This document shows positions 1 to 64,000 of a DNA stretch of 64,000 nucleotides, piece after piece; the first letter of the stretch is position 1, and each line of letters starts with the position of its first letter. Position numbers and translations under genes: made by a program. The DNA comes from Cymodocea nodosa (Eukaryota; Streptophyta; Magnoliopsida; Alismatales; Cymodoceaceae), in the NCBI GenBank assembly GCA_036874045.1, contig CM072340.1, positions 5,223,001-5,287,000 of the forward strand, read 5' to 3'. The notes below the pieces were generated by a model. It saw only the letters and a list, made by a program, of their open reading frames with translations. It had not been told where the DNA came from and searched no databases.

Positions 1-1330
1 TTTACATGTTACCTTACATAACATAACATTTAATTAGTACACTTTACCAAAAACAAGTTTCGGATGCTTTTAACCTAAACGTTCCAAACACATCACATAA
101 GCTATAACTTAACATTTATAACATCATCTTGAGAACATTCTAAACTATTCTAATATTCTTTTTATGAATCTAAAATAGTTTGTTTATCTATTTAATTATT
201 TTAGTAAGATTTTAAGAGGACTAAACTTAGATTAACTAAGATTTGTATTCTGAATTATATTAATCTGTTTTGGACATTGTTAATCCTCCCCCTACAAATA
301 TACTTCAAATATATTCAATAACATACAAAATATATTTGTATAAAATAGATGTTAATTATAGCTACACTTTAAATTCTCTTTTCAAGAAATTTCTATAATC
401 CTTAATTCATCAAAAAAAATGATTTCAAGAATCAATTCCAATCGTATATGAATCAAAACATACCTTTAAACTTAATATGATTAACTCAAGGAGAATAAAA
501 AAATGTATCTCAACTAAACATTTCAAAAGTACTAATTTTGATTCAACTAATCAGTAATCATAATGGTAGAAACTAAATTTAATTCAAAGATATCTGTAAT
601 TAATGAAATAACTTTTTTCTTTTCAAAATAGTAAATATTGATAATTTTCTTTAAAAGTTAGTTTGAAAAGTTTGAATCATACAAGAGCTTTCTAATGTAC
701 CCGTGTAATGAGCTTTTAGTCAACAATCCCATATCTGATCAGGACCTTAGGTTGCCAGATTTAAAAAATCCTTTTTCAGGACAACAATCCTTACATACCT
801 ATCTGCCAATTACAAAAGACTCGTGATCAAACTGATCAATAAACTCTCAAAGATTTTTACTTTGTAAGCACTTTTTCATTTTAAGCACAGTATATATGTA
901 TTCCATTAATACAGATGCAATAAAACACAAATCTCATACAATTTTTACGTATATGATTTTACTGAAAATATGAATCAGTTTCAATAAGCTCATACTTTTG
1001 ATTAGTAGTTTAAGATGATTTACAGATAAATTATTCTACAAGTTTAATCAATCAAGTCAAATTCATGCATGATCATATGTACTTTCATTGATCCAAAGAA
1101 AATCACTTAATCAAAATTTCAGGATTTCAGAAGTATTTAATGTTTTCATTTACACTTCCACTTAAAATTTTGAAAACCATTAAATTTGACAAAATACGTA
1201 AAATCAATAAGATACTACAATGATTTTACAATAAATACATAGTATCTTAAGTAGTAGTTTAGATATTACTTAAATATTTATGATAAGCATATAATATCTA
1301 TGAGGTGAACAACATCATCAACAAAATTTA
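1..1330 (-). repeat. Noncoding module between RNase H and the third ORF of element B
   Basis: No coding potential on either strand. It matches 46660-47990, the same place in element C, nearly base for base. It also matches, more distantly, 24890-26060 in the Athila-like element I. Recognisable stretches include the one around 690-850 (GAGCTTTC, GATCAGGACCTTAGG, AAACTCTCAAAG), matched at 47340-47515 and 25390-25560. The function is unknown. Its fixed place in two copia copies suggests a stable part of this family rather than a chance insertion. Confidence 0.75.
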
Positions 1331-1351
1331 TCTTTTGTGGAGTCTAAGCAT

Positions 1352-4300
1352 TTACACATCACATAGCCTACAAATACCCAAATTTAGTCCTATGTTGCAT
1401 AATGTATTTTCATCTAGAGGTTTTGTAATTATATCAGCTAATTGATTTTTACTAGACACAAATTCTAATTTAATTTTTCTTTTAATTACGTTATCTCTTA
1501 GAAAATGATGTCTAACCTCTATATGTTTTGCTCTAGAATGTAATACAAGATTTCTTGAAAGATTTATTACTGAACTACTGTCACAATAAATCTCAGTTGT
1601 ATCATAAGATAATCCAAAATCTTCTAAAGTTTGCCTTATCCACAGAATCTGAGTGCAACATAGTGCAGCAACAACATATTCAGCTTCAGTAGTTGACAGT
1701 CTTACACAGTTTTGCATTTTACTAAACCACGACACCAAATTATTTCCCAATAATTGACATATGCCACTAGTACTTTTCCTATCAGATTTAGATTCTACGT
1801 AATCAGCATCATTATATCCTATAAGATCTATTGAACTACCTTATAATAATACAGACCAAAGTTTTTAGTTCCTTGTATATATCTAAATATTCTTTTAACA
1901 GCAATTGAGTGTGATTGTTTAGGATTAGATTAAAATTAGCACAAGCACACACAGCAAACATAAAATCAAGTCTACTAGTTGTTAAATAAAGTAAAGAACC
2001 AATCATAATTCTGTATTTTCTTTGATCTATTGATTTTCCTATGTCATCAATATCTAACTTTAAAGAAGTACTCAAAAAAGTTCCTCGAATCCTTATATCA
2101 TTAAAATTAAATTTCTTAAGCATTTCATCTGCATATTTTTCCTAATTTAAAAATATGCATTTATCCATTTGCTTAATTTGAAATCCTAGAAAATATGAAA
2201 GTTCTCCTATCATACTCATTTCAAATTGACTAGCCATTTCTTCAAAAAAAATATTTTTATCAATTTATCAGAAGTTACTCCAAAAATTATATCATCCACA
2301 TAGTTAGGATTTTTAATATCATCCAAATATTTTTCCATGATATATCCTTATTCTATTAGAAAAGTAGATAACCTTTCATATCACGATCTAGGTGCTTACT
2401 TCAAACCATATAAGGCTTTCTTCAATTTATACACATAGTTAGGATTTTTAATATCTTCAAATCCAGGTGGTTGTTTTACATAGACTTCTTCATTAATTAA
2501 ACCATTTAGAAATGCACTATTGACATCCATTTGATATAGTTTAAAATCTATATAACAAGCATAGGCCATTAATATTGTAATACTTTCTAGCCTAGCCACA
2601 GGAGCAAATGTTTCATCAAAATCTAGTCCTTCTTCTTGTGTATACCCTTGTGCAACTAATCTAGCTTTGTTTCTTATAATTTGACCAGTTTCATTAGTTT
2701 TGTTTCTAAAGATCCACTTTGTACCTATTATGGATTGATGTTCTAGTGGAGAGACTAATTCCCAAACATCATTTCTGATGAATTGATTTAGTTCTTCTTT
2801 CATTGCCACTATCCAATTTTCATCAGATAATGCTTCTTCTATATTCTTTGGTTCCACCATAGAAATAAATATACACAAACTATTTAAATTTACTAAAGCT
2901 CTAGTTTTAACTCCCTCATTAATATTACCAATGACTTGAGTGATGGGATGTGATGAAGAATAACGCCAATTTCTTTGATTTTCCTCAATATTCTCATCAA
3001 CATCTGAAGGTACACCACTTTCATCATTCGTTTGATCATTTAAGTTTATATTTTTGATTTTCTCAGATAAATCTTCAATCTCTCTATTGATCTCTAGTCC
3101 TTTTGGAAAATTAATCATATCATCAATATCAGCTTTAGATTGAGATTCTCTAAAAGAATTTTCATTGAAGCTTACATGGAGGGTTTCTTCAATAGTTCAA
3201 GAAGTCTTATTATATACTCTATAGGCTTTACTTCTAGTAGAGTAACCTACAAAAATTCCTTCATCCACTTTGGCTTGAAATTTATCTCTTTTATCCTTAG
3301 TATTAAGAATAAAACACTTATAGCCAAATGGTTTCATATAGGAAATTTTTGGAACCCTATCAAACATAATTTCAAAAGGAGTTTTATTAACAAGAGGTCT
3401 TAAATGACTTTTGTTAATAACATAACAAGTTGTATTCACTACTTCAGCCCAAAGATTTTGAGGTAAATTATGTTCATTCAACATAGTTCTGGCCATTTCC
3501 TGAAGTGATCTATTCTTTCTCTCAACAACACCATTTTGAGACGGTGCTCTTGGAAAAGAAAAACTGTGATCAATGTCATGATCTATACAGTAATTATTCA
3601 TTTAATCATTATCAAATTCAGTACCATGATCACTCCTGAGTTTTTGAATAGAGACACATTGTTCATTTTGTACAAGATTGCAAAACATTTTAAACTTTTC
3701 AAAAACTTCTGTCTTAGATGCTAGAAAGTATACCCAAGTGTATCTAGAGAAGTCATCTACTAAAACAAATACATATCGTTTTCCACCAAGACTCATGATT
3801 CTTGTTAGTCCAAATAGATCTATATGTATAAGTTCTAAGACTCTCTTGCTTGATTTATCAGTTTTGGATTTAAAAGAGTTTTTATGAAGTTTACCTAACT
3901 CACATGCATCACACATAAAATCCTTTGAGTATTTAATTTTTGTTAAACCTCTCACTAAATGTTTTCTAGATAATTTATGCAATAGTTTCATATTTATATG
4001 CCTGATCCTTCTATTCAATAGATATGTATCACTAGTTTCAGCTAGCAAACATGAATTTAAATCAACTACACCAGAAGGTAAACATAAAATACATACAGAA
4101 CCTTTCTTTTAGTAATAAACTTAAGTTCATCTGTACTTTTATCAATAATTTTGCATATATTTTCTTCAAATAGTACGTAATATCCATTAGCAGTTAGTTT
4201 TATAACACTTAGCATATTAAATCCTAGGTTTTCTACATATAGTACATTCGAAATAACACAAGTCAGAGTTATTTGAACATTTCCCATGCTTATGATTTTA

Positions 4301-4560
4301 TCCTTGCTTTTGTTTCCAAATGTAACATTTCCTTTCTTGGTATTTGTAAAATTTTTCGATAGAATTTTCTGTCTGGTCATGTGACTTGATGCTCCACTAT
4401 CCAAGATCCAATTTGATGTTGTTTCCTCCTTAAACTCATTTGCCATGAAGTACACATGAGCAACGTCTTCTAACTCTTGTTCTTCTTCTAAATGTGAAGA
4501 TTTTGATGATAATTCCTCAGATTTAGACTCTTCTGATGTGTCATCCCAAGTGACCTTCAA
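1352..4560 (-). pseudogene. Element B pol remains: protease, integrase, reverse transcriptase, RNase H
   Basis: Copia-order pol read on the minus strand. Protease remains are near 4380-4440 (DSGASSHMT). Integrase runs about 4080-3190, with a zinc-binding part (CDACELGKLH) and a catalytic core showing HIDLFG and SDHGTEFDND. Reverse transcriptase runs about 2870-2150, with [14 protein letters not shown] and [12 protein letters not shown]. RNase H ends the frame at 1352-1750 (STTEAEYVV, DSSSVINL, KHIEVRHHF). These motifs place it in Ty1/copia; the domain order and the extra 3' ORF in its relatives point to the SIRE lineage. It is a fossil with several breaks and should not be annotated as an active gene. 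Confidence 0.9.
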
Positions 4561-5008
4561 AGCCTTTTTCTTGTAAAACTTTTTCTGAGTTTTCTGAGTC
4601 GTCTTCTTCTGATTTTTCCTACTATGCTTTTCATTTTTCCTTATAGGACAATCTAGAGAAAGATGTTTAGGTTTTTTGTAGTTATAACATACATACTTTC
4701 TGGATGAAGAATTCTTGTCATTTAGTGATTTTGATGTTGATGGTTTTTCATTCCTGTTCCTTTGCTATTTCCTAGCTTTCCATGCTTTCTTGAATTTCCT
4801 AGTCAGCAAAATCAAATCCTCGTCAGAATCAGTAGATATATCAGAATATAAATTGATTTCGAAGGCTATTTCTTTCTTCATTTTTAATGTGTTGTGACTC
4901 AGTGAATCATTTAATTCAACTTCATAAGCAGTTAAGTTTCCAATAAGTTCATTTATAATATAAACATTTAAATCTCGTGATTCTTCCATTGATGTCACTT
5001 TTTGAGAC
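4561..5008 (-). pseudogene. Element B gag, distal part (zinc-knuckle side)
   Basis: Minus-strand remains of the distal half of the copia gag: a stretch matching LNVYIINELIGNLTAYEVE at 4990-4900, then a lysine-rich segment and a degraded zinc knuckle toward 4660. The same sequence is on the plus strand in element D at 62460-62930, which confirms frame and order. At 5008 it is cut by element A and resumes at 11807. Confidence 0.85.
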
Positions 5009-6030
5009 TGTTAGGTATTTAATTTTGATAATATATGCTTTATTATCATATTTAAATAAGTCTACGTAATATTCTCTAAGTATATTTCTCTAAGTATAAT
5101 AGTTAACAGATTATCGAAAAGTTTTATTTTTATGTCAGATAAATTAAAGATTTCCAAAGAGTTAGATTTGCAATAATAAAACTTTCGGATAGTTAACGTT
5201 TCGGATAGTTAAACTTTTGGATAGTTAACGTTTCATTTTTGTCGAATACTTTATGTTAAAAACTTGTATAGTTAAGGTTATCTACATGTGTGTTTTTAAT
5301 GTTTTAAGTTGTCATGTGTTTTCCATGTGCATTCGGTAATGAAAAATCAAATAGTTAGATAACTGTTCGAGTTTTTATATGCATGGATAGATAACTGTTT
5401 TAGTTTTATAAAAGGACTAACGAACAGATAAGTTTCTTTGTTTAGTCATGTGTTTTGCAGGTGCAAAAACTCAAAGAGTTAAAGGATAAGTGTTCGAGTT
5501 TTTATAGGACTTAAAGGATAAATGTTCGACTAAATTGAAGACTTAGAAGATATTCTACAAGACTCTAGGAAGATAAAATTTCGGTGAATCTACGAAGTGG
5601 AGATCGTGGAAATTCAAAATGTTAGTGGAGAAAGTGGAAATTAAAATAGAAAGTAATTTGGATTAAAGAGAAAATTAGTACATGGATTATGGATTATGGA
5701 TTATGGATTGTGGATCAAGTGGATGAACATGCTGAAGGTGAAAGACAATAGAGTTCGACTACTAATAGAGAGTACGAGTTATATTACAATAGAGGATCCC
5801 AATCTCAAAAACCAAGTCTGAATATTCAATCCGGATCCCTAACTGAAAAGTTAAGTTTGAATATTCATATTCTGAAAAATTCTCCAACATTAGAAGAAGT
5901 TCAAAATTCCAAGCAATTTCAGAAAAGGAGCTGCAAACGTAAGAAGTCTAGAAATTCAACAATTGGAGAAGAAGAGATACAAAAGCTGAGCAAAGAGAAA
6001 GAAAGAAGCTGTGTGCATAAAGGTAGCAAT
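5009..6030 (+). repeat. Element A 5' LTR (incomplete at its 3' side)
   Basis: Starts TGTTAGG at the duplication boundary. The stretch 5190-6022 matches 10728-11552 of the 3' LTR. It contains repeated CGGATAGTTA-type motifs near 5175-5230 and a TATA box at 5407-5415. The U5 end, the primer site and the first part of gag are not present before gag starts near 6052. Confidence 0.85.
5407..5415 (+). promoter_or_regulatory. Candidate TATA box in the element A 5' LTR
   Basis: TATAAAAGG at this position, with an identical copy in the 3' LTR at 10946-10954. This is a normal LTR promoter core. Upstream are the CGGATAGTTA motifs that probably form the U3 regulatory part (inference). Confidence 0.6.
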
Positions 6031-6051
6031 TATGGCTACTAGAAATATAGG

Positions 6052-7624
6052 ATGAAAGTATTCTTTCAGTCAATTGATTTCAAATTATGGCATATAATTA
6101 GCAATCCTATAGTGTTAGTTACGACTCCCTATGATACTTGGACTTTTGATGAAAAGGAGCAAGTGACACTAAATGCTAAAGGTTTAAACATCTTGTCTTG
6201 TGCTTTATCTCATGATCAATTTAATAAAGTTTTTGCATATCAAACTACATATGAGATATGGCATGCTTTAGAAGTTGCCAACGAAGGTACTAATCAGGTC
6301 AAGGAATCTAAGATCAATATGTTAGCACATAAATATGAGCTTTTTAAAATGCACGAAAATGAATGTATCTCTAACATGTTTTCTCGTTTTCTTGAGATTG
6401 CAAATTCATTAAAATCTTTAGGCAAGAAATTTGAGGAAAAGACTTGGTAAGAAAGATCCTTAAATCTTTAACTAAAATTTGGGCTCAAAAGACAACATCT
6501 ATTGAAGAGTCCAAAGACTTAAATACATATACTCTTGATGATCTCATAGGAAATCTGACAGCCTATGAAGTACAACATTTAGATCCAAAAGGGAAAAATC
6601 TTAGAAGGGATCTGGCTTTTGAGGTTGATAAAGTCTTAGAAGTCACTAGTGATTCTAACGATGATTTACTGTTGTTGACCAAAAAATTTAGAAATCTATT
6701 GAAGAAACGTAGGAACTTCAGGTTAACAAAGACATCTGGAGATATGGAGAAGAAGTCATTCACAAAAGACAAAAGTATATACTACAAGTGCAACAGGCTA
6801 GGTCACTTTCAAACTAATGTCCTCTCAACAAAGATAAGAAGTATTCAAGGAGGAATTTCAGGAATAAGAAATTCAGAAAGAGAATGGCACTTAAAGTGAC
6901 ATGGGATGACTCTTTAGCTTCACAAAGTGAAGAAACAAAGGATTCAACATCAGATTTAGAAGAAAATCTGGCAAATGTATGCTTTATGGCAAAATCTAGT
7001 GAGGTATCCTCTGATCAAAATGCAAATTTTGATAGTTTTGATGGATTACTTGTTGAATACAATAGACTGGCCAAAAAATATAAGAAAGTCAAAACAAAAA
7101 GAAAGGACACTAGGAAAATGCTAGATGAATCTGAAAATAAGATTGATTTTCTAAACTCTACATTGAATAAATTTAAAGAAGAAAATCAAAGGCATGCTCA
7201 GGAAATTTTAAAGTTCACTACTATAGAAAGAAAATTGCATGCTGATTGTGAAAATTTAATTGTTGATAAGAAGAAAATGATCTGTGAAATTGAAAAACTA
7301 GAACTGACTATTACTGATTTAAATTCAGAAATTGACGTGTTAAAGATTAAAGTCTGCGATCAAAAGGCTATATTAAGTAAATGGAATAATAGTCAAACTA
7401 TAACAAATGAACTTAGTAGTAAAATATCAAATGTAGAAAAACATGGTATTGGTTTACATGATGCATCTTCTAAAAATTATATATTGCATGATGGTACTAG
7501 TAAAAATAATGTCTTTATTTCCAGTACTAAGAATAGTAAGAGAAAAACTATTCCGTGTGTGATTAAAAAGGGAGAAAAATATGTGCAAGTTGATAAAATG
7601 CAGCATATAAATGATAGCACATGA
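6052..7624 (+). pseudogene. Element A gag remains with C-terminal coiled coil
   Basis: The N-terminal part (6052-6450) is a copia gag of the UBN2/DUF4219 type (FFQSIDFKLWHIISNP, EVANEG-like and HKYELFKMHENE motifs); its first residues are missing. It continues with NTYTLDDLIGNLTAYEVQ near 6525 and a degraded zinc knuckle (YYKCNRLGHFQ) near 6782. From 6884 to 7624 lies a lysine- and glutamate-rich stretch with heptad character (KKYKKVKTKRKDTRKML and after), a predicted coiled coil that family 1 has at the same place (63021-63326). Gag should form the particle. Fossil, with a few breaks. Confidence 0.85.
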
Positions 7625-7974
7625 TGCAAGAATTTCAAAAGAAATCTTCAAAAGAATCAAGCTAAGGCATTTGAGAATTTTAATATTCTTGATCAATTTT
7701 CTTCATATTTAAAGAATATCGGATATTGGAAATCAAGTAATGTTAGAAATGAAAATTTCAACTCGGGTTTACATTGAGACAAATGTTCTGATAATTATAA
7801 TACTAAGAGAAAGGAATGCAAGAATAATTATCAGAAAATAGATAAGTTGAAGTCTAAAAATATGGATTATTTTGATATGACTCTCTCTAAAATTCTTGGA
7901 CCCACTCAAAAATGGGTTCCAAGAGATAAAATCTCTTTTTGACTGTTTTGTAGGTACACAAATCAAAATGGATA

Positions 7975-10603
7975 ATGGATAGTGGAGCATCCAACCACAT
8001 GACTGGAGATATACGATTACTTACAGAAATAACAAAGACCAAGAACGGACAAGTTACCTTTGGAAATAAAAGCAAAACAAATATCCTTGGGTCTAGCAAG
8101 GTTCAGGTAACTGAGAAATGCTTTATAAATGATGTCTTATTAGTGGAAAACTTAGGTTTTAATTTATTGAGTGTTCCTATTTTAATGAAGATTTACAGAG
8201 TAATTTTTGAAAAAGATTCCTATAAAATTATGGACATGTCTACAAATGAAATTTTATTCATTGCATACAAGAAAAGATCTATTTGTATTCTAAATTTGCC
8301 TTCTGATATTATTAAAGACAATACTTGCTTAATTGCAAAATCGGATGAAGTCATTTTATGGCATAGAAGGCTAGGACACTCAAACTTAAAATTATTACAA
8401 AAGCTGTCTAAAAAGAATCTAGTTAGAGGTTTACCTAGTATTAAGTACTCAAAAGAGTTTATGTGTGATGCATGTCAACTAGGTAAATTACATAAAACAT
8501 CCTTTAAAAGCTTAAATGAAATAACAAGTAAAAGAGTATTAGAACTAGTGCATATTGATTTATTTGGACCTACTAGAACAACTAGTCTAGGAGGTAAACA
8601 TTATGTTTTTGTACTAGTTGATGACTATTCTAGATTCACTTGGGTCTATTTTCTAGCTAATAAAATTAAAGTTTTTGAAATATTTAAGATATTTTGTAAT
8701 AAAGTTCAGAATGAGCAAAATGTTAAAATTCAAAAACTTAGGAGTGATCATGGTACAGAATTTGATAATGATCAAATGGACACCTTTTGTGAAGAATTAG
8801 GCATAGATCATAGGTACTCATTTCCAAGAGCTCCTTCACAAAATGGGATAGTATAATGTAAAAATAGATCACTTCAGGAAATGTCCAGAACCATGTTAAA
8901 TGAGAATAAGTTACCCCTATTTCTCTAGGCAGAAGCAGTTCATACAGCATGCTATGTTATAAATAGAGTACATCTAAGACCAATTTTAGATAAAACTCCT
9001 TATGAGATATGGTATAACAGGGTTCCCAAAATAAGTTATTTAAAACCCTTTGGCTGTAAGTGTTTTATTTTAAACACTAAGGAACGAAGAGACAAATTTA
9101 AAGCCAAATCAAATGAAGGTATTTTTGTTGGTTATTCCATTAGAAGTAAAGCATATAGAGTTTATAATAAATCAACAAAAACCATTGAGAAAACCCTACA
9201 TGTAAAATTTCATGAAAATTCTCATTTGGATGTTAGACATGCTGAAAACTTTGATTCAGAAATTCTCCCAAAAATGGTACCAAATGATGTTGACAGAGAA
9301 ATTGAGAGATTATCTGATGAAATAAGAAATATAAACTTAAATGATGAAAATTTAGAAGAAAATAATGTCATACCTACAGAAAATGTGGAACAACATAGAA
9401 ATTGGCGTTATGCTTCATCTCATCCTATTGATCAGATAATAGGTGATCCTAATCAAGGAGTTAGGACTCGGTCATCAGTAGTCAACATCTGTGGTGCTTA
9501 TTCATTTGTTTCTTTGCTAGAACCTAAGAAAATTGAAGATGTCTTAGAAGATGAATTTTGGTATTTAGCTATGCAAGATGAGCTAAATCAATTTATAAGA
9601 AATGAGGTATGGGATCTAGTTCCACCACCTGAAAATCAGTCCATAATAGGAACAAGGTGGGTATTTAGAAACAAAGTAGATCAAGATGGACATATAGTTA
9701 AAAATAAAGCTAGATTAGTTGCTCAAGATTACAAGCAAGAGGAAGGAATTGACTATGATGAAACATTTGCTCCTGTTGCTAGACTAGAATCAATACGAAT
9801 TTTGTTAGCTTATGCTTGTTATATGGATTTCAAATTATATCAAATGGATGTTAAAATTGCTTTTTTAAATGGATATATAAAAGAAGAAGTGTATGTAAAA
9901 CAACCTCCAGGTTTTGAAGATTCAAAACATCCTGAATATGTTTACAGGCTTAAGAAGGCACTATATGGCCTCAAACAAGCTCCTAGGTCTTGGTATGAAA
10001 GATTATCTAAATTTCTTATGGAAAAAGGGTATTCTATGGGAAAGGCAGATCACACTCTTTTTATCAAGAAGATCGAAAAAGATATATTAGTAGTTCAAAT
10101 CTATGTAGATGACATCATATTTGGAGCAACAAATGATAAATTAGTTGAGTCCTTTTTGAAAGACATGACTAATCAATTTGAAATGAGTATGATGGGTGAA
10201 CTATCATTTTTTCTAGGCTTACAAATTAAGCAATTAGATCAGGGTACTTTTATTTCACAAGAAAAATATACTCAAGATTTATTAAAGAGGTTTGGTTTAG
10301 ACAACACTAAAATAAAGAATACACCAATGAGTACTATCACCAAGTTGGATAAAGATGACTCTGGAAAAACTGTAGATGTGAAATAATATAGAAGTATGAT
10401 TAGTTCATTACTCTATTTAACAGCTAGCCAACCAGATATTATGTTTAGTGTGTGTACTTGTGCTAGATATCAATCTAATCCTAAGGAATCACACCTACTT
10501 GCTGTTAAATGAATTTTTAAATATCTATTAGGAACCATCAATTTCGGACTGTTTTACTTTAAACATAGTTCTTTAAACTTAGTAGGTTATAGTGATGTTG
10601 TTT
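7975..10603 (+). pseudogene. Element A pol remains: protease, integrase, reverse transcriptase, start of RNase H
   Basis: Protease begins at 7975 with DSGASNHMTG. Integrase follows from about 8340 with the zinc-binding part (HRRLGHSNLK, CDACQLGKLHK) and the core (HIDLFGPTR, SDHGTEFDND). The longest open stretch, 9226-10386, holds most of the reverse transcriptase: [45 protein letters not shown] and the catalytic YVDDIIFG near 10105. RNase H is cut off at about 10603 before its later motifs. Typical Ty1/copia order. Fossil with several breaks. Confidence 0.92.
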
Positions 10604-10727
10604 AAGTCTGAAAGAAAAAGCTCCTGTTATGGTTCAGAAATAGCTCCTGTTATGACAAATTTCAGACATATAAAACTTTTACAGTTTTATATTCAAGACC
10701 AATTAAGTTTGAAGGGATGGCACACAT
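10604..10727 (+). other. Unassigned stretch between RNase H remains and 3' LTR of element A
   Basis: It matches neither pol nor the 5' LTR as far as I can see. It holds a short direct repeat, GCTCCTGTTATG, at about 10620 and 10645. It may be what is left of the 3' noncoding part after loss of the polypurine tract and LTR start, or filler from that loss. Confidence 0.4.
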
Positions 10728-11803
10728 ACGAGAAACGTTTCGGATAGTTAAACTTTTGGATAGTTAACGTTTCATTTTTTTCGAATACTTTATGTTAAAA
10801 ACTTGTATAGTTAAGGTTATCTGCACGTGTGCTTTTAATGTTTTAAGTTGTCACGTGTTTTCCATGTGCATTTGGTAATGAAAAATTGAATAGTTAGATA
10901 ACTATTCGAGTTTTTATACACATGGATAGATAACTATTCAAGTTTTATAAAAGGACTAACGAACAGATAAGTTTCTTTGTTTAGTCACGTGTTTTGCAGG
11001 TGCAAAAACTCTAAGAGTTAAAAGATAAGTGTTCGAGTTTTTACAGGACTTAAAGGATAAATGTTTGACTAAATCGAAGACTTAGAAGATATTCTACAAG
11101 ACTCCAAGAAGATAAAATTTCGGTGAATCTACGAAGTGGAGATCGTGGAAATTCAAAATGTTAGTGGAGAAAGTGGAAATTAAAATAGAAAGTAATTTGG
11201 ATTAAAGAGAAAATTAGTACGTGGATTATGGATTATGGATTGTGGATCAAGTGGATGAATATGCTAAAGGTGAAAGACAATAGAGTTCAACTACTAATAG
11301 AGAGTACGAGCTACATTACAATAGAGGATGCCAATCTCAAAAATCAAGTTTGAATATTCAATCCGAATCCCTAACTGAAAGTTAAGTTTGAATATTCATA
11401 TTCTGAAAAATTCTCCAACATCAGAAGAAGTTTGAAATTCCAAGCAATTTCAGAAAAGGAGCTGCAAACGTAAGTAGTCTGGAAATTCAACAACTAGAGA
11501 AGAAGAGATATAGAAGCTGAGCAAAGAGAAAGAAAGAAGCTGTGTGCATAAAGATCAGGTTATATACAAGTCAAAATTAGTTTTTGAATAAGAGCTTTGT
11601 TTTCCTATTTGAATTGTATATTGAACATTACTGTATCAAAACCGTCAAGAAGGGAATTGAGCTGAAAAGATATTGTAAATTCTGTCTTGAAATAAAAGAA
11701 TAGAATTTCATTTACGAGTGTTTTGTGCTCTTGTTTTATCCACTAGTATTTAATTACTAAAGACACAATTCACCCCCCCTCTTGTGATACAGACAATCCT
11801 ACA
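10728..11803 (+). repeat. Element A 3' LTR (start missing)
   Basis: Matches the 5' LTR from 5190 onward and continues past the point where that copy stops. It supplies the U5 end with CACAATTCACCCCCC near 11765 and the terminal CCTACA at 11798-11803. TATAAAAGG is at 10946-10954. CACGTG occurs near 10853 and 10986. Confidence 0.85.
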
Positions 11804-11811
11804 ATAGAGAC

Positions 11812-12341
11812 CATTTAGAACTTAGGGATCTGAGAATTTTTCTCACCAATTCCTTTTGTTCAAAATTCTTTCCTAAGCATTTTAAAGAGTTTATGATATC
11901 AAGGAATCTAGAAAACATCTCAGAAATACTTTCGTCTTCATGCATCTTAAAGAGTTCATACTTATGAATTAATATGTTTATCTTAGTCTCTTTAACTTGA
12001 AAAGTACCTTCATGTGAAACTTCTAATGCATGCCACACCTCATAAGCAGATTTATATCCTGGCACTTTACTGAAATGTTCATAACTCAATGCACAAAATA
12101 AAATATTTAAGCTTTTGACATTCAGAGTTTCATTTTCCTTTTTAGTAATTGTCCAAGTATTATAAGGGGTAGTTAACGAAGCATATGGTTTAGAAATCAT
12201 GAACCACAACTTATGATCTATACTTTGAAGAAAGATTGTCATCCTATATTTCCAATATTCAAAATGTATTCCATCAAATAAAGGAGGATGATTAAGATTT
12301 TGACCTTCATACAAAGAAAAATTACCATTTCCACTAGCCAT
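11812..12341 (-). pseudogene. Element B gag, N-terminal part
   Basis: Minus-strand frame starting at 12341 with MASGNGNFSLYEGQNLNHPP, followed by LFDGIHFEYWKYRMTIFLQS and the later HKYELFKMHEDESISEMF, a UBN2-type copia gag. The start codon lies about 190 bases after the primer site, as in element D (56628 after 56440). The frame runs to 11812, where element A cuts it; the rest of gag resumes at 5008. Confidence 0.88.
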
Positions 12342-12527
12342 CTTACCTTACATTTTTCAACCTATTTGATTTTAAACAGTCTAGTACGGTAAAAACAATT
12401 TGAGCCTCAAATTGAGAAAGTTAAATGTATGCCCAAATATGAATTTCTATTTAAAAACAAGGAAGGTAGAATAAGCAATGATATTAAATAAGTTCGTATC
12501 AATTTTATATCAAAGATTATTAACAAA
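12342..12527 (-). other. Untranslated leader of element B
   Basis: AT-rich leader between primer site and gag start, closely matching 56441-56627 of element D on the other strand. No coding potential. Confidence 0.7.
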
Positions 12528-12541
12528 ACTCTGATAACACT
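12528..12541 (-). other. Primer-binding site of element B
   Basis: On the minus strand the LTR end CCTACA is followed at once by AGTGTTATCAGAGT, a decayed form of the initiator-Met tRNA complement (TGGTATCAGAGC) seen intact in element E and nearly intact in D. This fixes the LTR edge at 12542 and the element's orientation. Confidence 0.8.
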
Positions 12542-15531
12542 TGTAGGATCGTATGGCTACACAAGAGGGGGGTGAATTGTGTTTTTCAACTTTTTCAGAT
12601 TATAATTGAAACTTCAAAACTTAAAAACAAGTTCAGACACTGTTTTCATAAAATCATTTTTATTCAAGATTTCAATTACAATATACAATTCAATTCTCCT
12701 CTGAAATTGTAGATGCAATTATATATTGATACCATGTTTCATCTATATAATTTCATAACTACAAACAGAGAAAACTAATTTACGAAATTTAAAACATTTC
12801 TCCCTGTTTGAGATCTTTCTTCTTATTCTTCTATTTCTTTTTCAGCAATTCTTCAATGATGAATATCTTGTCGTTCTTTGCTTCACCGAATTTGCTTTCT
12901 ATTGATACTTTAGATCTTTAGTGACATAAATTTAACCTTTTCTACTTCACTAAATTTTCTTCCATCTGAGAGCTTTTCCTTGAAGAGTGTTTTTGATCCC
13001 TGAAAAGATTTTTCGTTTGATGTGTAGGGATAGTTTGATCAACGAGAACTCTATGCCTTTTATACTGTATGTTCAATTCATGCATATCCTCCATGTTTAA
13101 TCACTATCAATTTTCCACTACTTCATGTCTTTTCTTTTTCCTTTATCAAAATACACATGTTCTGACCCACACTTACATTTCAAATTTTCTTTAACCATCA
13201 ATCCTAGATCTTTGAAAAATTTCCTACAAAATAAACTTTCTCGTCCAAAAAAAACTTTTCATCAAATGTAATAAGAAGTCGTTACTTTAATGTTAACTAA
13301 ATGAGTAACACAAGTAGATATTAACTTAACGTTTCTAACTTAACGAGTTCCTCATGTGCCAACTCACGTGACAAGTACTATAGCTAACTCAACGAACAAA
13401 GTCTGTGGTGTTACGCTAACTCAACGAACCATCTTTGTGGTGTTATAGATAACTCAACAAACCAGTAATAAACAAATGTTTTTATAATAAGAATTTTATC
13501 ACATGCAAAAATAACAACTTAAGTTTTATAACGCTAACCTAACGCATTGCCTTATTGTTCAATATAGCAACTCAACGCATTTAGTTATGTTAACTTAATG
13601 AGTTAAACATGTGCAACTCATGTGATACAATATAACATTCGTAACTTATAATTTCACCACGTATACAATTGTAGGATCGCATGGCTACACAAGAGAAGGG
13701 TGAATGGTGTTTTTCAACATTTTCGAATATAATTGAAACTTTAAAACTCAAAAACAAGTTGAGACACTGTTTTCATAAAATCATTTTTATTCAAGGTTTC
13801 AATTACAATATACAATTCAATTCTCCTCAAAAATTGTAGATGCAATTATATATCGATACCATGTTTCATCTATACAATTTCATAACTACAAACAAAGAAA
13901 ACTAATTTACGGAATTTAAAACATTTCTCCCTGTTTGAGATCTTTCTTCTTCTTCTTCTTCTCTTTCTTCTTCAGCAATTCTTCAATGACGAATATCTTG
14001 TCTTTCTCTGCTTCACCGAATTTGCTTTCTTCTTATACTTTAAATCTTCATTGATGTAAATCTGACCTTTTCTACTTCACTGAATTTTCTTCCATTTGAT
14101 AATTCAAATCTTCAGTGACATATATCTTATCTTTTTCTACTTCACTGAATTTTCTTCCACCTAAGAGCTTTTCCCCAAAGAGTGTTTTTGATCCATGAAA
14201 AGATTTTTCTTTTGGTATGCAGAGATAATTGATCAACGAGAATTCTATGCCTTTTATACTATATCTTCATTTCATGCATATCCTCCACGTTTAATCATTA
14301 TTAGTCTTCCACTTCTTCATGTCTTTTCTTTTTCCTTCATCGAAATACACACATTCTGACCCACGTTTACATTTCAAATTTTCTTTAATCATCAATCCTA
14401 GATCTCTAAAAAATTTCTTGCAAAATAAACTTTCTCTTCCAAAATTTTTCATCAAGTATAATAAGAAGTTGTTACTTTAATGTTAACTAAATGAGTAACA
14501 CAAGTATATATATAACTTAACGTTTCTAACTTAATGAGTTCCTCATGTGCCAACTCACGTGACAAGTACTGTAGCTAACTCAACGAACTATCTCTATGAT
14601 GTTATGCTAACTCAACGAACCATCTTCGTTGTGTTACAGATAACTCAACGAACCATCTCCGTTGTGTTATGCTAACTCAATGAACCATTAATAAACAAAT
14701 GTTTTTATAATAAGAATTTTACCACGTGCAAAAATAACGACTTAAGTTTTCTAACGCTAACCAAACACGTTGCCTTAGTGTTCAATATAGCAACTCCACG
14801 CGTTTAGTTATGTTAACTTAACGAGTTGTCTAAACGTGCACTGTTCATGATACAGAAAATATAACTTTAAAACATATCATGCTTTTCAATAAAAACACAC
14901 GTTAACTTAATGTTTAGTTAAATGAGAAATTAATGCAACGAAATGACTAGTTATTAACTTAGTATAACTTCAGATCCAATACAAACAAGTATTTATATGA
15001 GTAAGCTTTTTCTATATTAATTGATGTACTTAATTTCCTTTCACAGGCAATAGTAATTGAGCAAATATGATTATTTTCATTTAGCACACATCATCAAAAC
15101 AAAATACTCAACAACAACACTAACTTAATGAGTTTGTCTCTTCTTTTACTCACTAACTTAACGAGTTCTTACGTGACCTATTTTAACCTTTAAGCCTCTA
15201 ACTCAACGAGTTCTCATGTGACCTCTATAGAAATAACACTCTAACTTAACGAGTTGTGTAAACGTGCACTATTCATGATACAGAAGATATAACTTTAATG
15301 CTTTTCAATAAAAACACACATTAACTTAATATTTAGTTAAATGAGAAATTAATGCAATGAAACGACTAGTTATTTAACATTATAATTTCAGATCCAATAT
15401 AGATAAATATTTATATAAGTAAGGTTTGTCTATATTAATTTATGTTCTTAATCTCTTTTCACAAGCAATAGTAATTGAGCAAATATGATTACTTTCATTT
15501 AGCACACATCATCAAAACAAAATACTCAACA
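12542..15531 (-). repeat. Element B 5' LTR (family 1), split by a nested solo LTR
   Basis: In plus-strand coordinates it begins TGTAGGATCGTATGG and ends ATACTCAACA at 15531, the inverted form of the family-1 LTR (TGTTGAGTAT...CCTACA). Excluding the nested LTR (13670-15113), about 1.5 kb remains, similar to the 1567-base LTR at 42052-43618. It carries many AACTCAACGA/AACTCGTTAAGTTA motifs. Confidence 0.9.
13670..15113 (-). repeat. Solo LTR (family 1) nested in the 5' LTR of element B
   Basis: A complete LTR, TGTAGGATCGC at 13670 to ACTCAACA at 15113 (1444 bases), sits inside another LTR of the same family and orientation. The flanks ACAAT (13665-13669) and ACAAC (15114-15118) are a target duplication with one difference. 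The host LTR continues across the junction in register with the uninterrupted LTR at 42052-43618. No internal sequence is present, so it is a solo LTR left by LTR-LTR recombination. Confidence 0.88.
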
Positions 15532-15648
15532 CAACTAGATCTACCTCCTACCTTAGATGCAATGCTAAATGATATCAGAAATGATTTTAGGAATCTAGGA
15601 GATAAAATTTGTTCTGCTATTACTAATATTGTTAGGAGGAATAGATAA
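15532..15648 (+). pseudogene. C-terminal remains of the third ORF of element F
   Basis: Plus-strand frame reading DLPPTLDAMLNDIRND and then FRNLGDKICSAIT, ending in a basic tail. The same end is on the minus strand in element C around 44180-44290. It is the C-terminus of the post-pol ORF typical of SIRE-type elements. Only this tail is in the window. Confidence 0.7.
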
Positions 15649-16090
15649 ATGTATTTTCATTTGTTTGTTTGCTTGTATCTGAATACAAAATGTAATGTTT
15701 GTATTTCTTGGTTGATTATTTGAACAATACATTTTACTGTAAATAATTTCATTCGTATTATTGTTTACAGAGAGTTGAGCTGTATATACTTGTCTCTCGT
15801 ATTTTTATGCTATGTAATCATCTTTTTGATTAATGACAAAAAGGGGGAGATGATTACGTGTTTAAATTGCATATATATTGAAAATGGGGGAGATGATTAT
15901 GTTGAAATATTTTGTCTGAGAAGTTTTATTCTTGAGAGATGTTTTTTTTCTTTCACTCAAACAATAGATATAATCTTAAGTGAACTTAAGTCAACAAAAT
16001 TGTTCATTGAATTAAAACTTGATCGAACGGAGGTGCTTCGTTGAGTTAAACATATTTCATAATTGATTTAATATGATTTTTGTCATCATC
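15649..16090 (+). other. 3' noncoding part of element F
   Basis: No convincing gene; the 89-residue open frame at 15775-16044 has no conserved counterpart. Two extra polypurine-like stretches followed by GAGATGATTA lie near 15840 and 15885, upstream of the real tract at 16091. Confidence 0.6.
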
Positions 16091-16103
16091 AAAAAGGGGG
16101 AGA
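16091..16103 (+). other. Polypurine tract of element F
   Basis: AAAAAGGGGGAGA, one base before the LTR start TGTTGAG at 16105. This is the plus-strand primer for reverse transcription. The same tract lies on the minus strand at 43619-43632 in element C. Confidence 0.85.
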
Positions 16104-17162
16104 TTGTTGAGTATTTTGTTTTGATGATGTATGCTAAATGAATATAATCATATTCACTTAATTACTATTGTTTGTAAAAGAAAATTAAGAATATCAATTA
16201 ATGCAGAAAAAAGTTTATTGATATAAACACTTGTCTGTAATGGATCTGAAATTATGCTAAGTTAAATAACTAGTCGTTATGTTATACTAACTTTTCATTT
16301 AACTAAACAGTAAGTTAACGTGTATTTTTATTGCAAAGCATGATATGTTTTAAAATTATATTTTCTATATCATGAATAGTGCACATTTAGACAACTCGTT
16401 GAGTTAGTGCGTTATTTGTATAAAGGTCACGTGAGAACTCGTTGAGTTATAAACTTAAAGGTTAAAATAGGTCACTTGAGAACTCGTTAAGTTAGTGAGT
16501 AAAAGAAGAGACGAACTCGTTAAGTTAGTATTGTACACGTGGTGAAATTAAGGTTTACGAATGTTATAGTGTATCATGTGAGTTGCACATGTTTAACTCG
16601 TTAAGTTAACATAACTGCATGCATTGAGTTACTATATTGAACACTAAGGCAACGCTTTAGGTTAGCGTTATAAACTTAAAATTATTATTCTTGCACGTGG
16701 TAAATTCTTATTATAAAAGCATTTGTTTATTATTAGTTTGTTGAGTTAGCGTAACACAATGAAGCTGGTTCATTGAGTTCGCGTAACACAACGAAGCTGG
16801 TTCATTGAGTTATTTGTAACACAACGGAGTTAGTTTGTTGAGTTAGTTAAAGTACTTTCTTATGTGATTCAGCACATGTTGAACTCGTTTAGTTAGATAC
16901 ATTAAGTTATAAATATACTTGTTTTACTCATTTAGTTAACATTAACACAACAACTTCTTATTACATTTGATGAAAAATTTTGGACGAGAAAGTTTATTTT
17001 GCAGGAAATTTTTCAGAGATCCATGATTGATGATTAAAGAAAATTCAAAAAGAAAATGTAGATCAGAACGTATGTATTTTGATGAAGGAAAAATAAAAGA
17101 CGTGAAGAGTAGAAAACTGATACTGATTAAATGTGGAGGATATGCATGAAGTGAATATACAA

Positions 17163-17170
17163 TATAAAAG
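17163..17170 (+). promoter_or_regulatory. Candidate TATA box in the family-1 LTR of element F
   Basis: TATAAAAG, followed by GCATAGAATTCTCGTTGATC, conserved in the other family-1 LTRs (55087-55095 in the nested LTR of D). Expected core promoter position, after the motif-rich U3. Confidence 0.6.
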
Positions 17171-17387
17171 GCATAGAATTCTCGTTGATCAATTATCCTT
17201 GTACACCAAATGAAATATTTTTTTCAAGGATCAAAAACACCTCTTCGGGGAAAAGCTCTCAGGTGAAAGAAAATCCAGTGAAGCAGAGAAAGTCAGATTT
17301 ATGTCACTAAAGATCTGAAGTATCAGAAGAAAGCAAATTCGGTGAAGCGAAGAAAGTTAGATATTTGTCACTGAAGAATTGTAAAAG

Positions 17388-17418
17388 AAGAAGAAGAAGA
17401 AGAAGAAGAAGAAGAAAG
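17388..17418 (+). repeat. (GAA)n simple repeat
   Basis: About ten GAA units in the transcribed part of the LTR. Shorter GAA/TTC runs occur at the same place in other family-1 LTRs (13942, 42330, 55360, 56135), so it is an old, length-variable part of the LTR. Confidence 0.9.
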
Positions 17419-17682
17419 AAAATCTCGAATAGGGAGAAATGTTTCAAATTAGTTTTCTCTGTTTATAGTTATGAAATTGGTTAAATGAAATATGGTATCG
17501 TTATATAATTGCATCTACAATTTAAGAGGAGAATTGAATTGTATATTGTAATTGAAACCTTGAATAAAATGATTTGATTAAAACAGTGTCTTGACTTGTT
17601 TTTATTTTTGAAGTTTCAATTATAATTGAAAATGTTGAAAAACACAATTCACCCCCCTATTGTGTAGCCATTTGATCTTATA

Positions 17683-18728
17683 GTACTACATAGTAGCCTT
17701 TATTGCCCTACTTTATTTAAGGATGCTTATGAATATTGTAAAAGTTGTACTCAATGTCAAAAAGTAGGAAGAATTACAAAGAGAAATAAGATGCCACTAA
17801 ATCCAATTCAAGAAGTAGAAATTTTTGATGTTAGGGGTATTGATTTCATGGGCCCATTTCCTAATTCACATGGTTACTTATATATTTTAATGGCTATAGA
17901 ATATGTAACTAAGTGGGTAGAAGCAATACCTACAAAAACTAATGATAACAAGGTTGTAGTAAAATTTATAAAGACAAATATTTTCTCTCGTTTTGGTACA
18001 TCTAGAGCCATCATAATTGATAAGGGAACCCATTTTTGTAATAGAAGTTTTGAATCACTATTAAAGAAATATGGAGTTTTACATAAATTGGCAACCCCAT
18101 ATCATCCTCAAACTAGTGGTCAAGTTGAAATTGCAAATAAGCAAATCAAAGGAATATTAGAAAAAGTTGTCAACCTCACTAGGAAGGATTGGGTAGAGAA
18201 ACTAAGTGATGCTCTATAGGCATATAGAACTGCTTATAAAAATATCCTTGGAACATCTCCTTATAAATTAGTTTATGGAAAATCTTGCCATCTACCAGTT
18301 GAGTTAGAACATAAAGCATTATGGGAAATTAGAAAACTCAATTTAGATGTAAAGGCAGTAGGCGATAAAAGAGGATTACAATTAGTGGAACTAGAAGAAT
18401 TAAGACAAGAGGCATATGACAATTCTAAGATTGCTAAAGAAAAGATGAAAGCATGGCATGGAAAAAGAGTTTTAAATAGAGTATTTAGTCTAAGACAAGA
18501 AGTATTATTGTATAATTCTCGATTGCATTCTTTTCCTAGGAAATTGAAGTCAAGATGGACTAGTCCTTAATTAAAACAGTGTATCCTTATGGAGCTATAG
18601 ATATTGAAGATCCACAAAATCATAAAGTTTTCAAGGTCAATGGTGAAAGGTTAAAACACTTTTTGAAATTAATAGATAAAAGGGAATTAGAAGTTATTGA
18701 TCTTAGGGATAATCAAGAAATGAATTAA
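17683..18728 (+). pseudogene. Element G: Athila-type Ty3/gypsy integrase, 3' part of pol
   Basis: From 17683 the frame reads the second half of an integrase zinc finger (CKSCTQCQKVGRITKRNKMP), then the core with GIDFMGPFPNSHGYLYIL, the DKGTHFCNRSFE region and YHPQTSGQVEIANKQIK, then the C-terminal part (HLPVELEHKALW, LRQEAYDNSKIAKEKMKAWH, VNGERLKHFLKL), ending at 18728. GIDFMGPFP plus SHG and the ending VNGxRLK are typical of Athila-lineage gypsy elements. The upstream part was separated by element F. Fossil with a couple of breaks. Oddly, an Athila gag follows it downstream instead of preceding it. Confidence 0.9.
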
Positions 18729-18913
18729 AATGCTCCATTATCTACTTATGAAAAATAACATGCAATTTTATTCATTTCTTTTTCCTTGTAATATTCATTT
18801 GTAATATGTAGGTACAATCGCTAAAGTTTGGTTAACGAGAAAGACTACATTCAAGTAATTCAAGTTCACAATGGGTACAAGTGTCTTGCATTTATTTCAT
18901 TTATTAATGTTGT
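18729..18913 (+). other. Spacer between Athila integrase and Athila gag
   Basis: AT-rich, no coding potential and no LTR ends or primer site that I can recognise. It joins G (pol end) to J (gag start), the reverse of the normal order, so it probably hides an old recombination or deletion junction. Confidence 0.5.
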
Positions 18914-20281
18914 ATGTCAATTTGGACTAGGGATCAGCAAACCAATAGATTAATTCGTAGCCCAAGGAAAACTAATCCTAATCCTAATCCAATAATGGCA
19001 AAAAGACCTCTACATGTATCCATCAGAAGTATTTTCTATCCAAATTTAGTTGATGAACCTTCATGTATGGCACTTCCTGAATGTGCTAATGATAGATTTG
19101 AACTTAATTCCAATTACATAAATTAGTTACCTAAATTCCATGGTTTAGATAAGGAAGATGCCTACTGGTTTTTAAAAGAGTTTAATGAGGTATGCAACAT
19201 GATGAAAGTACCAAATATGTCAATAGATGCTATTAAGTTGAGGTATATACCTTTTGCCTTAAAAGATATATCAAAAAGATGGTTATATAGTTTGCCACCA
19301 AACTCCATTACAAGTTGGAATCAATTTTGTTCTGAGTTCTTAGAACATTACTATCCCATGCATGTGACCATTAAAAAGAAAAATGAAATTTTAAACTATA
19401 GATAGAAAGCTGGAGAACCTTTCTGGAAATATTTTGCAAGATTTAGAGATGCTTTAGCTTAATGTCCTCATCATGGGATTGAAAAAACTACTCAAATTCG
19501 AACTATATATGAAGGAATTGATTATCCAACAAAAACTTTATTAGAGTCACTATGCCATAGTGGATATTTGAATTTAGCTATAGATGAGGCATGGAAGTTC
19601 TTAGAAGATTTAGCAAAAAGAACTGCACAATGGGAAAGTTCAGGTGAAGTTTATAAAGAATCCAAGTCAAATGCTAATGGTATGTATGCTATAGAACCTT
19701 ATAAGGCCTTAGAAGCAAAATTAGTAGCAATGATGCATAAGATTGAAGAGTTGCATAGTAAACCTCATAAGAATGAAACTTCTAGTCCTAAATGTTTAGG
19801 ATGCTATGCTATTGGACATGTTATAGAGGAGTGTCCTATTTTAAATGGGAGTGAGGAAGTTAATGCTATCTTTTCAAATCAACGCAATAATCCAACTTTC
19901 AATCCTACTTACACTCCTACATGGAGAAATCATCCTAATTTTTCTTGGAAAAATCAAGGACAACAATCTAATATTACATCAGGAGCCCAACAAAATAATG
20001 AAAATATTTATAATCCTAAACATAATCAACTAGGCATTGATCTAAGTCAAATAGAAAACCAATTAGCTATAATAACACAAGGAATGAAATCCTTAATGAA
20101 AATGGGACCACAAGTCTCTACACATGACCAAGCAATTGGGTGTATGGAAGCACAACTTAGTCATCTAGCCAACTCATTAAATACTAGAAACAAAGGAAGT
20201 CTTCCTAGTCAACCAAACCAAAACCTCCATCAACAAGATACATCAGAAAATAGGGGGGTTGGGACTAATAAAATAACATAA
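18914..20281 (+). pseudogene. Element J gag, Athila type
   Basis: The N-terminal part carries LVDEPSCMALPECANDRFEL and KFHGLDKEDAYWFLKEFNEV. The retrotransposon gag domain follows from about 19199 (KLRYIPFALKDISKRWLYSL, FLEHYYP). The C-terminal part from 19568 has EAWKFLEDLAKRTAQWES and a zinc knuckle CLGCYAIGHVIEECP near 19793, then an N- and Q-rich tail. Both the LRYIPFALKD segment and the LAKRTAQWE segment are hallmarks of Athila gag. The same protein, much diverged, is on the minus strand in element I (28932 down, and 37925 down). Fossil with a few breaks. Confidence 0.9.
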
Positions 20282-20294
20282 AATAGAAAAGATA

Positions 20295-20377
20295 CAGTTT
20301 GTTGGTATCTGTTCTGTGAAATCATCTAGCTTACTTGTGAGCCACCAAAGGTGTAAGAGCTTAGGTTTCACACAAGT
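20295..20377 (+). other. Conserved noncoding block shared by elements J and I
   Basis: CAGTTTGTTGGTATCT, later CTTGTGAGCCAC and GAGCTTAGGTT, match the minus strand at 26555-26471 in element I. In J the block lies between gag and the F-box gene; in I it lies after the F-box gene. No open frame spans it. It may act in RNA processing or packaging of the element (speculation). Confidence 0.6.
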
Positions 20378-20619
20378 GTTAAAAATATTTTATTATGTTG
20401 CAATTATTTTATTTCAATGTTTGTTAGTTTTAGAATTAGTAGCAATTTGTTTTACTTTACTTGGTTTGTGTTGTTTAGTGTGTTTATGTTAAACATGTTA
20501 TTGGAAAAGATTATATATATAAAAAAAAAAACCAAACCAATTATATATTTAGTATTTTTAGATATATGTTGCTATTACATGATTAGGGGAGAGACACACA
20601 ACTTGGAATAAAGCCAAAC

Positions 20620-21750
20620 ATGGAAATACCTGAAGATGTGGTAAGAGAAATATTAGCGTATTTACTTGCAAAAGAGGTATGCAAAATGTGTTGTCTATCT
20701 AAATCTATTAATGCTTGGATTGGTAAGCATTTCTTTCAAAAACTTCAAGCTGCTAGACTATTCACTAAAGAATGTGGAGTTATTTCATGTAATCATTTTG
20801 AACCTGCAAGTTTTTCATGTGTAGATTTATATTCAGGTTTACCACCTCAATCCCTACAAGGAATTGTTAAAATATTGAATTGTTGTAATGGTTTAATCTT
20901 ATATCAAGTTAAGGGTATGGATAAATTGAAACCTAAATTATTCATTAGAAATCTTATTACTCTAGAGGAAATTCAAATAAATCCACCTAATGAGTTGAAA
21001 AAGTTTACTCTTGAGAATGTTGGAGCAATTCTAACTTTTAAGTCAAGAGCATTATTTAAACTTTTCTGTTGGGAGCCAACTGAAGAATGGGGACCTAATT
21101 TGTACTTGAATGTCTTTAGTTTTGAAAAACAATGCTAGAAACCTACTAGAGAAATAAATTTTGGTTTTAGACTAGTTAAGAATGAAAGTTATGCTATTAT
21201 AGATAACACCATATATCTAAATTCTATTTGCACTCTTGTTTGGGAAAGTAGCATTAACATCATTTCTCTAGATATAGAAAAGGAGACTATAGAAATCAAT
21301 TCCTTACCAAAACCAATAGGTTTAACGAGTGAATCATCATATGATGCAATAGATCTTTCAACATGGTCAGGTAATGAGTCAAATAGATCTAAATCATTAT
21401 GCATAATTTGTTGGTGGGATGTGACAAAAGTATTCAATATTTATATATTAAAAGATTGAAACAAATGGATATGGAATGATGAATACATTGAATTGCATCT
21501 TAATACATTATCACCATACATAGATTCTTCTATTTGGCGACCACATAATAGGACTTTAAGTGCTTTCAAGTTAATAAATGGAGACACTTTAACTTTTATT
21601 GCTGATGATGCTATCCATACATATAAGTTGAAAATGTGTGTAGGGAGTATCAAGGTAAAATTAATTCAAAGAAACATATTCCCTTATGAATCTAGAATAC
21701 TTTTTCCTTATTCTAATTCTCTTCAACCTTGTGTGAATGATTACTTATAA
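20620..21750 (+). pseudogene. F-box protein with F-box-associated (FBA) domain, carried by element J
   Basis: The frame opens at 20620 with an F-box: IPEDVVREILAYLLAK, then CCLSKSINAWIGKHFF (residues about 3-42), the usual L/I-P-x-D...CVSK...W pattern that binds SKP1 in SCF ubiquitin ligases. Around residues 85-125 it has an FBA-like start (ILNCCNGLILYQ, then LFIRNLITLEEIQI, like the NGL...NP-T motif of plant FBA proteins). Further remains reach 21750 (LSAFKLINGDTLTF, near 21559). It lies in sense with gag inside the Athila-like element. A sister copy is at 26690-27811 on the minus strand. Plant F-box proteins of this sort pick substrates for ubiquitination; the target here is unknown. Fossil with about two breaks. 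Confidence 0.82.
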
Positions 21751-21962
21751 AATGTGTATTTTTAGTTAGTTGTTTATGTATTCATAAGTCTTGTATGTTC
21801 TATTATCTTGTATGTTTAGTCTATTTCAAAAGATTGTAATAAAAAATAAAAATAAAAATTATTATGTTTCTATTGGTTTGCAATTTCATTTTAATCAAGT
21901 TTGTGGTAAATATATTTCTTTCTATATGATTGCACATTAAAGTTGATTTTTCTTAGGTAGCA

Positions 21963-22358
21963 ATGGGTGTATCTCCTAGAAAGAAAATCAAGAAAACAAC
22001 TCAATTGAGAAAGCCATTCATAAATCCTACATATCACAAATGGTGGGTGAATCAACTCAATGCTTGGAAAGAAGATGAAGACCAGCCAACTAATAAAGCA
22101 AAAGATGAAGATAATGGAAAAGCTTTGATAAATGTTCCAAAAATTGAAATAAGCAGTACATCTAAACCAATACTGGAAAAAGCCATTCTAACCAAAGAAA
22201 AACTAAAAGATGATAATTTTACAAGTTATTATGCACGATCATTTTGTGGAAAGGGAATGCATCTGACACATACTACCAATGCTATAAAATTTCCAGGTGA
22301 GGACTTCTTAACAATGTTACCTTATGCAATTGAAAATGAAGACTCAGATGAAGATTAA
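21963..22358 (+). CDS. Unidentified 131-residue ORF in element J
   Basis: Open from ATG at 21963 to a stop after 22358. The N-terminus is basic (SPRKKIKKTTQLRK), the middle mixed and lysine-rich, the C-terminus acidic (ENEDSDED). No signal peptide, membrane segment or domain that I recognise. It lies between the F-box gene and the 3' polypurine box, in the same sense, and has no counterpart in element I. It may be a real accessory ORF of the element or a chance frame; the charge pattern resembles small nucleic-acid-binding proteins (weak inference). Confidence 0.4.
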   Translation: MGVSPRKKIKKTTQLRKPFINPTYHKWWVNQLNAWKEDEDQPTNKAKDEDNGKALINVPKIEISSTSKPILEKAILTKEKLKDDNFTSYYARSFCGKGMHLTHTTNAIKFPGEDFLTMLPYAIENEDSDED

Positions 22359-22880
22359 GCTTTTCATGAAGTAACTTATATAAGTGTTATAATAATTTAT
22401 ATGTCAAAGCTTTGTTTTTGTTGAATGTTTTAAATGCTATATGTAAAGAATTTTATATATTTTCTTTCCATGCTATATAATTGTGTATGTTATTTATAGA
22501 CAAGTATGGGGGAAAGTCCACATCAATTATTGACATTTATTTATTTTTACCCATTCCTAGTCTATGTTTCTATTATGTATGTTATAGTATTGATACATTG
22601 GGGATAATGTATAAATTAAGTATGGGGGTTACTTATTGTTAATGTTGAAATGTTTATAGTAGTATGTTATATTTTGGAGGTATATTTAAAAATTTTCTTT
22701 TATTGATAAACTTCTCTAACAATTATTGTAGTTCAAGCCTTTAAGTGGACTCAATATGATAGAATCTATGGACCTCTAAGTTGAAGAATTGGGTATGCAA
22801 TTGATTCTAACTATATTTTATTTATGAGAAGGTATTACACTAATGCACAAAGACCCTTAATTGGGTATTACACTAATGCA
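22359..22880 (+). other. 3' noncoding end of element J with polypurine stretches
   Basis: Two tracts, AAGTATGGGGGAAAG at 22502-22516 and AAGTATGGGGGTT at 22618-22630. The second is preceded by CATTGGGGATAATG (from 22596), the Athila hallmark that element I carries on the minus strand near 26150-26190. Near 22832 and 22866 is a 16-base direct repeat (GGTATTACACTAATGC) close to the junction with the next LTR. No gene. Confidence 0.65.
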
Positions 22881-24841
22881 CTAGTTTGTGGAGTTACAGT
22901 TAACTCAACAGACTAAACTCGTGGACTTAAGTTAACTCTATGAGCCTATCTTTCTAGTTAAATACTATTATTCACAAAGGAATTCGGCCAACCATTGGGC
23001 GGTTCCACAGAATGTAAATAACATCAATTAAGCTCTTTCATGTTAGTTAATATTAGATTTATCATTCAGCAACACTAACATTCAGATATTTCAAACAGTA
23101 ACCATTAAAATCTTTAAGTATCTGGAACGAATCAATTTAAGTAAACAATAAAACTATTTTTCTATTTTCTAAGTCAAGCATATGTAAAACAATCACAATA
23201 CTGACAATGATAACATTAATCACAATACAACACTTAAATACTAAATGTAACATAGATAATTTGTTGTTTTTGGTATTTTTGTTTTGATATGTTCTTGAAG
23301 ATTAGCGAAAGGTGAAATGTAAAAATTTCTATCGACAATAAAAACTTTCGTCACTACATGCGACGCGATTACACCACTGAAAACTTAATCACTTACAATC
23401 TTGCTTCCTCTCCCAATAGAATCGCAAATCAAGAATTGTAAGATGATCTCCTCTTCAACATACTGGCATCAACCTGAAACCAAGGCTAGAAGCTTTATGA
23501 TCTCTTGAGATATGAGTCGGTGCTTGGTAAAAATGGCTTCCCTTCCCGCGACGCAATCACTCCTCACAGTGGTTGTTAAGCACTGTGTTTCGCTCAGAAT
23601 CGACCCAACATCAGGAAAGTATCCTCACATACCTCTAATGGTTGGTGATTTTGGTGGTGGTGTGGAGCTTCAGGGAACTTCCGACACTTCCTGTAGTTAG
23701 CGCAATTATCCACCTCTGCACACACACTTTCTTCGTCTTTTTTTTTCTCTTCTTTTATATTTCTTTCAGTAATAATTGCTTATGCTTAAATGATCAGTTG
23801 GATTTCCTTCATTCATATCAATGATGGTGATTTCTTCTTCATTCCACAAGTGAATTCCTATGTGATACGTGCAATCATGGTTTTCCTTCGAATTTCTAGT
23901 TTTTACAACTACTGCAGTGGCATATTAGAAAATAAATGGTCCGTGGAGTTACAGATACCTCAACAGACTTACTTCATTGATTTAACTATAAAACATGTGC
24001 AATAAAGAAATAACTTATAAGCTTACTAACATAACGCATTACTTTAATGTATATTCAAGTAACTTAACGCGTATAGTTATACTAACTTAACGAGTTATAC
24101 ATGTGCAACTCACATGACATAATAAAGCATTTAAATTCAACACGTGCATAAATCTAACTTAACAAGTTTAGATATATAACTTACGGTTTTTACTCAATAA
24201 CTCAACAAGTTCTCACGTGATCTTTTTATACCTTTAAACCTGTAACTCAATGAATTGGCACGTGATCTTTCAACAAAAAGAACACTAACTCAAAGAGTTG
24301 TTACTGTTCACCTGTACATGATATAAATATATGCAAATAAAATAGATCATGCTTAATACTATAAAACCACACTTAAATCAGGTTTTCAGATCACGACATG
24401 TGTCCTTAATAAGTTTTATAAATAAAAGGATATTTCGGATACCTACAAATCTAACTATCCAATGCCTAGATGCATTTCGGATAGTTAGCAAATAACTTAC
24501 CAAAAATTTACTTAAGTCATGCATTGATGTTTCAACATGTGTACTCTAGGAAATAATAAAATGTTCTTTAATCATTTAAAACATAACTATCTGGTACATG
24601 CAATATAACTCTCTAAAATGATAGAAAATTTAGATACATAAGAATTTCAAAGCCTATAACTTATTGATAGTTCAAAAATGTACTTAATTAACACTAATTC
24701 CTTGAAATTATGTAGATTCCTTCATTAAAGCATATAATAGTGTAATTATAACATAATGGCTTAATTCTCATATGATAAGCTAAATATTATGCAATTAACC
24801 ATCATTTAACCGTTAATATTATGCACCTTTCATTCTAAACA
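22880..24841 (-). repeat. Element I 3' LTR (Athila-like family, U5 end incomplete)
   Basis: On the minus strand it starts TGTTTAGAATGAAA at 24841, directly after the polypurine tract, and follows the solo LTR 28933-37555 in reverse along most of its length (for example the CCGCCCAATGGTTGGCC segment at 22993-23009 against 37103-37119). The last 300 or so bases of the solo LTR, with the Athila-like GTGGAATCGACCTG, have no match here. Palindromic TAACTCAACRGA motifs are frequent. Confidence 0.8.
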
Positions 24842-24858
24842 CTTCCCCCATACTTAAA
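24842..24858 (-). other. Polypurine tract of element I
   Basis: Minus strand TTTAAGTATGGGGGAAG, immediately before the LTR start TGTTTAG. The AAGT(T/A)TGGGGG pattern is typical of Athila-lineage elements. Confidence 0.8.
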
Positions 24859-24889
24859 TTTTGCTAGTCCCTTAGCAAACTAAGATCTA

Positions 24890-26060
24890 ACTAGTTGGTC
24901 TTTCTAAAGTTGCTAGAATTACTTCTTCAGAATACATAAATTAGATTACTATATAGATATTTTGTATTTTTTAGCACTCTAATTTAACATTGTTTTCTCC
25001 TCTTCAAACTACAAATATATTTAAAACATATGTAAATTACATACAAAATATATTAGCATCACGTAGGTGGTAATTATATTATCTTTTCTTTCTTCTTTTA
25101 AACATCTGTTATCCTGAATTTTCTAATATGATTTTCAGAATAAATTTCAACTACATATGAATCAAAACACAATCCAATTCAATATGATTAAAACAAGTAG
25201 AATAATGAATTGTATCTTAGATAAACAACTTCAAAAGTCTATTCTAGATTCATACTTTAGTAATCTTAGATAATAGAAAATATACTCGATTTAAAAGATA
25301 TCTGTATTTCACAAAACACTTTTATCTTTTCAGAACAGTATATGCATATTTGTACTTTAAAAGTTAATTTGAAAAGGTTGAATCATACAAGAGCTTTCTA
25401 GTGTACCTATGTATCGAGCTTTCAGTCAATAATCCCAAATCTAATCAGGATCTTAGGTTGCCATATTTAAAGAGTCATTTTTTAGGTCAACAATCCTTAC
25501 ATACCTATCTATTCAAGTACAAAAGAATCGTGATCAAACAAGTCAATAAACTCTCAAAGTTTTTCTCTTTTTTTTTCTTTTTTTCTTTTCAACACAGTAT
25601 ATATACCTATTTCATTAATACAGATGCAATAAAACACAAATCTCATATAATCCTACTTCTATTATTTACTAAAAATATGAATCCATATCAAAAAGCTCAT
25701 ACTTTTTCTATAGTTTAATAAGATTTACACATAAATCATTCTACAAGTTTAATCAATCAAATTAAATGTATCCTTAATCATATGTATTTCATTTAATCCA
25801 AAAATCAACATTTCAGCTTTTTTAGGATTTAGATAATTTACTGAGTTTTAGTTAAGCATTCTGATTTCTTTTTAAAATCGTGAAACTGTTAAATTCATAA
25901 AATTCAACAAAAACATAAGATACGATATCTAGATTTGTATAATAGTAAAATTTTTGTAGCATCTTATATAAGATTCTAAATATAACATTCAAGTAATTAC
26001 AATTCTTAAAAATTTGACAGTCTCAATTATCGAATGGTTACAAGAAATTTCGGTTAGTTA
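24890..26060 (-). repeat. Noncoding module of element I also found in copia elements B and C
   Basis: Clear similarity to 1-1330 and 46660-47990. The best stretch is 25381-25560 against 47331-47515, about four bases in five identical by eye, with GATCAGGA(T/C)CTTAGGTTGCCA shared. No open frame is conserved among the three copies. Here it lies between the Athila 3' box and the LTR; in the copia elements it lies between RNase H and the third ORF. Confidence 0.75.
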
Positions 26061-26149
26061 TAGCAAATTCATAAAAATTTTCAATTTCTATAGAATTTTT
26101 GCAGCACCCTAGTTCCTCTAGTTAACAAAATTACTTGGCTTTAATCTAA

Positions 26150-26190
26150 TTACCTCTCCCTCATACCTACATTATGTATTGTCCTCAATG
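26150..26190 (-). other. Athila-type 3' box
   Basis: Minus strand CATTGAGGACAATACATAAT followed by a purine-rich GGTATGAGGGAGAGG, equivalent to 22596-22630 in element J. Known Athila elements carry a similar GAGGACAATG...AAGTTTGGGGG box after their coding part. Confidence 0.65.
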
Positions 26191-26470
26191 TAAAAGATTT
26201 TACGGTAAATACAGTAATTATAGCAAACATGAATATTGTTTCGTTGACTTAACACCTAACTCAACGAACTTAATTCGTTGAGTTAATGAATAACTCTACG
26301 AACTAAGTTTAATTGTAAATTCAAGATAAGTAATCTATTACATACCTCGTTCTTTTGTATCTCCTTCAATATCTTTCGACTTTTGATTCTGAAGAACTTT
26401 TCATTCACAAATAAAGTAGAATATATAACAAAATAACAACTTAACAACAAAACATAAATTGTTAAATTAG
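26191..26470 (-). other. Noncoding part of element I with paired palindromes
   Basis: Two imperfect hairpins: arms 26240-26251 and 26257-26268 (TTCGTTGACTTA against TAACTCAACGAA), and arms 26274-26285 and 26291-26302 (TTCGTTGAGTTA against TAACTCTACGAA). Each pairs 11 of 12 bases. No coding potential. Confidence 0.7.
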
Positions 26471-26555
26471 TGTCTTATGTGGAACCTAAGCTCCTATGCC
26501 TTTAGTGGCTCACAAGCAAGGCAATTGGTTTCCCAGAATAGATACCAACAAACTG
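26471..26555 (-). other. Conserved noncoding block of element I
   Basis: Minus strand CAGTTTGTTGGTATCTAT, then CTTGTGAGCCAC and GGAGCTTAGGTTCCACA, matching 20295-20377 in J. Here it is downstream of the F-box gene, not upstream. Confidence 0.6.
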
Positions 26556-26689
26556 GATTGATATTTTGTTTTTTGTTTTTTTTTTTATAAAATAAAACAA
26601 AAACTAACAATTTTTCCTTTTTCTAAGAAAATAAATATAGATTACACACAACATTAAAACTACAAAATTACAATTTAAGAACATGATTG

Positions 26690-27811
26690 AAAATTAGTAA
26701 TAAATGGAATAAATGTGTCAGTCCATGCAAACTTTTTAGGTATAATTCTTCTTGCTATTAATTCTGTTTTAATGTAGTCTGCTTTCCTTTTTAACTTGTA
26801 AACTTGTAGTATGTTATCAATACTAAATATAAGTGTATTTCCATTAATGAAATGAAATGCAGAAAGGGATCCTTATTTGTTCCAAGATAGTGTAGCTGTT
26901 TCTATTTCTACATCTATTTCAATATATTCCTCTTACCATTTCCATTCATTTAGGTCTTTTATAATCCATATTTGAAATTTCATTAGTTCATCCCACCATC
27001 TTGTTAGACATAAAGTAGGATCATCATATTCATCATACCACATTCCTAATTGAATTTTATCATGTTTTGTAGACGGTGGTTTAGCTATATCACTCGGTAT
27101 AGGCAATATTTCTATAAAGTCATCATCATAACTATCTATGCTTACTATGTATAAATCAAATCTAAATGCAACTGATATATCTAACACTAAATATATATCC
27201 ATCAAGTATGACATGTATATTGTTAATTAACGTTTTCTGTCCTAGATATATCATAGTATTTTCAGTCCAAGATCTATTCAGAAAATTATACACACTTAAG
27301 CATAAATCCTCATCCCAATTTCCAGTTGGTCTCCAGTAATACAATTTTTTAGGAATCGTTGAATTTTTATTAGAAAATGTTAATGCAGACCCACAATTTT
27401 AGTTGGTACTTCAAATCTATTAGGTCTTCCTATATTTCATTCTTCTTTAGTGATAGGATTTCTAATCAAAATATCGGGTAATAGAATTGCATAGCTTGGT
27501 TTGGTTTTGTAAATAATTAATCCTTCATCTATCCCCATAATATGATCTATTCCTTCTAATGTATTGGGTGTAATTCCAACAGTTTCTTCCATATTCAGAT
27601 ATTCATAACTGATTGAACTACGATTAAATGACTTCCATAAAAATCCATCTCTAATCTTAGTCATTTTTGCAGCTTGTAGTCCATGAAAATATTTTTCTCT
27701 AACACAATCTTTAATTTCTTTTGACACACAACACAATCTACATAGATCTTTAGCTAGTAAGTTACTCAGTACTTCCCTTAGTGCATCAAGTGGCAATTTC
27801 ATCAATTCCAT
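26690..27811 (-). pseudogene. F-box protein with FBA domain, carried by element I
   Basis: The minus-strand frame opens at 27811. The F-box is at residues about 6-45: LPLDALREVLSNLLAK, then LCRLCCVSKEIKDCVREKYF. It is followed by HGLQAAKM, TPNTLEGI and DEGLIIYK, all paralleled in the J copy (KLQAARLF, PPQSLQGI, NGLILYQ), then LIRNPITKEE. Later remains toward 26690 include YWRPTGNWDEDLCLSVYNF and, near 26822-26872, LSAFHFINGNTLIF, matching LSAFKLINGDTLTF in J. The two copies are thus homologous along their whole length but strongly diverged. It lies in sense with the Athila gag upstream. Fossil with a few breaks. Confidence 0.8.
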
Positions 27812-27984
27812 CTATTGTGATTCTGTATAGCATAAACAAAAATTTAACAGAGACAAAATAATTGAGTTAAGTAATAACTCTACGATACTACTAACTAGAA
27901 TTAACTTACATTTTTTCTTTTTATATTTTTTTCTATTTACTATATTATACATAATTGTTTCAGTTATACTACTTCATTTAGCTT

Positions 27985-28932
27985 CCCTCCCATAGGAGGT
28001 ATCAATTTTATTAACAGTTCTATTGATAGGGTTAGGTACTACTTGCATTGGCAATCCTCCAATAGGTCTAACTTCTATTGATTCCTTCTATCTAGGGGGT
28101 ATATTTCTATTTATATTTTGATTTTGAATGATAGCATTTCCAAATACAAGATCTAGACGATTGTTTAATTATTGAATTATCTTTTCTAACTACTCTATTC
28201 TAGATCCTTGTTCAATTAATGCTTCATAACTTATATTCTTATCATTTTCTCCTCCTTGGAAATTGTTATTTCTCCAAGATAGGTTCAGGTGATTTCTCCA
28301 ATTAGGGTTATAAGAATTTCCAAAGTTATGTCTCTAGTTTCTAGCATAAATAATATCTAAATCATTAATGTTTGCATTCTTTTCTGCTAGTTTTTGATTT
28401 AATGATAACTCTGCTATTTTCTTTGTTAATTCAGTTAATTTAACTTCAAGCATAGTGCTTGAATCTATTTCATACATTCCCCTTGGCAATATTCTTTTAT
28501 CTATAATAGTTTCAGCTGAGTTTTCCCACTGTGTAGTTCTTTTTGCAAAGTGTTTTAAATATGCCCATGCTTCTTCACTACATAGTTTTAAAAATCCATT
28601 TTGACAAGTAGATTCTAATAAAGATTTCGTTGAAACATCTATGCCTTCATAAATTATACCTATTAATTGTGCTTTACTCATTGCATGATGTAGACATTGA
28701 GTTAGTAAATCTTTAAATCTTTCAAAATATTTCCAGAATGATTCTCCCTATTTTTAGCTACACATTAATATTTCCTTTTTCTTTTTAATCATTTGATGTG
28801 TTGGATAATATTTTTCCAGAAAAACAAAGCAAAATTCAATCCATGCAGAAATTGAATTAGGCAACAAAGTATATAACCATCTCTTAGTTGTGTCTTTTAA
28901 GCAAAAGGGATATATCTAAGTTTAATAACATC
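27985..28932 (-). pseudogene. Element I gag, central and C-terminal part
   Basis: Minus-strand Athila gag. From 28932 it reads the core corresponding to LRYIPFALKD in J, then EEAWAYLKHFAKRTTQWENS near 28570-28510, GMYEIDSSTMLEVKLTELTK, and an N/Q-rich tail with a WRNH motif like that of J, fading near 27985. It is interrupted at 28932 by the solo LTR and continues at 37556. Confidence 0.85.
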
Positions 28933-29329
28933 TGTTTAGAATGAAAAAGTGCATATTATTAACAGTTAAATGATGGTTAATTGCATAATATTTAGCTTAT
29001 CATATGAGAATTAAGCCATTATGTTATAATTGCACTGTTATAAGCTTTAATTAAAGAATCTACTTAATTTGGGGGAATTAATGTTAATTTAGTACATTTT
29101 TGAACTGTCGGTAAGTTGCAGGCTGTGAAATTCTTAAGTATCCAAATTTTTTGATATTTCGGACAATTATGTTTAACATACCGAACATATTTCGGACAGT
29201 TATGTTTAACATACCGAACATGTATCAGATAGTTATGTTTAAACTGCCGAACAGTTATGTTTTAAAAGAATAGTTTATTATTTCCTAAAGTACACATGTC
29301 ATGTTCTAGGTAAGTGACTTAAGTGGATT

Positions 29330-29357
29330 TTCGGTAAGTTATCTCTAACTATCCGAA
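29330..29357 (+). repeat. Imperfect palindrome in the Athila-like LTR
   Basis: TTCGGTAAGTTA and TAACTATCCGAA face each other across 4 bases; 11 of 12 pairs form. A second unit of the same kind is near 29468-29496 and a variant, GTCCGTTGAGTTA with TAACTCCACGGAC, at 29559-29588. Confidence 0.75.
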
Positions 29358-29797
29358 ATTGCAGTTGAGCATTGGATAGTTAGACCTGTAACTCTCTGAA
29401 ATGCTTCTTTTATTATTAAACTATTGTTGACACGTGTCAAGATCTGGTAGATTTACTTAAGTTATATATCGGTAAGTTATCTTTAACTATCCGAAATGCA
29501 TCTAAGCATCGGATAGTTAAATTTATGCATGTGTTTTATAGTTAAATTAATGAGGTAAGTCCGTTGAGTTATCTATAACTCCACGGACTATTTATTTTCT
29601 AATATGCCACTATAGTGGTTGCAAAAACAAGACAGTTGGAAGGAAAAACCACGATCGCACGTATCACGTAGGAATTCACTTGTTGAAGGGAGAAGAAAGC
29701 ATCGTCGTTGATATGAATGAAGGAAATCCAACCGACCATTCAAGCAAAAGCAGTTACCACTGAAGAAATATAAAAGAAAAGAAGAAAAAGAAGTAAA

Positions 29798-31514
29798 TGT
29801 TAGGAACGAATGGCTTCACCAGAGGGGGGGTGAATGGAGAACAAAGTGAATTTAAGCCTATTTTTCACTTTACTAACTAATTTGATTAATTAGTTTGCAT
29901 AAGTAATAATCAAATAAAAATACCATGCACAGCGGAAATAAAGGTAAGAAACACAAGAGAATTGTAGGTGGTTCACCAACTCGGCTAGTCCACCCCCAAG
30001 GGTCACTTGGGCTTCACTAAGTGTCTCAACACTTACACACTTGCTTTCAGGTCGAAGCAAGAACCAACCACACAAAAGTTTTCAAGTATAAACTCCAGAA
30101 AACCAACACTTAGAAGTTTTCAGGTATAAACTCCAGAAAACCAACCTCTTGAGTTTTTAGGTCGAAACTCAAACCAACAACTGAATGTAGCTTTCAGGTT
30201 GAAGCCACGAACCAAATGATCCTTCTTGAATCAAACTTTCAGCACATGGAGAGCTTTAAGAATCTTCGTGTAAATCCAGCTTTCAATCGATTCTTTGTTG
30301 AACTGAATTTGAGCTTTCTTCTATATCAATAATTGATCTGCAATGTCTATTATATCTCTGTATGTAATTGTATCTGTAATCTCACTTGTAAGCTCTATCG
30401 TATATCCGTTGTCTATATTTTGTATATATACTTGATATGTACAACGATCATATTTTCCTCCAACGGATGTATTCTACTATACTTGATTAGGCTCAAGTCC
30501 CAATACGGTAAGTTACCACTTAGAAAATCGTTTCAAGATATCTTACCGATTTTCCTATCCTTTCAGATAGTTAGCTATGCAACTCTCCAAAGAGTATCTG
30601 TAACTTACCGAAAGATCACTTAACCTTTACTGCCAGGTAGGATTCCAGAATATTTAAATGTGAGCTGTCATTCAATCGGATACTTATAACTGTAACTCAC
30701 CGAATAGTTATATTCTTGTTGGATAGTTTGTCTCTGTTAACTTTCCAATTACTTTAATTCAACATGTGCATAAAGGCTGACTTAAGTTTCGAATGGTTAT
30801 CCCTATAACTCACTGAAACGCTTTAGGATTTCGAATAGTTATCTTTCTAACTCTCCGAAAACTTATTTGCACTTCTTTCTGGAATTCTACACGTGGGAAA
30901 TTCAGTGACTTAAGTTTCGGATGGTTAAACTGTAACTCACCGAAACTCTTTCAAAATTTCGGATAGTTATATTTCCAACTCTCCGAAAAACCCATTTGAA
31001 CATCTGTTTGGAATTCTACACGTGGGAAATTCAATGACTTAAGTTCCGAAAAGTTATGCCTATAACTTACCAAAAAACTCGACTAGTTATCTAACTCTCC
31101 GAAAACCTTTAAGCTTTCGTTCTGTATTTTTGCACGTGGTTTAATGAATGACTTAACTTTCGGATAGTTATACCTGTAACTCTCCGAAAAGTCCTTTAAG
31201 CTTCCGGATAGTTAACTCCTTAACTATCCGATCATTCAATCTCCTTAATTGTCTGATTAAATAACTCTCTAACTGTAAAATCAAATAGTTATTCTTCTAA
31301 CTGTCCGATAGTATTTCTGCTGCTTTGAACTTGCTCTTTGGATACTTAGACCTGTAACCGTCCGATTTTCCTGTAGCTCTATAGCAGTATCTTCTGGAAC
31401 TTTCTCCATCGATTCGTCTACTTTCTGATCTTTTGTTGAGCTATCATATCTGTGAAATACAATTTGGTTTCCTAACATAGGTTTTTGCATTATCAAAATA
31501 CTAGGGTCCTAACA
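29798..31514 (-). repeat. Element H 3' LTR
   Basis: Pairs with 34625-36345. From about 30500 to 31360 it carries an array of hairpin units, for example 31158-31189 (TTTCGGATAGTTA, loop TACCTG, TAACTCTCCGAAA, one mismatch) and 31205-31230 (CGGATAGTTAA, loop CTCC, TTAACTATCCG, perfect). CACGTGG occurs near 30892, 31020 and 31133. Confidence 0.93.
31158..31230 (+). repeat. Two adjacent hairpin units in the element H LTR
   Basis: Unit one has 13-base arms with one mismatch and a 6-base loop; unit two has perfect 11-base arms and a 4-base loop. Both recur in the other LTR near 35988-36060. They are the clearest members of the array. Confidence 0.85.
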
Positions 31515-31528
31515 ATCTCCTCCTTTTT
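31515..31528 (-). other. Polypurine tract of element H
   Basis: Minus strand AAAAAGGAGGAGAT directly before the 3' LTR start TGTTAGGACC. Confidence 0.85.
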
Positions 31529-33289
31529 GATAATGACAAAATCCTTTACATTAAATTACATGTATTTCACTCCCTATTTCACTCCTTAGATTGTTGTTAT
31601 ACATTCAATCATACAGAAACTAAGTAAAGCAAAGATTTACAATGAATATAATACAATGAAGTTAAATTCTCGCCTTGTCTGTGTGCTGGGAATGCTCCCC
31701 CTACCCTCTATGTAATTTTCTATATTCTTCTCCCCCTTTTTGTCATTAGATAAAAGGAGTTCCATAATTTTCTTTTGTTGAATTTTCTTCTCCCCATTTT
31801 GTCATTAAATTTGTATCTGATGATATACCAATTTTCTGATCTCTGTATTCCCGTCAGATATCAAGTTGTGAAATGAATCAAATGCATCAATATCTTCAAA
31901 TACCAATTTTTGATTTTCCATCAAATGTAGACTGTTGATGTGTAGATCTCAATTGTTGATTTGCAGTCTATTTTCATCATTACAGTCTATTTTCTTCTTT
32001 TCCTTTGATTTGTGCTGCCATTCTTCTTTCTTATTTGAGCACAGTATCAATTGAAGTGTCAATTTCCTTAATCCTTGTCTGATGCCAGTTGTTGACATTC
32101 TATCATCTAAGAAGTCAATAATTGCTCTCCTGATTTGTGATATTTCTTCCTTTGTTTTCGTGTAATTACTACATCATCTATAAAAACTGAAAATAGTGAA
32201 ATGCCAATAGTTAATGTAGCAATTTATAAATATGCAATTAATATTTGTAATTTCTGCCACATGCTCTCCCCCTATCTGTATGGAGGTTCTCTGATTTATA
32301 ATAGCAAGCTATAGGCTCTCCCCCTATATGCATGCCCTCTTTAAACACTTTTATTTTGTACTGAAGTAACATTCTGAATTCTCTTCATATAGTAGGTTCT
32401 CCCCCTACTTATATGTTTTTCCTTGCAAACACATTTGTTGCACCTGTTCTGCAAAATGAATGTCATATATGATACGAATTGAACTAAATACCAATTGTTA
32501 AAAAAAATATCATAAAAGATTTTCAATCAATTTGCTTCTGACTCCAATTCGTTTATCTTCTCTTAGATCTTTGTTTCAAGTGGTTCTTCTATTTGCAAAG
32601 ATAATTTGAAGACTGTAATCTATCTACTGTAGATTTTGGTTGTCCTTTGATGAATCTGATTTCCCTGCATTTGTAGTCATTCAACTTGGCTCGTGCAAGC
32701 CTTGTTTCCTTTAAAGAACATGATTCAATCATTGATGCTACTTTTGATGCCAATTGTTAATTTTAGAATATCATAGCTGATTCTTAACTGATTATCAACT
32801 ATTTGGCTTCTAAAAAAAAAAAATTTTCTCTTCACAAGATTCTGCTTATTCTGATAACACTTGTTTCTAACTATTGCACATTTTTCTCTCCTTGAGCATC
32901 AAGATGTTAGGCACAATTTTCACTCAGTCTAAGTGGGCACTTTCTACCAATTTATGGTGCCTCTTGTAATACCAAAATTTTACTGTCATAATTGGTTTGG
33001 AGCTATAGATCAACTACTCCCCCTAAACCATATAATCCTGCAATTCAAATGGAAATAGATTTTGGTACCCATACTTTCTTGGGTCCATAAGTGTTAGTCC
33101 TGACAATATTTAGTTTATTGCCTTTTGGCAACCACATTGAACCAGATCTTCTTTTAATGGCAAACACTATTGTACCATCTCTATAAGATCAGATAACACC
33201 ACCACAGTAGGGTATTTCTTGTGGAGTAGCATACCCTAGGCCAAGTTTATTAGAACTATATCTTTGAGAACCAATGATTTGATCTAATC
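31529..33289 (-). other. Internal noncoding and decayed part of element H
   Basis: T- and C-rich on the plus strand, with recurring CTCCCCCTA (near 31701, 32269, 32320, 32400), that is, repeated purine-rich TAGGGGGAG on the element's own strand. Around 33060-33110 the minus strand encodes a short GPKKVWVP-like stretch, the segment that normally comes just before copia protease. No pol domain. Confidence 0.6.
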
Positions 33290-34572
33290 CTTTCTATCCA
33301 TTGGTAAATTTATGCATAATATTTTTCAGATCAGTGATTTCAGATTTCAATTTTTCATTTTCATTTATCAATTCATCATTATAGCATTTCCTATCTTCAA
33401 CATGTAGATTTTCAAGTTTAGTATGTGCTTCTTTTAAACATGCAGTTAAATGCTTAATTTCCTTTTTATACTTTTGCATTTAACATATAAACTGTCAACA
33501 GTAGACAAAAGAATATTTACATCTAGATTATCATTGTCTACATCAGAATCACTTTAAGATGAAGTGGAACATACCTCTTGTGCTATATAGCACACGTTTA
33601 CTGGTACCTCTTCATCTGAACTAGATGAGCTACTAGAAGAACTACTGTCATCCCAAGCAGCCTTCAATGCCTTTTTCTTTTTGTAGCTCCTCTTCTTCTT
33701 CTTCATTTCTTTTTCTTCTTCTTGTTGCAGTGGACAATCAGGTTGTATATGTCCCTACTACTTGCATTTAAAGCATATTGGTGCATTGCTTTTTGATGTG
33801 CTAGCATGATTCTTTTTCTTCATCCATTTTCTGAATTTTCTAGCTAATAGCACAACTTCATCATCATCCAAGCTTTGGAGTTCCTGTGTTGATGGAAAGG
33901 CTAGTTCTTTCTTTGTTTCAGTTTTCTTTTTACCACTACCTTCCTCAACTTTCCATTCCTTCATTTGAACTTCATGGGCCAACAGGTTGCCTGTTAGATC
34001 CTCTACTGAGTATTTGTTGAGGTCTTTGGAATCTTGTATCGATGTGGACTTTTGCTTCCATTCCACAGTTAAGCTTCTGAGGATTTTTTATACCTGTTCA
34101 TGGACAGAAAATTCCTTTCCCAAACCTCTTAAACCATTAATAATCTTAGTGAATCTTGAAAACATATCAGTCATAGTTTCATCATCAAGCATTTTAAATA
34201 ATTCAAGCTTTCTGAGTAAATGCTTATTTTAGTGTCTTTCACTTGGCTGGTTCCTTCAAAGGTTATTTGAAGAGTGTTCCAAGCCTCGTGAGCAGATTTA
34301 CAAGCTGAAACTTTATTATATTGTTCAATAGATAAGGCACATTAAATAATATTCAGCCCTCGAGCATCCATTTGGATGATTCTCTCATCCTCCTCAGTCC
34401 AGTCATCCTCATGACTAGGTGGAATAGGTGTTCCTAGAACAACCATTTTCCATAAACTCACATCTGAGCTTCTGAGGAAACATTCCATCCTGTTTTTCCA
34501 ATAATTATAATTAATACCGTCAAACAGGGGAGGACGATGGATGTTTTGACCCTCTCTATGAAAAGATGCCAT
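33290..34572 (-). pseudogene. Element H gag remains
   Basis: Minus-strand frame from 34572: MASFHREGQNIHRPPLFDGI and YWKNRMECFLRSSDVSLWKM, the N-terminus of a UBN2-type copia gag. Further on, DLNKYSVEDLTGNLLAHEVQ near 34030 and a zinc-knuckle start (ICFKCK) near 33775. From 33479 a lysine/glutamate-rich stretch (KEIKHLTACLKEAHTKLENL) predicts a coiled coil. It is diverged from the gag of families 1 and 2. Fossil with a few breaks. Confidence 0.85.
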
Positions 34573-34607
34573 GATCTCAAATGGTTAAATCTATAAAAAG
34601 AGATCAA

Positions 34608-34623
34608 CCTGCTCTGATACCAA
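34608..34623 (-). other. Primer-binding site of element H
   Basis: Minus strand TTGGTATCAGAGCAGG, one base after the LTR end CCTAACA; complement of the 3' end of initiator-Met tRNA. Confidence 0.88.
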
Positions 34624-34624
34624 C

Positions 34625-36345
34625 TGTTAGGAATGAATAGCTTCACTAGAGGAGGGGTGAATGGAGAACAGAGTGAATTTAAGCCTATTTTTCACTTTAC
34701 TAACTAATTTGATTAATCAGTTTGTATAAGTAATAATCAGATAAAAATACCATGCATAGTGGAAATAAAGGTAAGAAACACAAGAGAATTTTAGGTGGTT
34801 CACCAACTCGGCTAGTCCACCCCCAATGGTCACTTAGGCTTCACTAAGTGTCTCAATACTTACACACTTGCTTTCAGGTCGAAGCAAGAACCAACCACAC
34901 AGAAGTTTTCAGGTATAAACTCTAGAAAACCAACACTCAGAAGTTTTCAGGTATAAACTCCAGAAAACCAACAACTGAATGTAGCTTTTAGGTTGAAGCC
35001 ACGAACCAAATGATTCTTCTTGGATCAGACTTTTAGCACATGGAGAGCTTTAAGAATCTTCGTGTAAATCCAGCTTTCAATCGATTCTTTGTTGAACTGA
35101 ATTTGAGCTTTCTTCTATATTAGTAATTGATCTACTATGTCTACTATATCTCTATATGTAATTGTATCTATAATCTCACTTGTAAGCTTTTTCGTATATC
35201 CGTTGTCTGTATTTTGTATATATACTTGATATGTACAACGATCATATTTTCCTCCAACGGATGTATTCTACTGTACTTGATTAGGCTCAAGTCCCAATAC
35301 GGTAAGTTACCGTTTAAAAAATCGTTTCAAAATATCTTACCGATTTTCCTATCCTTTCGGATAGTTAGCTATGCAACTCTCCGAAGAGTATCTGTAACTT
35401 ACCGAAAGATCACTTAACCTTTAATGCTAGGTAGGATTCCAGAATATTTAAATGTGAGCTGTCATTCAATCGGATACTTATAACTGTAACTCACCGAATA
35501 GTTATATTCTTGTCGGATAGTTTGTCTCTGTTAACTTTCCGATTGCTTTAATTCAGCACGTGCATAAAGACTGACTTAAGTTTTGGATGGTTATCCCTGT
35601 AACTCTCCGAAACGCTTTAGGATTTTGGATAGTTATCTTTCTAACTCTTCGAAAACTTATTAGCACTTCTTTTTGGATTCTGCACGTGGGAAATTCAGTG
35701 ACTTAAGTTTCGGATGGTTAAACTGTAACTCACCGAAACTCTTTTGAAATTCCAGATAGTTATCTTTCTAACTCTCCGAAAAACTCATTTGAGCATCTGT
35801 CTAGAATTCTGCATGTGGGAAATTCAATGACTTAAGTTTCAGAAAGTTATGCTTGTAACTTACTGAAAAACTCGAATAGTTATCTAACTCTCTGAAAAGA
35901 AAACTCGGATAGTTATCTAACTCTCCGAAAACCTTTAAGCTTCCGTTCTATATTTCTGCACGTGGTTTAATGAATGACTTAACTTTCGGATAGTTATACC
36001 TGTAACTCTCCGAAAAGTTTTTTAAGCTTCCGGATAGTTAACTCCTTAACTATCCGATCATTTAATCCCCTTAACTGTTTGATTAAATAACTCTCCGAAG
36101 GCTTTGTAAAATCGGATAGTTATTCTTCTAACTGTCCGATAGTATTACTACTGCTTTGAACTTGCTCTTCGAATACTTAGACCTATAACCGTCCGATTTT
36201 CCTATAGCTCTATAGTAGTATCTTCTGAAACTTTCTCCATCTATTCGTCTGCTTTCTGATCTTTTGCTGAGCTATCATATCTGTGAAATACATTTTGGTT
36301 TCCTCACATAGGTTTTTGCATTATCAAAATACTAGGGTCCTAACA
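34625..36345 (-). repeat. Element H 5' LTR
   Basis: Same ends and same hairpin array as 29798-31514, with slightly different unit numbers (one extra unit near 35895-35930, one fewer near 34960). Confidence 0.93.
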
Positions 36346-37555
36346 GTAAAGTATGTGTGATTGATGGGTATGGCCAGTGTGTATAGAGGAGGAGCATCGA
36401 GCTTTCAGCAGACAGCATCGGCAATTCTCTAAAGTATCACACCAACCATTATGACCATAATCACCAACCATCAGAGGTCTGTGAGGATATTTTCCTGATG
36501 TCGGGTTGATTCCAAGCCAAACACAGTGCCTGACAACCACTATGAGGAGTGATCACGTCGCAGGAAGGGAAGCCATTTTCACCAAGTGTCGACTCATATC
36601 TCAAGAGATCATAAAGCTTCTAGCCTTGGCTTCGGGTTGATGCCTATATGCTGAAGAGGAGATCATCTTGCAATTCTGGACTCGCGATTCTATAGGGAGA
36701 GGAGACAAAATTGTAAGTGGTTTAATTTTCAGTGGTGTAATCGTGTCGTATGTAGTGATGGAAATATTTACTGTCGACTGAGATTACTTTACATTTCACC
36801 TTTCGCCCATTTCCATGTTCATATTAAAACAAAAATACCAAAAACAATTTATCTGTGTTTGTATTTTGTATTTGAGTGTTGTATTATTTGTGTTGTATTG
36901 TGATTAATGTTATCTTTATCAGTGTTGTGATTGTTTTATGTTTGTTTTAGTTTTACAGTTTACTAAAATTGGTTCGTTCAAAAGACTTAAAGATTTTAAT
37001 GGTTACTGTTTGAATTATCTGAATGTTAGTATTGCCTAATGATAAATCCAGTGTTTACTAACATTAAAGAGCTTAATGAATGTTATTTACAATCTGTGGA
37101 ACCGCCCAATGGTTGGCCGAATTCCTCTATAAATAGCAATATTAAATTGGAATGCAGGCTCGTGGAGTTAACTTAAGTCCACGAGGTTAGTCTGTTGAGT
37201 TAGCCATAACTCAACGAACTTTGTCCATTGAGTTAACTGTAATTCAACGGAGGGCTTATTGAATATATAAATTTGATTGTTAAAAGTGGAACAATTCTCA
37301 ATTCTTAAGCAATTCCCTGTGGAATCGACCTGTACTTGCACACTAATACAATAGACACTATGCATTTGTAGTTAAAATACAAATTGGAATTAATATCTAA
37401 TTTGTGTGAAAGGTTGTTTGTTTTCTTCTAAAAAAGAATAGGCATAAAGATAAATTAACTAAGGAAAAACAGAAGTTAACAAATCCAAGTTTTTCTAGTG
37501 CGTTGCTGGAGATCCAATACAAGTTTTCTGGTGTTGTGCTGGCCAAACATAAACA

Positions 37556-37925
37556 ACATCCATACTCATGTTCGGCATTTTCATTATTTTACAAACTTCG
37601 TTAAATTCTCTAAGGAAATAGTAGGCATCTTCTCTTTCTAATCCATGAAAGTGTGGCAATTGACTAATATAATTAGATTTCAATTCAAACCTATCTCCCT
37701 CAAAGTTTGGCAATCGAATACATGAAGGTTCATCAACTAATTCAGGATACAGAATTTCTCTTAATAGTTTTTCTACTAGAGCAGCCATGTCTTTGTTCTC
37801 TTTTAAAGAAAGGTTAGCTACACCCCTAAGGATTTCATTAAAGTCCAATTCAGAAAATATTTTAGTACGCCTCTATGTTGAATAATCCTGTATAGGTGTT
37901 CTTACTAATCGTTTAATGCTAGGAG
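37556..37925 (-). pseudogene. Element I gag, N-terminal part
   Basis: Minus-strand frame with LVDEPSCIRLPNFEGDRFEL and HFHGLEREDAYYFLREFNEV, then KMPNMSMDVV at the insertion boundary; the same three segments occur in J at 19035-19240. It opens near 37925 and is cut at 37556 by the solo LTR. Confidence 0.88.
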
Positions 37926-38270
37926 AATGAATCCATGTGCTCATAAACTCTTAACATAAAGTAAAATAGCAGAAGATTAATTACATACTAGTCTGATGCT
38001 TTGTTTGTAGTAAATAGTTGTTGACAGATGAAGTTGAATATGCTGCTTCTTCTTCCAGTTCCCTAACGAATTTTCTTTCCTTCCTCAAGTGCTGGTAACT
38101 CATAAATAATATTCTATTCTATATTTATAATGCACGTCCATAAAAAAAATGAATCTCGTTGCAAGAACGTGTCTTGTAACATGTAGTATGGTTCCTATTT
38201 TTATGGATACGTGTTCCACTTCTAATTTTTAAATTTCAGTAATCGCTAAACTGATGAATTTTCATTCATG
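37926..38270 (-). other. Probable leader or 5' LTR end of element I
   Basis: No gene. On the minus strand a TATAAATATAG stretch near 38115 lies about 190 bases before gag. I cannot place an LTR edge or primer site, so the 5' boundary of element I is uncertain. Confidence 0.4.
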
Positions 38271-38500
38271 GCTAAAAGAATAACTGTTCAGCTTAATCCA
38301 CGAACTAACCTCGTTGAGTTACAGTTCACTCAACGGACTAGCTTTGGTTACTGTTTGCTAACTCTATGGACTAACCTCGTTGAGTTACAGATAACTCAAT
38401 GGAGTGACCTTATATTTATTCTTATTGACCTAGTGGAGTTAAGGTTAACTCAACGGACTTACTTCGTTGAGTTGACACTTAGCAAATTCTTCTAAAACTT
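38271..38500 (+). repeat. Array of TAACTCAACGGA-type palindromic motifs
   Basis: At least eight motif halves in 200 bases (for example CTCGTTGAGTTAC followed by AGTTCACTCAACGG near 38310-38336). This resembles the U3 part of the Athila-like LTRs, so it is probably a piece of the 5' LTR of element I or of another such LTR. Confidence 0.6.
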
Positions 38501-38920
38501 ACTCATCGTATTAACTTCTATATATTTTTCCTACATACTTCAACTAAAATAAAGTTAAATACATTACATTAATGCAATGTTCTAATGTAACTCATTAAAT
38601 TTAAACATTATATGCATATTTAACTTACACTTCATTTCCTGTTATGCAGAATTTAAAGTTCTTTAATTTGTAAACATTTACTAATGTTTCTTAAATAATT
38701 GTGCCTTTAAGCACATTTGTCATTCACTTCAATTTCTTTTAAAACAGTCATGTAATGCTTCAAATATATATATAGATTAGAATTTCAATACAACTTTAAA
38801 TCATTCATTCACAAATATTAATTCAAAAGTATCTTATTGTTCAAACATTCATATATATAAATAGTTTACAATTACAATCAATCAGACATTTTTCAGTACA
38901 AGTAGATGAATAATATATTT
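38501..38920. other. AT-rich stretch without recognisable features
   Basis: No open frame, LTR end or repeat that I can match elsewhere in the window. Most likely the 3' noncoding part of the minus-strand element K that follows. Confidence 0.4.
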
Positions 38921-41020
38921 AGTATTTCTTCCTAAGTTCATCTACTTCCTTTTAGAGCTTTTCTAATTGTTGTTCTAATTGATTTATTCGTTCTACAACT
39001 CCTGTAAAGCCTCCAGAAGGTCCAACAATCTCAACAGCAACATAATTTCTGTATTCTTTCACTAAAATGGTTCTTGATCTTATCTTTTTAGATGTCCATT
39101 TCGTAAAATCGATGTTGTCCACCATCAGTAGTGGAATCAGATCTCCATAATATAATTTCTTCTTTACTGCTCTAAGTTTGGAGATAAAAACTTTGTACCA
39201 ATTAATTTGAATTTTGTTCACAACTGCATATGTGGCCCATTTGACAAATTGACTAAGTTCTATATCATGGCCTTGTCGTTGGTGGACATTTTTAATCAAA
39301 ATGTTAGCTACCATGTGTGCTTTACCATTTAAGTACTTCAATCTGTTTAATAATGGTACACCAGGATTGATGGCTAAATAGTCTTTCATTTCTTGTTCTG
39401 TTCACTAAACTGCAATTGTGTTCTCCAGAATTTCCATTCCTTCATTTTTCAATCCAAAAATATTATGGAGAAGCTCTAGTGTTATCTGTACATTAGCTTG
39501 CTCCACGTTGGAAATTAGTCAACTTTCTCCTTCTCTCAAATTAGCATAAAAGCAAGGCACTAGATTTTCATATACTACATGCCCTCTCTATTGAGAAATA
39601 AATTGCAGTAGACCTTAGAACTCAAATAACTCTTTAATTTCCTACATACCATCCTAGTTGATTGGTCTACTATATATAATATCATACCCCTTTATCTCTT
39701 GATATTTAGTATAAGATTCCTGACTCCAAAAGTAAACTTCATTTAAAATTGTTGCTTCAGCCGAGTTAGGAATTTGCATTTGTTGTTCTAGAAGGGTTTG
39801 TTCTTGGATTTCTTCTTCACTTTGCTGAACTTGAACTTGTTGGAGATGATTCGGAGATTCCTGTATTTCTTCTCCTCTTTCAATCTGTGGTGGAGAGCCG
39901 GCTGAACTCTCCACTCTATCTTGAATTCTTTGAAAAATTTGCTGAAGAGTCTCTCCCTCTTTAATGGAATTTGTCGAGATATTTTCTTGCTGTTCAATAT
40001 GCTTTTGTTCAGCGTCTTGTTCAGTTTCTTCTTCCTCCTGACTACCAATCTGCATTGTCATTGTTCTTTCTATTTCTATGGTAGATTGGGATGGAGTCAC
40101 GGGCAAATCAGCTTCTGCCTCAATTTCAATTTCTTTTATTTGTACAGGCTGTAGACTAATTTCAATTTGTTTTCCTTCTTCTCTTTGCTCTTGCTGTTGC
40201 TGCTCTTGCTCCTCCTCAGATTCAAATAGCAGGTTATCAAAAATGGCCTCTACAAACCCTTAGGTTTAATCTCTACAAGAACTTCAGGCACTATCTCTTT
40301 TCCTTTCCTTCTTTTGAATAGTTGTGCCTAGTCTTCCTCTTCCTCCTCTAAGATTAAATCTACAAAAATAGGCTCTACAGGCCTTTGAGCCACAGGTACT
40401 GGCTCTTCCTGTTTTACTCTTTCTATAATTACTGGTCTCGAAGGACCAGCTTCAGTTTCTTTTGCATCCATTGATCTAGTTGCTTCTTAATGCTACTCTA
40501 CTTTAATTGTATACTGGGCCTTCAACTGATTTGCGGCCCTTTTCTTACAAAGTGCATCATACAGTAGATGTGCTTTTGCCACAACCATATCCTTAGAATT
40601 TCCTTGGCTCTTGGCAACTTTGACAAGCTCTACAAACTCTCTCCATTCCTCTAGCATTGATGGCCCCAAAAATGCTACTCTTTCAACTAACCTAAGTGGT
40701 GGAATGGATGGTCCTGATTGTTGTTCCTTAGTAACTAGTTTGTTAGCAGCCGACTTTGTAGCTGCAGGACTTTCCTCTATTTCTCCCAGATTGCCCACCT
40801 AGCATATCCACCAATATGTCGTATGAACCATAGTCTAGACTTGCGTCGGATCAGTTCTAGGGCAACTTCATTACCTAGCCTGATTTTTCTTTCTCTGTTT
40901 ACTGCAACTTCCATTGCTACTTTAATCCTTGTTTCTACAATCTGAGGTATTTTTATGTCTAGATCTACTAAGACTTTCCTTTAGTAGAAGATGTCAGATT
41001 CTACCTTTTGTAGCTCTTTC
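38921..41020 (-). pseudogene. Element K: third (post-pol) ORF of a SIRE-type copia element
   Basis: Minus-strand remains in several open stretches: an N-terminal part (40798-40493, FLGPSMLEEWREFVELVKVA), a long glutamate- and glutamine-rich acidic part (40106-39654), and a C-terminal part (39389-38952) with YLNGKAHMVANILIKN and WATYAVVNKIQINWYKVFIS, ending in a coiled coil (NQLEQQLEKL, then EVDELRKKY). The C-terminal part resembles the domain known as putative plant transposon protein, which I recall from SIRE-type and related elements (inference). The counterpart in element C is 44200-46464. No pol or LTR of K can be placed. Fossil with several breaks. Confidence 0.65.
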
Positions 41021-42051
41021 TGTTAGGGCAAGTAGTATAGGTGTGAAGTATGTCACAAGAAGTCCAAGTTCAGTCAAAAGCTTGTTAACAGTAAGTATCC
41101 AGCAGATTTATATTTTCAGAAGGTTATCAAGCCTAAGTATCTGAAAATAATGTTTCAGTTAGAGGCCTTGAACTAACTATCCGAAAGTTAGAAGATTTTG
41201 GAGGGTTACTGGCTATAACCATCTGAAATGACTTAAAGGACACTTAAGTGGACGTTCAGACAGTTATAAAGCTAAGTATCTGAAAGTCAGACACTTAAAT
41301 GGATGTTTGGATAGTTAAGAAGCTAAGTATCTGAAAAGTAGTGACTTAAGTGGATCTTCGGATAGTTAGGCAGTAACTATTCGAAAATCATAAGTTTTCG
41401 AAAGGTTACAACTACAACCTTCTGAAATGACTAAGAGAGGCACTTAAGTAAGTTTTTGGATAGTTAAGACAGTAACTATCTAAAAGGCATGTCGCTTACA
41501 GAGAGTTAATGGCAGAACCTTCTGATTGGACAAAGAGAGACATATGTGAGTTTTCAGACAATTAAGTCTATAACTATCCGAAAGACCAAATCTCTCCAGA
41601 CAGTTAGGCTGCTATAGTACTGCCTGTACAACAAATGAAGAAAAGAGAATTTCTTCGGATAGTTAAGTTCTGTAACTATTCGAAGTGTTGTAGATTTCGG
41701 AAAGATAAGAAGATAAGGCTCCAAAATTGAGGGTCCCTTCTCCGAAGCTTTATTTCTCTACTATAATGGCTTAAATGTAATGAAAGGTTTATTAACCCTA
41801 AGTTGGGTAGTATATAAACCTTTATGATGTTGTAAAACATTACGGTTGATTGTGCCAAAGCTCATAGTAGAATCTTCAACACTTTGTGGATGTAGGCTGT
41901 TGCTGAACCACGTAAATCTTGTGTCTTCATTGTTTCCTTCTTCCTTATCTCTCTTTATCTCCAGTTTTGGTGAGTTTAGAGGAGAGTTTTCAGAATCGTG
42001 TCATAGTGAGTTTACTGAATGATCAGGTAATATACTAGCACTTTCTCCCAC
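41021..42051 (+). repeat. Truncated copia-type LTR, plus strand
   Basis: Starts TGTTAGGGCAAG at 41021 within the upstream side of element K and is cut at 42052 by element C. It contains many (T)AAGTATCTGAAA/CGGATAGTTA-type motif halves between 41090 and 41700, a TATA box at 41811 and CTGAACCACGTAAATCTTG near 41902, the usual transcribed start of copia LTRs. It matches no other LTR here closely. The 3' end and any internal part are not adjacent. Confidence 0.7.
41811..41818 (+). promoter_or_regulatory. Candidate TATA box in the truncated LTR
   Basis: TATATAAA, about 90 bases before GAACCACGTAAATC, a fair distance for a transcription start and R region. Confidence 0.55.
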
Positions 42052-43618
42052 TGTAGGATCGTATAGCTACACAAGAGGGGGGTGAATTGTGTTTTTCAAC
42101 TTTTTCCGATTATAATTGAAACTTCAATACTTAAAAAGTGGTCGAGACACTATTTTCATAAACTCATTTTTATTTAAGGTTTCAATTACAATATATAATT
42201 CAATTCTCTTCTGAAATTGTAGATGCAATTATATATTGATACCATGTTTCATCTATATAATTTCATAACTACAAATAGAGAAAACTAATTTGCGAAATTT
42301 AAAACATTTCTCCCTATTTGAGATCTTTCTTCTTCTTCTTCTTCTTTTTCTTCTTCAGCAATTCTTTAGTGACGAATATCTTGTCGTTCTTTGCTTCACC
42401 AAATTTCCTTTCTGTTGATACTTCAGATATTTAGTGACATAAATCTGACCTTTTCTACTTCATTGAATTTTGTTCTATCTGAGAGCTTTTCCCCAAAGGG
42501 TATTTTTGATCCCTAAAAAAATTTTTCGTTTGATGTGCAGGGATAGTTTGATCAATGAGAACTCTATGCCTTTTATACTGTATATTCATTTCATGCATAT
42601 CCTCCACGTTTAATCACGATCAATTTTCCACTTCTTCACGTCTTTTCTTTTTCCTTCATCGAAATACACACGTTCTGACCCACGTTTACATTTCAAATTT
42701 CCTTTAACCATCAATCCTGGATCTCTGAAAAATTTCTTGCAAAATAAACTTTCTTGTCCAAAAAACTTTTCCTCAAGTGAAATAAGAAGTTGTTACTTTA
42801 ATGTTAACTAAACAAGTAACACAAGTAGATATTAACTTAACGAGTTACTCATGTGCCAATTCACGTGACAAGTACTGTAGCTAACTCAACGAACAAAGTT
42901 TGTGGTGTTACGCTAACTCAACGAACCAGCTTCATGGTGTTACGATAACTCAATGAACCATCTCCGTTGTGTTACAGATAACTCAGCAAACTAGTAATAA
43001 ACAAATGTTTTAATAATAAGAATTTTACCACGAGCAAAAATAACAACTTAAGTTTTATAATGCTAACCTAACACGTTGCCTTAGTATTCAATATAACAAT
43101 TCAACGCGTTTAGTTATGTTAACTTAATGAGTTAAACATGTGCAACTCACGTGATACAATATAACATTCGTAACTTATAATTTCACCACATGTACAACAC
43201 TAACTTAACGAGTTCATCTCTTCTTTTACTCACTAACTTAACGAGTTCTCACGTGACCTATTTTAACCTTTAAGCCTCTAACTCAACGAGTTCTCACGTG
43301 ACCTCTATACAAATAACACTCTAACTTAACGAGTTGTTTAAACGTGCACTGTTCATGATACAGAAGATATAACTTAAAACATATCATGCTTTTCAATAAA
43401 AACACATGTTAACTTAACGTTTAGTTAAATGAGAAATTAATGCAATGAAAAACTAGTTATTTAACAGTATAATTTCAAATCCAATACAGACAAGTATTTA
43501 TATTAGTAAGCTTTTTCTATATTAATTGATGTTTTTAATTTCTTTTCACAAGCAATAGTAATTGAGCAAATATGATTACTTTCATTTAGCACACATCATC
43601 AAAACAAAATACTCAACA
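42052..43618 (-). repeat. Element C 3' LTR (family 1)
   Basis: 1567 bases, TGTAGGATCGTATAGC at 42052 to ACTCAACA at 43618, uninterrupted, so it serves as the reference for the split LTRs in B and D. CACGTG and AACTCAACGA-type motifs alternate between 42840 and 43345. Confidence 0.92.
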
Positions 43619-43632
43619 ATCTCCTCCTTTTT
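43619..43632 (-). other. Polypurine tract of element C
   Basis: Minus strand AAAAAGGAGGAGAT directly before the LTR start TGTTGAG; equivalent to 16091-16103 in F. Confidence 0.85.
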
Positions 43633-44199
43633 GATGATAACAAGACCATATTAAATCAATTATGAAATATATTTAACTCAACAAAGCACCTTCATTGTGT
43701 TAACTTTTAATTCAACAAACAAGTTTGTTGACTTAAGTTCACTTAAGCTTATTTCTAATGTTTGTGTAAAATTCCACTCTTAGAAATAAAACTTTTAGAT
43801 GTCAATAATTACATAAGTATCTTCAGATTTTAATAACCACATAATTATCTTTCAGATTACATTATCATCTATCATAACCACTTAAAGATTATCTCCCTTT
43901 ATAATATATGTAATTTAAAATCATAATCATCTTCTTCATTTGAATTTTTAATATTTAACATTTCTCCCCCTTTTTGTCATTAATAAAAAAGATGATTACA
44001 CAGTATATAAATCAAAGGATATATATTCAGTGAAGCTTTCTGTAAACATGAATAAGAATTAAACCATTTACAGAAAAATGTATTGTTCAATGAATCAAAC
44101 AATAAATACAAACATTAAATTTTGTATTTAGAAACAAGCAAACAGACAAATGACTCAACATTTATCTATTCCTCCTAAGTATATCACTTATAGCATTAC
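43633..44199 (-). other. 3' noncoding part of element C
   Basis: No gene. A further purine stretch of the element's own strand, AAAAAGGGGGAGA, lies near 43965-43977 and mirrors the duplicated tracts in F (15840, 15885). Confidence 0.6.
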
Positions 44200-46464
44200 A
44201 GATTTTATCTCCTAGATGCCTAATATCTTTCTGATGTCGTTAAGCACTGCATCTTAAGTTAGGAGGTAGCTACGGTTGCTGTTCTGCTTGAACTAAATAA
44301 CTTGACTATTGTGGTTGTATATGTTCTGTATAGTCAGGTTATTGTTGTCGTTGAGGTTAATGCATGGCCTAGAATTTTTGCAAATCTTTTACACTAAAAG
44401 CTCTCATGCCTTTAATTTTAGAGGGCCAGTTAGATAAATTCAATTGGCTTGCAAGGAATCTACATACAACATCATCATAAAATAACTTCGAACTCATATG
44501 CTGTAGTTGAGAATTGAAAACACCAATTGATTTGAATTCTATTCAGCAGGCCATAAGTTGCATATAAACAACTTCTACTGACTTCCATATTGTGTTCAAC
44601 TCTCTAAAATAAATTAGCATGCAATATATTTGCAATAAACCTTGCCTCTGCATTCAGATTTTCCATTAATCTCAGTTCAGTATATACATCTGGAATTTGT
44701 GATAAAGACTGAATGTTCCATTCTAGTTGTCTAATCATGTCAAATCTATTAGTTATAACAACACCTTCATTCTTCAATCTCAAAACTTTAAAAGTTAATT
44801 CAAGAGACAATGTGAACTCCTATTGATTTATTTGATTTTTCAGTATATTTTCATTCTTGACCAGATTGCTATAAAAAGCTGTAATAAGCTTTTTGTATTG
44901 CTTCCATTTCGTTTCAACTGGTAAGAATTGAATGAGGCCTTGAAACTCAAATAGATCTCTTATTTCCATCAAATTTTTGAATTTTATTGGACGAGCATGC
45001 AGAATTTGACATGTAATCAAATTATTGTATTTCTGCAATGCTTCCTCAAATCTGAAATGAATTGAATTACCTTGAATTTGTAATACTGTACAAAAAGAAG
45101 GTGATACCTGAAGCCGTGATTCAGAGTTTAGTTCATCTTCAGGAACCTCTTCTTCAAAATGAATGTCATGTTGTTCCTCTAGAAAAATATTTTCTTGAAG
45201 TTGCTCAAGTAAGCTTGATTCCTTAGCTTCAATAGTGTAAGGAACATCTTCATTAAGCTCAACATTCATTAGTTCAATCTCTATAGAATCTTCAAAGTTC
45301 AATTTTTCCACAAATTCTATAGCCGGTGTATCTGTCTGTAATTGTTCATTTTGTTCAATAGATATTTCCATTAATACATGCTGTGAATTCTCAGACTCTG
45401 TTTCTATAGATTCTGAAGAAGGCTACTTGATGTTTAGCTCTTCTAGAGTCTTAACTTTTTCAATATTCACTACTCCAGATAATTCAGCCTGTGGACTAGT
45501 TACTACCTCAACATTGTCAATTATATCTGCAACAACTTGTTCAATGCCAATTGCTTGATGCTTTGATTTTTCAATTTCTACATCATCAAGACTTAAACTA
45601 ATAGAAAAACTTGAGCTCATATTTGACTTGGATTTCTTCTCAAGTTTTCTAGCAAGAGAAAATAAAGTCTCATTATCTTCATCAGTTTCAGTATGCTCGG
45701 AACTGATGAGTTTATCAGATGCACTATAAGGTACAATGTCTAGACATACATTACCTTTAGGAAATAAATGCTCATCTAATTTTTCTTTTCCAACAGACTT
45801 TGTTTCCTTAGACATAATTTTTCTGATTTTCCTTCTTCTATAGCACTTCTGTTTCTCCTTGTCAAGTATTGTTGTTTTCTTTTCAAATTGCTCCATAAAA
45901 GTTTTCTGCTTTAATTCTTCAAAGGCACTTTCTATTGCTATAGCCTTTCAAAGACTTTCAACTTTTCTTTTATCTACAACAATATTTGATTCTACTTCTT
46001 TTGAATACAAAGGAGTAGGAATAGCTAATTCATGTTCTTCCTCAAATGCATGTAATCTTGTACCATTTATGGTATTTGAGGAATTCTATTTGATGAACCT
46101 ACACCTTTTTCCAAATATTTTGCATACTATTCTAAAAATGCAATTTCAGCACTCTTCATTCTATATTCTCTATCATATTTACTTTGAATCCCCTTGTACT
46201 TAATACTGGTATCTGTATTTTGAAGTTCTTGTCTATATTCTCTAGTATTTCTTCAGAAAAGAAATAATCACTATAAATTTCTACTAACTTTTTGTCTACT
46301 TGAAGTATTTTCTTAAACCAAGCATGTGGAACTTCATCATGGTCTATATCTTTTCCTTTTCCATCTCTTCTGCTTTTGCCTTTTCCTCTACCATGATCCT
46401 TGTAGAACTTGTAGACCATCGTCGCAAGTTGTAATAGGAACAAGTAGGAAAGATATTCAGACAA
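44200..46464 (-). pseudogene. Element C third (post-pol) ORF
   Basis: Minus-strand remains: an N-terminal part (46464-46156) with a basic KDHGRGKGKSRRDGKGK stretch, possibly a nuclear or nucleic-acid-binding signal, then ILENIDKNFKIQIPVLSTRG; a lysine-rich then acidic middle (45896-44820, with FEFQGLIQFLPVETKWKQYK and LITAFYSNLVKNEN near 44970-44850); and a C-terminal part (44810-44604 and on to 44200) with LNAEARFIANILHANLF and NRIQINW. The pattern matches element K. SIRE-type elements carry such a third ORF, often called env-like; I see no clear membrane anchor here, so envelope function is unsupported. Fossil with several breaks. Confidence 0.7.
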
Positions 46465-46659
46465 AGTTTACGAGTAACCTAAGTGCCCGTGTAATAAGTG
46501 TTTAAATAGGGTTTTAGGCGACTAACTCAACGTGTATAAGTCAAGTTTGGATTTTAAATGAATATTGCATATAGTTTATTCAATCAAGGTACCTAAAATA
46601 TTTAATCATAACTCATTGAGTTAACTAACCTAACGAGTAAAACGCTGTCTAGAGGCAGT

Positions 46660-47990
46660 TTTACACGTTACCTTACATAACATAACGTTCAGTTAGTACA
46701 CTTTACCAAAAACAAGTTTCGAATGCTTTCAATTGAAATGTTCCGAACACACCACATAAGCATACCTTAACATTTATAACATCATCTTGAGAATATTGTA
46801 AACTATTCTAATATTCTTTTTATGAATCTAAAATAGTTTGTTTGTCTATTAAATTATTTCAGCAAGATTTTAAGAGGACTAAACTCAGATTAACCAAGAT
46901 TTATATTCTTAATTTATATTAATCTGTTTTGAACATTGTTATTCCTCCCCCTACAAATATACTTCAAATATATTCAATAACATACAAAATATATTTGCAT
47001 AAAATAGATGTTAATTATAGCTACACTTTAAATTCTCTTTTCAGAAAATTTATGTCATCCTTAATTCATCAAAAATGATTTCAAGAATCAATTCCAACTG
47101 TATATGAATCAAAACATACCTTTAAACTTAATATGATTAACTCAAGGAGAATAAAAGAATGTATCTCAACTAAACATTTCAAAAGTACTAATTTTGATTC
47201 AACTAATCAGTAGTCATATTGGTAGAAACTATATTTAATGCAAAGATATCTGTAATTAATGAAACAACTTTTTCTTTTCAAAACAGTAAACATTGATAAT
47301 TTTCTTTAAAAGTTAATTTGAAAAGTTTGAATCATACAAAAGCTTTCTAATGTACCTGTGTAATGAGCTTTCAATCAACAATCCCAGATCTGATCAGGAC
47401 CTTAGGTTGCCAGATTTAAAGAGTCCTTTTATCAAGACAACAATCCTTACATACTTATCTACTCAAGTACAAAAGGCTCGTGATCAAACTGATCAATAAA
47501 CTCTCAAAGATTTTCACTTTGTAAGTACTTTTTCATTTTAAGCACAGTATATATGTATTCCATTAATACAGATGCAATAAATACAAATCTCGTACAATTT
47601 TTACATCTATGATTTTATTGAAAATATGAATCAGTTTCAATAAGCTCCTACTTTTGATTAGTAGTTTAAGATGATTTACAAATAAATTATTCTACAAGTT
47701 TAATCAATCAAGTCAAAGTCATGCATGATCATATGTATTTTCATTGATCTAAAGAAAATCACTTAATCAAAATTTCATGATATCAGAAGTATTTAATGAT
47801 TTTCATTTACACTTCCACTTAAAATTTTGAAAACCATTAAATTTGACAAAATACATAAAATCAATAAGATACTACTATGATTTTACAATAAATACATAGT
47901 ATCTTAAGCAGCAGTTTAGATATTACTTAGATATTTATGATAAGTATATAATATTTATGAGGTGAACAACATCATCAACAAAATTTATCT
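46660..47990 (-). repeat. Noncoding module between RNase H and third ORF of element C
   Basis: Near-identical to 1-1330 and related to 24890-26060. It separates pol from the third ORF by about 1.5 kb, so that ORF probably needs its own or a spliced transcript (inference from the known env-like ORFs of this lineage). Confidence 0.75.
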
Positions 47991-47999
47991 TTTGTGGAG

Positions 48000-50900
48000 T
48001 CTAAGCATTTTACATATCACATAGCCTACAAATACCCAAATTTAGTCTTATGTTGCAGAATGTATTTTCATCTAGAGGTTTTATAAATATATCAGCTAAT
48101 TGATTTTTACTAGACACAAATTCTAATTTAAATTTTCGTTTAATTACGTTATCTCTTAGAAAATGATGTCTAACCTTTATATGTTTTGCTCTAGAATGTA
48201 ATACAGGATTTTTGGAAAGATTTATTGCTGAACTACTGTTACAATAAATCTCAGTGGTATCATAAGATAATCCAAAATCTTCTAAAGTTTGTCTTATCCA
48301 CAGAATCTAAGTACAACACAGTGCAACAGCAACATATTCAGCTTCAGTAGTTGAAAGTGCTACATAGTTTTACTTTTTACTAAACCATGACACCAAATTA
48401 TTTCCCAATAATTGACATGTGCCATTAGTACTTTTCTTATCAGATTTAGATCCTACGTAATCAACATAAGTATATCCTATAAGATCTATTGAACTATCCT
48501 TAGAATAATACAGACCAAAGTTTTTAGTTCCTTGTATATATCTAAATATTCTTTTAACAGCAATTGAGTGTGATTCTTTAGGATTAGATTGAAATCTAGC
48601 ACAAGCACACACAATAAACATAAAATCAAGTCTACTAGCTATTAAATAAAGTAAAGAACCAATCATACTTTTGTATTTTCTTTGATCTATTGATTTTCCT
48701 ATGTCATCAATATCTAACTTTAAAGAAGTACTCATAGGAGTTCCTTAAATACTTGTATCATTAAAATTAAATTTCTTAAGCATTTCATCTACATATTTTT
48801 CCTAATTTAAAAATATACATTTATCCATTTGCTTAATTTGAAGTCCTAAAAAATATGAAAGTTCTCCTATCATACTCATTTCAAATTGACTAGCCATTTC
48901 TTTAGAAAATATTTTTATCAGTTTATCAAAAGTTGATCCAAAGATTATATCATTCACATATATTTGAACAACAATCTGATCTTTATCATCTCTCTTGATA
49001 AATAGAGTATGGTCTACTTTTCCCATGATATATCCTTGTTCTATTAAAAAAGTAGATAACCTTTCATACTACGATCTAGGTGCTTGCTTCAAACCATATA
49101 AGGCTTTCTTCAATTTATACACATAGTCAGGATTTTTAATATCTTCAAATCCAGGTGGTTGTTTTTCATAAACTTCTTCATTAATTAAACCATTTAGAAA
49201 TGCACTCTTGATATCCATTTGATATAATTTAAAATCCATATAACAAGCATAGGCCAATAATATTCTAATACTTTCTAAGCTAGCCACAAGAGCAAATGTT
49301 TCATCATAATCTAGCCTTTCTTCCTATGTATACCCTTGTACAACTAATCTAGCTTTATTCCTTATAATTTGACCAATTTCATTAGTTTTGTTTCTAAAGA
49401 TCCACTTTGTACCTATTATGGACTGATGTTCTAGTGGAAAGACTAATTCCTAAACATCATTTCTGATAAATTGAATTAGTTCTTCTTGCATTGCCACTAT
49501 CTAATTTTCATCAAATAATGCTTCTTTTATATTCTTTGGTTCCACCATAGAAACAAACATACACATACTATTTAAATTTATTGAAGCTCTAGTTTTAACT
49601 CCCTCATTAATATTACCAATGACTTGAGTGATGGGATGTGATGAAGAATAACGCCAATTTCATTGATTTTCCTCAATATTCTCATCAACATCTAAAGGTA
49701 CACCACTTTCATTATTAGTTAGATCATTTAAGTTCATATTTTTGATTTTCTCAGATAAATCTTCAATCTCTCTATTGATCTCTAGTTCTTTTGGAAAATT
49801 GTTCATATCATCATTATCAACTTTAGATTGGGATTCTCTAAAAGAATTTTCATTAAAGCTTACATGGAGGGTTTCTTCAATAGTTCTAGAAGTCTTATTA
49901 TATACTCTATAGGCTTTACTTCTAGTAGAGTAACCTACAAAAATTCCTTCATCCGCTTTGGCTTGAAATTTATCCCTTTTATCCTTAGTATTAGGAATAA
50001 AACACTTGCAACCAAATGATTTCATATAGGAAATTTTTGGAACCCTATCAAACATAATTTCAAAAGGAGTTTTATTAACAAGAGGTCTTAAATGACTTTT
50101 GTTAATAACATAACAAGCTGTATTCACTACTTAAGCCCAAAGATTTTGAGGTAAATTATGTTCATTCAACATAGTTCTGGCCATTTCTTGAAGTGATCTA
50201 TTCTCTCTCAACAACACCATTTTGAGACGGTGCTCTTGGAAAAGAAAATCTGTGATTAATGGCATGATCTATACAGTAATTTTTCATTTGATCATTATCA
50301 AATTCAGTACCATGATCACTCTTGAGTTTTTGAATAGAGACAGTTTGTTCATTTTGAACAAGATTGCAAAACATTTTAAATTTTTCAAAAATTTCTATCT
50401 TAGATGCTAGAAAATATACCCAAGTTTATCTAGAGAAGTCATCTACTAAAACAAATACATACCGTTTACCACCAAGACTCATGATTCTTGTTGGTCCAAA
50501 TAGATCCATATGTATAAGTTCTAAGACTCTCTTGCTTGATAAATCAGTTTTAGATTTAAAAGAATTTTTATGAAGTTTACCTAATTCACATGCATCATAC
50601 ATAAAATCCTTTGAGTATTTAATTTTTGGTAAACCTCTCACTAAATGTTTTCTAGATAGTTTATGTAACAATTTCATATTTATATGCCCGATCCTTCTAT
50701 GCCACGGATATGTATCACTAGTTTCAGCTAGCAAACATGAATTTAAATCAACTACACTAGAAGGTAAAGATAAAATACATACAGAACCTTTTTTTTTAGC
50801 AATAAACTTAAGTTCATCTATACTTTTATCAATAATTTTGCGTACATTTTCTTCAAATAATACATAATATCCATTATCATTTAATTTTATAACACTCAAC

Positions 50901-51120
50901 AAATTAAATCCTAGGTTTTCTACATATAGTACATTCGAAATAACACAAGTCGGAGTTATTTGAACATTTCCCATACCTATGATTTTATCCTTGCTTTTGT
51001 TTCCAAATATAACATTTCCTTTCTTGGTATTTGTAAAATTTTTCAATAGACTTTTCTGTCCGATCATGTGACTTGATGCTCCACTATCCAAGATCCATTT
51101 TGATGTTGTTTACTCCTGCA
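48000..51120 (-). pseudogene. Element C pol remains: protease, integrase, reverse transcriptase, RNase H
   Basis: Minus strand. Protease DSGASSHMIG at 51091; the integrase zinc part with HRRIGHINMKLLHKLSRKHL near 50700; core HMDLFGPTR near 50500 and further integrase C-terminal remains at 50127-49660; reverse transcriptase with YQMDIKSAFLNG near 49210, [14 protein letters not shown] near 49090 and the YVDDI region near 48960 (here YVNDIIFGS, so the catalytic motif has decayed); RNase H from about 48735 down to 48000. Same subfamily as B. Fossil with many breaks. Confidence 0.9.
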
Positions 51121-51127
51121 AAACAAA

Positions 51128-51718
51128 TTAAGAAGAATTGTTTCTTGGTACCCAATGTTGTTGAGGACCAAGTTCATTAAATGCATATTTCTTCTTTTTG
51201 TTTAAAAACAGTTTGACATTATCATTTACATTCTTATTAGTTGTAAGTACTACTGATTTATCATTTGCATCATACTTACTTATAGCATTATTGCTCTTAT
51301 AATCATTCTTTTTGTTTTCAGATGTAGTATAACCAAGACCAAGCTGATTTTTATCAGGTGTTAATTTATTTTGGTCATGCTCATACATTTTAGTAAGTTC
51401 AAACCATGATTTTGTACTTGTATTTGAATTTTCAATACATACAAAATCTTTTTCTACACAAAAATTTTCAGATAAAGAACATGTAGAATGATTAATTGGT
51501 CTAACACCAAAGTTTTGAATTTCATGCTTAGATTTCTGAATTTTCAGTTTACTACGATTGTTTGACATTTTTGAAACATTAGTGACTGAATTTTCAGAAC
51601 AAAAAACAAGATTTTTAGAAACATTTATAGTCATGTTAGAAGTACATTTAGATAAATCACATTGGTTTATATTATTACTGCATGGTTCATCCCTTGAAGT
51701 ACCTACTTCGTAGGATCG
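51128..51718 (-). pseudogene. Element C coding stretch before protease
   Basis: Minus-strand open stretch, serine- and asparagine-rich, with KSWFELTKMYEHDQNK and NQLGLGYTTSENKK, ending GPQQHWVPRN just before protease. Element D has the same stretch at 63600-64000. It links gag to protease in this family; no domain known to me. Confidence 0.75.
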
Positions 51719-53140
51719 TATGGCTACACAAGAGGGGGGTGAATTGTGTTTTTCAACTTTTTCTTATTATAATTGAAACTTCAAAACTTAAAAACAAGTG
51801 GAGACACTGTTTTCATAAAATCATTTTTATTCAAGGTTTCAATTACAATATACAATTCAATTCTCCTCTGAAATTGTAGATGCAATTATATATATTGATA
51901 TCATGTTTCATCTATACAATTTCATTACTACAAATAGAGAAAACTAATTTGCGGAATTTAAAACAATTCTCCCTATTTGAGATCTTTTTTCTTCTTCTTC
52001 TTTTTCTTTTTCAGCAATTCTTTAGTAACGAATATCTTGTCATTCTCTACTTCACCGAATTTGATTTCTATTGATACTTCAGATCTTTAGTGACATAAAT
52101 CTGACCTTTTCTATTTCACTGAATTTTCTTCTATCTGAGAGCTTTTCCCCGAAGAGTTTTTTGATCCTTGAAAAGATTTTTCGTTTGATGTATAGGGATG
52201 GTTGATCAATGAGAATTCTATGCCTTTTATACTATATCTTCATTTTATGCATATCCTCTACGTTTAATCACTATCAGTTTTCCACTACTTCACGTCTTTT
52301 CCTTTTCCTTTATCGAAATACACACGTTCTGACCACATTTACATTTCAAACTTTCTTTAACCATCAATCTTGGATCTTTGAAAAATTTCCTACAAAATAA
52401 ACTTTCTTGTCTAAAAAACTTTTCATCAAATGTAATAAGAAGTCGTTACTTTAATGTTAACTAAACGAGTAACACAAGTAGATATTAACTTAACGAGTTC
52501 CTTATGTGCCAACTCACGTGACAAGTATTGTAGCTAACTCAACGAACAAAGTTCATGGTGTTATGCTAACTCAACGAACCATCTCCGTGGTGTTACGATA
52601 ACTCAACAAACCATCTCCGTTGTGTTACAGATAACTCAATGAACTAGTAATAGACAAATGTTTTTAAAATAAGAATTTTACTACGTGCAAAAATAACAAC
52701 TTAAGTTTTATAACGCTAACCTAACGCGTTGCCTTAGTGTTCAATATAACAACTCAATGTGTTTAGTTATGTTAACTTAACGAGTTAAACATGTGCAACT
52801 CACGTGATACAATATAACATTTGTAACTTATAATTTCACCACGTGTACAACACTAACTTAATGAGTTCGTCTCTTCTTTTACTCACTAACTTAACGAGTT
52901 CTCATGTGACCTATTTTAACCTTTAAGCCTCTAACTCAACGAATTCTCAAATAACACCCTAACTTAACGAATTGTTTAAACGTGCACTGCTCATGATACA
53001 GAAGATATAACTTTAAAACATATCAAGCTTTTCAATAAAAACACACGTTAACTTAACGTTTAGTTAAATGAGAAATTAATGCAATGAAATGACTAGTTAT
53101 TTAACAGTAAAATTTCAGATCCAATACAGACAAGTATTTA
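51719..53140 (-). repeat. Family-1 LTR, minus strand, cut by element D
   Basis: Starts at 51719 in the inverted form (GTAGGATCGTATGGC from 51720) inside the coding stretch of element C and runs in register with 42052-43618 until 53140, where element D begins; the last 120 or so bases are missing here. A sharp LTR end in the middle of a coding stretch implies insertion into C, as a solo LTR or a longer element. With element D's LTR it stands head to head. Confidence 0.82.
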
Positions 53141-53897
53141 TGTTGAGTATTTTGTTTTGATGATGTGTGCTAAATGAAAATAATCATATTTGCTCAATTA
53201 CTATTGCTTGTGAAAAGAAATTAAAATCATCAATTAATACAGAAAAAGTTTACTGATATAAATACTTGTCTGTATTGGATTTGAAATTATACTAAGTTAA
53301 TAATTAGTCATTTCATTGCATTAATTTCTCATTTAATTAAACATTAAGTTAACGTGTGTTTTTATTGAAAAACATGATATATTTTAAAGTTATATTTTCT
53401 ATATCATGTACAGTGCACGTTTAGACAACTCGTTAAGTTAGAGTTTTGTTTGTATAGAGGTCACGTGAGAACTCGTTAAGTTAGAGGCTTAAAGGTTAAA
53501 ATAGGTCACGTGATAACTCTTTAAGTTAGTGAGTAAAAGAAGAGACGAACTTGTTAAGTTAGTGTTATACACGTGGTGAAATTATAAGTTACGAATGTTA
53601 TATTGTATCACGTAAGGTGCACATGTTTAACTCGTTAAGTTAATATAACTAAACGTGTTGAGTTGCTATATTGAACACTAAGGCAATGCGTTATAAACTT
53701 AAGTTGTTATTTTTTGCACGTGATAAAATTCTTATTATAAAAACATTTGTATATTACTGATTTGTTGAGTTATCGTAACACAATGGAGATGGTTCATTGA
53801 GTTAGCGTAACACCACGGACTTAGTTCGTTGAGTTAGTTATAGTACTAGTCATGTGATTTGGTACATGAGGAACTCGTTAAGTTAGAAACGTTAATA

Positions 53898-55653
53898 TGT
53901 TGAGTATTTTGTTTTGATAATGTGTGCTAAATGAATATAATCATATTTACTCAATTACTATTGCTTGTGAAAAGAAATTAAAATCATCAATTAATACAAA
54001 AAAAGCTTACTGACATAAATACTTGTCTGTATTGGATCTGAAGTTAATAACTAGTCGTTTCGTTGCATTAATTTCTCATTTAACTAAATGTTAAGTTAAC
54101 GTGTGTTTTTATTGAATAGCATGATATGTTTTAAAGTTATATCTTCTATATCATGAACAGTGCACGTTTAGACAACTCGTTAAGTTAGAGTTTTGTTTGT
54201 GTAGAGGTCACGTGAGAACTCGTTAAGTTAGAGGCTTAAAGGTTAAAATAGGTCACGTGATAACTCGTTAAGTTTGTGAGTAAAAGAAGAGACGAACTAG
54301 TTAAGTTAGTGTTATACACGTGGTGAAATTATAAGTTACGAATGTTGTATTGTATCACGTGAGGTGCACATGTTTAACTCGTTAAGTTAACATAACTAAA
54401 TGTGTTGAGTTGCTATATTGAACACTAAGGCAACACGTTAGGTTAGCGTTATAAACTTAAGTTGTTATTTTTTGCACGTGGTAAAATTCTTATTATAAAA
54501 ACATTTGTTTATGACTAAATCGGTGAGTTAAAGTTTTTTTCGGAGACTTACAGTCGTAACTATCTGAAAGGTAACTTAAGTCATGTTTTCAGGTCTTGAC
54601 ACGTGTCTCATTAGTTTTATGATATAAAGAGATTTTCGGTGACTTACAACCATAACTATCCAAAACTTAAACTGTTTTCGGTGAGTTATCATTTAACCTT
54701 CCAAAAGAAAGGTTAAGCTGGTTCATTGAGTTAGCATAACACCACAGACTTAGTTCGTTGAGTTAGCTACAGTACTTGTCACATGAAATGGCACATGAGG
54801 AACTCGTTAAGTTAGAAACGTTAAGTTATATATATATACTTGTGTTACTCGTTTAGTTAACATTAAAGTAACGACTTCGTATTATACTTGATGGAAAATT
54901 CTTTGGATGAGAAAGTTTATTTTGCAGGAAATTTTTCAGAGATCCAAGACTGATGATTAAAGAAAATTTGAAATATAAACGTAGGTTAGAACGTGTGTGT
55001 TTCGATGAAGGAAAAAGAAAAGGCGTGAAGAAGTGGAAAACTAGTAGTGGTTAAACGTAAAGGATATGCATGAAATGAAGATACAGTATAAAAGGCATAG
55101 AATTCTCGTTGATCAAACCATCCTTGCACACAAAACGAAAAATCTTTTCAAGGATCAAACTATCCCTGCACACCAAAAGAAAAATCTCTTTTAGGGATCA
55201 AAAACACCTTCTCGGGGAAAATCTCTCAAGTGGAAGAAAATTCAGTGAAGCAGAAAAAGGTATTATATATGTCGCTGAAGATTTGAAGTATCAGAAGAAA
55301 GTAAATTCGGTGAAGCAGAGAAAGAAAAGATATTCGTCACTGAAGAATTGCTGAAGAAGAAAAAGAAGAAGAAGAAAGATCTCAAACAGGGAGAAATGTT
55401 TTAAATTCTGCAAATTAGTTTTCTATGTTTGTAGTTATGAAATTGTTTAGATGATACATGGTATCGAGATATAATTGCATCTACAATTTCTGAGGAGAAT
55501 TGAATTGTATATTGTAATTGAAACCTTGAATAAATATGATTTTATGAAAACAATGTCTCGACTTGTTTTTGAGTTTTAAAGTTTCAATTATATGTTAGAA
55601 AATATTAAAAATACACAATTCACCCCCCTCTTGTGTAGCCATACGATCCTACA
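53898..55653 (+). repeat. Solo LTR (family 1 variant) nested in the LTR of element D
   Basis: TGTTGAGTATTTTG at 53898 to GATCCTACA at 55653, 1756 bases, longer than its relatives. The flanks are TAATA and ATATA in an AT run, so no convincing target duplication can be read. The extra length includes a block at about 54513-54715 with TCGGTGAGTTA, CTATCTGAAA and TTTTCGGTGACTTA, the motif type of families 2 and 3 and not of other family-1 LTRs. TATA box at 55087-55095. Confidence 0.85.
55087..55095 (+). promoter_or_regulatory. Candidate TATA box in the nested LTR
   Basis: TATAAAAGG followed by CATAGAATTCTCGTTGATC, conserved with 17163 in F. Confidence 0.6.
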
Positions 55654-56428
55654 ATATATATACTTATGTTACTCGTTTAGTTAACATTAAAGTAATGACT
55701 TCTTATTACACTGATGAAAAATTTTTGGTCGAGAAAGTTTATTCTACAGGAAAATTTTCAGAGATCCAAGACTGATTAAAGAAAATTTGAAATGTAAACG
55801 TGAGTCAGAACGTGTGTATTTTGATGAAGGAAAAAGAAAAGACGTGGAGAAGTGAAAAACTAGTAGTGATTAAATGTTGATCCAATTATCCTTGCACACA
55901 AAACGAAAAATCTTTTCAAGGATCAAATTATCCCTACACAAAAAAAAAAAAAATCTTTTTAGGGATCAAAAACACCTCTTCGGGGAAAAGCTCTTAGGTG
56001 GAAGAAAATTCAGTGAAGCATAAAAAGGTAAGATTTACGTCACTAAAGATTTAAAGTATTAGAAGAAAGCAACTTCAGTGAAGCATAAAAAGACAAGATA
56101 TTCGTCACTAAAGAATTGCTGAAGAAGAAATAAGAAGAAGAAGAAGAAGAAAGATCTCAAACAGGGAGAAATGTTTTAAATTCCGCAAATTAGTTTTCTC
56201 TGTTTGTAGTTATGAAATTGTTTAGATGATACATGGTATCGAAATATAATTGCATCTACAATTTCTGAGGAGAATTGAATTGTATATTGTAATTGAAACT
56301 TTGAATAAAAATGATTTTATGAAAACAATGTCTCGACTTATTTTTGAGTTTTAAAGTTTCAATTATATTCGAAAATATTGAAAAACACAATTCACCCCCC
56401 CTCTTATGTAGCCATATGATCCTACAAG

Positions 56429-56440
56429 TGGTATTAGAGC
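56429..56440 (+). other. Primer-binding site of element D
   Basis: TGGTATTAGAGC, one difference from the initiator-Met tRNA complement, two bases after the LTR end CCTACA. A noncoding leader of about 190 bases follows up to the gag start. Confidence 0.85.
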
Positions 56441-56627
56441 TTTGTTAATAATCTTTGATATAAAATTGATACCAACTTATTTAATATCATTGCTTATTCT
56501 ACCTTCCTTGTTTTTAAACAGACATTAATATCTAAGCATACATTTAAACTTTCTTGATTTAAGGCTCAAGCTGTTTTAATGTTTTTAGACTTTTTAAAAT
56601 CAAATAGGTTGAAAAATCTAAGGTAAG

Positions 56628-57039
56628 ATGGCTACTGGAAATGGTAATTTTTTTTTATATGAAGGCCAAAAACTTAATCGTCCTCCTTTATTTGATGAAA
56701 TACATTTTGAATATTGGAAATATAGGATGACTATTTTTCTTCAAAGTATAGATCATAAGTTGTGGTTCATGATTTCTAAACCATATACTCTGTTATCTAC
56801 CCCTTATAATACTTGGACAATTACTAAAAAAGAAAATGAAACTCTAAATGCTAAGGGCTTAAATATTTATTTTGTGCATTGAGTTATGAACAATTAAGTA
56901 AAGTGTCGGCATATAAATCTACTTATGAGGTGTGGCATGCATTAGAAGTTTCACATGAATGTACTTCTCAAGTTAAAGAGACTAAAATAAACATGTTGAT
57001 TCATAAGTATGAACTCTTTAAGATGCATGAAGACGAAAG
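56628..57039 (+). pseudogene. Element D gag, N-terminal part
   Basis: Opens MATGNGNFFLYEGQKLNRPP, then HFEYWKYRMTIFLQSIDHKL, and reaches HKYELFKMHEDES at the boundary with element E. UBN2-type copia gag, matching B at 12341 down. Fossil. Confidence 0.88.
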
Positions 57040-57410
57040 TGTGATGCTTGTATCTTCCATCATGTATATGTATTTGTCATTGTATATGGTTGTAATTATT
57101 TGATATTTTGTAAAGGGGCAAACTTGTCTTTTGGGTATTACCCATTGTTGCTCCTAACATAGTATAAAAGGGAATGTTGGCCGACCAAGAGAGGGATGCC
57201 AAATCCCTAGCTTTCTCGTCTTCTTCCCTTCTTGTACCAGCAGCCATATAGCAAGCAAAGGATTGATCACCTGTGGACGTACCCATGTTGGGGAATCACG
57301 TATATTCGTTGTTCTTCTTCTGATTCTCCACTCGCTCACCTCTTTCCCACGTGATTCTCTTCTCCACACGTCCTTGGATGTCTTATTTCGTGTGACCTCT
57401 CGGCATAACA
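57040..57410 (+). repeat. Element E 5' LTR
   Basis: Same length as the 3' LTR. TATAAAAG at 57163-57170. Ends CGGCATAACA just before the primer site. Confidence 0.95.
57163..57170 (+). promoter_or_regulatory. Candidate TATA box in the element E LTR
   Basis: TATAAAAG, conserved at 62099-62106 in the other LTR at the same offset. Confidence 0.65.
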
Positions 57411-57412
57411 AC

Positions 57413-57424
57413 TGGTATCAGAGC
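57413..57424 (+). other. Primer-binding site of element E
   Basis: TGGTATCAGAGC, exact match to the usual initiator-Met tRNA complement, two bases after the LTR. The following 520 bases, to 57944, are noncoding leader, relatively GC-rich at first. Confidence 0.92.
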
Positions 57425-57944
57425 CAGGTTGGACATCTCCGGACGTGCATCTGAAGTTTCGAAGGGTTTCATCAAGGATCAAGCCTTTTCCGCAAGAGCT
57501 TTCAGCAATGCCGCAATTGTCGTCGTTGTCGGCGCTAGTTTGCACACTCCGACGCCAACTTGTGCGCTTTCCTCGTCCGTGCTCCGTTGCATCTCAAATT
57601 TTGAGGACGTGTTGTAAGCTTCCTGAACTTCCTACCTTTAAAATTTTGTGGTCAGAAGTTTCGTATTCAGAGAGATACAGCAAGAGGCGTCTACTTAGGG
57701 CACAGTAGTTTTCTGGACGAGTGACTCTTGATTGTTGGATTTTGGGCATTTTGTGATTGTGATTTTTGTGCTTGATTTGTGCGAGTATTTGCTACTATTT
57801 TGTGCTGAGTATTGTACTTGGCTTGTGGCTGATTCTATTTCGTTGAAATCAGTAGTTTTCAGTAGCATATTGTCGTCGAAATAATGCTTGCCATTATGTA
57901 TCTTGCCATAGAATTGTGTTTGTTGAAATCAGACTATATATTGT

Positions 57945-58720
57945 GTGTATTGCTGGTTGTTTGTTGATTTGAAAAATATTAATACTTCGGGGTTAAAGAT
58001 AGAAAAGTTTGATGGTAAGAATAACTTCAGCTTATGGCAAATTAAGATGAAAGCACTTCTAAAGCAACAAGGTATTTGGGCTCCTTTGAATAAGGAAACC
58101 AGTTTGAACAGAAATTCGCCAGAATTTGAATTGCAGGAGGCTCACTCCACTATCTTGTTGTGTTTGTCTGATGAAGTCATAATAGAAGTTGTAGATGAAT
58201 CTACCTTGTCAAGTCTTTGGCAAAAACTTGAGTCATTGTATATGACTAAGTCTTTAACAAACAAATTGTTGTTAAAGCAAAGACTGTTTTCTTTAAAGAT
58301 GAAGGAAGGTGTACCTCTCAAGCAGCATTTAGATCAACTAAATGCTATTCTGATGGAACTCAAGAATACTAGAGTGATCATAGAAGATGAAGATGCAGCT
58401 CTTATCTTGCTTTGTTCACTTCCATTGAGTTATGAAACTTTTGTTCAGTCTTGTGTAGTTGGAAGAGTCACAATTTCACTGGAAGAGGTGAGGTCCAATC
58501 TTCATACCAGGGAGCTCAGGCACATGGTGCAAGGAAGAAATGAGGCAAGTGGTGTTGGCCTCTCAGCTCAACAGTAAGAGAACAGAGGAAGAAGCCAGAG
58601 ACAAGGTAGAGGGAAAAATAGAAGTAGAAGCAAGTCAAAGGGCAAGTATTCTAGGGATACTTGCAATTACTATAAGGAGAAAGGACATTGGAAATCACAT
58701 TGTCCCAAGTTGATAAACAA
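57945..58720 (+). pseudogene. Element E gag with zinc knuckle
   Basis: Tork-type copia gag: IEKFDGKNNFSLWQIKMKAL near 58000, then LWQKLESLYMTKSLTNKLLL and LQHLDQLNAI-like and LCSLPLSYETFV motifs; open to 58577. A CCHC knuckle, CNYYKEKGHWKSHC, follows near 58663-58705. The gag domain forms the particle and the knuckle binds RNA. Fossil. Confidence 0.92.
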
Positions 58721-61700
58721 AGGAAAGGCTGTAGTGGCAGAAACTAGTTCTGCATCAGGTGATGACTTCTCACTTACAGTTTGTTGCAGTGCCTATTTAG
58801 ATGATCAATGGATTATGGACTTAAGAGCTTCACATCATATGACTCTTACTAGGGAGTATTTTGACACCTGCAAGCAGGTGGAGGGTGGTCAAGTGACCTT
58901 GGCCAATGATGATGTGTGTTCTAGAGTTGGTGTGGGCACTATAAAGTTTAAACTACATGATGGTACAGTTAGAATTCTAGAGGACATTTGGCACGTCCCA
59001 AAGCTTGGCAAAAGTTTGATCTCATTGATGGCCCTTGATTCTAAGGGTTACAAGTATACAGGTGGTGAGGGGAAAATTTCTATACTGAAAGGTTCTTTAG
59101 TTGTCATGAAAGGAACCAAATCTGGTCCCTTATACATTTTGTAGGGCACTCCAATTGTTGGTGCAGCTACATCAGCTATATCTGGTCAGCATGATCTTTC
59201 TGTCATGTGGCACTCAAGGATGGGTCATTTGGGATAGAAAGGAATGTAGAAATTGAGTAGTCTGGGCAAGTTTGATGGGCACAAGGTTACTTGCATTGAA
59301 ATGTGAAAGCATTGTGTTTTTGGTAAACAGAAAAGAGTGTCATTTGCACGCAGTCAGCACAGCTCCAAGGGAGTTCTTAATTATATTCATGCTGATTGTT
59401 GGGGACCTTCACGTCAGCCTTCTATTACAGGTTCTAGATATTTTCTTTCTATCATTGATTGTCATTCAAGAATGAACTGGGTTTTCTTTTTGACGCACAA
59501 AAGTGAAGCTTTTACTAACTTCAAGCATTGGAAGAAGTAGGTAGAAAACCAAATAGACAGAAATGTAAAATATATTAGAACTGATAATGGTCTTGAGTTT
59601 TGTTCTCAAGAATTTGATAATTTTTGTAGAGATGAAGGCATTACACAACACAACACAGTTAGATATACCCCTCAACAAAATGGAGTGGCTGAAAGATTGA
59701 ACAGAACACTCCTAGAAAAGGCACGTTGTATTCTGTCTCATCTAGGTCTGAGCAAGAAATTTTAGGTAGAAGCTGTTAACACAGCTTCCTATCTGGTGAA
59801 CAGGTCCCCTTCTAGTGCCTTAGATGGGAAGATACCTCTTAAGGTATGGCTGAAAAGATCTGCTAGTTATTCAAAGCTTAAAGTTTTTGGGTGTCTAGCT
59901 TATTATCATGTGAATAATGGCAAGTTGGAACCACGTGCAAAGAAAGACATATTTGTGGGTTATGGTGTTGGTGTAAAGGGATACAGAATATATGATATTG
60001 AATCTCACAAAGTAATATATAGCCGTGATGTTACTTTTGATGAGAATTCTCTTTTGCAGGCAACTGATAGACTGGCAAGTACATCACTAGAAACTGAGCA
60101 CACCATTCCTGAATAGATGGAGTTAGATGACGCACAGTAGCCACTTATCATTGATTAGGTTGAAAATAGAGAAAACTCAGCTGAAACTTTGGAAAATGAA
60201 GTTGAGGAGGAAGAGGTGGAGCAACCACCACCAAAAACCATTGGCAAAGATCGTCCTAGAAGGGACGTTAGACCTCCTAGTAGATATGGCTACGACAGTT
60301 TGGTTGCTTTTGCCTTACAGGTAGTAGTTGAGGTGGAGGATTCTGTTGATCCACATACATATGAAGCTGCAATGAAAAATTCAGAAGCTGGTCTTTGGAT
60401 GACTACTATGGAGGAGGAACTCCAATCTCTCCATAAGAACAAGACTTGGAAATTGGTAAAATGTCCAAAGAACACAAACATTGTTGGCTGCAAATGGGTC
60501 TACAAGAAGAAGATTCGGACTCAAGGCAATGCAAGTGTGCAACACAAGGCAAGATTAGTTGTCAAATGTTATTCACAGCAAGAAGGAATTGACTTCAATG
60601 AGGTATTTGCTCCTGTTGTATGTCATACATCTATTAGAATTTTGTTATCTATTGCTGCAGCATAGAATCTAGAGTTGAAACAGCTAGATGTAAAGACGAC
60701 CTTCTTGCATGGTAAGTTAGAAGAAAATATTTGGATGGAACAACGAACAGGGTTTGTGGTGAAAGGTAAATCTGATTGGGTGTGCAAATTAAATAAGTCC
60801 TTGTATGGACTTAAACAATCACCACGCCAATGGTACAAGAGGTTTGATGTCTTTATAGTTAAAGTTGGTTTTAGACGCAATAGTTATGATTCATGTGTGT
60901 ATGTTAAAACTCTTGATAAGAATACACATGTTTATTTGTTATTGTATGTTGATGATATTCTTATAGCTGCAAAGAATATTGAAGTAATACAGGAGCTGAA
61001 GGACACTTTAAAATCAGAATTTGATATGAAGGATCTTGGTCCAACTAGCAGAATTCTTGGAATGGAGATTAGGCATGAAAGAAATTCCGGTAAGCTGTTT
61101 TTAAATCAACAGAAGTATATTGAAAAGATCCTTAGCAGATTTGGTATGGCTTCATGCAAAGCCATTAGCATGCCTTATGATAGAAATGTTAAATTGTCAT
61201 CTGCTATGTGTCCTCAAATTGAATCTGAAAAGCTTGATATGTAGCGAGTTCCTTATGCTCAGGCAGTTGGAAGTCTTATGTATGCTATGGTATGCACTAG
61301 GCCTGATTTGGCATATCCTTTGAGTGTTGTTAGCAGGTTCATGTCCAATCTGGGCAGGGAACATTGGAGAGCAGTAAAAAGGATATTCAAATATTTGAAA
61401 GGAACTCCAGGCATTGGTTTAATGTATGCAGCAGATCAGGGTTGTACTATAGCTGGTTATACAGATTCCGACTATGCAGGAGATGTTGACAGAAGAAGAT
61501 CATTATCTGGTTATGTCTTTACTTTTGCAGGTTCTATTGTGTGTTGGAAATCAACTCTTCAGCCTACCGTATCTTTGTCTACAACTAAGGTTGAATATGT
61601 GGCTATGACAGAAGCTGCAAAGGAAGGGATCTGGTTGAAAGGTTTACTTGGAGATTTTGGTTGGCGCATTGATAAAGCTGACATCTTTTATGATAGTCTT

Positions 61701-61907
61701 AGCGCTATTTGTCTCTCCAAAGATAATGTCTTTTATGATAGAACTAAACATATTGATGTTAAATATCACTTCCTTAGGAATGAAGACAAGATAAAGATTA
61801 TGAAAGTCAACACAAAGGACAACCCGGTTGATATGTTTACAAAGGGCATTGTGGAGAGCAAGTTCAAGCATTGCTTGGACTTACTCAACATCTATTGCTG
61901 CTGCTGA
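58721..61907 (+). pseudogene. Element E pol: protease, integrase, reverse transcriptase, RNase H
   Basis: Protease remains near 58808 (WIMDLRASHHMT, in place of the usual DSGASHHMT). Integrase from about 59200: HADCWGPS, RTDNGLEFCS near 59578, YTPQQNGVAERLNRTLLEKA near 59665, and the C-terminal GYGVGVKGYRIYD. Reverse transcriptase from about 60390: KARLVVKCYSQQEGIDFNEV, LNKSLYGLKQSPRQWYKRFD, YVDDILIAAK near 60945. RNase H from 61278: YTDSDYAGDVDRRRSLSGYV, then ST-KVEYVAMTEAAKE and KHIDVKYHFLR near 61745, stopping at 61907. Complete domain order of a Tork-lineage element. Fossil with several breaks. Confidence 0.94.
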
Positions 61908-61963
61908 CCTATGCTGGGTTTTGGTGATCTATCACTTGATCGTGATGAAGATTGATGAAAGAC

Positions 61964-61975
61964 AAGGTGGAGATT
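61964..61975 (+). other. Polypurine tract of element E
   Basis: AAGGTGGAGATT directly before the LTR start TGTGATGC, the usual Tork form. Confidence 0.85.
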
Positions 61976-62346
61976 TGTGATGCTTGTGTCTTCCATCATG
62001 TATATGTATTTGTCATTGTATATGGTTGTATTTATTTGATATTTTGTAAAGGGGCAAACTTGTCTTTCAGGTATTACCCATTGTTGCTCCTAACATAGTA
62101 TAAAAGGGAATGTTGGCTGACCAAGAGAGGGATGCCAAATCCCTAGCTTTCTTGTCTTCTTCCCTTCTTGTACCAGCAGCCATACAACAAGCAAAGGATT
62201 GATCACTCGTGGACGTACTCGTGTTGGGGAACCACATATATTCGTTGTTCTTCTTCTAATTCTCCACTCGCTCACCTCTTTCCCACATGATTCTCTTCTC
62301 CACGCGTCCTTGGATGTCCTGTTTCATGTGACCTCTCGGCATAACA
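61976..62346 (+). repeat. Element E 3' LTR
   Basis: 371 bases, 20 differences from the 5' copy by my count. TATAAAAG at 62099-62106. Confidence 0.95.
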
Positions 62347-62351
62347 AAAAG

Positions 62352-64000
62352 TATTTCTGAGATGTTTTCTAGATTCTTGATATCATAAACTCTTTAAAAT
62401 GCTTAGAAAAGAATTTTGAACAGAAGGATTTGGTGAGGAAAATTCTCAGATCCCTAAGTTCTAAATGGTCTCAGAAAGTAACATTAATTGAGGAATCACG
62501 AGATTTAAATGTTTATACCATGAATGAACTTATAGGAAACTTAACAGCTTATGAAGTTCAATTAAATGAATTACTGAGTCACAACAAACCAAAAATGAAG
62601 AAAGAAATAGCCTTCGAAATTAATTTAAGTTCTGATATATCTATTGATTCTGACAAGGATTTGATTTTGCTGACTAGGAAATTCAAGAAAGCATGGCAAG
62701 TTAGAAAATAGCAAAGGAACATAAATGACAAACCCTCAACATCAAAATCACTAAATGATAAGAATTCTTCATCCAGAAAGTATGTATGTTACAACCGTAA
62801 GAAACCTCGACATCTTTCTCCAGATTGTCCTATAAGGAAAAATGAAAAGCAAAGTAGGACAAATCAAAAGAAGACAACTCAAAAAACTAAGAAAAAGTTT
62901 TACAAGAAAAAGGCTTTGAAGGTCACTTGAGATGACACGTTTGAAGAGTTTGAATCTGAGGAATCATCATCAAAATCTTCACATTCAGAAGGAGAATAAG
63001 AGTTAGAAGACGTTGCTCATGTGTGCTTCATGGCAGATGAGTCTGAGGTAATATATGATCTTGAAAGTTATTTAGATTTTAACTTTGATGAATTATTATG
63101 TGCTTATCGTGCATTATTACAAAAACTTAAAATTTGTAAACTGGAAAATAAGAATATTAGAAACTCTTTATCCATTGTGGAAGAAGAAAATAGTTCCCTG
63201 TCTACTACTTTAGAAAAGTTGAAATGTGATAATGAAAATCATGCTAGAGATTTACATAATTTTAGATTTAATGAATGTATCTTGCATGAACAAATACAAA
63301 ATACAAATGCTGAAAAATTAAGATAGAATTTGAAAATGAAATGTTGAGAAACAATATGAATGAACTTGAATTAGAGATAGATAAATTAAAACTGAGAGAG
63401 CTAGATTTAAATTCTACCATTGAGAAATGAAATTTAAGTCAAACTAAGTTAGACAAACTAACTAGTACTCCTATAGTGTCATATAAATTTGGCCTAAGAT
63501 TTGATTATCCTGAATCTCAAGCCAATAAAGGATTTATTAGTTGCAGTTCAAGTAAATCTAAGACTAAAATTCCTTTTATCATGAAACAAGATAATAAATA
63601 TGTAGAAGTAGGTACTTCAAGGGATGAATCATGCAGTAATAATATAAATCAATGTGATTTGTCAAATTGTACTTCTAACATGACTATTAATATTTCTACA
63701 AATCTTGTTTCTTATTCTGGAAATTCAGTTTCTAATGTTTCTAAAATTTCAAACAATTGTAGTAAACTGAAAATTCAGAAACCCGAGCATGTAATTCAAA
63801 ACACTAGTGTTAGACCAATTACTCATTCTGCATGTGATAAATCTGAAAATTCTTGTGTAGAAAAAGATTTTGTATGTACGGAAAATGTTAATGCTAGTAC
63901 AAAATCTTGGTGTGAACTCACTAAAATGTATGAGCATGACCAAAATAAATTAACATCTGGTAAAAATCGGTTTAGTCTTGGTTATACTACATCTGAAAAT
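62352..64000 (+). pseudogene. Element D gag, distal part, coiled coil and stretch before protease
   Basis: Resumes at 62352 with the continuation of the gag cut at 57039, then RDLNVYTMNELIGNLTAYEV near 62495, a lysine-rich segment, a degraded zinc knuckle near 62788-62832 (CYNRKKPRHLSPDC), an acidic serine-rich patch near 62940-63010, and a coiled coil at 63080-63330 (LCAYRALLQKLKICKLENK). From 63470 to the edge it is asparagine- and serine-rich and matches 51718-51128 of element C. Fossil with several breaks; continues beyond the window. Confidence 0.87.

What the first reader, a model, noticed from the sequence alone, without database searches (positions are those of the whole stretch)
18914..27811. 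Athila-like retrotransposons that carry an F-box/FBA gene in place of pol, in two copies
Seen: two separate Athila-type gag genes (plus strand 18914-20281; minus strand 37925-37556 with 28932-27985) are each followed, in the same sense, by an F-box gene (20620-21750; 27811-26690), and then by an Athila-type 3' polypurine box. No pol lies between gag and that box in either copy. The two F-box proteins are homologous along their length (REILAYLLAKEVC / REVLSNLLAKDLC; LSAFKLINGDTLTF / LSAFHFINGNTLIF) but strongly diverged, so the association is old and has spread with the element. Known: F-box proteins are substrate receptors of SCF ubiquitin ligases, and plant retrotransposons can capture host genes. 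The poleroviral protein P0 shows that a virus can use an F-box to destroy ARGONAUTE. Inference: the element may have used an F-box protein to act on host silencing or on its own proteins.
Basis: partly seen in the sequence, partly recalled or inferred. Interest (0 to 1): 0.9.

Follow-up and report, generated by a model that had tools for sequence, protein, structure and literature searches.

The report
Dead retrotransposons carrying an F-box gene
Two old, broken copies of a plant-type retrotransposon each carry, right after the capsid gene, the same extra gene for an F-box protein (a part of the cell's protein-disposal machinery), and the pattern of changes suggests the pair was once a working unit of a mobile element.

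Summary
The core observation is real. Both gag genes (PF03732) are followed, in the same sense, by an ORF with a true F-box (PF00646 above Pfam's cut-off), then by a short box seen nowhere else in the window. Gag and F-box differ between copies to the same degree at silent sites, and both show coding-type constraint. So they most likely diverged together in living elements, not by chance adjacency. Corrections: an integrase ends 185 nt before the first gag, so "in place of pol" is unproven. No LTR pair or TSD of this family was found. Pfam shows no FBA domain. "Athila" rests on recalled motifs. Both F-box genes are broken. A conserved 81-bp non-coding block lies before the F-box in one copy and after it in the other. 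Best reading: an old Ty3/gypsy lineage with an F-box additional ORF, probably a receptor for the host SCF ligase; its target is unknown and silencing suppression is speculation. My searches found no F-box ORF shared by copies of a plant LTR retrotransposon; one F-box "LTR-gene" is printed for Thlaspi arvense. The host genome could not be searched, so copy number and host relatives stay open.

The parts
17668..18728 (+). Ty3/gypsy integrase, broken (in-frame stop, frameshift), ending 185 nt before the copy-1 gag
   Evidence: rve E 3.8e-15; 4595 database relatives; of the 23 among the 120 listed whose name gives an organism, 21 are plants; gap
18914..20281 (+). gag, copy 1, with zinc-knuckle-like stretch (by eye); 3 in-frame stops in the 457 codons of 18908-20278
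   Evidence: PF03732 E 1.2e-8; stops
20296..20376 (+). 81-bp conserved non-coding block, copy 1 (between gag and F-box)
   Evidence: 82.7% identical to 26554-26474
20620..21750 (+). F-box gene, copy 1; 376 codons, 2 in-frame stops
   Evidence: PF00646 E 8.3e-6 on 20620-21135; stops
21963..22358 (+). open ORF of 131 codons, no known domain, after the F-box in copy 1 only
22595..22628 (+). 3' box of copy 1: ACATTGGGGATAAT then AAGTATGGGGG (a further AAGTATGGGGG at 22502-22512)
37556..37944 (-). gag, copy 2, 5' part
   Evidence: tblastn 45% and 69% to copy 1; start codon and junction
27974..28932 (-). gag, copy 2, 3' part, broken
   Evidence: PF03732 E 9e-6 and 1.4e-4; tblastn 67% and 36%
28933..37555 (-). 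solo-LTR-like insert (TGTTTA...TAAACA) in the copy-2 gag, TSD GATGT, itself holding a nested element
   Evidence: junctions; matches to 22883-24841
29795..36345 (.). nested LTR element inside that insert (repeats 29795-31514 and 34622-36345, 90% alike)
26681..27811 (-). F-box gene, copy 2; stops and frameshifts
   Evidence: PF00646 E 1.3e-9 on 27440-27811; tblastn to copy 1
26474..26554 (-). 81-bp conserved non-coding block, copy 2 (after the F-box)
26158..26191 (-). 3' box of copy 2: ACATTGAGGACAAT ... GTATGAGGG
22876..25802 (-). 3' end of another element (piece 25802-24957, AAGTATGGGGG at 24855-24845, LTR 24842-22876) lying against copy 2; probably not this family's LTR
   Evidence: 78% matches to stretches after the copia-like pol genes and 71-73% matches to the window's copia-like LTRs

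Best explanation
The two loci are decayed copies of one old Ty3/gypsy-type plant retrotransposon lineage that carried an F-box gene as an additional sense ORF downstream of gag. Shown: gag, F-box and a 3' box in the same order in two copies; homology of both genes; equal silent divergence; codon-type constraint. Inferred: the F-box protein was made from element RNA (splice-like sites, by eye, precede it in copy 2), bound host SKP1 through its F-box, and its faster-changing C-terminal part chose a substrate for ubiquitination by the host SCF ligase. I think the substrate was most likely a host factor that limits the element, or next the element's own Gag or Pol. Whether pol was lost or sat elsewhere in the element is open.
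For: PF00646 above cut-off in both copies. Homology along the F-box protein in separate pieces. DNA identity by codon position: F-box 0.645/0.740/0.585, p=8.8e-5; gag 0.781/0.760/0.505, p=2.7e-5, and 0.719/0.755/0.635, p=0.004. pS 0.64 for F-box and 0.67 for gag; pN/pS bootstrap 0.54-0.76 and 0.35-0.54. The F-box part is better kept (21 of 45 residues) than the next part (24 of 71). ACATTG(A/G)GGA(C/T)AAT only after the two F-box genes.
Against: Only two copies, both broken, in one window. No LTR pair or TSD of the family; PBS not found but not searched systematically. An integrase before gag in copy 1, none found before gag in copy 2. The 81-bp block changes place relative to the F-box. Silent sites are near saturation, so equal age is coarse; constraint on the F-box is weaker than on gag (pN 0.42 against 0.29). 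No genome-wide copies could be sought. No functional evidence for any target.
Confidence: 0.62

Rival explanations
1. One chance neighbourhood of a gag remnant and a host F-box gene was copied by segmental (inverted) duplication and both copies then decayed.
For: Both copies lie in one 64-kb window, in opposite orientation.
Against: A dead gag would lose codon-position bias, yet gag (and the F-box) diverged with strong bias. Sequence 5' of gag shows no similarity beyond shuffles and the 81-bp block has moved.
Confidence: 0.1
2. The full element was gag-pol with a second cassette after pol: integrase, then a (second) gag and the F-box as 3' additional ORFs. The F-box did not replace pol.
For: In copy 1 the integrase frame ends and gag begins 185 nt later on the same strand, with no LTR seen between and comparable decay: 1 stop in 300 codons plus a frameshift, 3 in 457, 2 in 376.
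Against: No second Ty3/gypsy integrase in the window. Sequence 5' of gag shows no similarity between the copies. gag after pol would be unusual (recalled). A deletion or template switch joining two elements also explains copy 1.
Confidence: 0.18
3. Two independent captures or insertions of related host F-box genes next to gag.
For: The 81-bp block is on different sides of the F-box. Plant F-box genes are very many (recalled), and an F-box gene taken up as an 'LTR-gene' is printed for Thlaspi arvense (passages of PMC8764390).
Against: Same sense, close after gag in both (338 and 162 nt), silent divergence equal to that of gag, the same stretch LLAK-x-x-C-x-x-CC-x-SK in both, and no relative of the copy-1 F-box piece at E<=0.01 among 118 candidates in a database that holds plant proteins; that search needs shared 5-residue words.
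Confidence: 0.08

Closest known systems
Plant Ty3/gypsy elements with sense additional ORFs between pol and 3' LTR (Athila env-like, Bagy2; review PMC7264820, part 1 of 3 of the text read)
   Same: Extra sense ORF in the 3' half, present in more than one copy, with coding constraint
   Different: Here the ORF is an F-box protein and no pol was found between it and gag. 'F-box' occurs 0 times in the review's main text.
Phalaenopsis Gypsy elements with an AlkB m6A demethylase ORF (PMC9289625; abstract and section 'Screen for Non-canonical Domains' read)
   Same: A host-type regulatory domain fixed as an extra ORF in a Gypsy lineage, which its authors link to host surveillance
   Different: Different domain, tested in vitro there. 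That screen of 121 angiosperm genomes was anchored on reverse transcriptase, so copies without pol would be missed. It found 15 extra domains and the section names 9, none an F-box; 'F-box' occurs 0 times in the main text.
F-box 'LTR-gene' TaChr6G576 of Thlaspi arvense (passages of PMC8764390)
   Same: An F-box gene tied to an LTR retrotransposon of a plant
   Different: As I read the passages, a single host-gene copy later tandemly duplicated, not an ORF shared by copies of an element family
Non-autonomous gag-only elements (TR-GAG; seen in a search listing only)
   Same: gag kept, pol absent from the visible unit
   Different: Terminal repeats not found here; carries an F-box gene
Polerovirus P0 and nanovirus Clink (passages of PMC3588083)
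   Same: A parasite's F-box protein that engages host SKP1
   Different: Plant viruses of other kinds, not retroelements; homology was not tested here

Membership tests
Ty3/gypsy LTR retrotransposon | Gag of the Retrotrans_gag family | tested here: met
   PF03732 above cut-off in both copies. Pfam's family is not special to Ty3/gypsy; the integrase relatives point the same way.
Ty3/gypsy LTR retrotransposon | pol (protease, RT, RNase H, integrase) | tested here: inconclusive
   Integrase only, 5' of the copy-1 gag. No other Ty3/gypsy pol match in the segments scanned and no second such integrase by tblastn. Not all segments were scanned.
Ty3/gypsy LTR retrotransposon | Paired LTRs and TSD | tested here: not met
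   None found for these two copies in a self-comparison of the window; copies are decayed and cut
Ty3/gypsy LTR retrotransposon | Primer binding site | not tested
   Looked at by eye only
Athila lineage | Place in RT/RH/INT tree | not tested
   RT and RH absent; integrase hits bear no lineage labels. The CHLPVELEH stretch and the AAGTxTGGGGG box as Athila marks are recalled.
Athila lineage | ATHILA ORF-1 (PF03078) or PF20167 in the extra ORF (PF03078 in 16% of Athila elements, passage of PMC6317226) | tested here: not met
   No such match in the 131-aa ORF or the other segments scanned. Most Athila elements lack PF03078 too.
F-box protein | F-box domain at the N-terminus | tested here: met
   PF00646 above curated cut-off in both copies
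F-box protein | SKP1 binding and SCF assembly | not testable with these tools
   Needs protein; both copies are broken
F-box/FBA subfamily | FBA domain in the C-terminal part | tested here: not met
   No FBA family at E<=1 in any piece. The fold of residues 1-172 shows two helices, then four strands, but mean pLDDT 37 carries no weight.
TR-GAG | Terminal repeats around a gag-only interior | tested here: not met
   No terminal repeats found for these copies

The most novel reading that the evidence does not exclude
A Ty3/gypsy lineage of plants took up an F-box gene as a counter-defence: its protein redirected the host SCF ligase to destroy a silencing factor, as polerovirus P0 does to ARGONAUTE1, by an independent origin.
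Probability: 0.12. Interest if true: 0.88.

Novelty: new variant of a known kind. Interest (0 to 1): 0.54.

Why it matters
The origin and function of most extra ORFs of plant retrotransposons are unknown. One with an F-box names a concrete host pathway (SKP1-Cullin-ubiquitin) that an element may have used, and it gives a direct test of whether retrotransposons, like some plant viruses, turn host protein degradation to their own use. It also suggests that surveys anchored on reverse transcriptase can miss extra ORFs in pol-less copies.

Tried and rejected
Protein database: copy-1 F-box residues 1-172 gave 0 hits at E<=0.01 of 118 candidates; gag residues 74-165 gave 0 of 8; the integrase piece gave 4595 of 4623 candidates at E<=0.001, so the base holds plant proteins. 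Copy 2's F-box was not searched there (cap reached). IMG/VR scans with F-box, gag, the 81-bp core, the F-box pair and an integrase alignment returned no locus. In one search one stretch matched a peptide pattern and passed tblastn but no locus was returned; I cannot interpret it. Phage records: 7 matches of E 2 to 7 only. PDB: one chance-level match (E 0.66) for copy 1, none for copy 2.

RNA reading of the 81-bp block: no Rfam match and no tRNA in the window, weak folds (z -0.73 and -1.09); a two-sequence fold shows 3 of 24 pairs changed on both sides, too little to count. Three-frame translation gave no coding case by eye.

The LTR at 24842-22876 as copy 2's own 3' LTR: dropped, because it and the 800 bp before it match the window's copia-like elements; those are called copia by reading their ORFs and, for one gag, by Pfam (PF14223). 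Spacer between gag and F-box: above all 60 shuffles (51 against 44), but not; left open.

Structure of the F-box piece: pLDDT 37, so no fold search was made. Tree against host F-box genes and selection across many copies: not possible without the genome.

I also withdrew a guess that the element at 57-62 kb is the youngest and that the GTTGAGTTA sites are often inverted.
Full report
What is there. The window is AT-rich (31% GC) and full of LTR elements: several that read as Ty1/copia (ORFs; one gag matches PF14223) with their repeats, and between about 17.7 and 38 kb two loci with Ty3/gypsy-type genes. Of the 23 integrase relatives among the 120 listed whose name gives an organism, 21 are plants (Vitis, Tanacetum, Malus, Prunus, Helianthus, Arachis, Xanthoceras) and two bear bacterial names. 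The source is most likely a plant; the species is not known to me.

Copy 1 (plus strand). An integrase piece (17668-18216, rve E 3.8e-15) runs on, with a stop and a frameshift, to a stop at 18728. After 185 nt gag begins at 18914 (PF03732 E 1.2e-8 on 19127-19402) and ends at 20281; 18908-20278 holds 3 in-frame stops in 457 codons. The F-box gene runs from 20620 to 21750 in one frame with 2 stops in 376 codons; its first piece matches PF00646 (E 8.3e-6, 26 bits against a cut-off of 20.5). An open ORF of 131 codons without known domain follows (21963-22358). Then come ACATTGGGGATAAT and AAGTATGGGGG (22595-22628).

Copy 2 (minus strand). gag starts at 37944 by reading the sequence, is cut at 37556, and goes on at 28932. 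The insert has ends TGTTTA...TAAACA and a 5-bp duplication GATGT, the marks of a solo LTR. A further element with 90% identical repeats is nested in it. The gag stop is at 27976-27974. The F-box gene starts at 27811 or 27802 and runs to about 26681, broken by stops and frameshifts; its first piece matches PF00646 with E 1.3e-9 (38 bits). The 3' box is at 26191-26158. The LTR at 24842-22876 and the 800 bp before it resemble the copia-like elements of the window, so I do not give it to this family.

Is the pair more than chance? The F-box proteins match in separate pieces (37%, 30%, 35%; E 3e-21, 6e-9, 1e-12 within the window). The main gag pieces match at 36-69% (a 13-residue stretch reads 85%). 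A DNA alignment made without reference to protein shows codon-position bias in both genes: F-box 220/341, 259/350, 199/340 identical at positions 1, 2, 3; gag 5' part 75/96, 73/96, 49/97; gag 3' part 215/299, 228/302, 191/301. Third-position identity is 0.585 for the F-box and 240/398 = 0.603 for gag. Nei-Gojobori counts on protein-aligned codons (290 for the F-box, 240 for gag, stop-containing pairs dropped) give pS 0.64 and 0.67, pN 0.42 and 0.29. Protein-based alignment favours low pN, which is why I rely. Both genes thus diverged while under coding constraint and to about the same silent depth, near saturation. A host gene next to a dead gag, duplicated once, would not give this for gag.

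Against a simple story. (a) The integrase stands 5' of gag in copy 1 only. (b) The regions 5' of gag show no similarity beyond shuffles (score 59 against a shuffle maximum of 64). (c) An 81-bp block, 82.7% identical and so better kept than either gene, lies between gag and F-box in copy 1 but after the F-box in copy 2. Its 18-bp core with up to 3 mismatches is found at these two places only (0.02 expected). Its role is unknown; I found no structure or coding case for it. (d) No LTR pair was found for these copies. (e) AAGTATGGGGG also precedes a copia-like LTR, so that box alone does not mark the family. Recombination between related elements, or template switching, is a likely part of the history.

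How it may have worked. The F-box part is better kept (21 of 45 residues) than the next part (24 of 71), as expected of a fixed SKP1-binding end and a variable substrate end. In copy 2 a strong splice-like donor (ATGTAAGT) follows gag and an acceptor-like TACAG precedes the F-box (by eye, sequence), so a spliced message is possible; this is inference. I take the protein to have been a substrate receptor of the host SCF ligase. A host restriction factor is my first guess for the substrate and the element's own Gag the second; neither has direct evidence. Viral precedents are P0 and Clink (passages of PMC3588083).

What is in print. Searches: 'Athila, F-box, retrotransposon' (18 papers), 'extra open reading frames' with Athila, gag, F-box (12 papers), 'F-box, LTR retrotransposon, captured, non-autonomous, gag' (1 paper), 'F-box domain, additional ORF, gypsy' (25 of 77 listed), 'transposon-encoded, F-box protein' and others (none), 'LTR retrotransposon, captured genes, F-box' (15 of 123 listed). 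I saw listings with titles and abstract openings. None of those describes an F-box ORF shared by copies of a plant LTR retrotransposon. [quoted passage not shown] 'F-box' occurs 0 times in the main texts of PMC3726574, PMC13317346, PMC9289625 and PMC7264820 and 0 times for PMC6317226 in the listing; in PMC13310191 it is in a reference on S-locus genes only. The other papers were not opened. Supplements were not open to me, and the 2011-12 survey of extra ORFs (Steinbauerova et al.) is not held, so a mention there is possible. The screen of 121 angiosperm genomes in PMC9289625 used reverse transcriptase as its anchor and names 9 of 15 extra domains in the section read; it would miss copies like these.

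Verdict. A real, old association of gag and F-box in two dead copies of what is most likely one retroelement lineage; a new kind of extra ORF in a known kind of element, as far as these searches go. Function against host silencing is possible but untested. The host genome would settle most of it and could not be reached.

Noticed in passing
20296-20376 (+) and 26554-26474 (-): 81-bp non-coding block, 83% identical, better conserved than gag or F-box, on different sides of the F-box in the two copies; no Rfam match or tRNA.
   Followed up: partly
window-wide, e.g. 13385-16845, 26257-26285, 37194-37215, 38313-38454, 42882-43682, 52535-54765: GTTGAGTTA/TAACTCAAC occurs 35 times against 0.8 expected from base composition, in LTR-like repeats and in spacers of apparently different elements; some in tandem units of about 32 bp, only 4 of 35 with an exact inverted partner close by. 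Copies of one LTR family account for part of the count.
   Followed up: partly
21963-22358 (+): Open 131-codon ORF after the copy-1 F-box, basic start and acidic end, no known domain, acceptor-like TTTTTCTTAG just before it; no counterpart in copy 2.
   Followed up: partly
57040-62275: Element that reads as Ty1/copia, with 95% identical 300-bp stretches at both ends (57040-57339 and 61976-62275) and four ORFs of 158-210 codons between.
   Followed up: no
38955-40798 (-), 44820-45896 (-): Open frames of 101-201 codons without a Pfam match above cut-off, in stretches near the copia-like elements; possibly their extra ORFs.
   Followed up: partly
IMG/VR scan: One stretch matched the F-box query by pattern and tblastn but was not returned as a locus; unexplained.
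   Followed up: no
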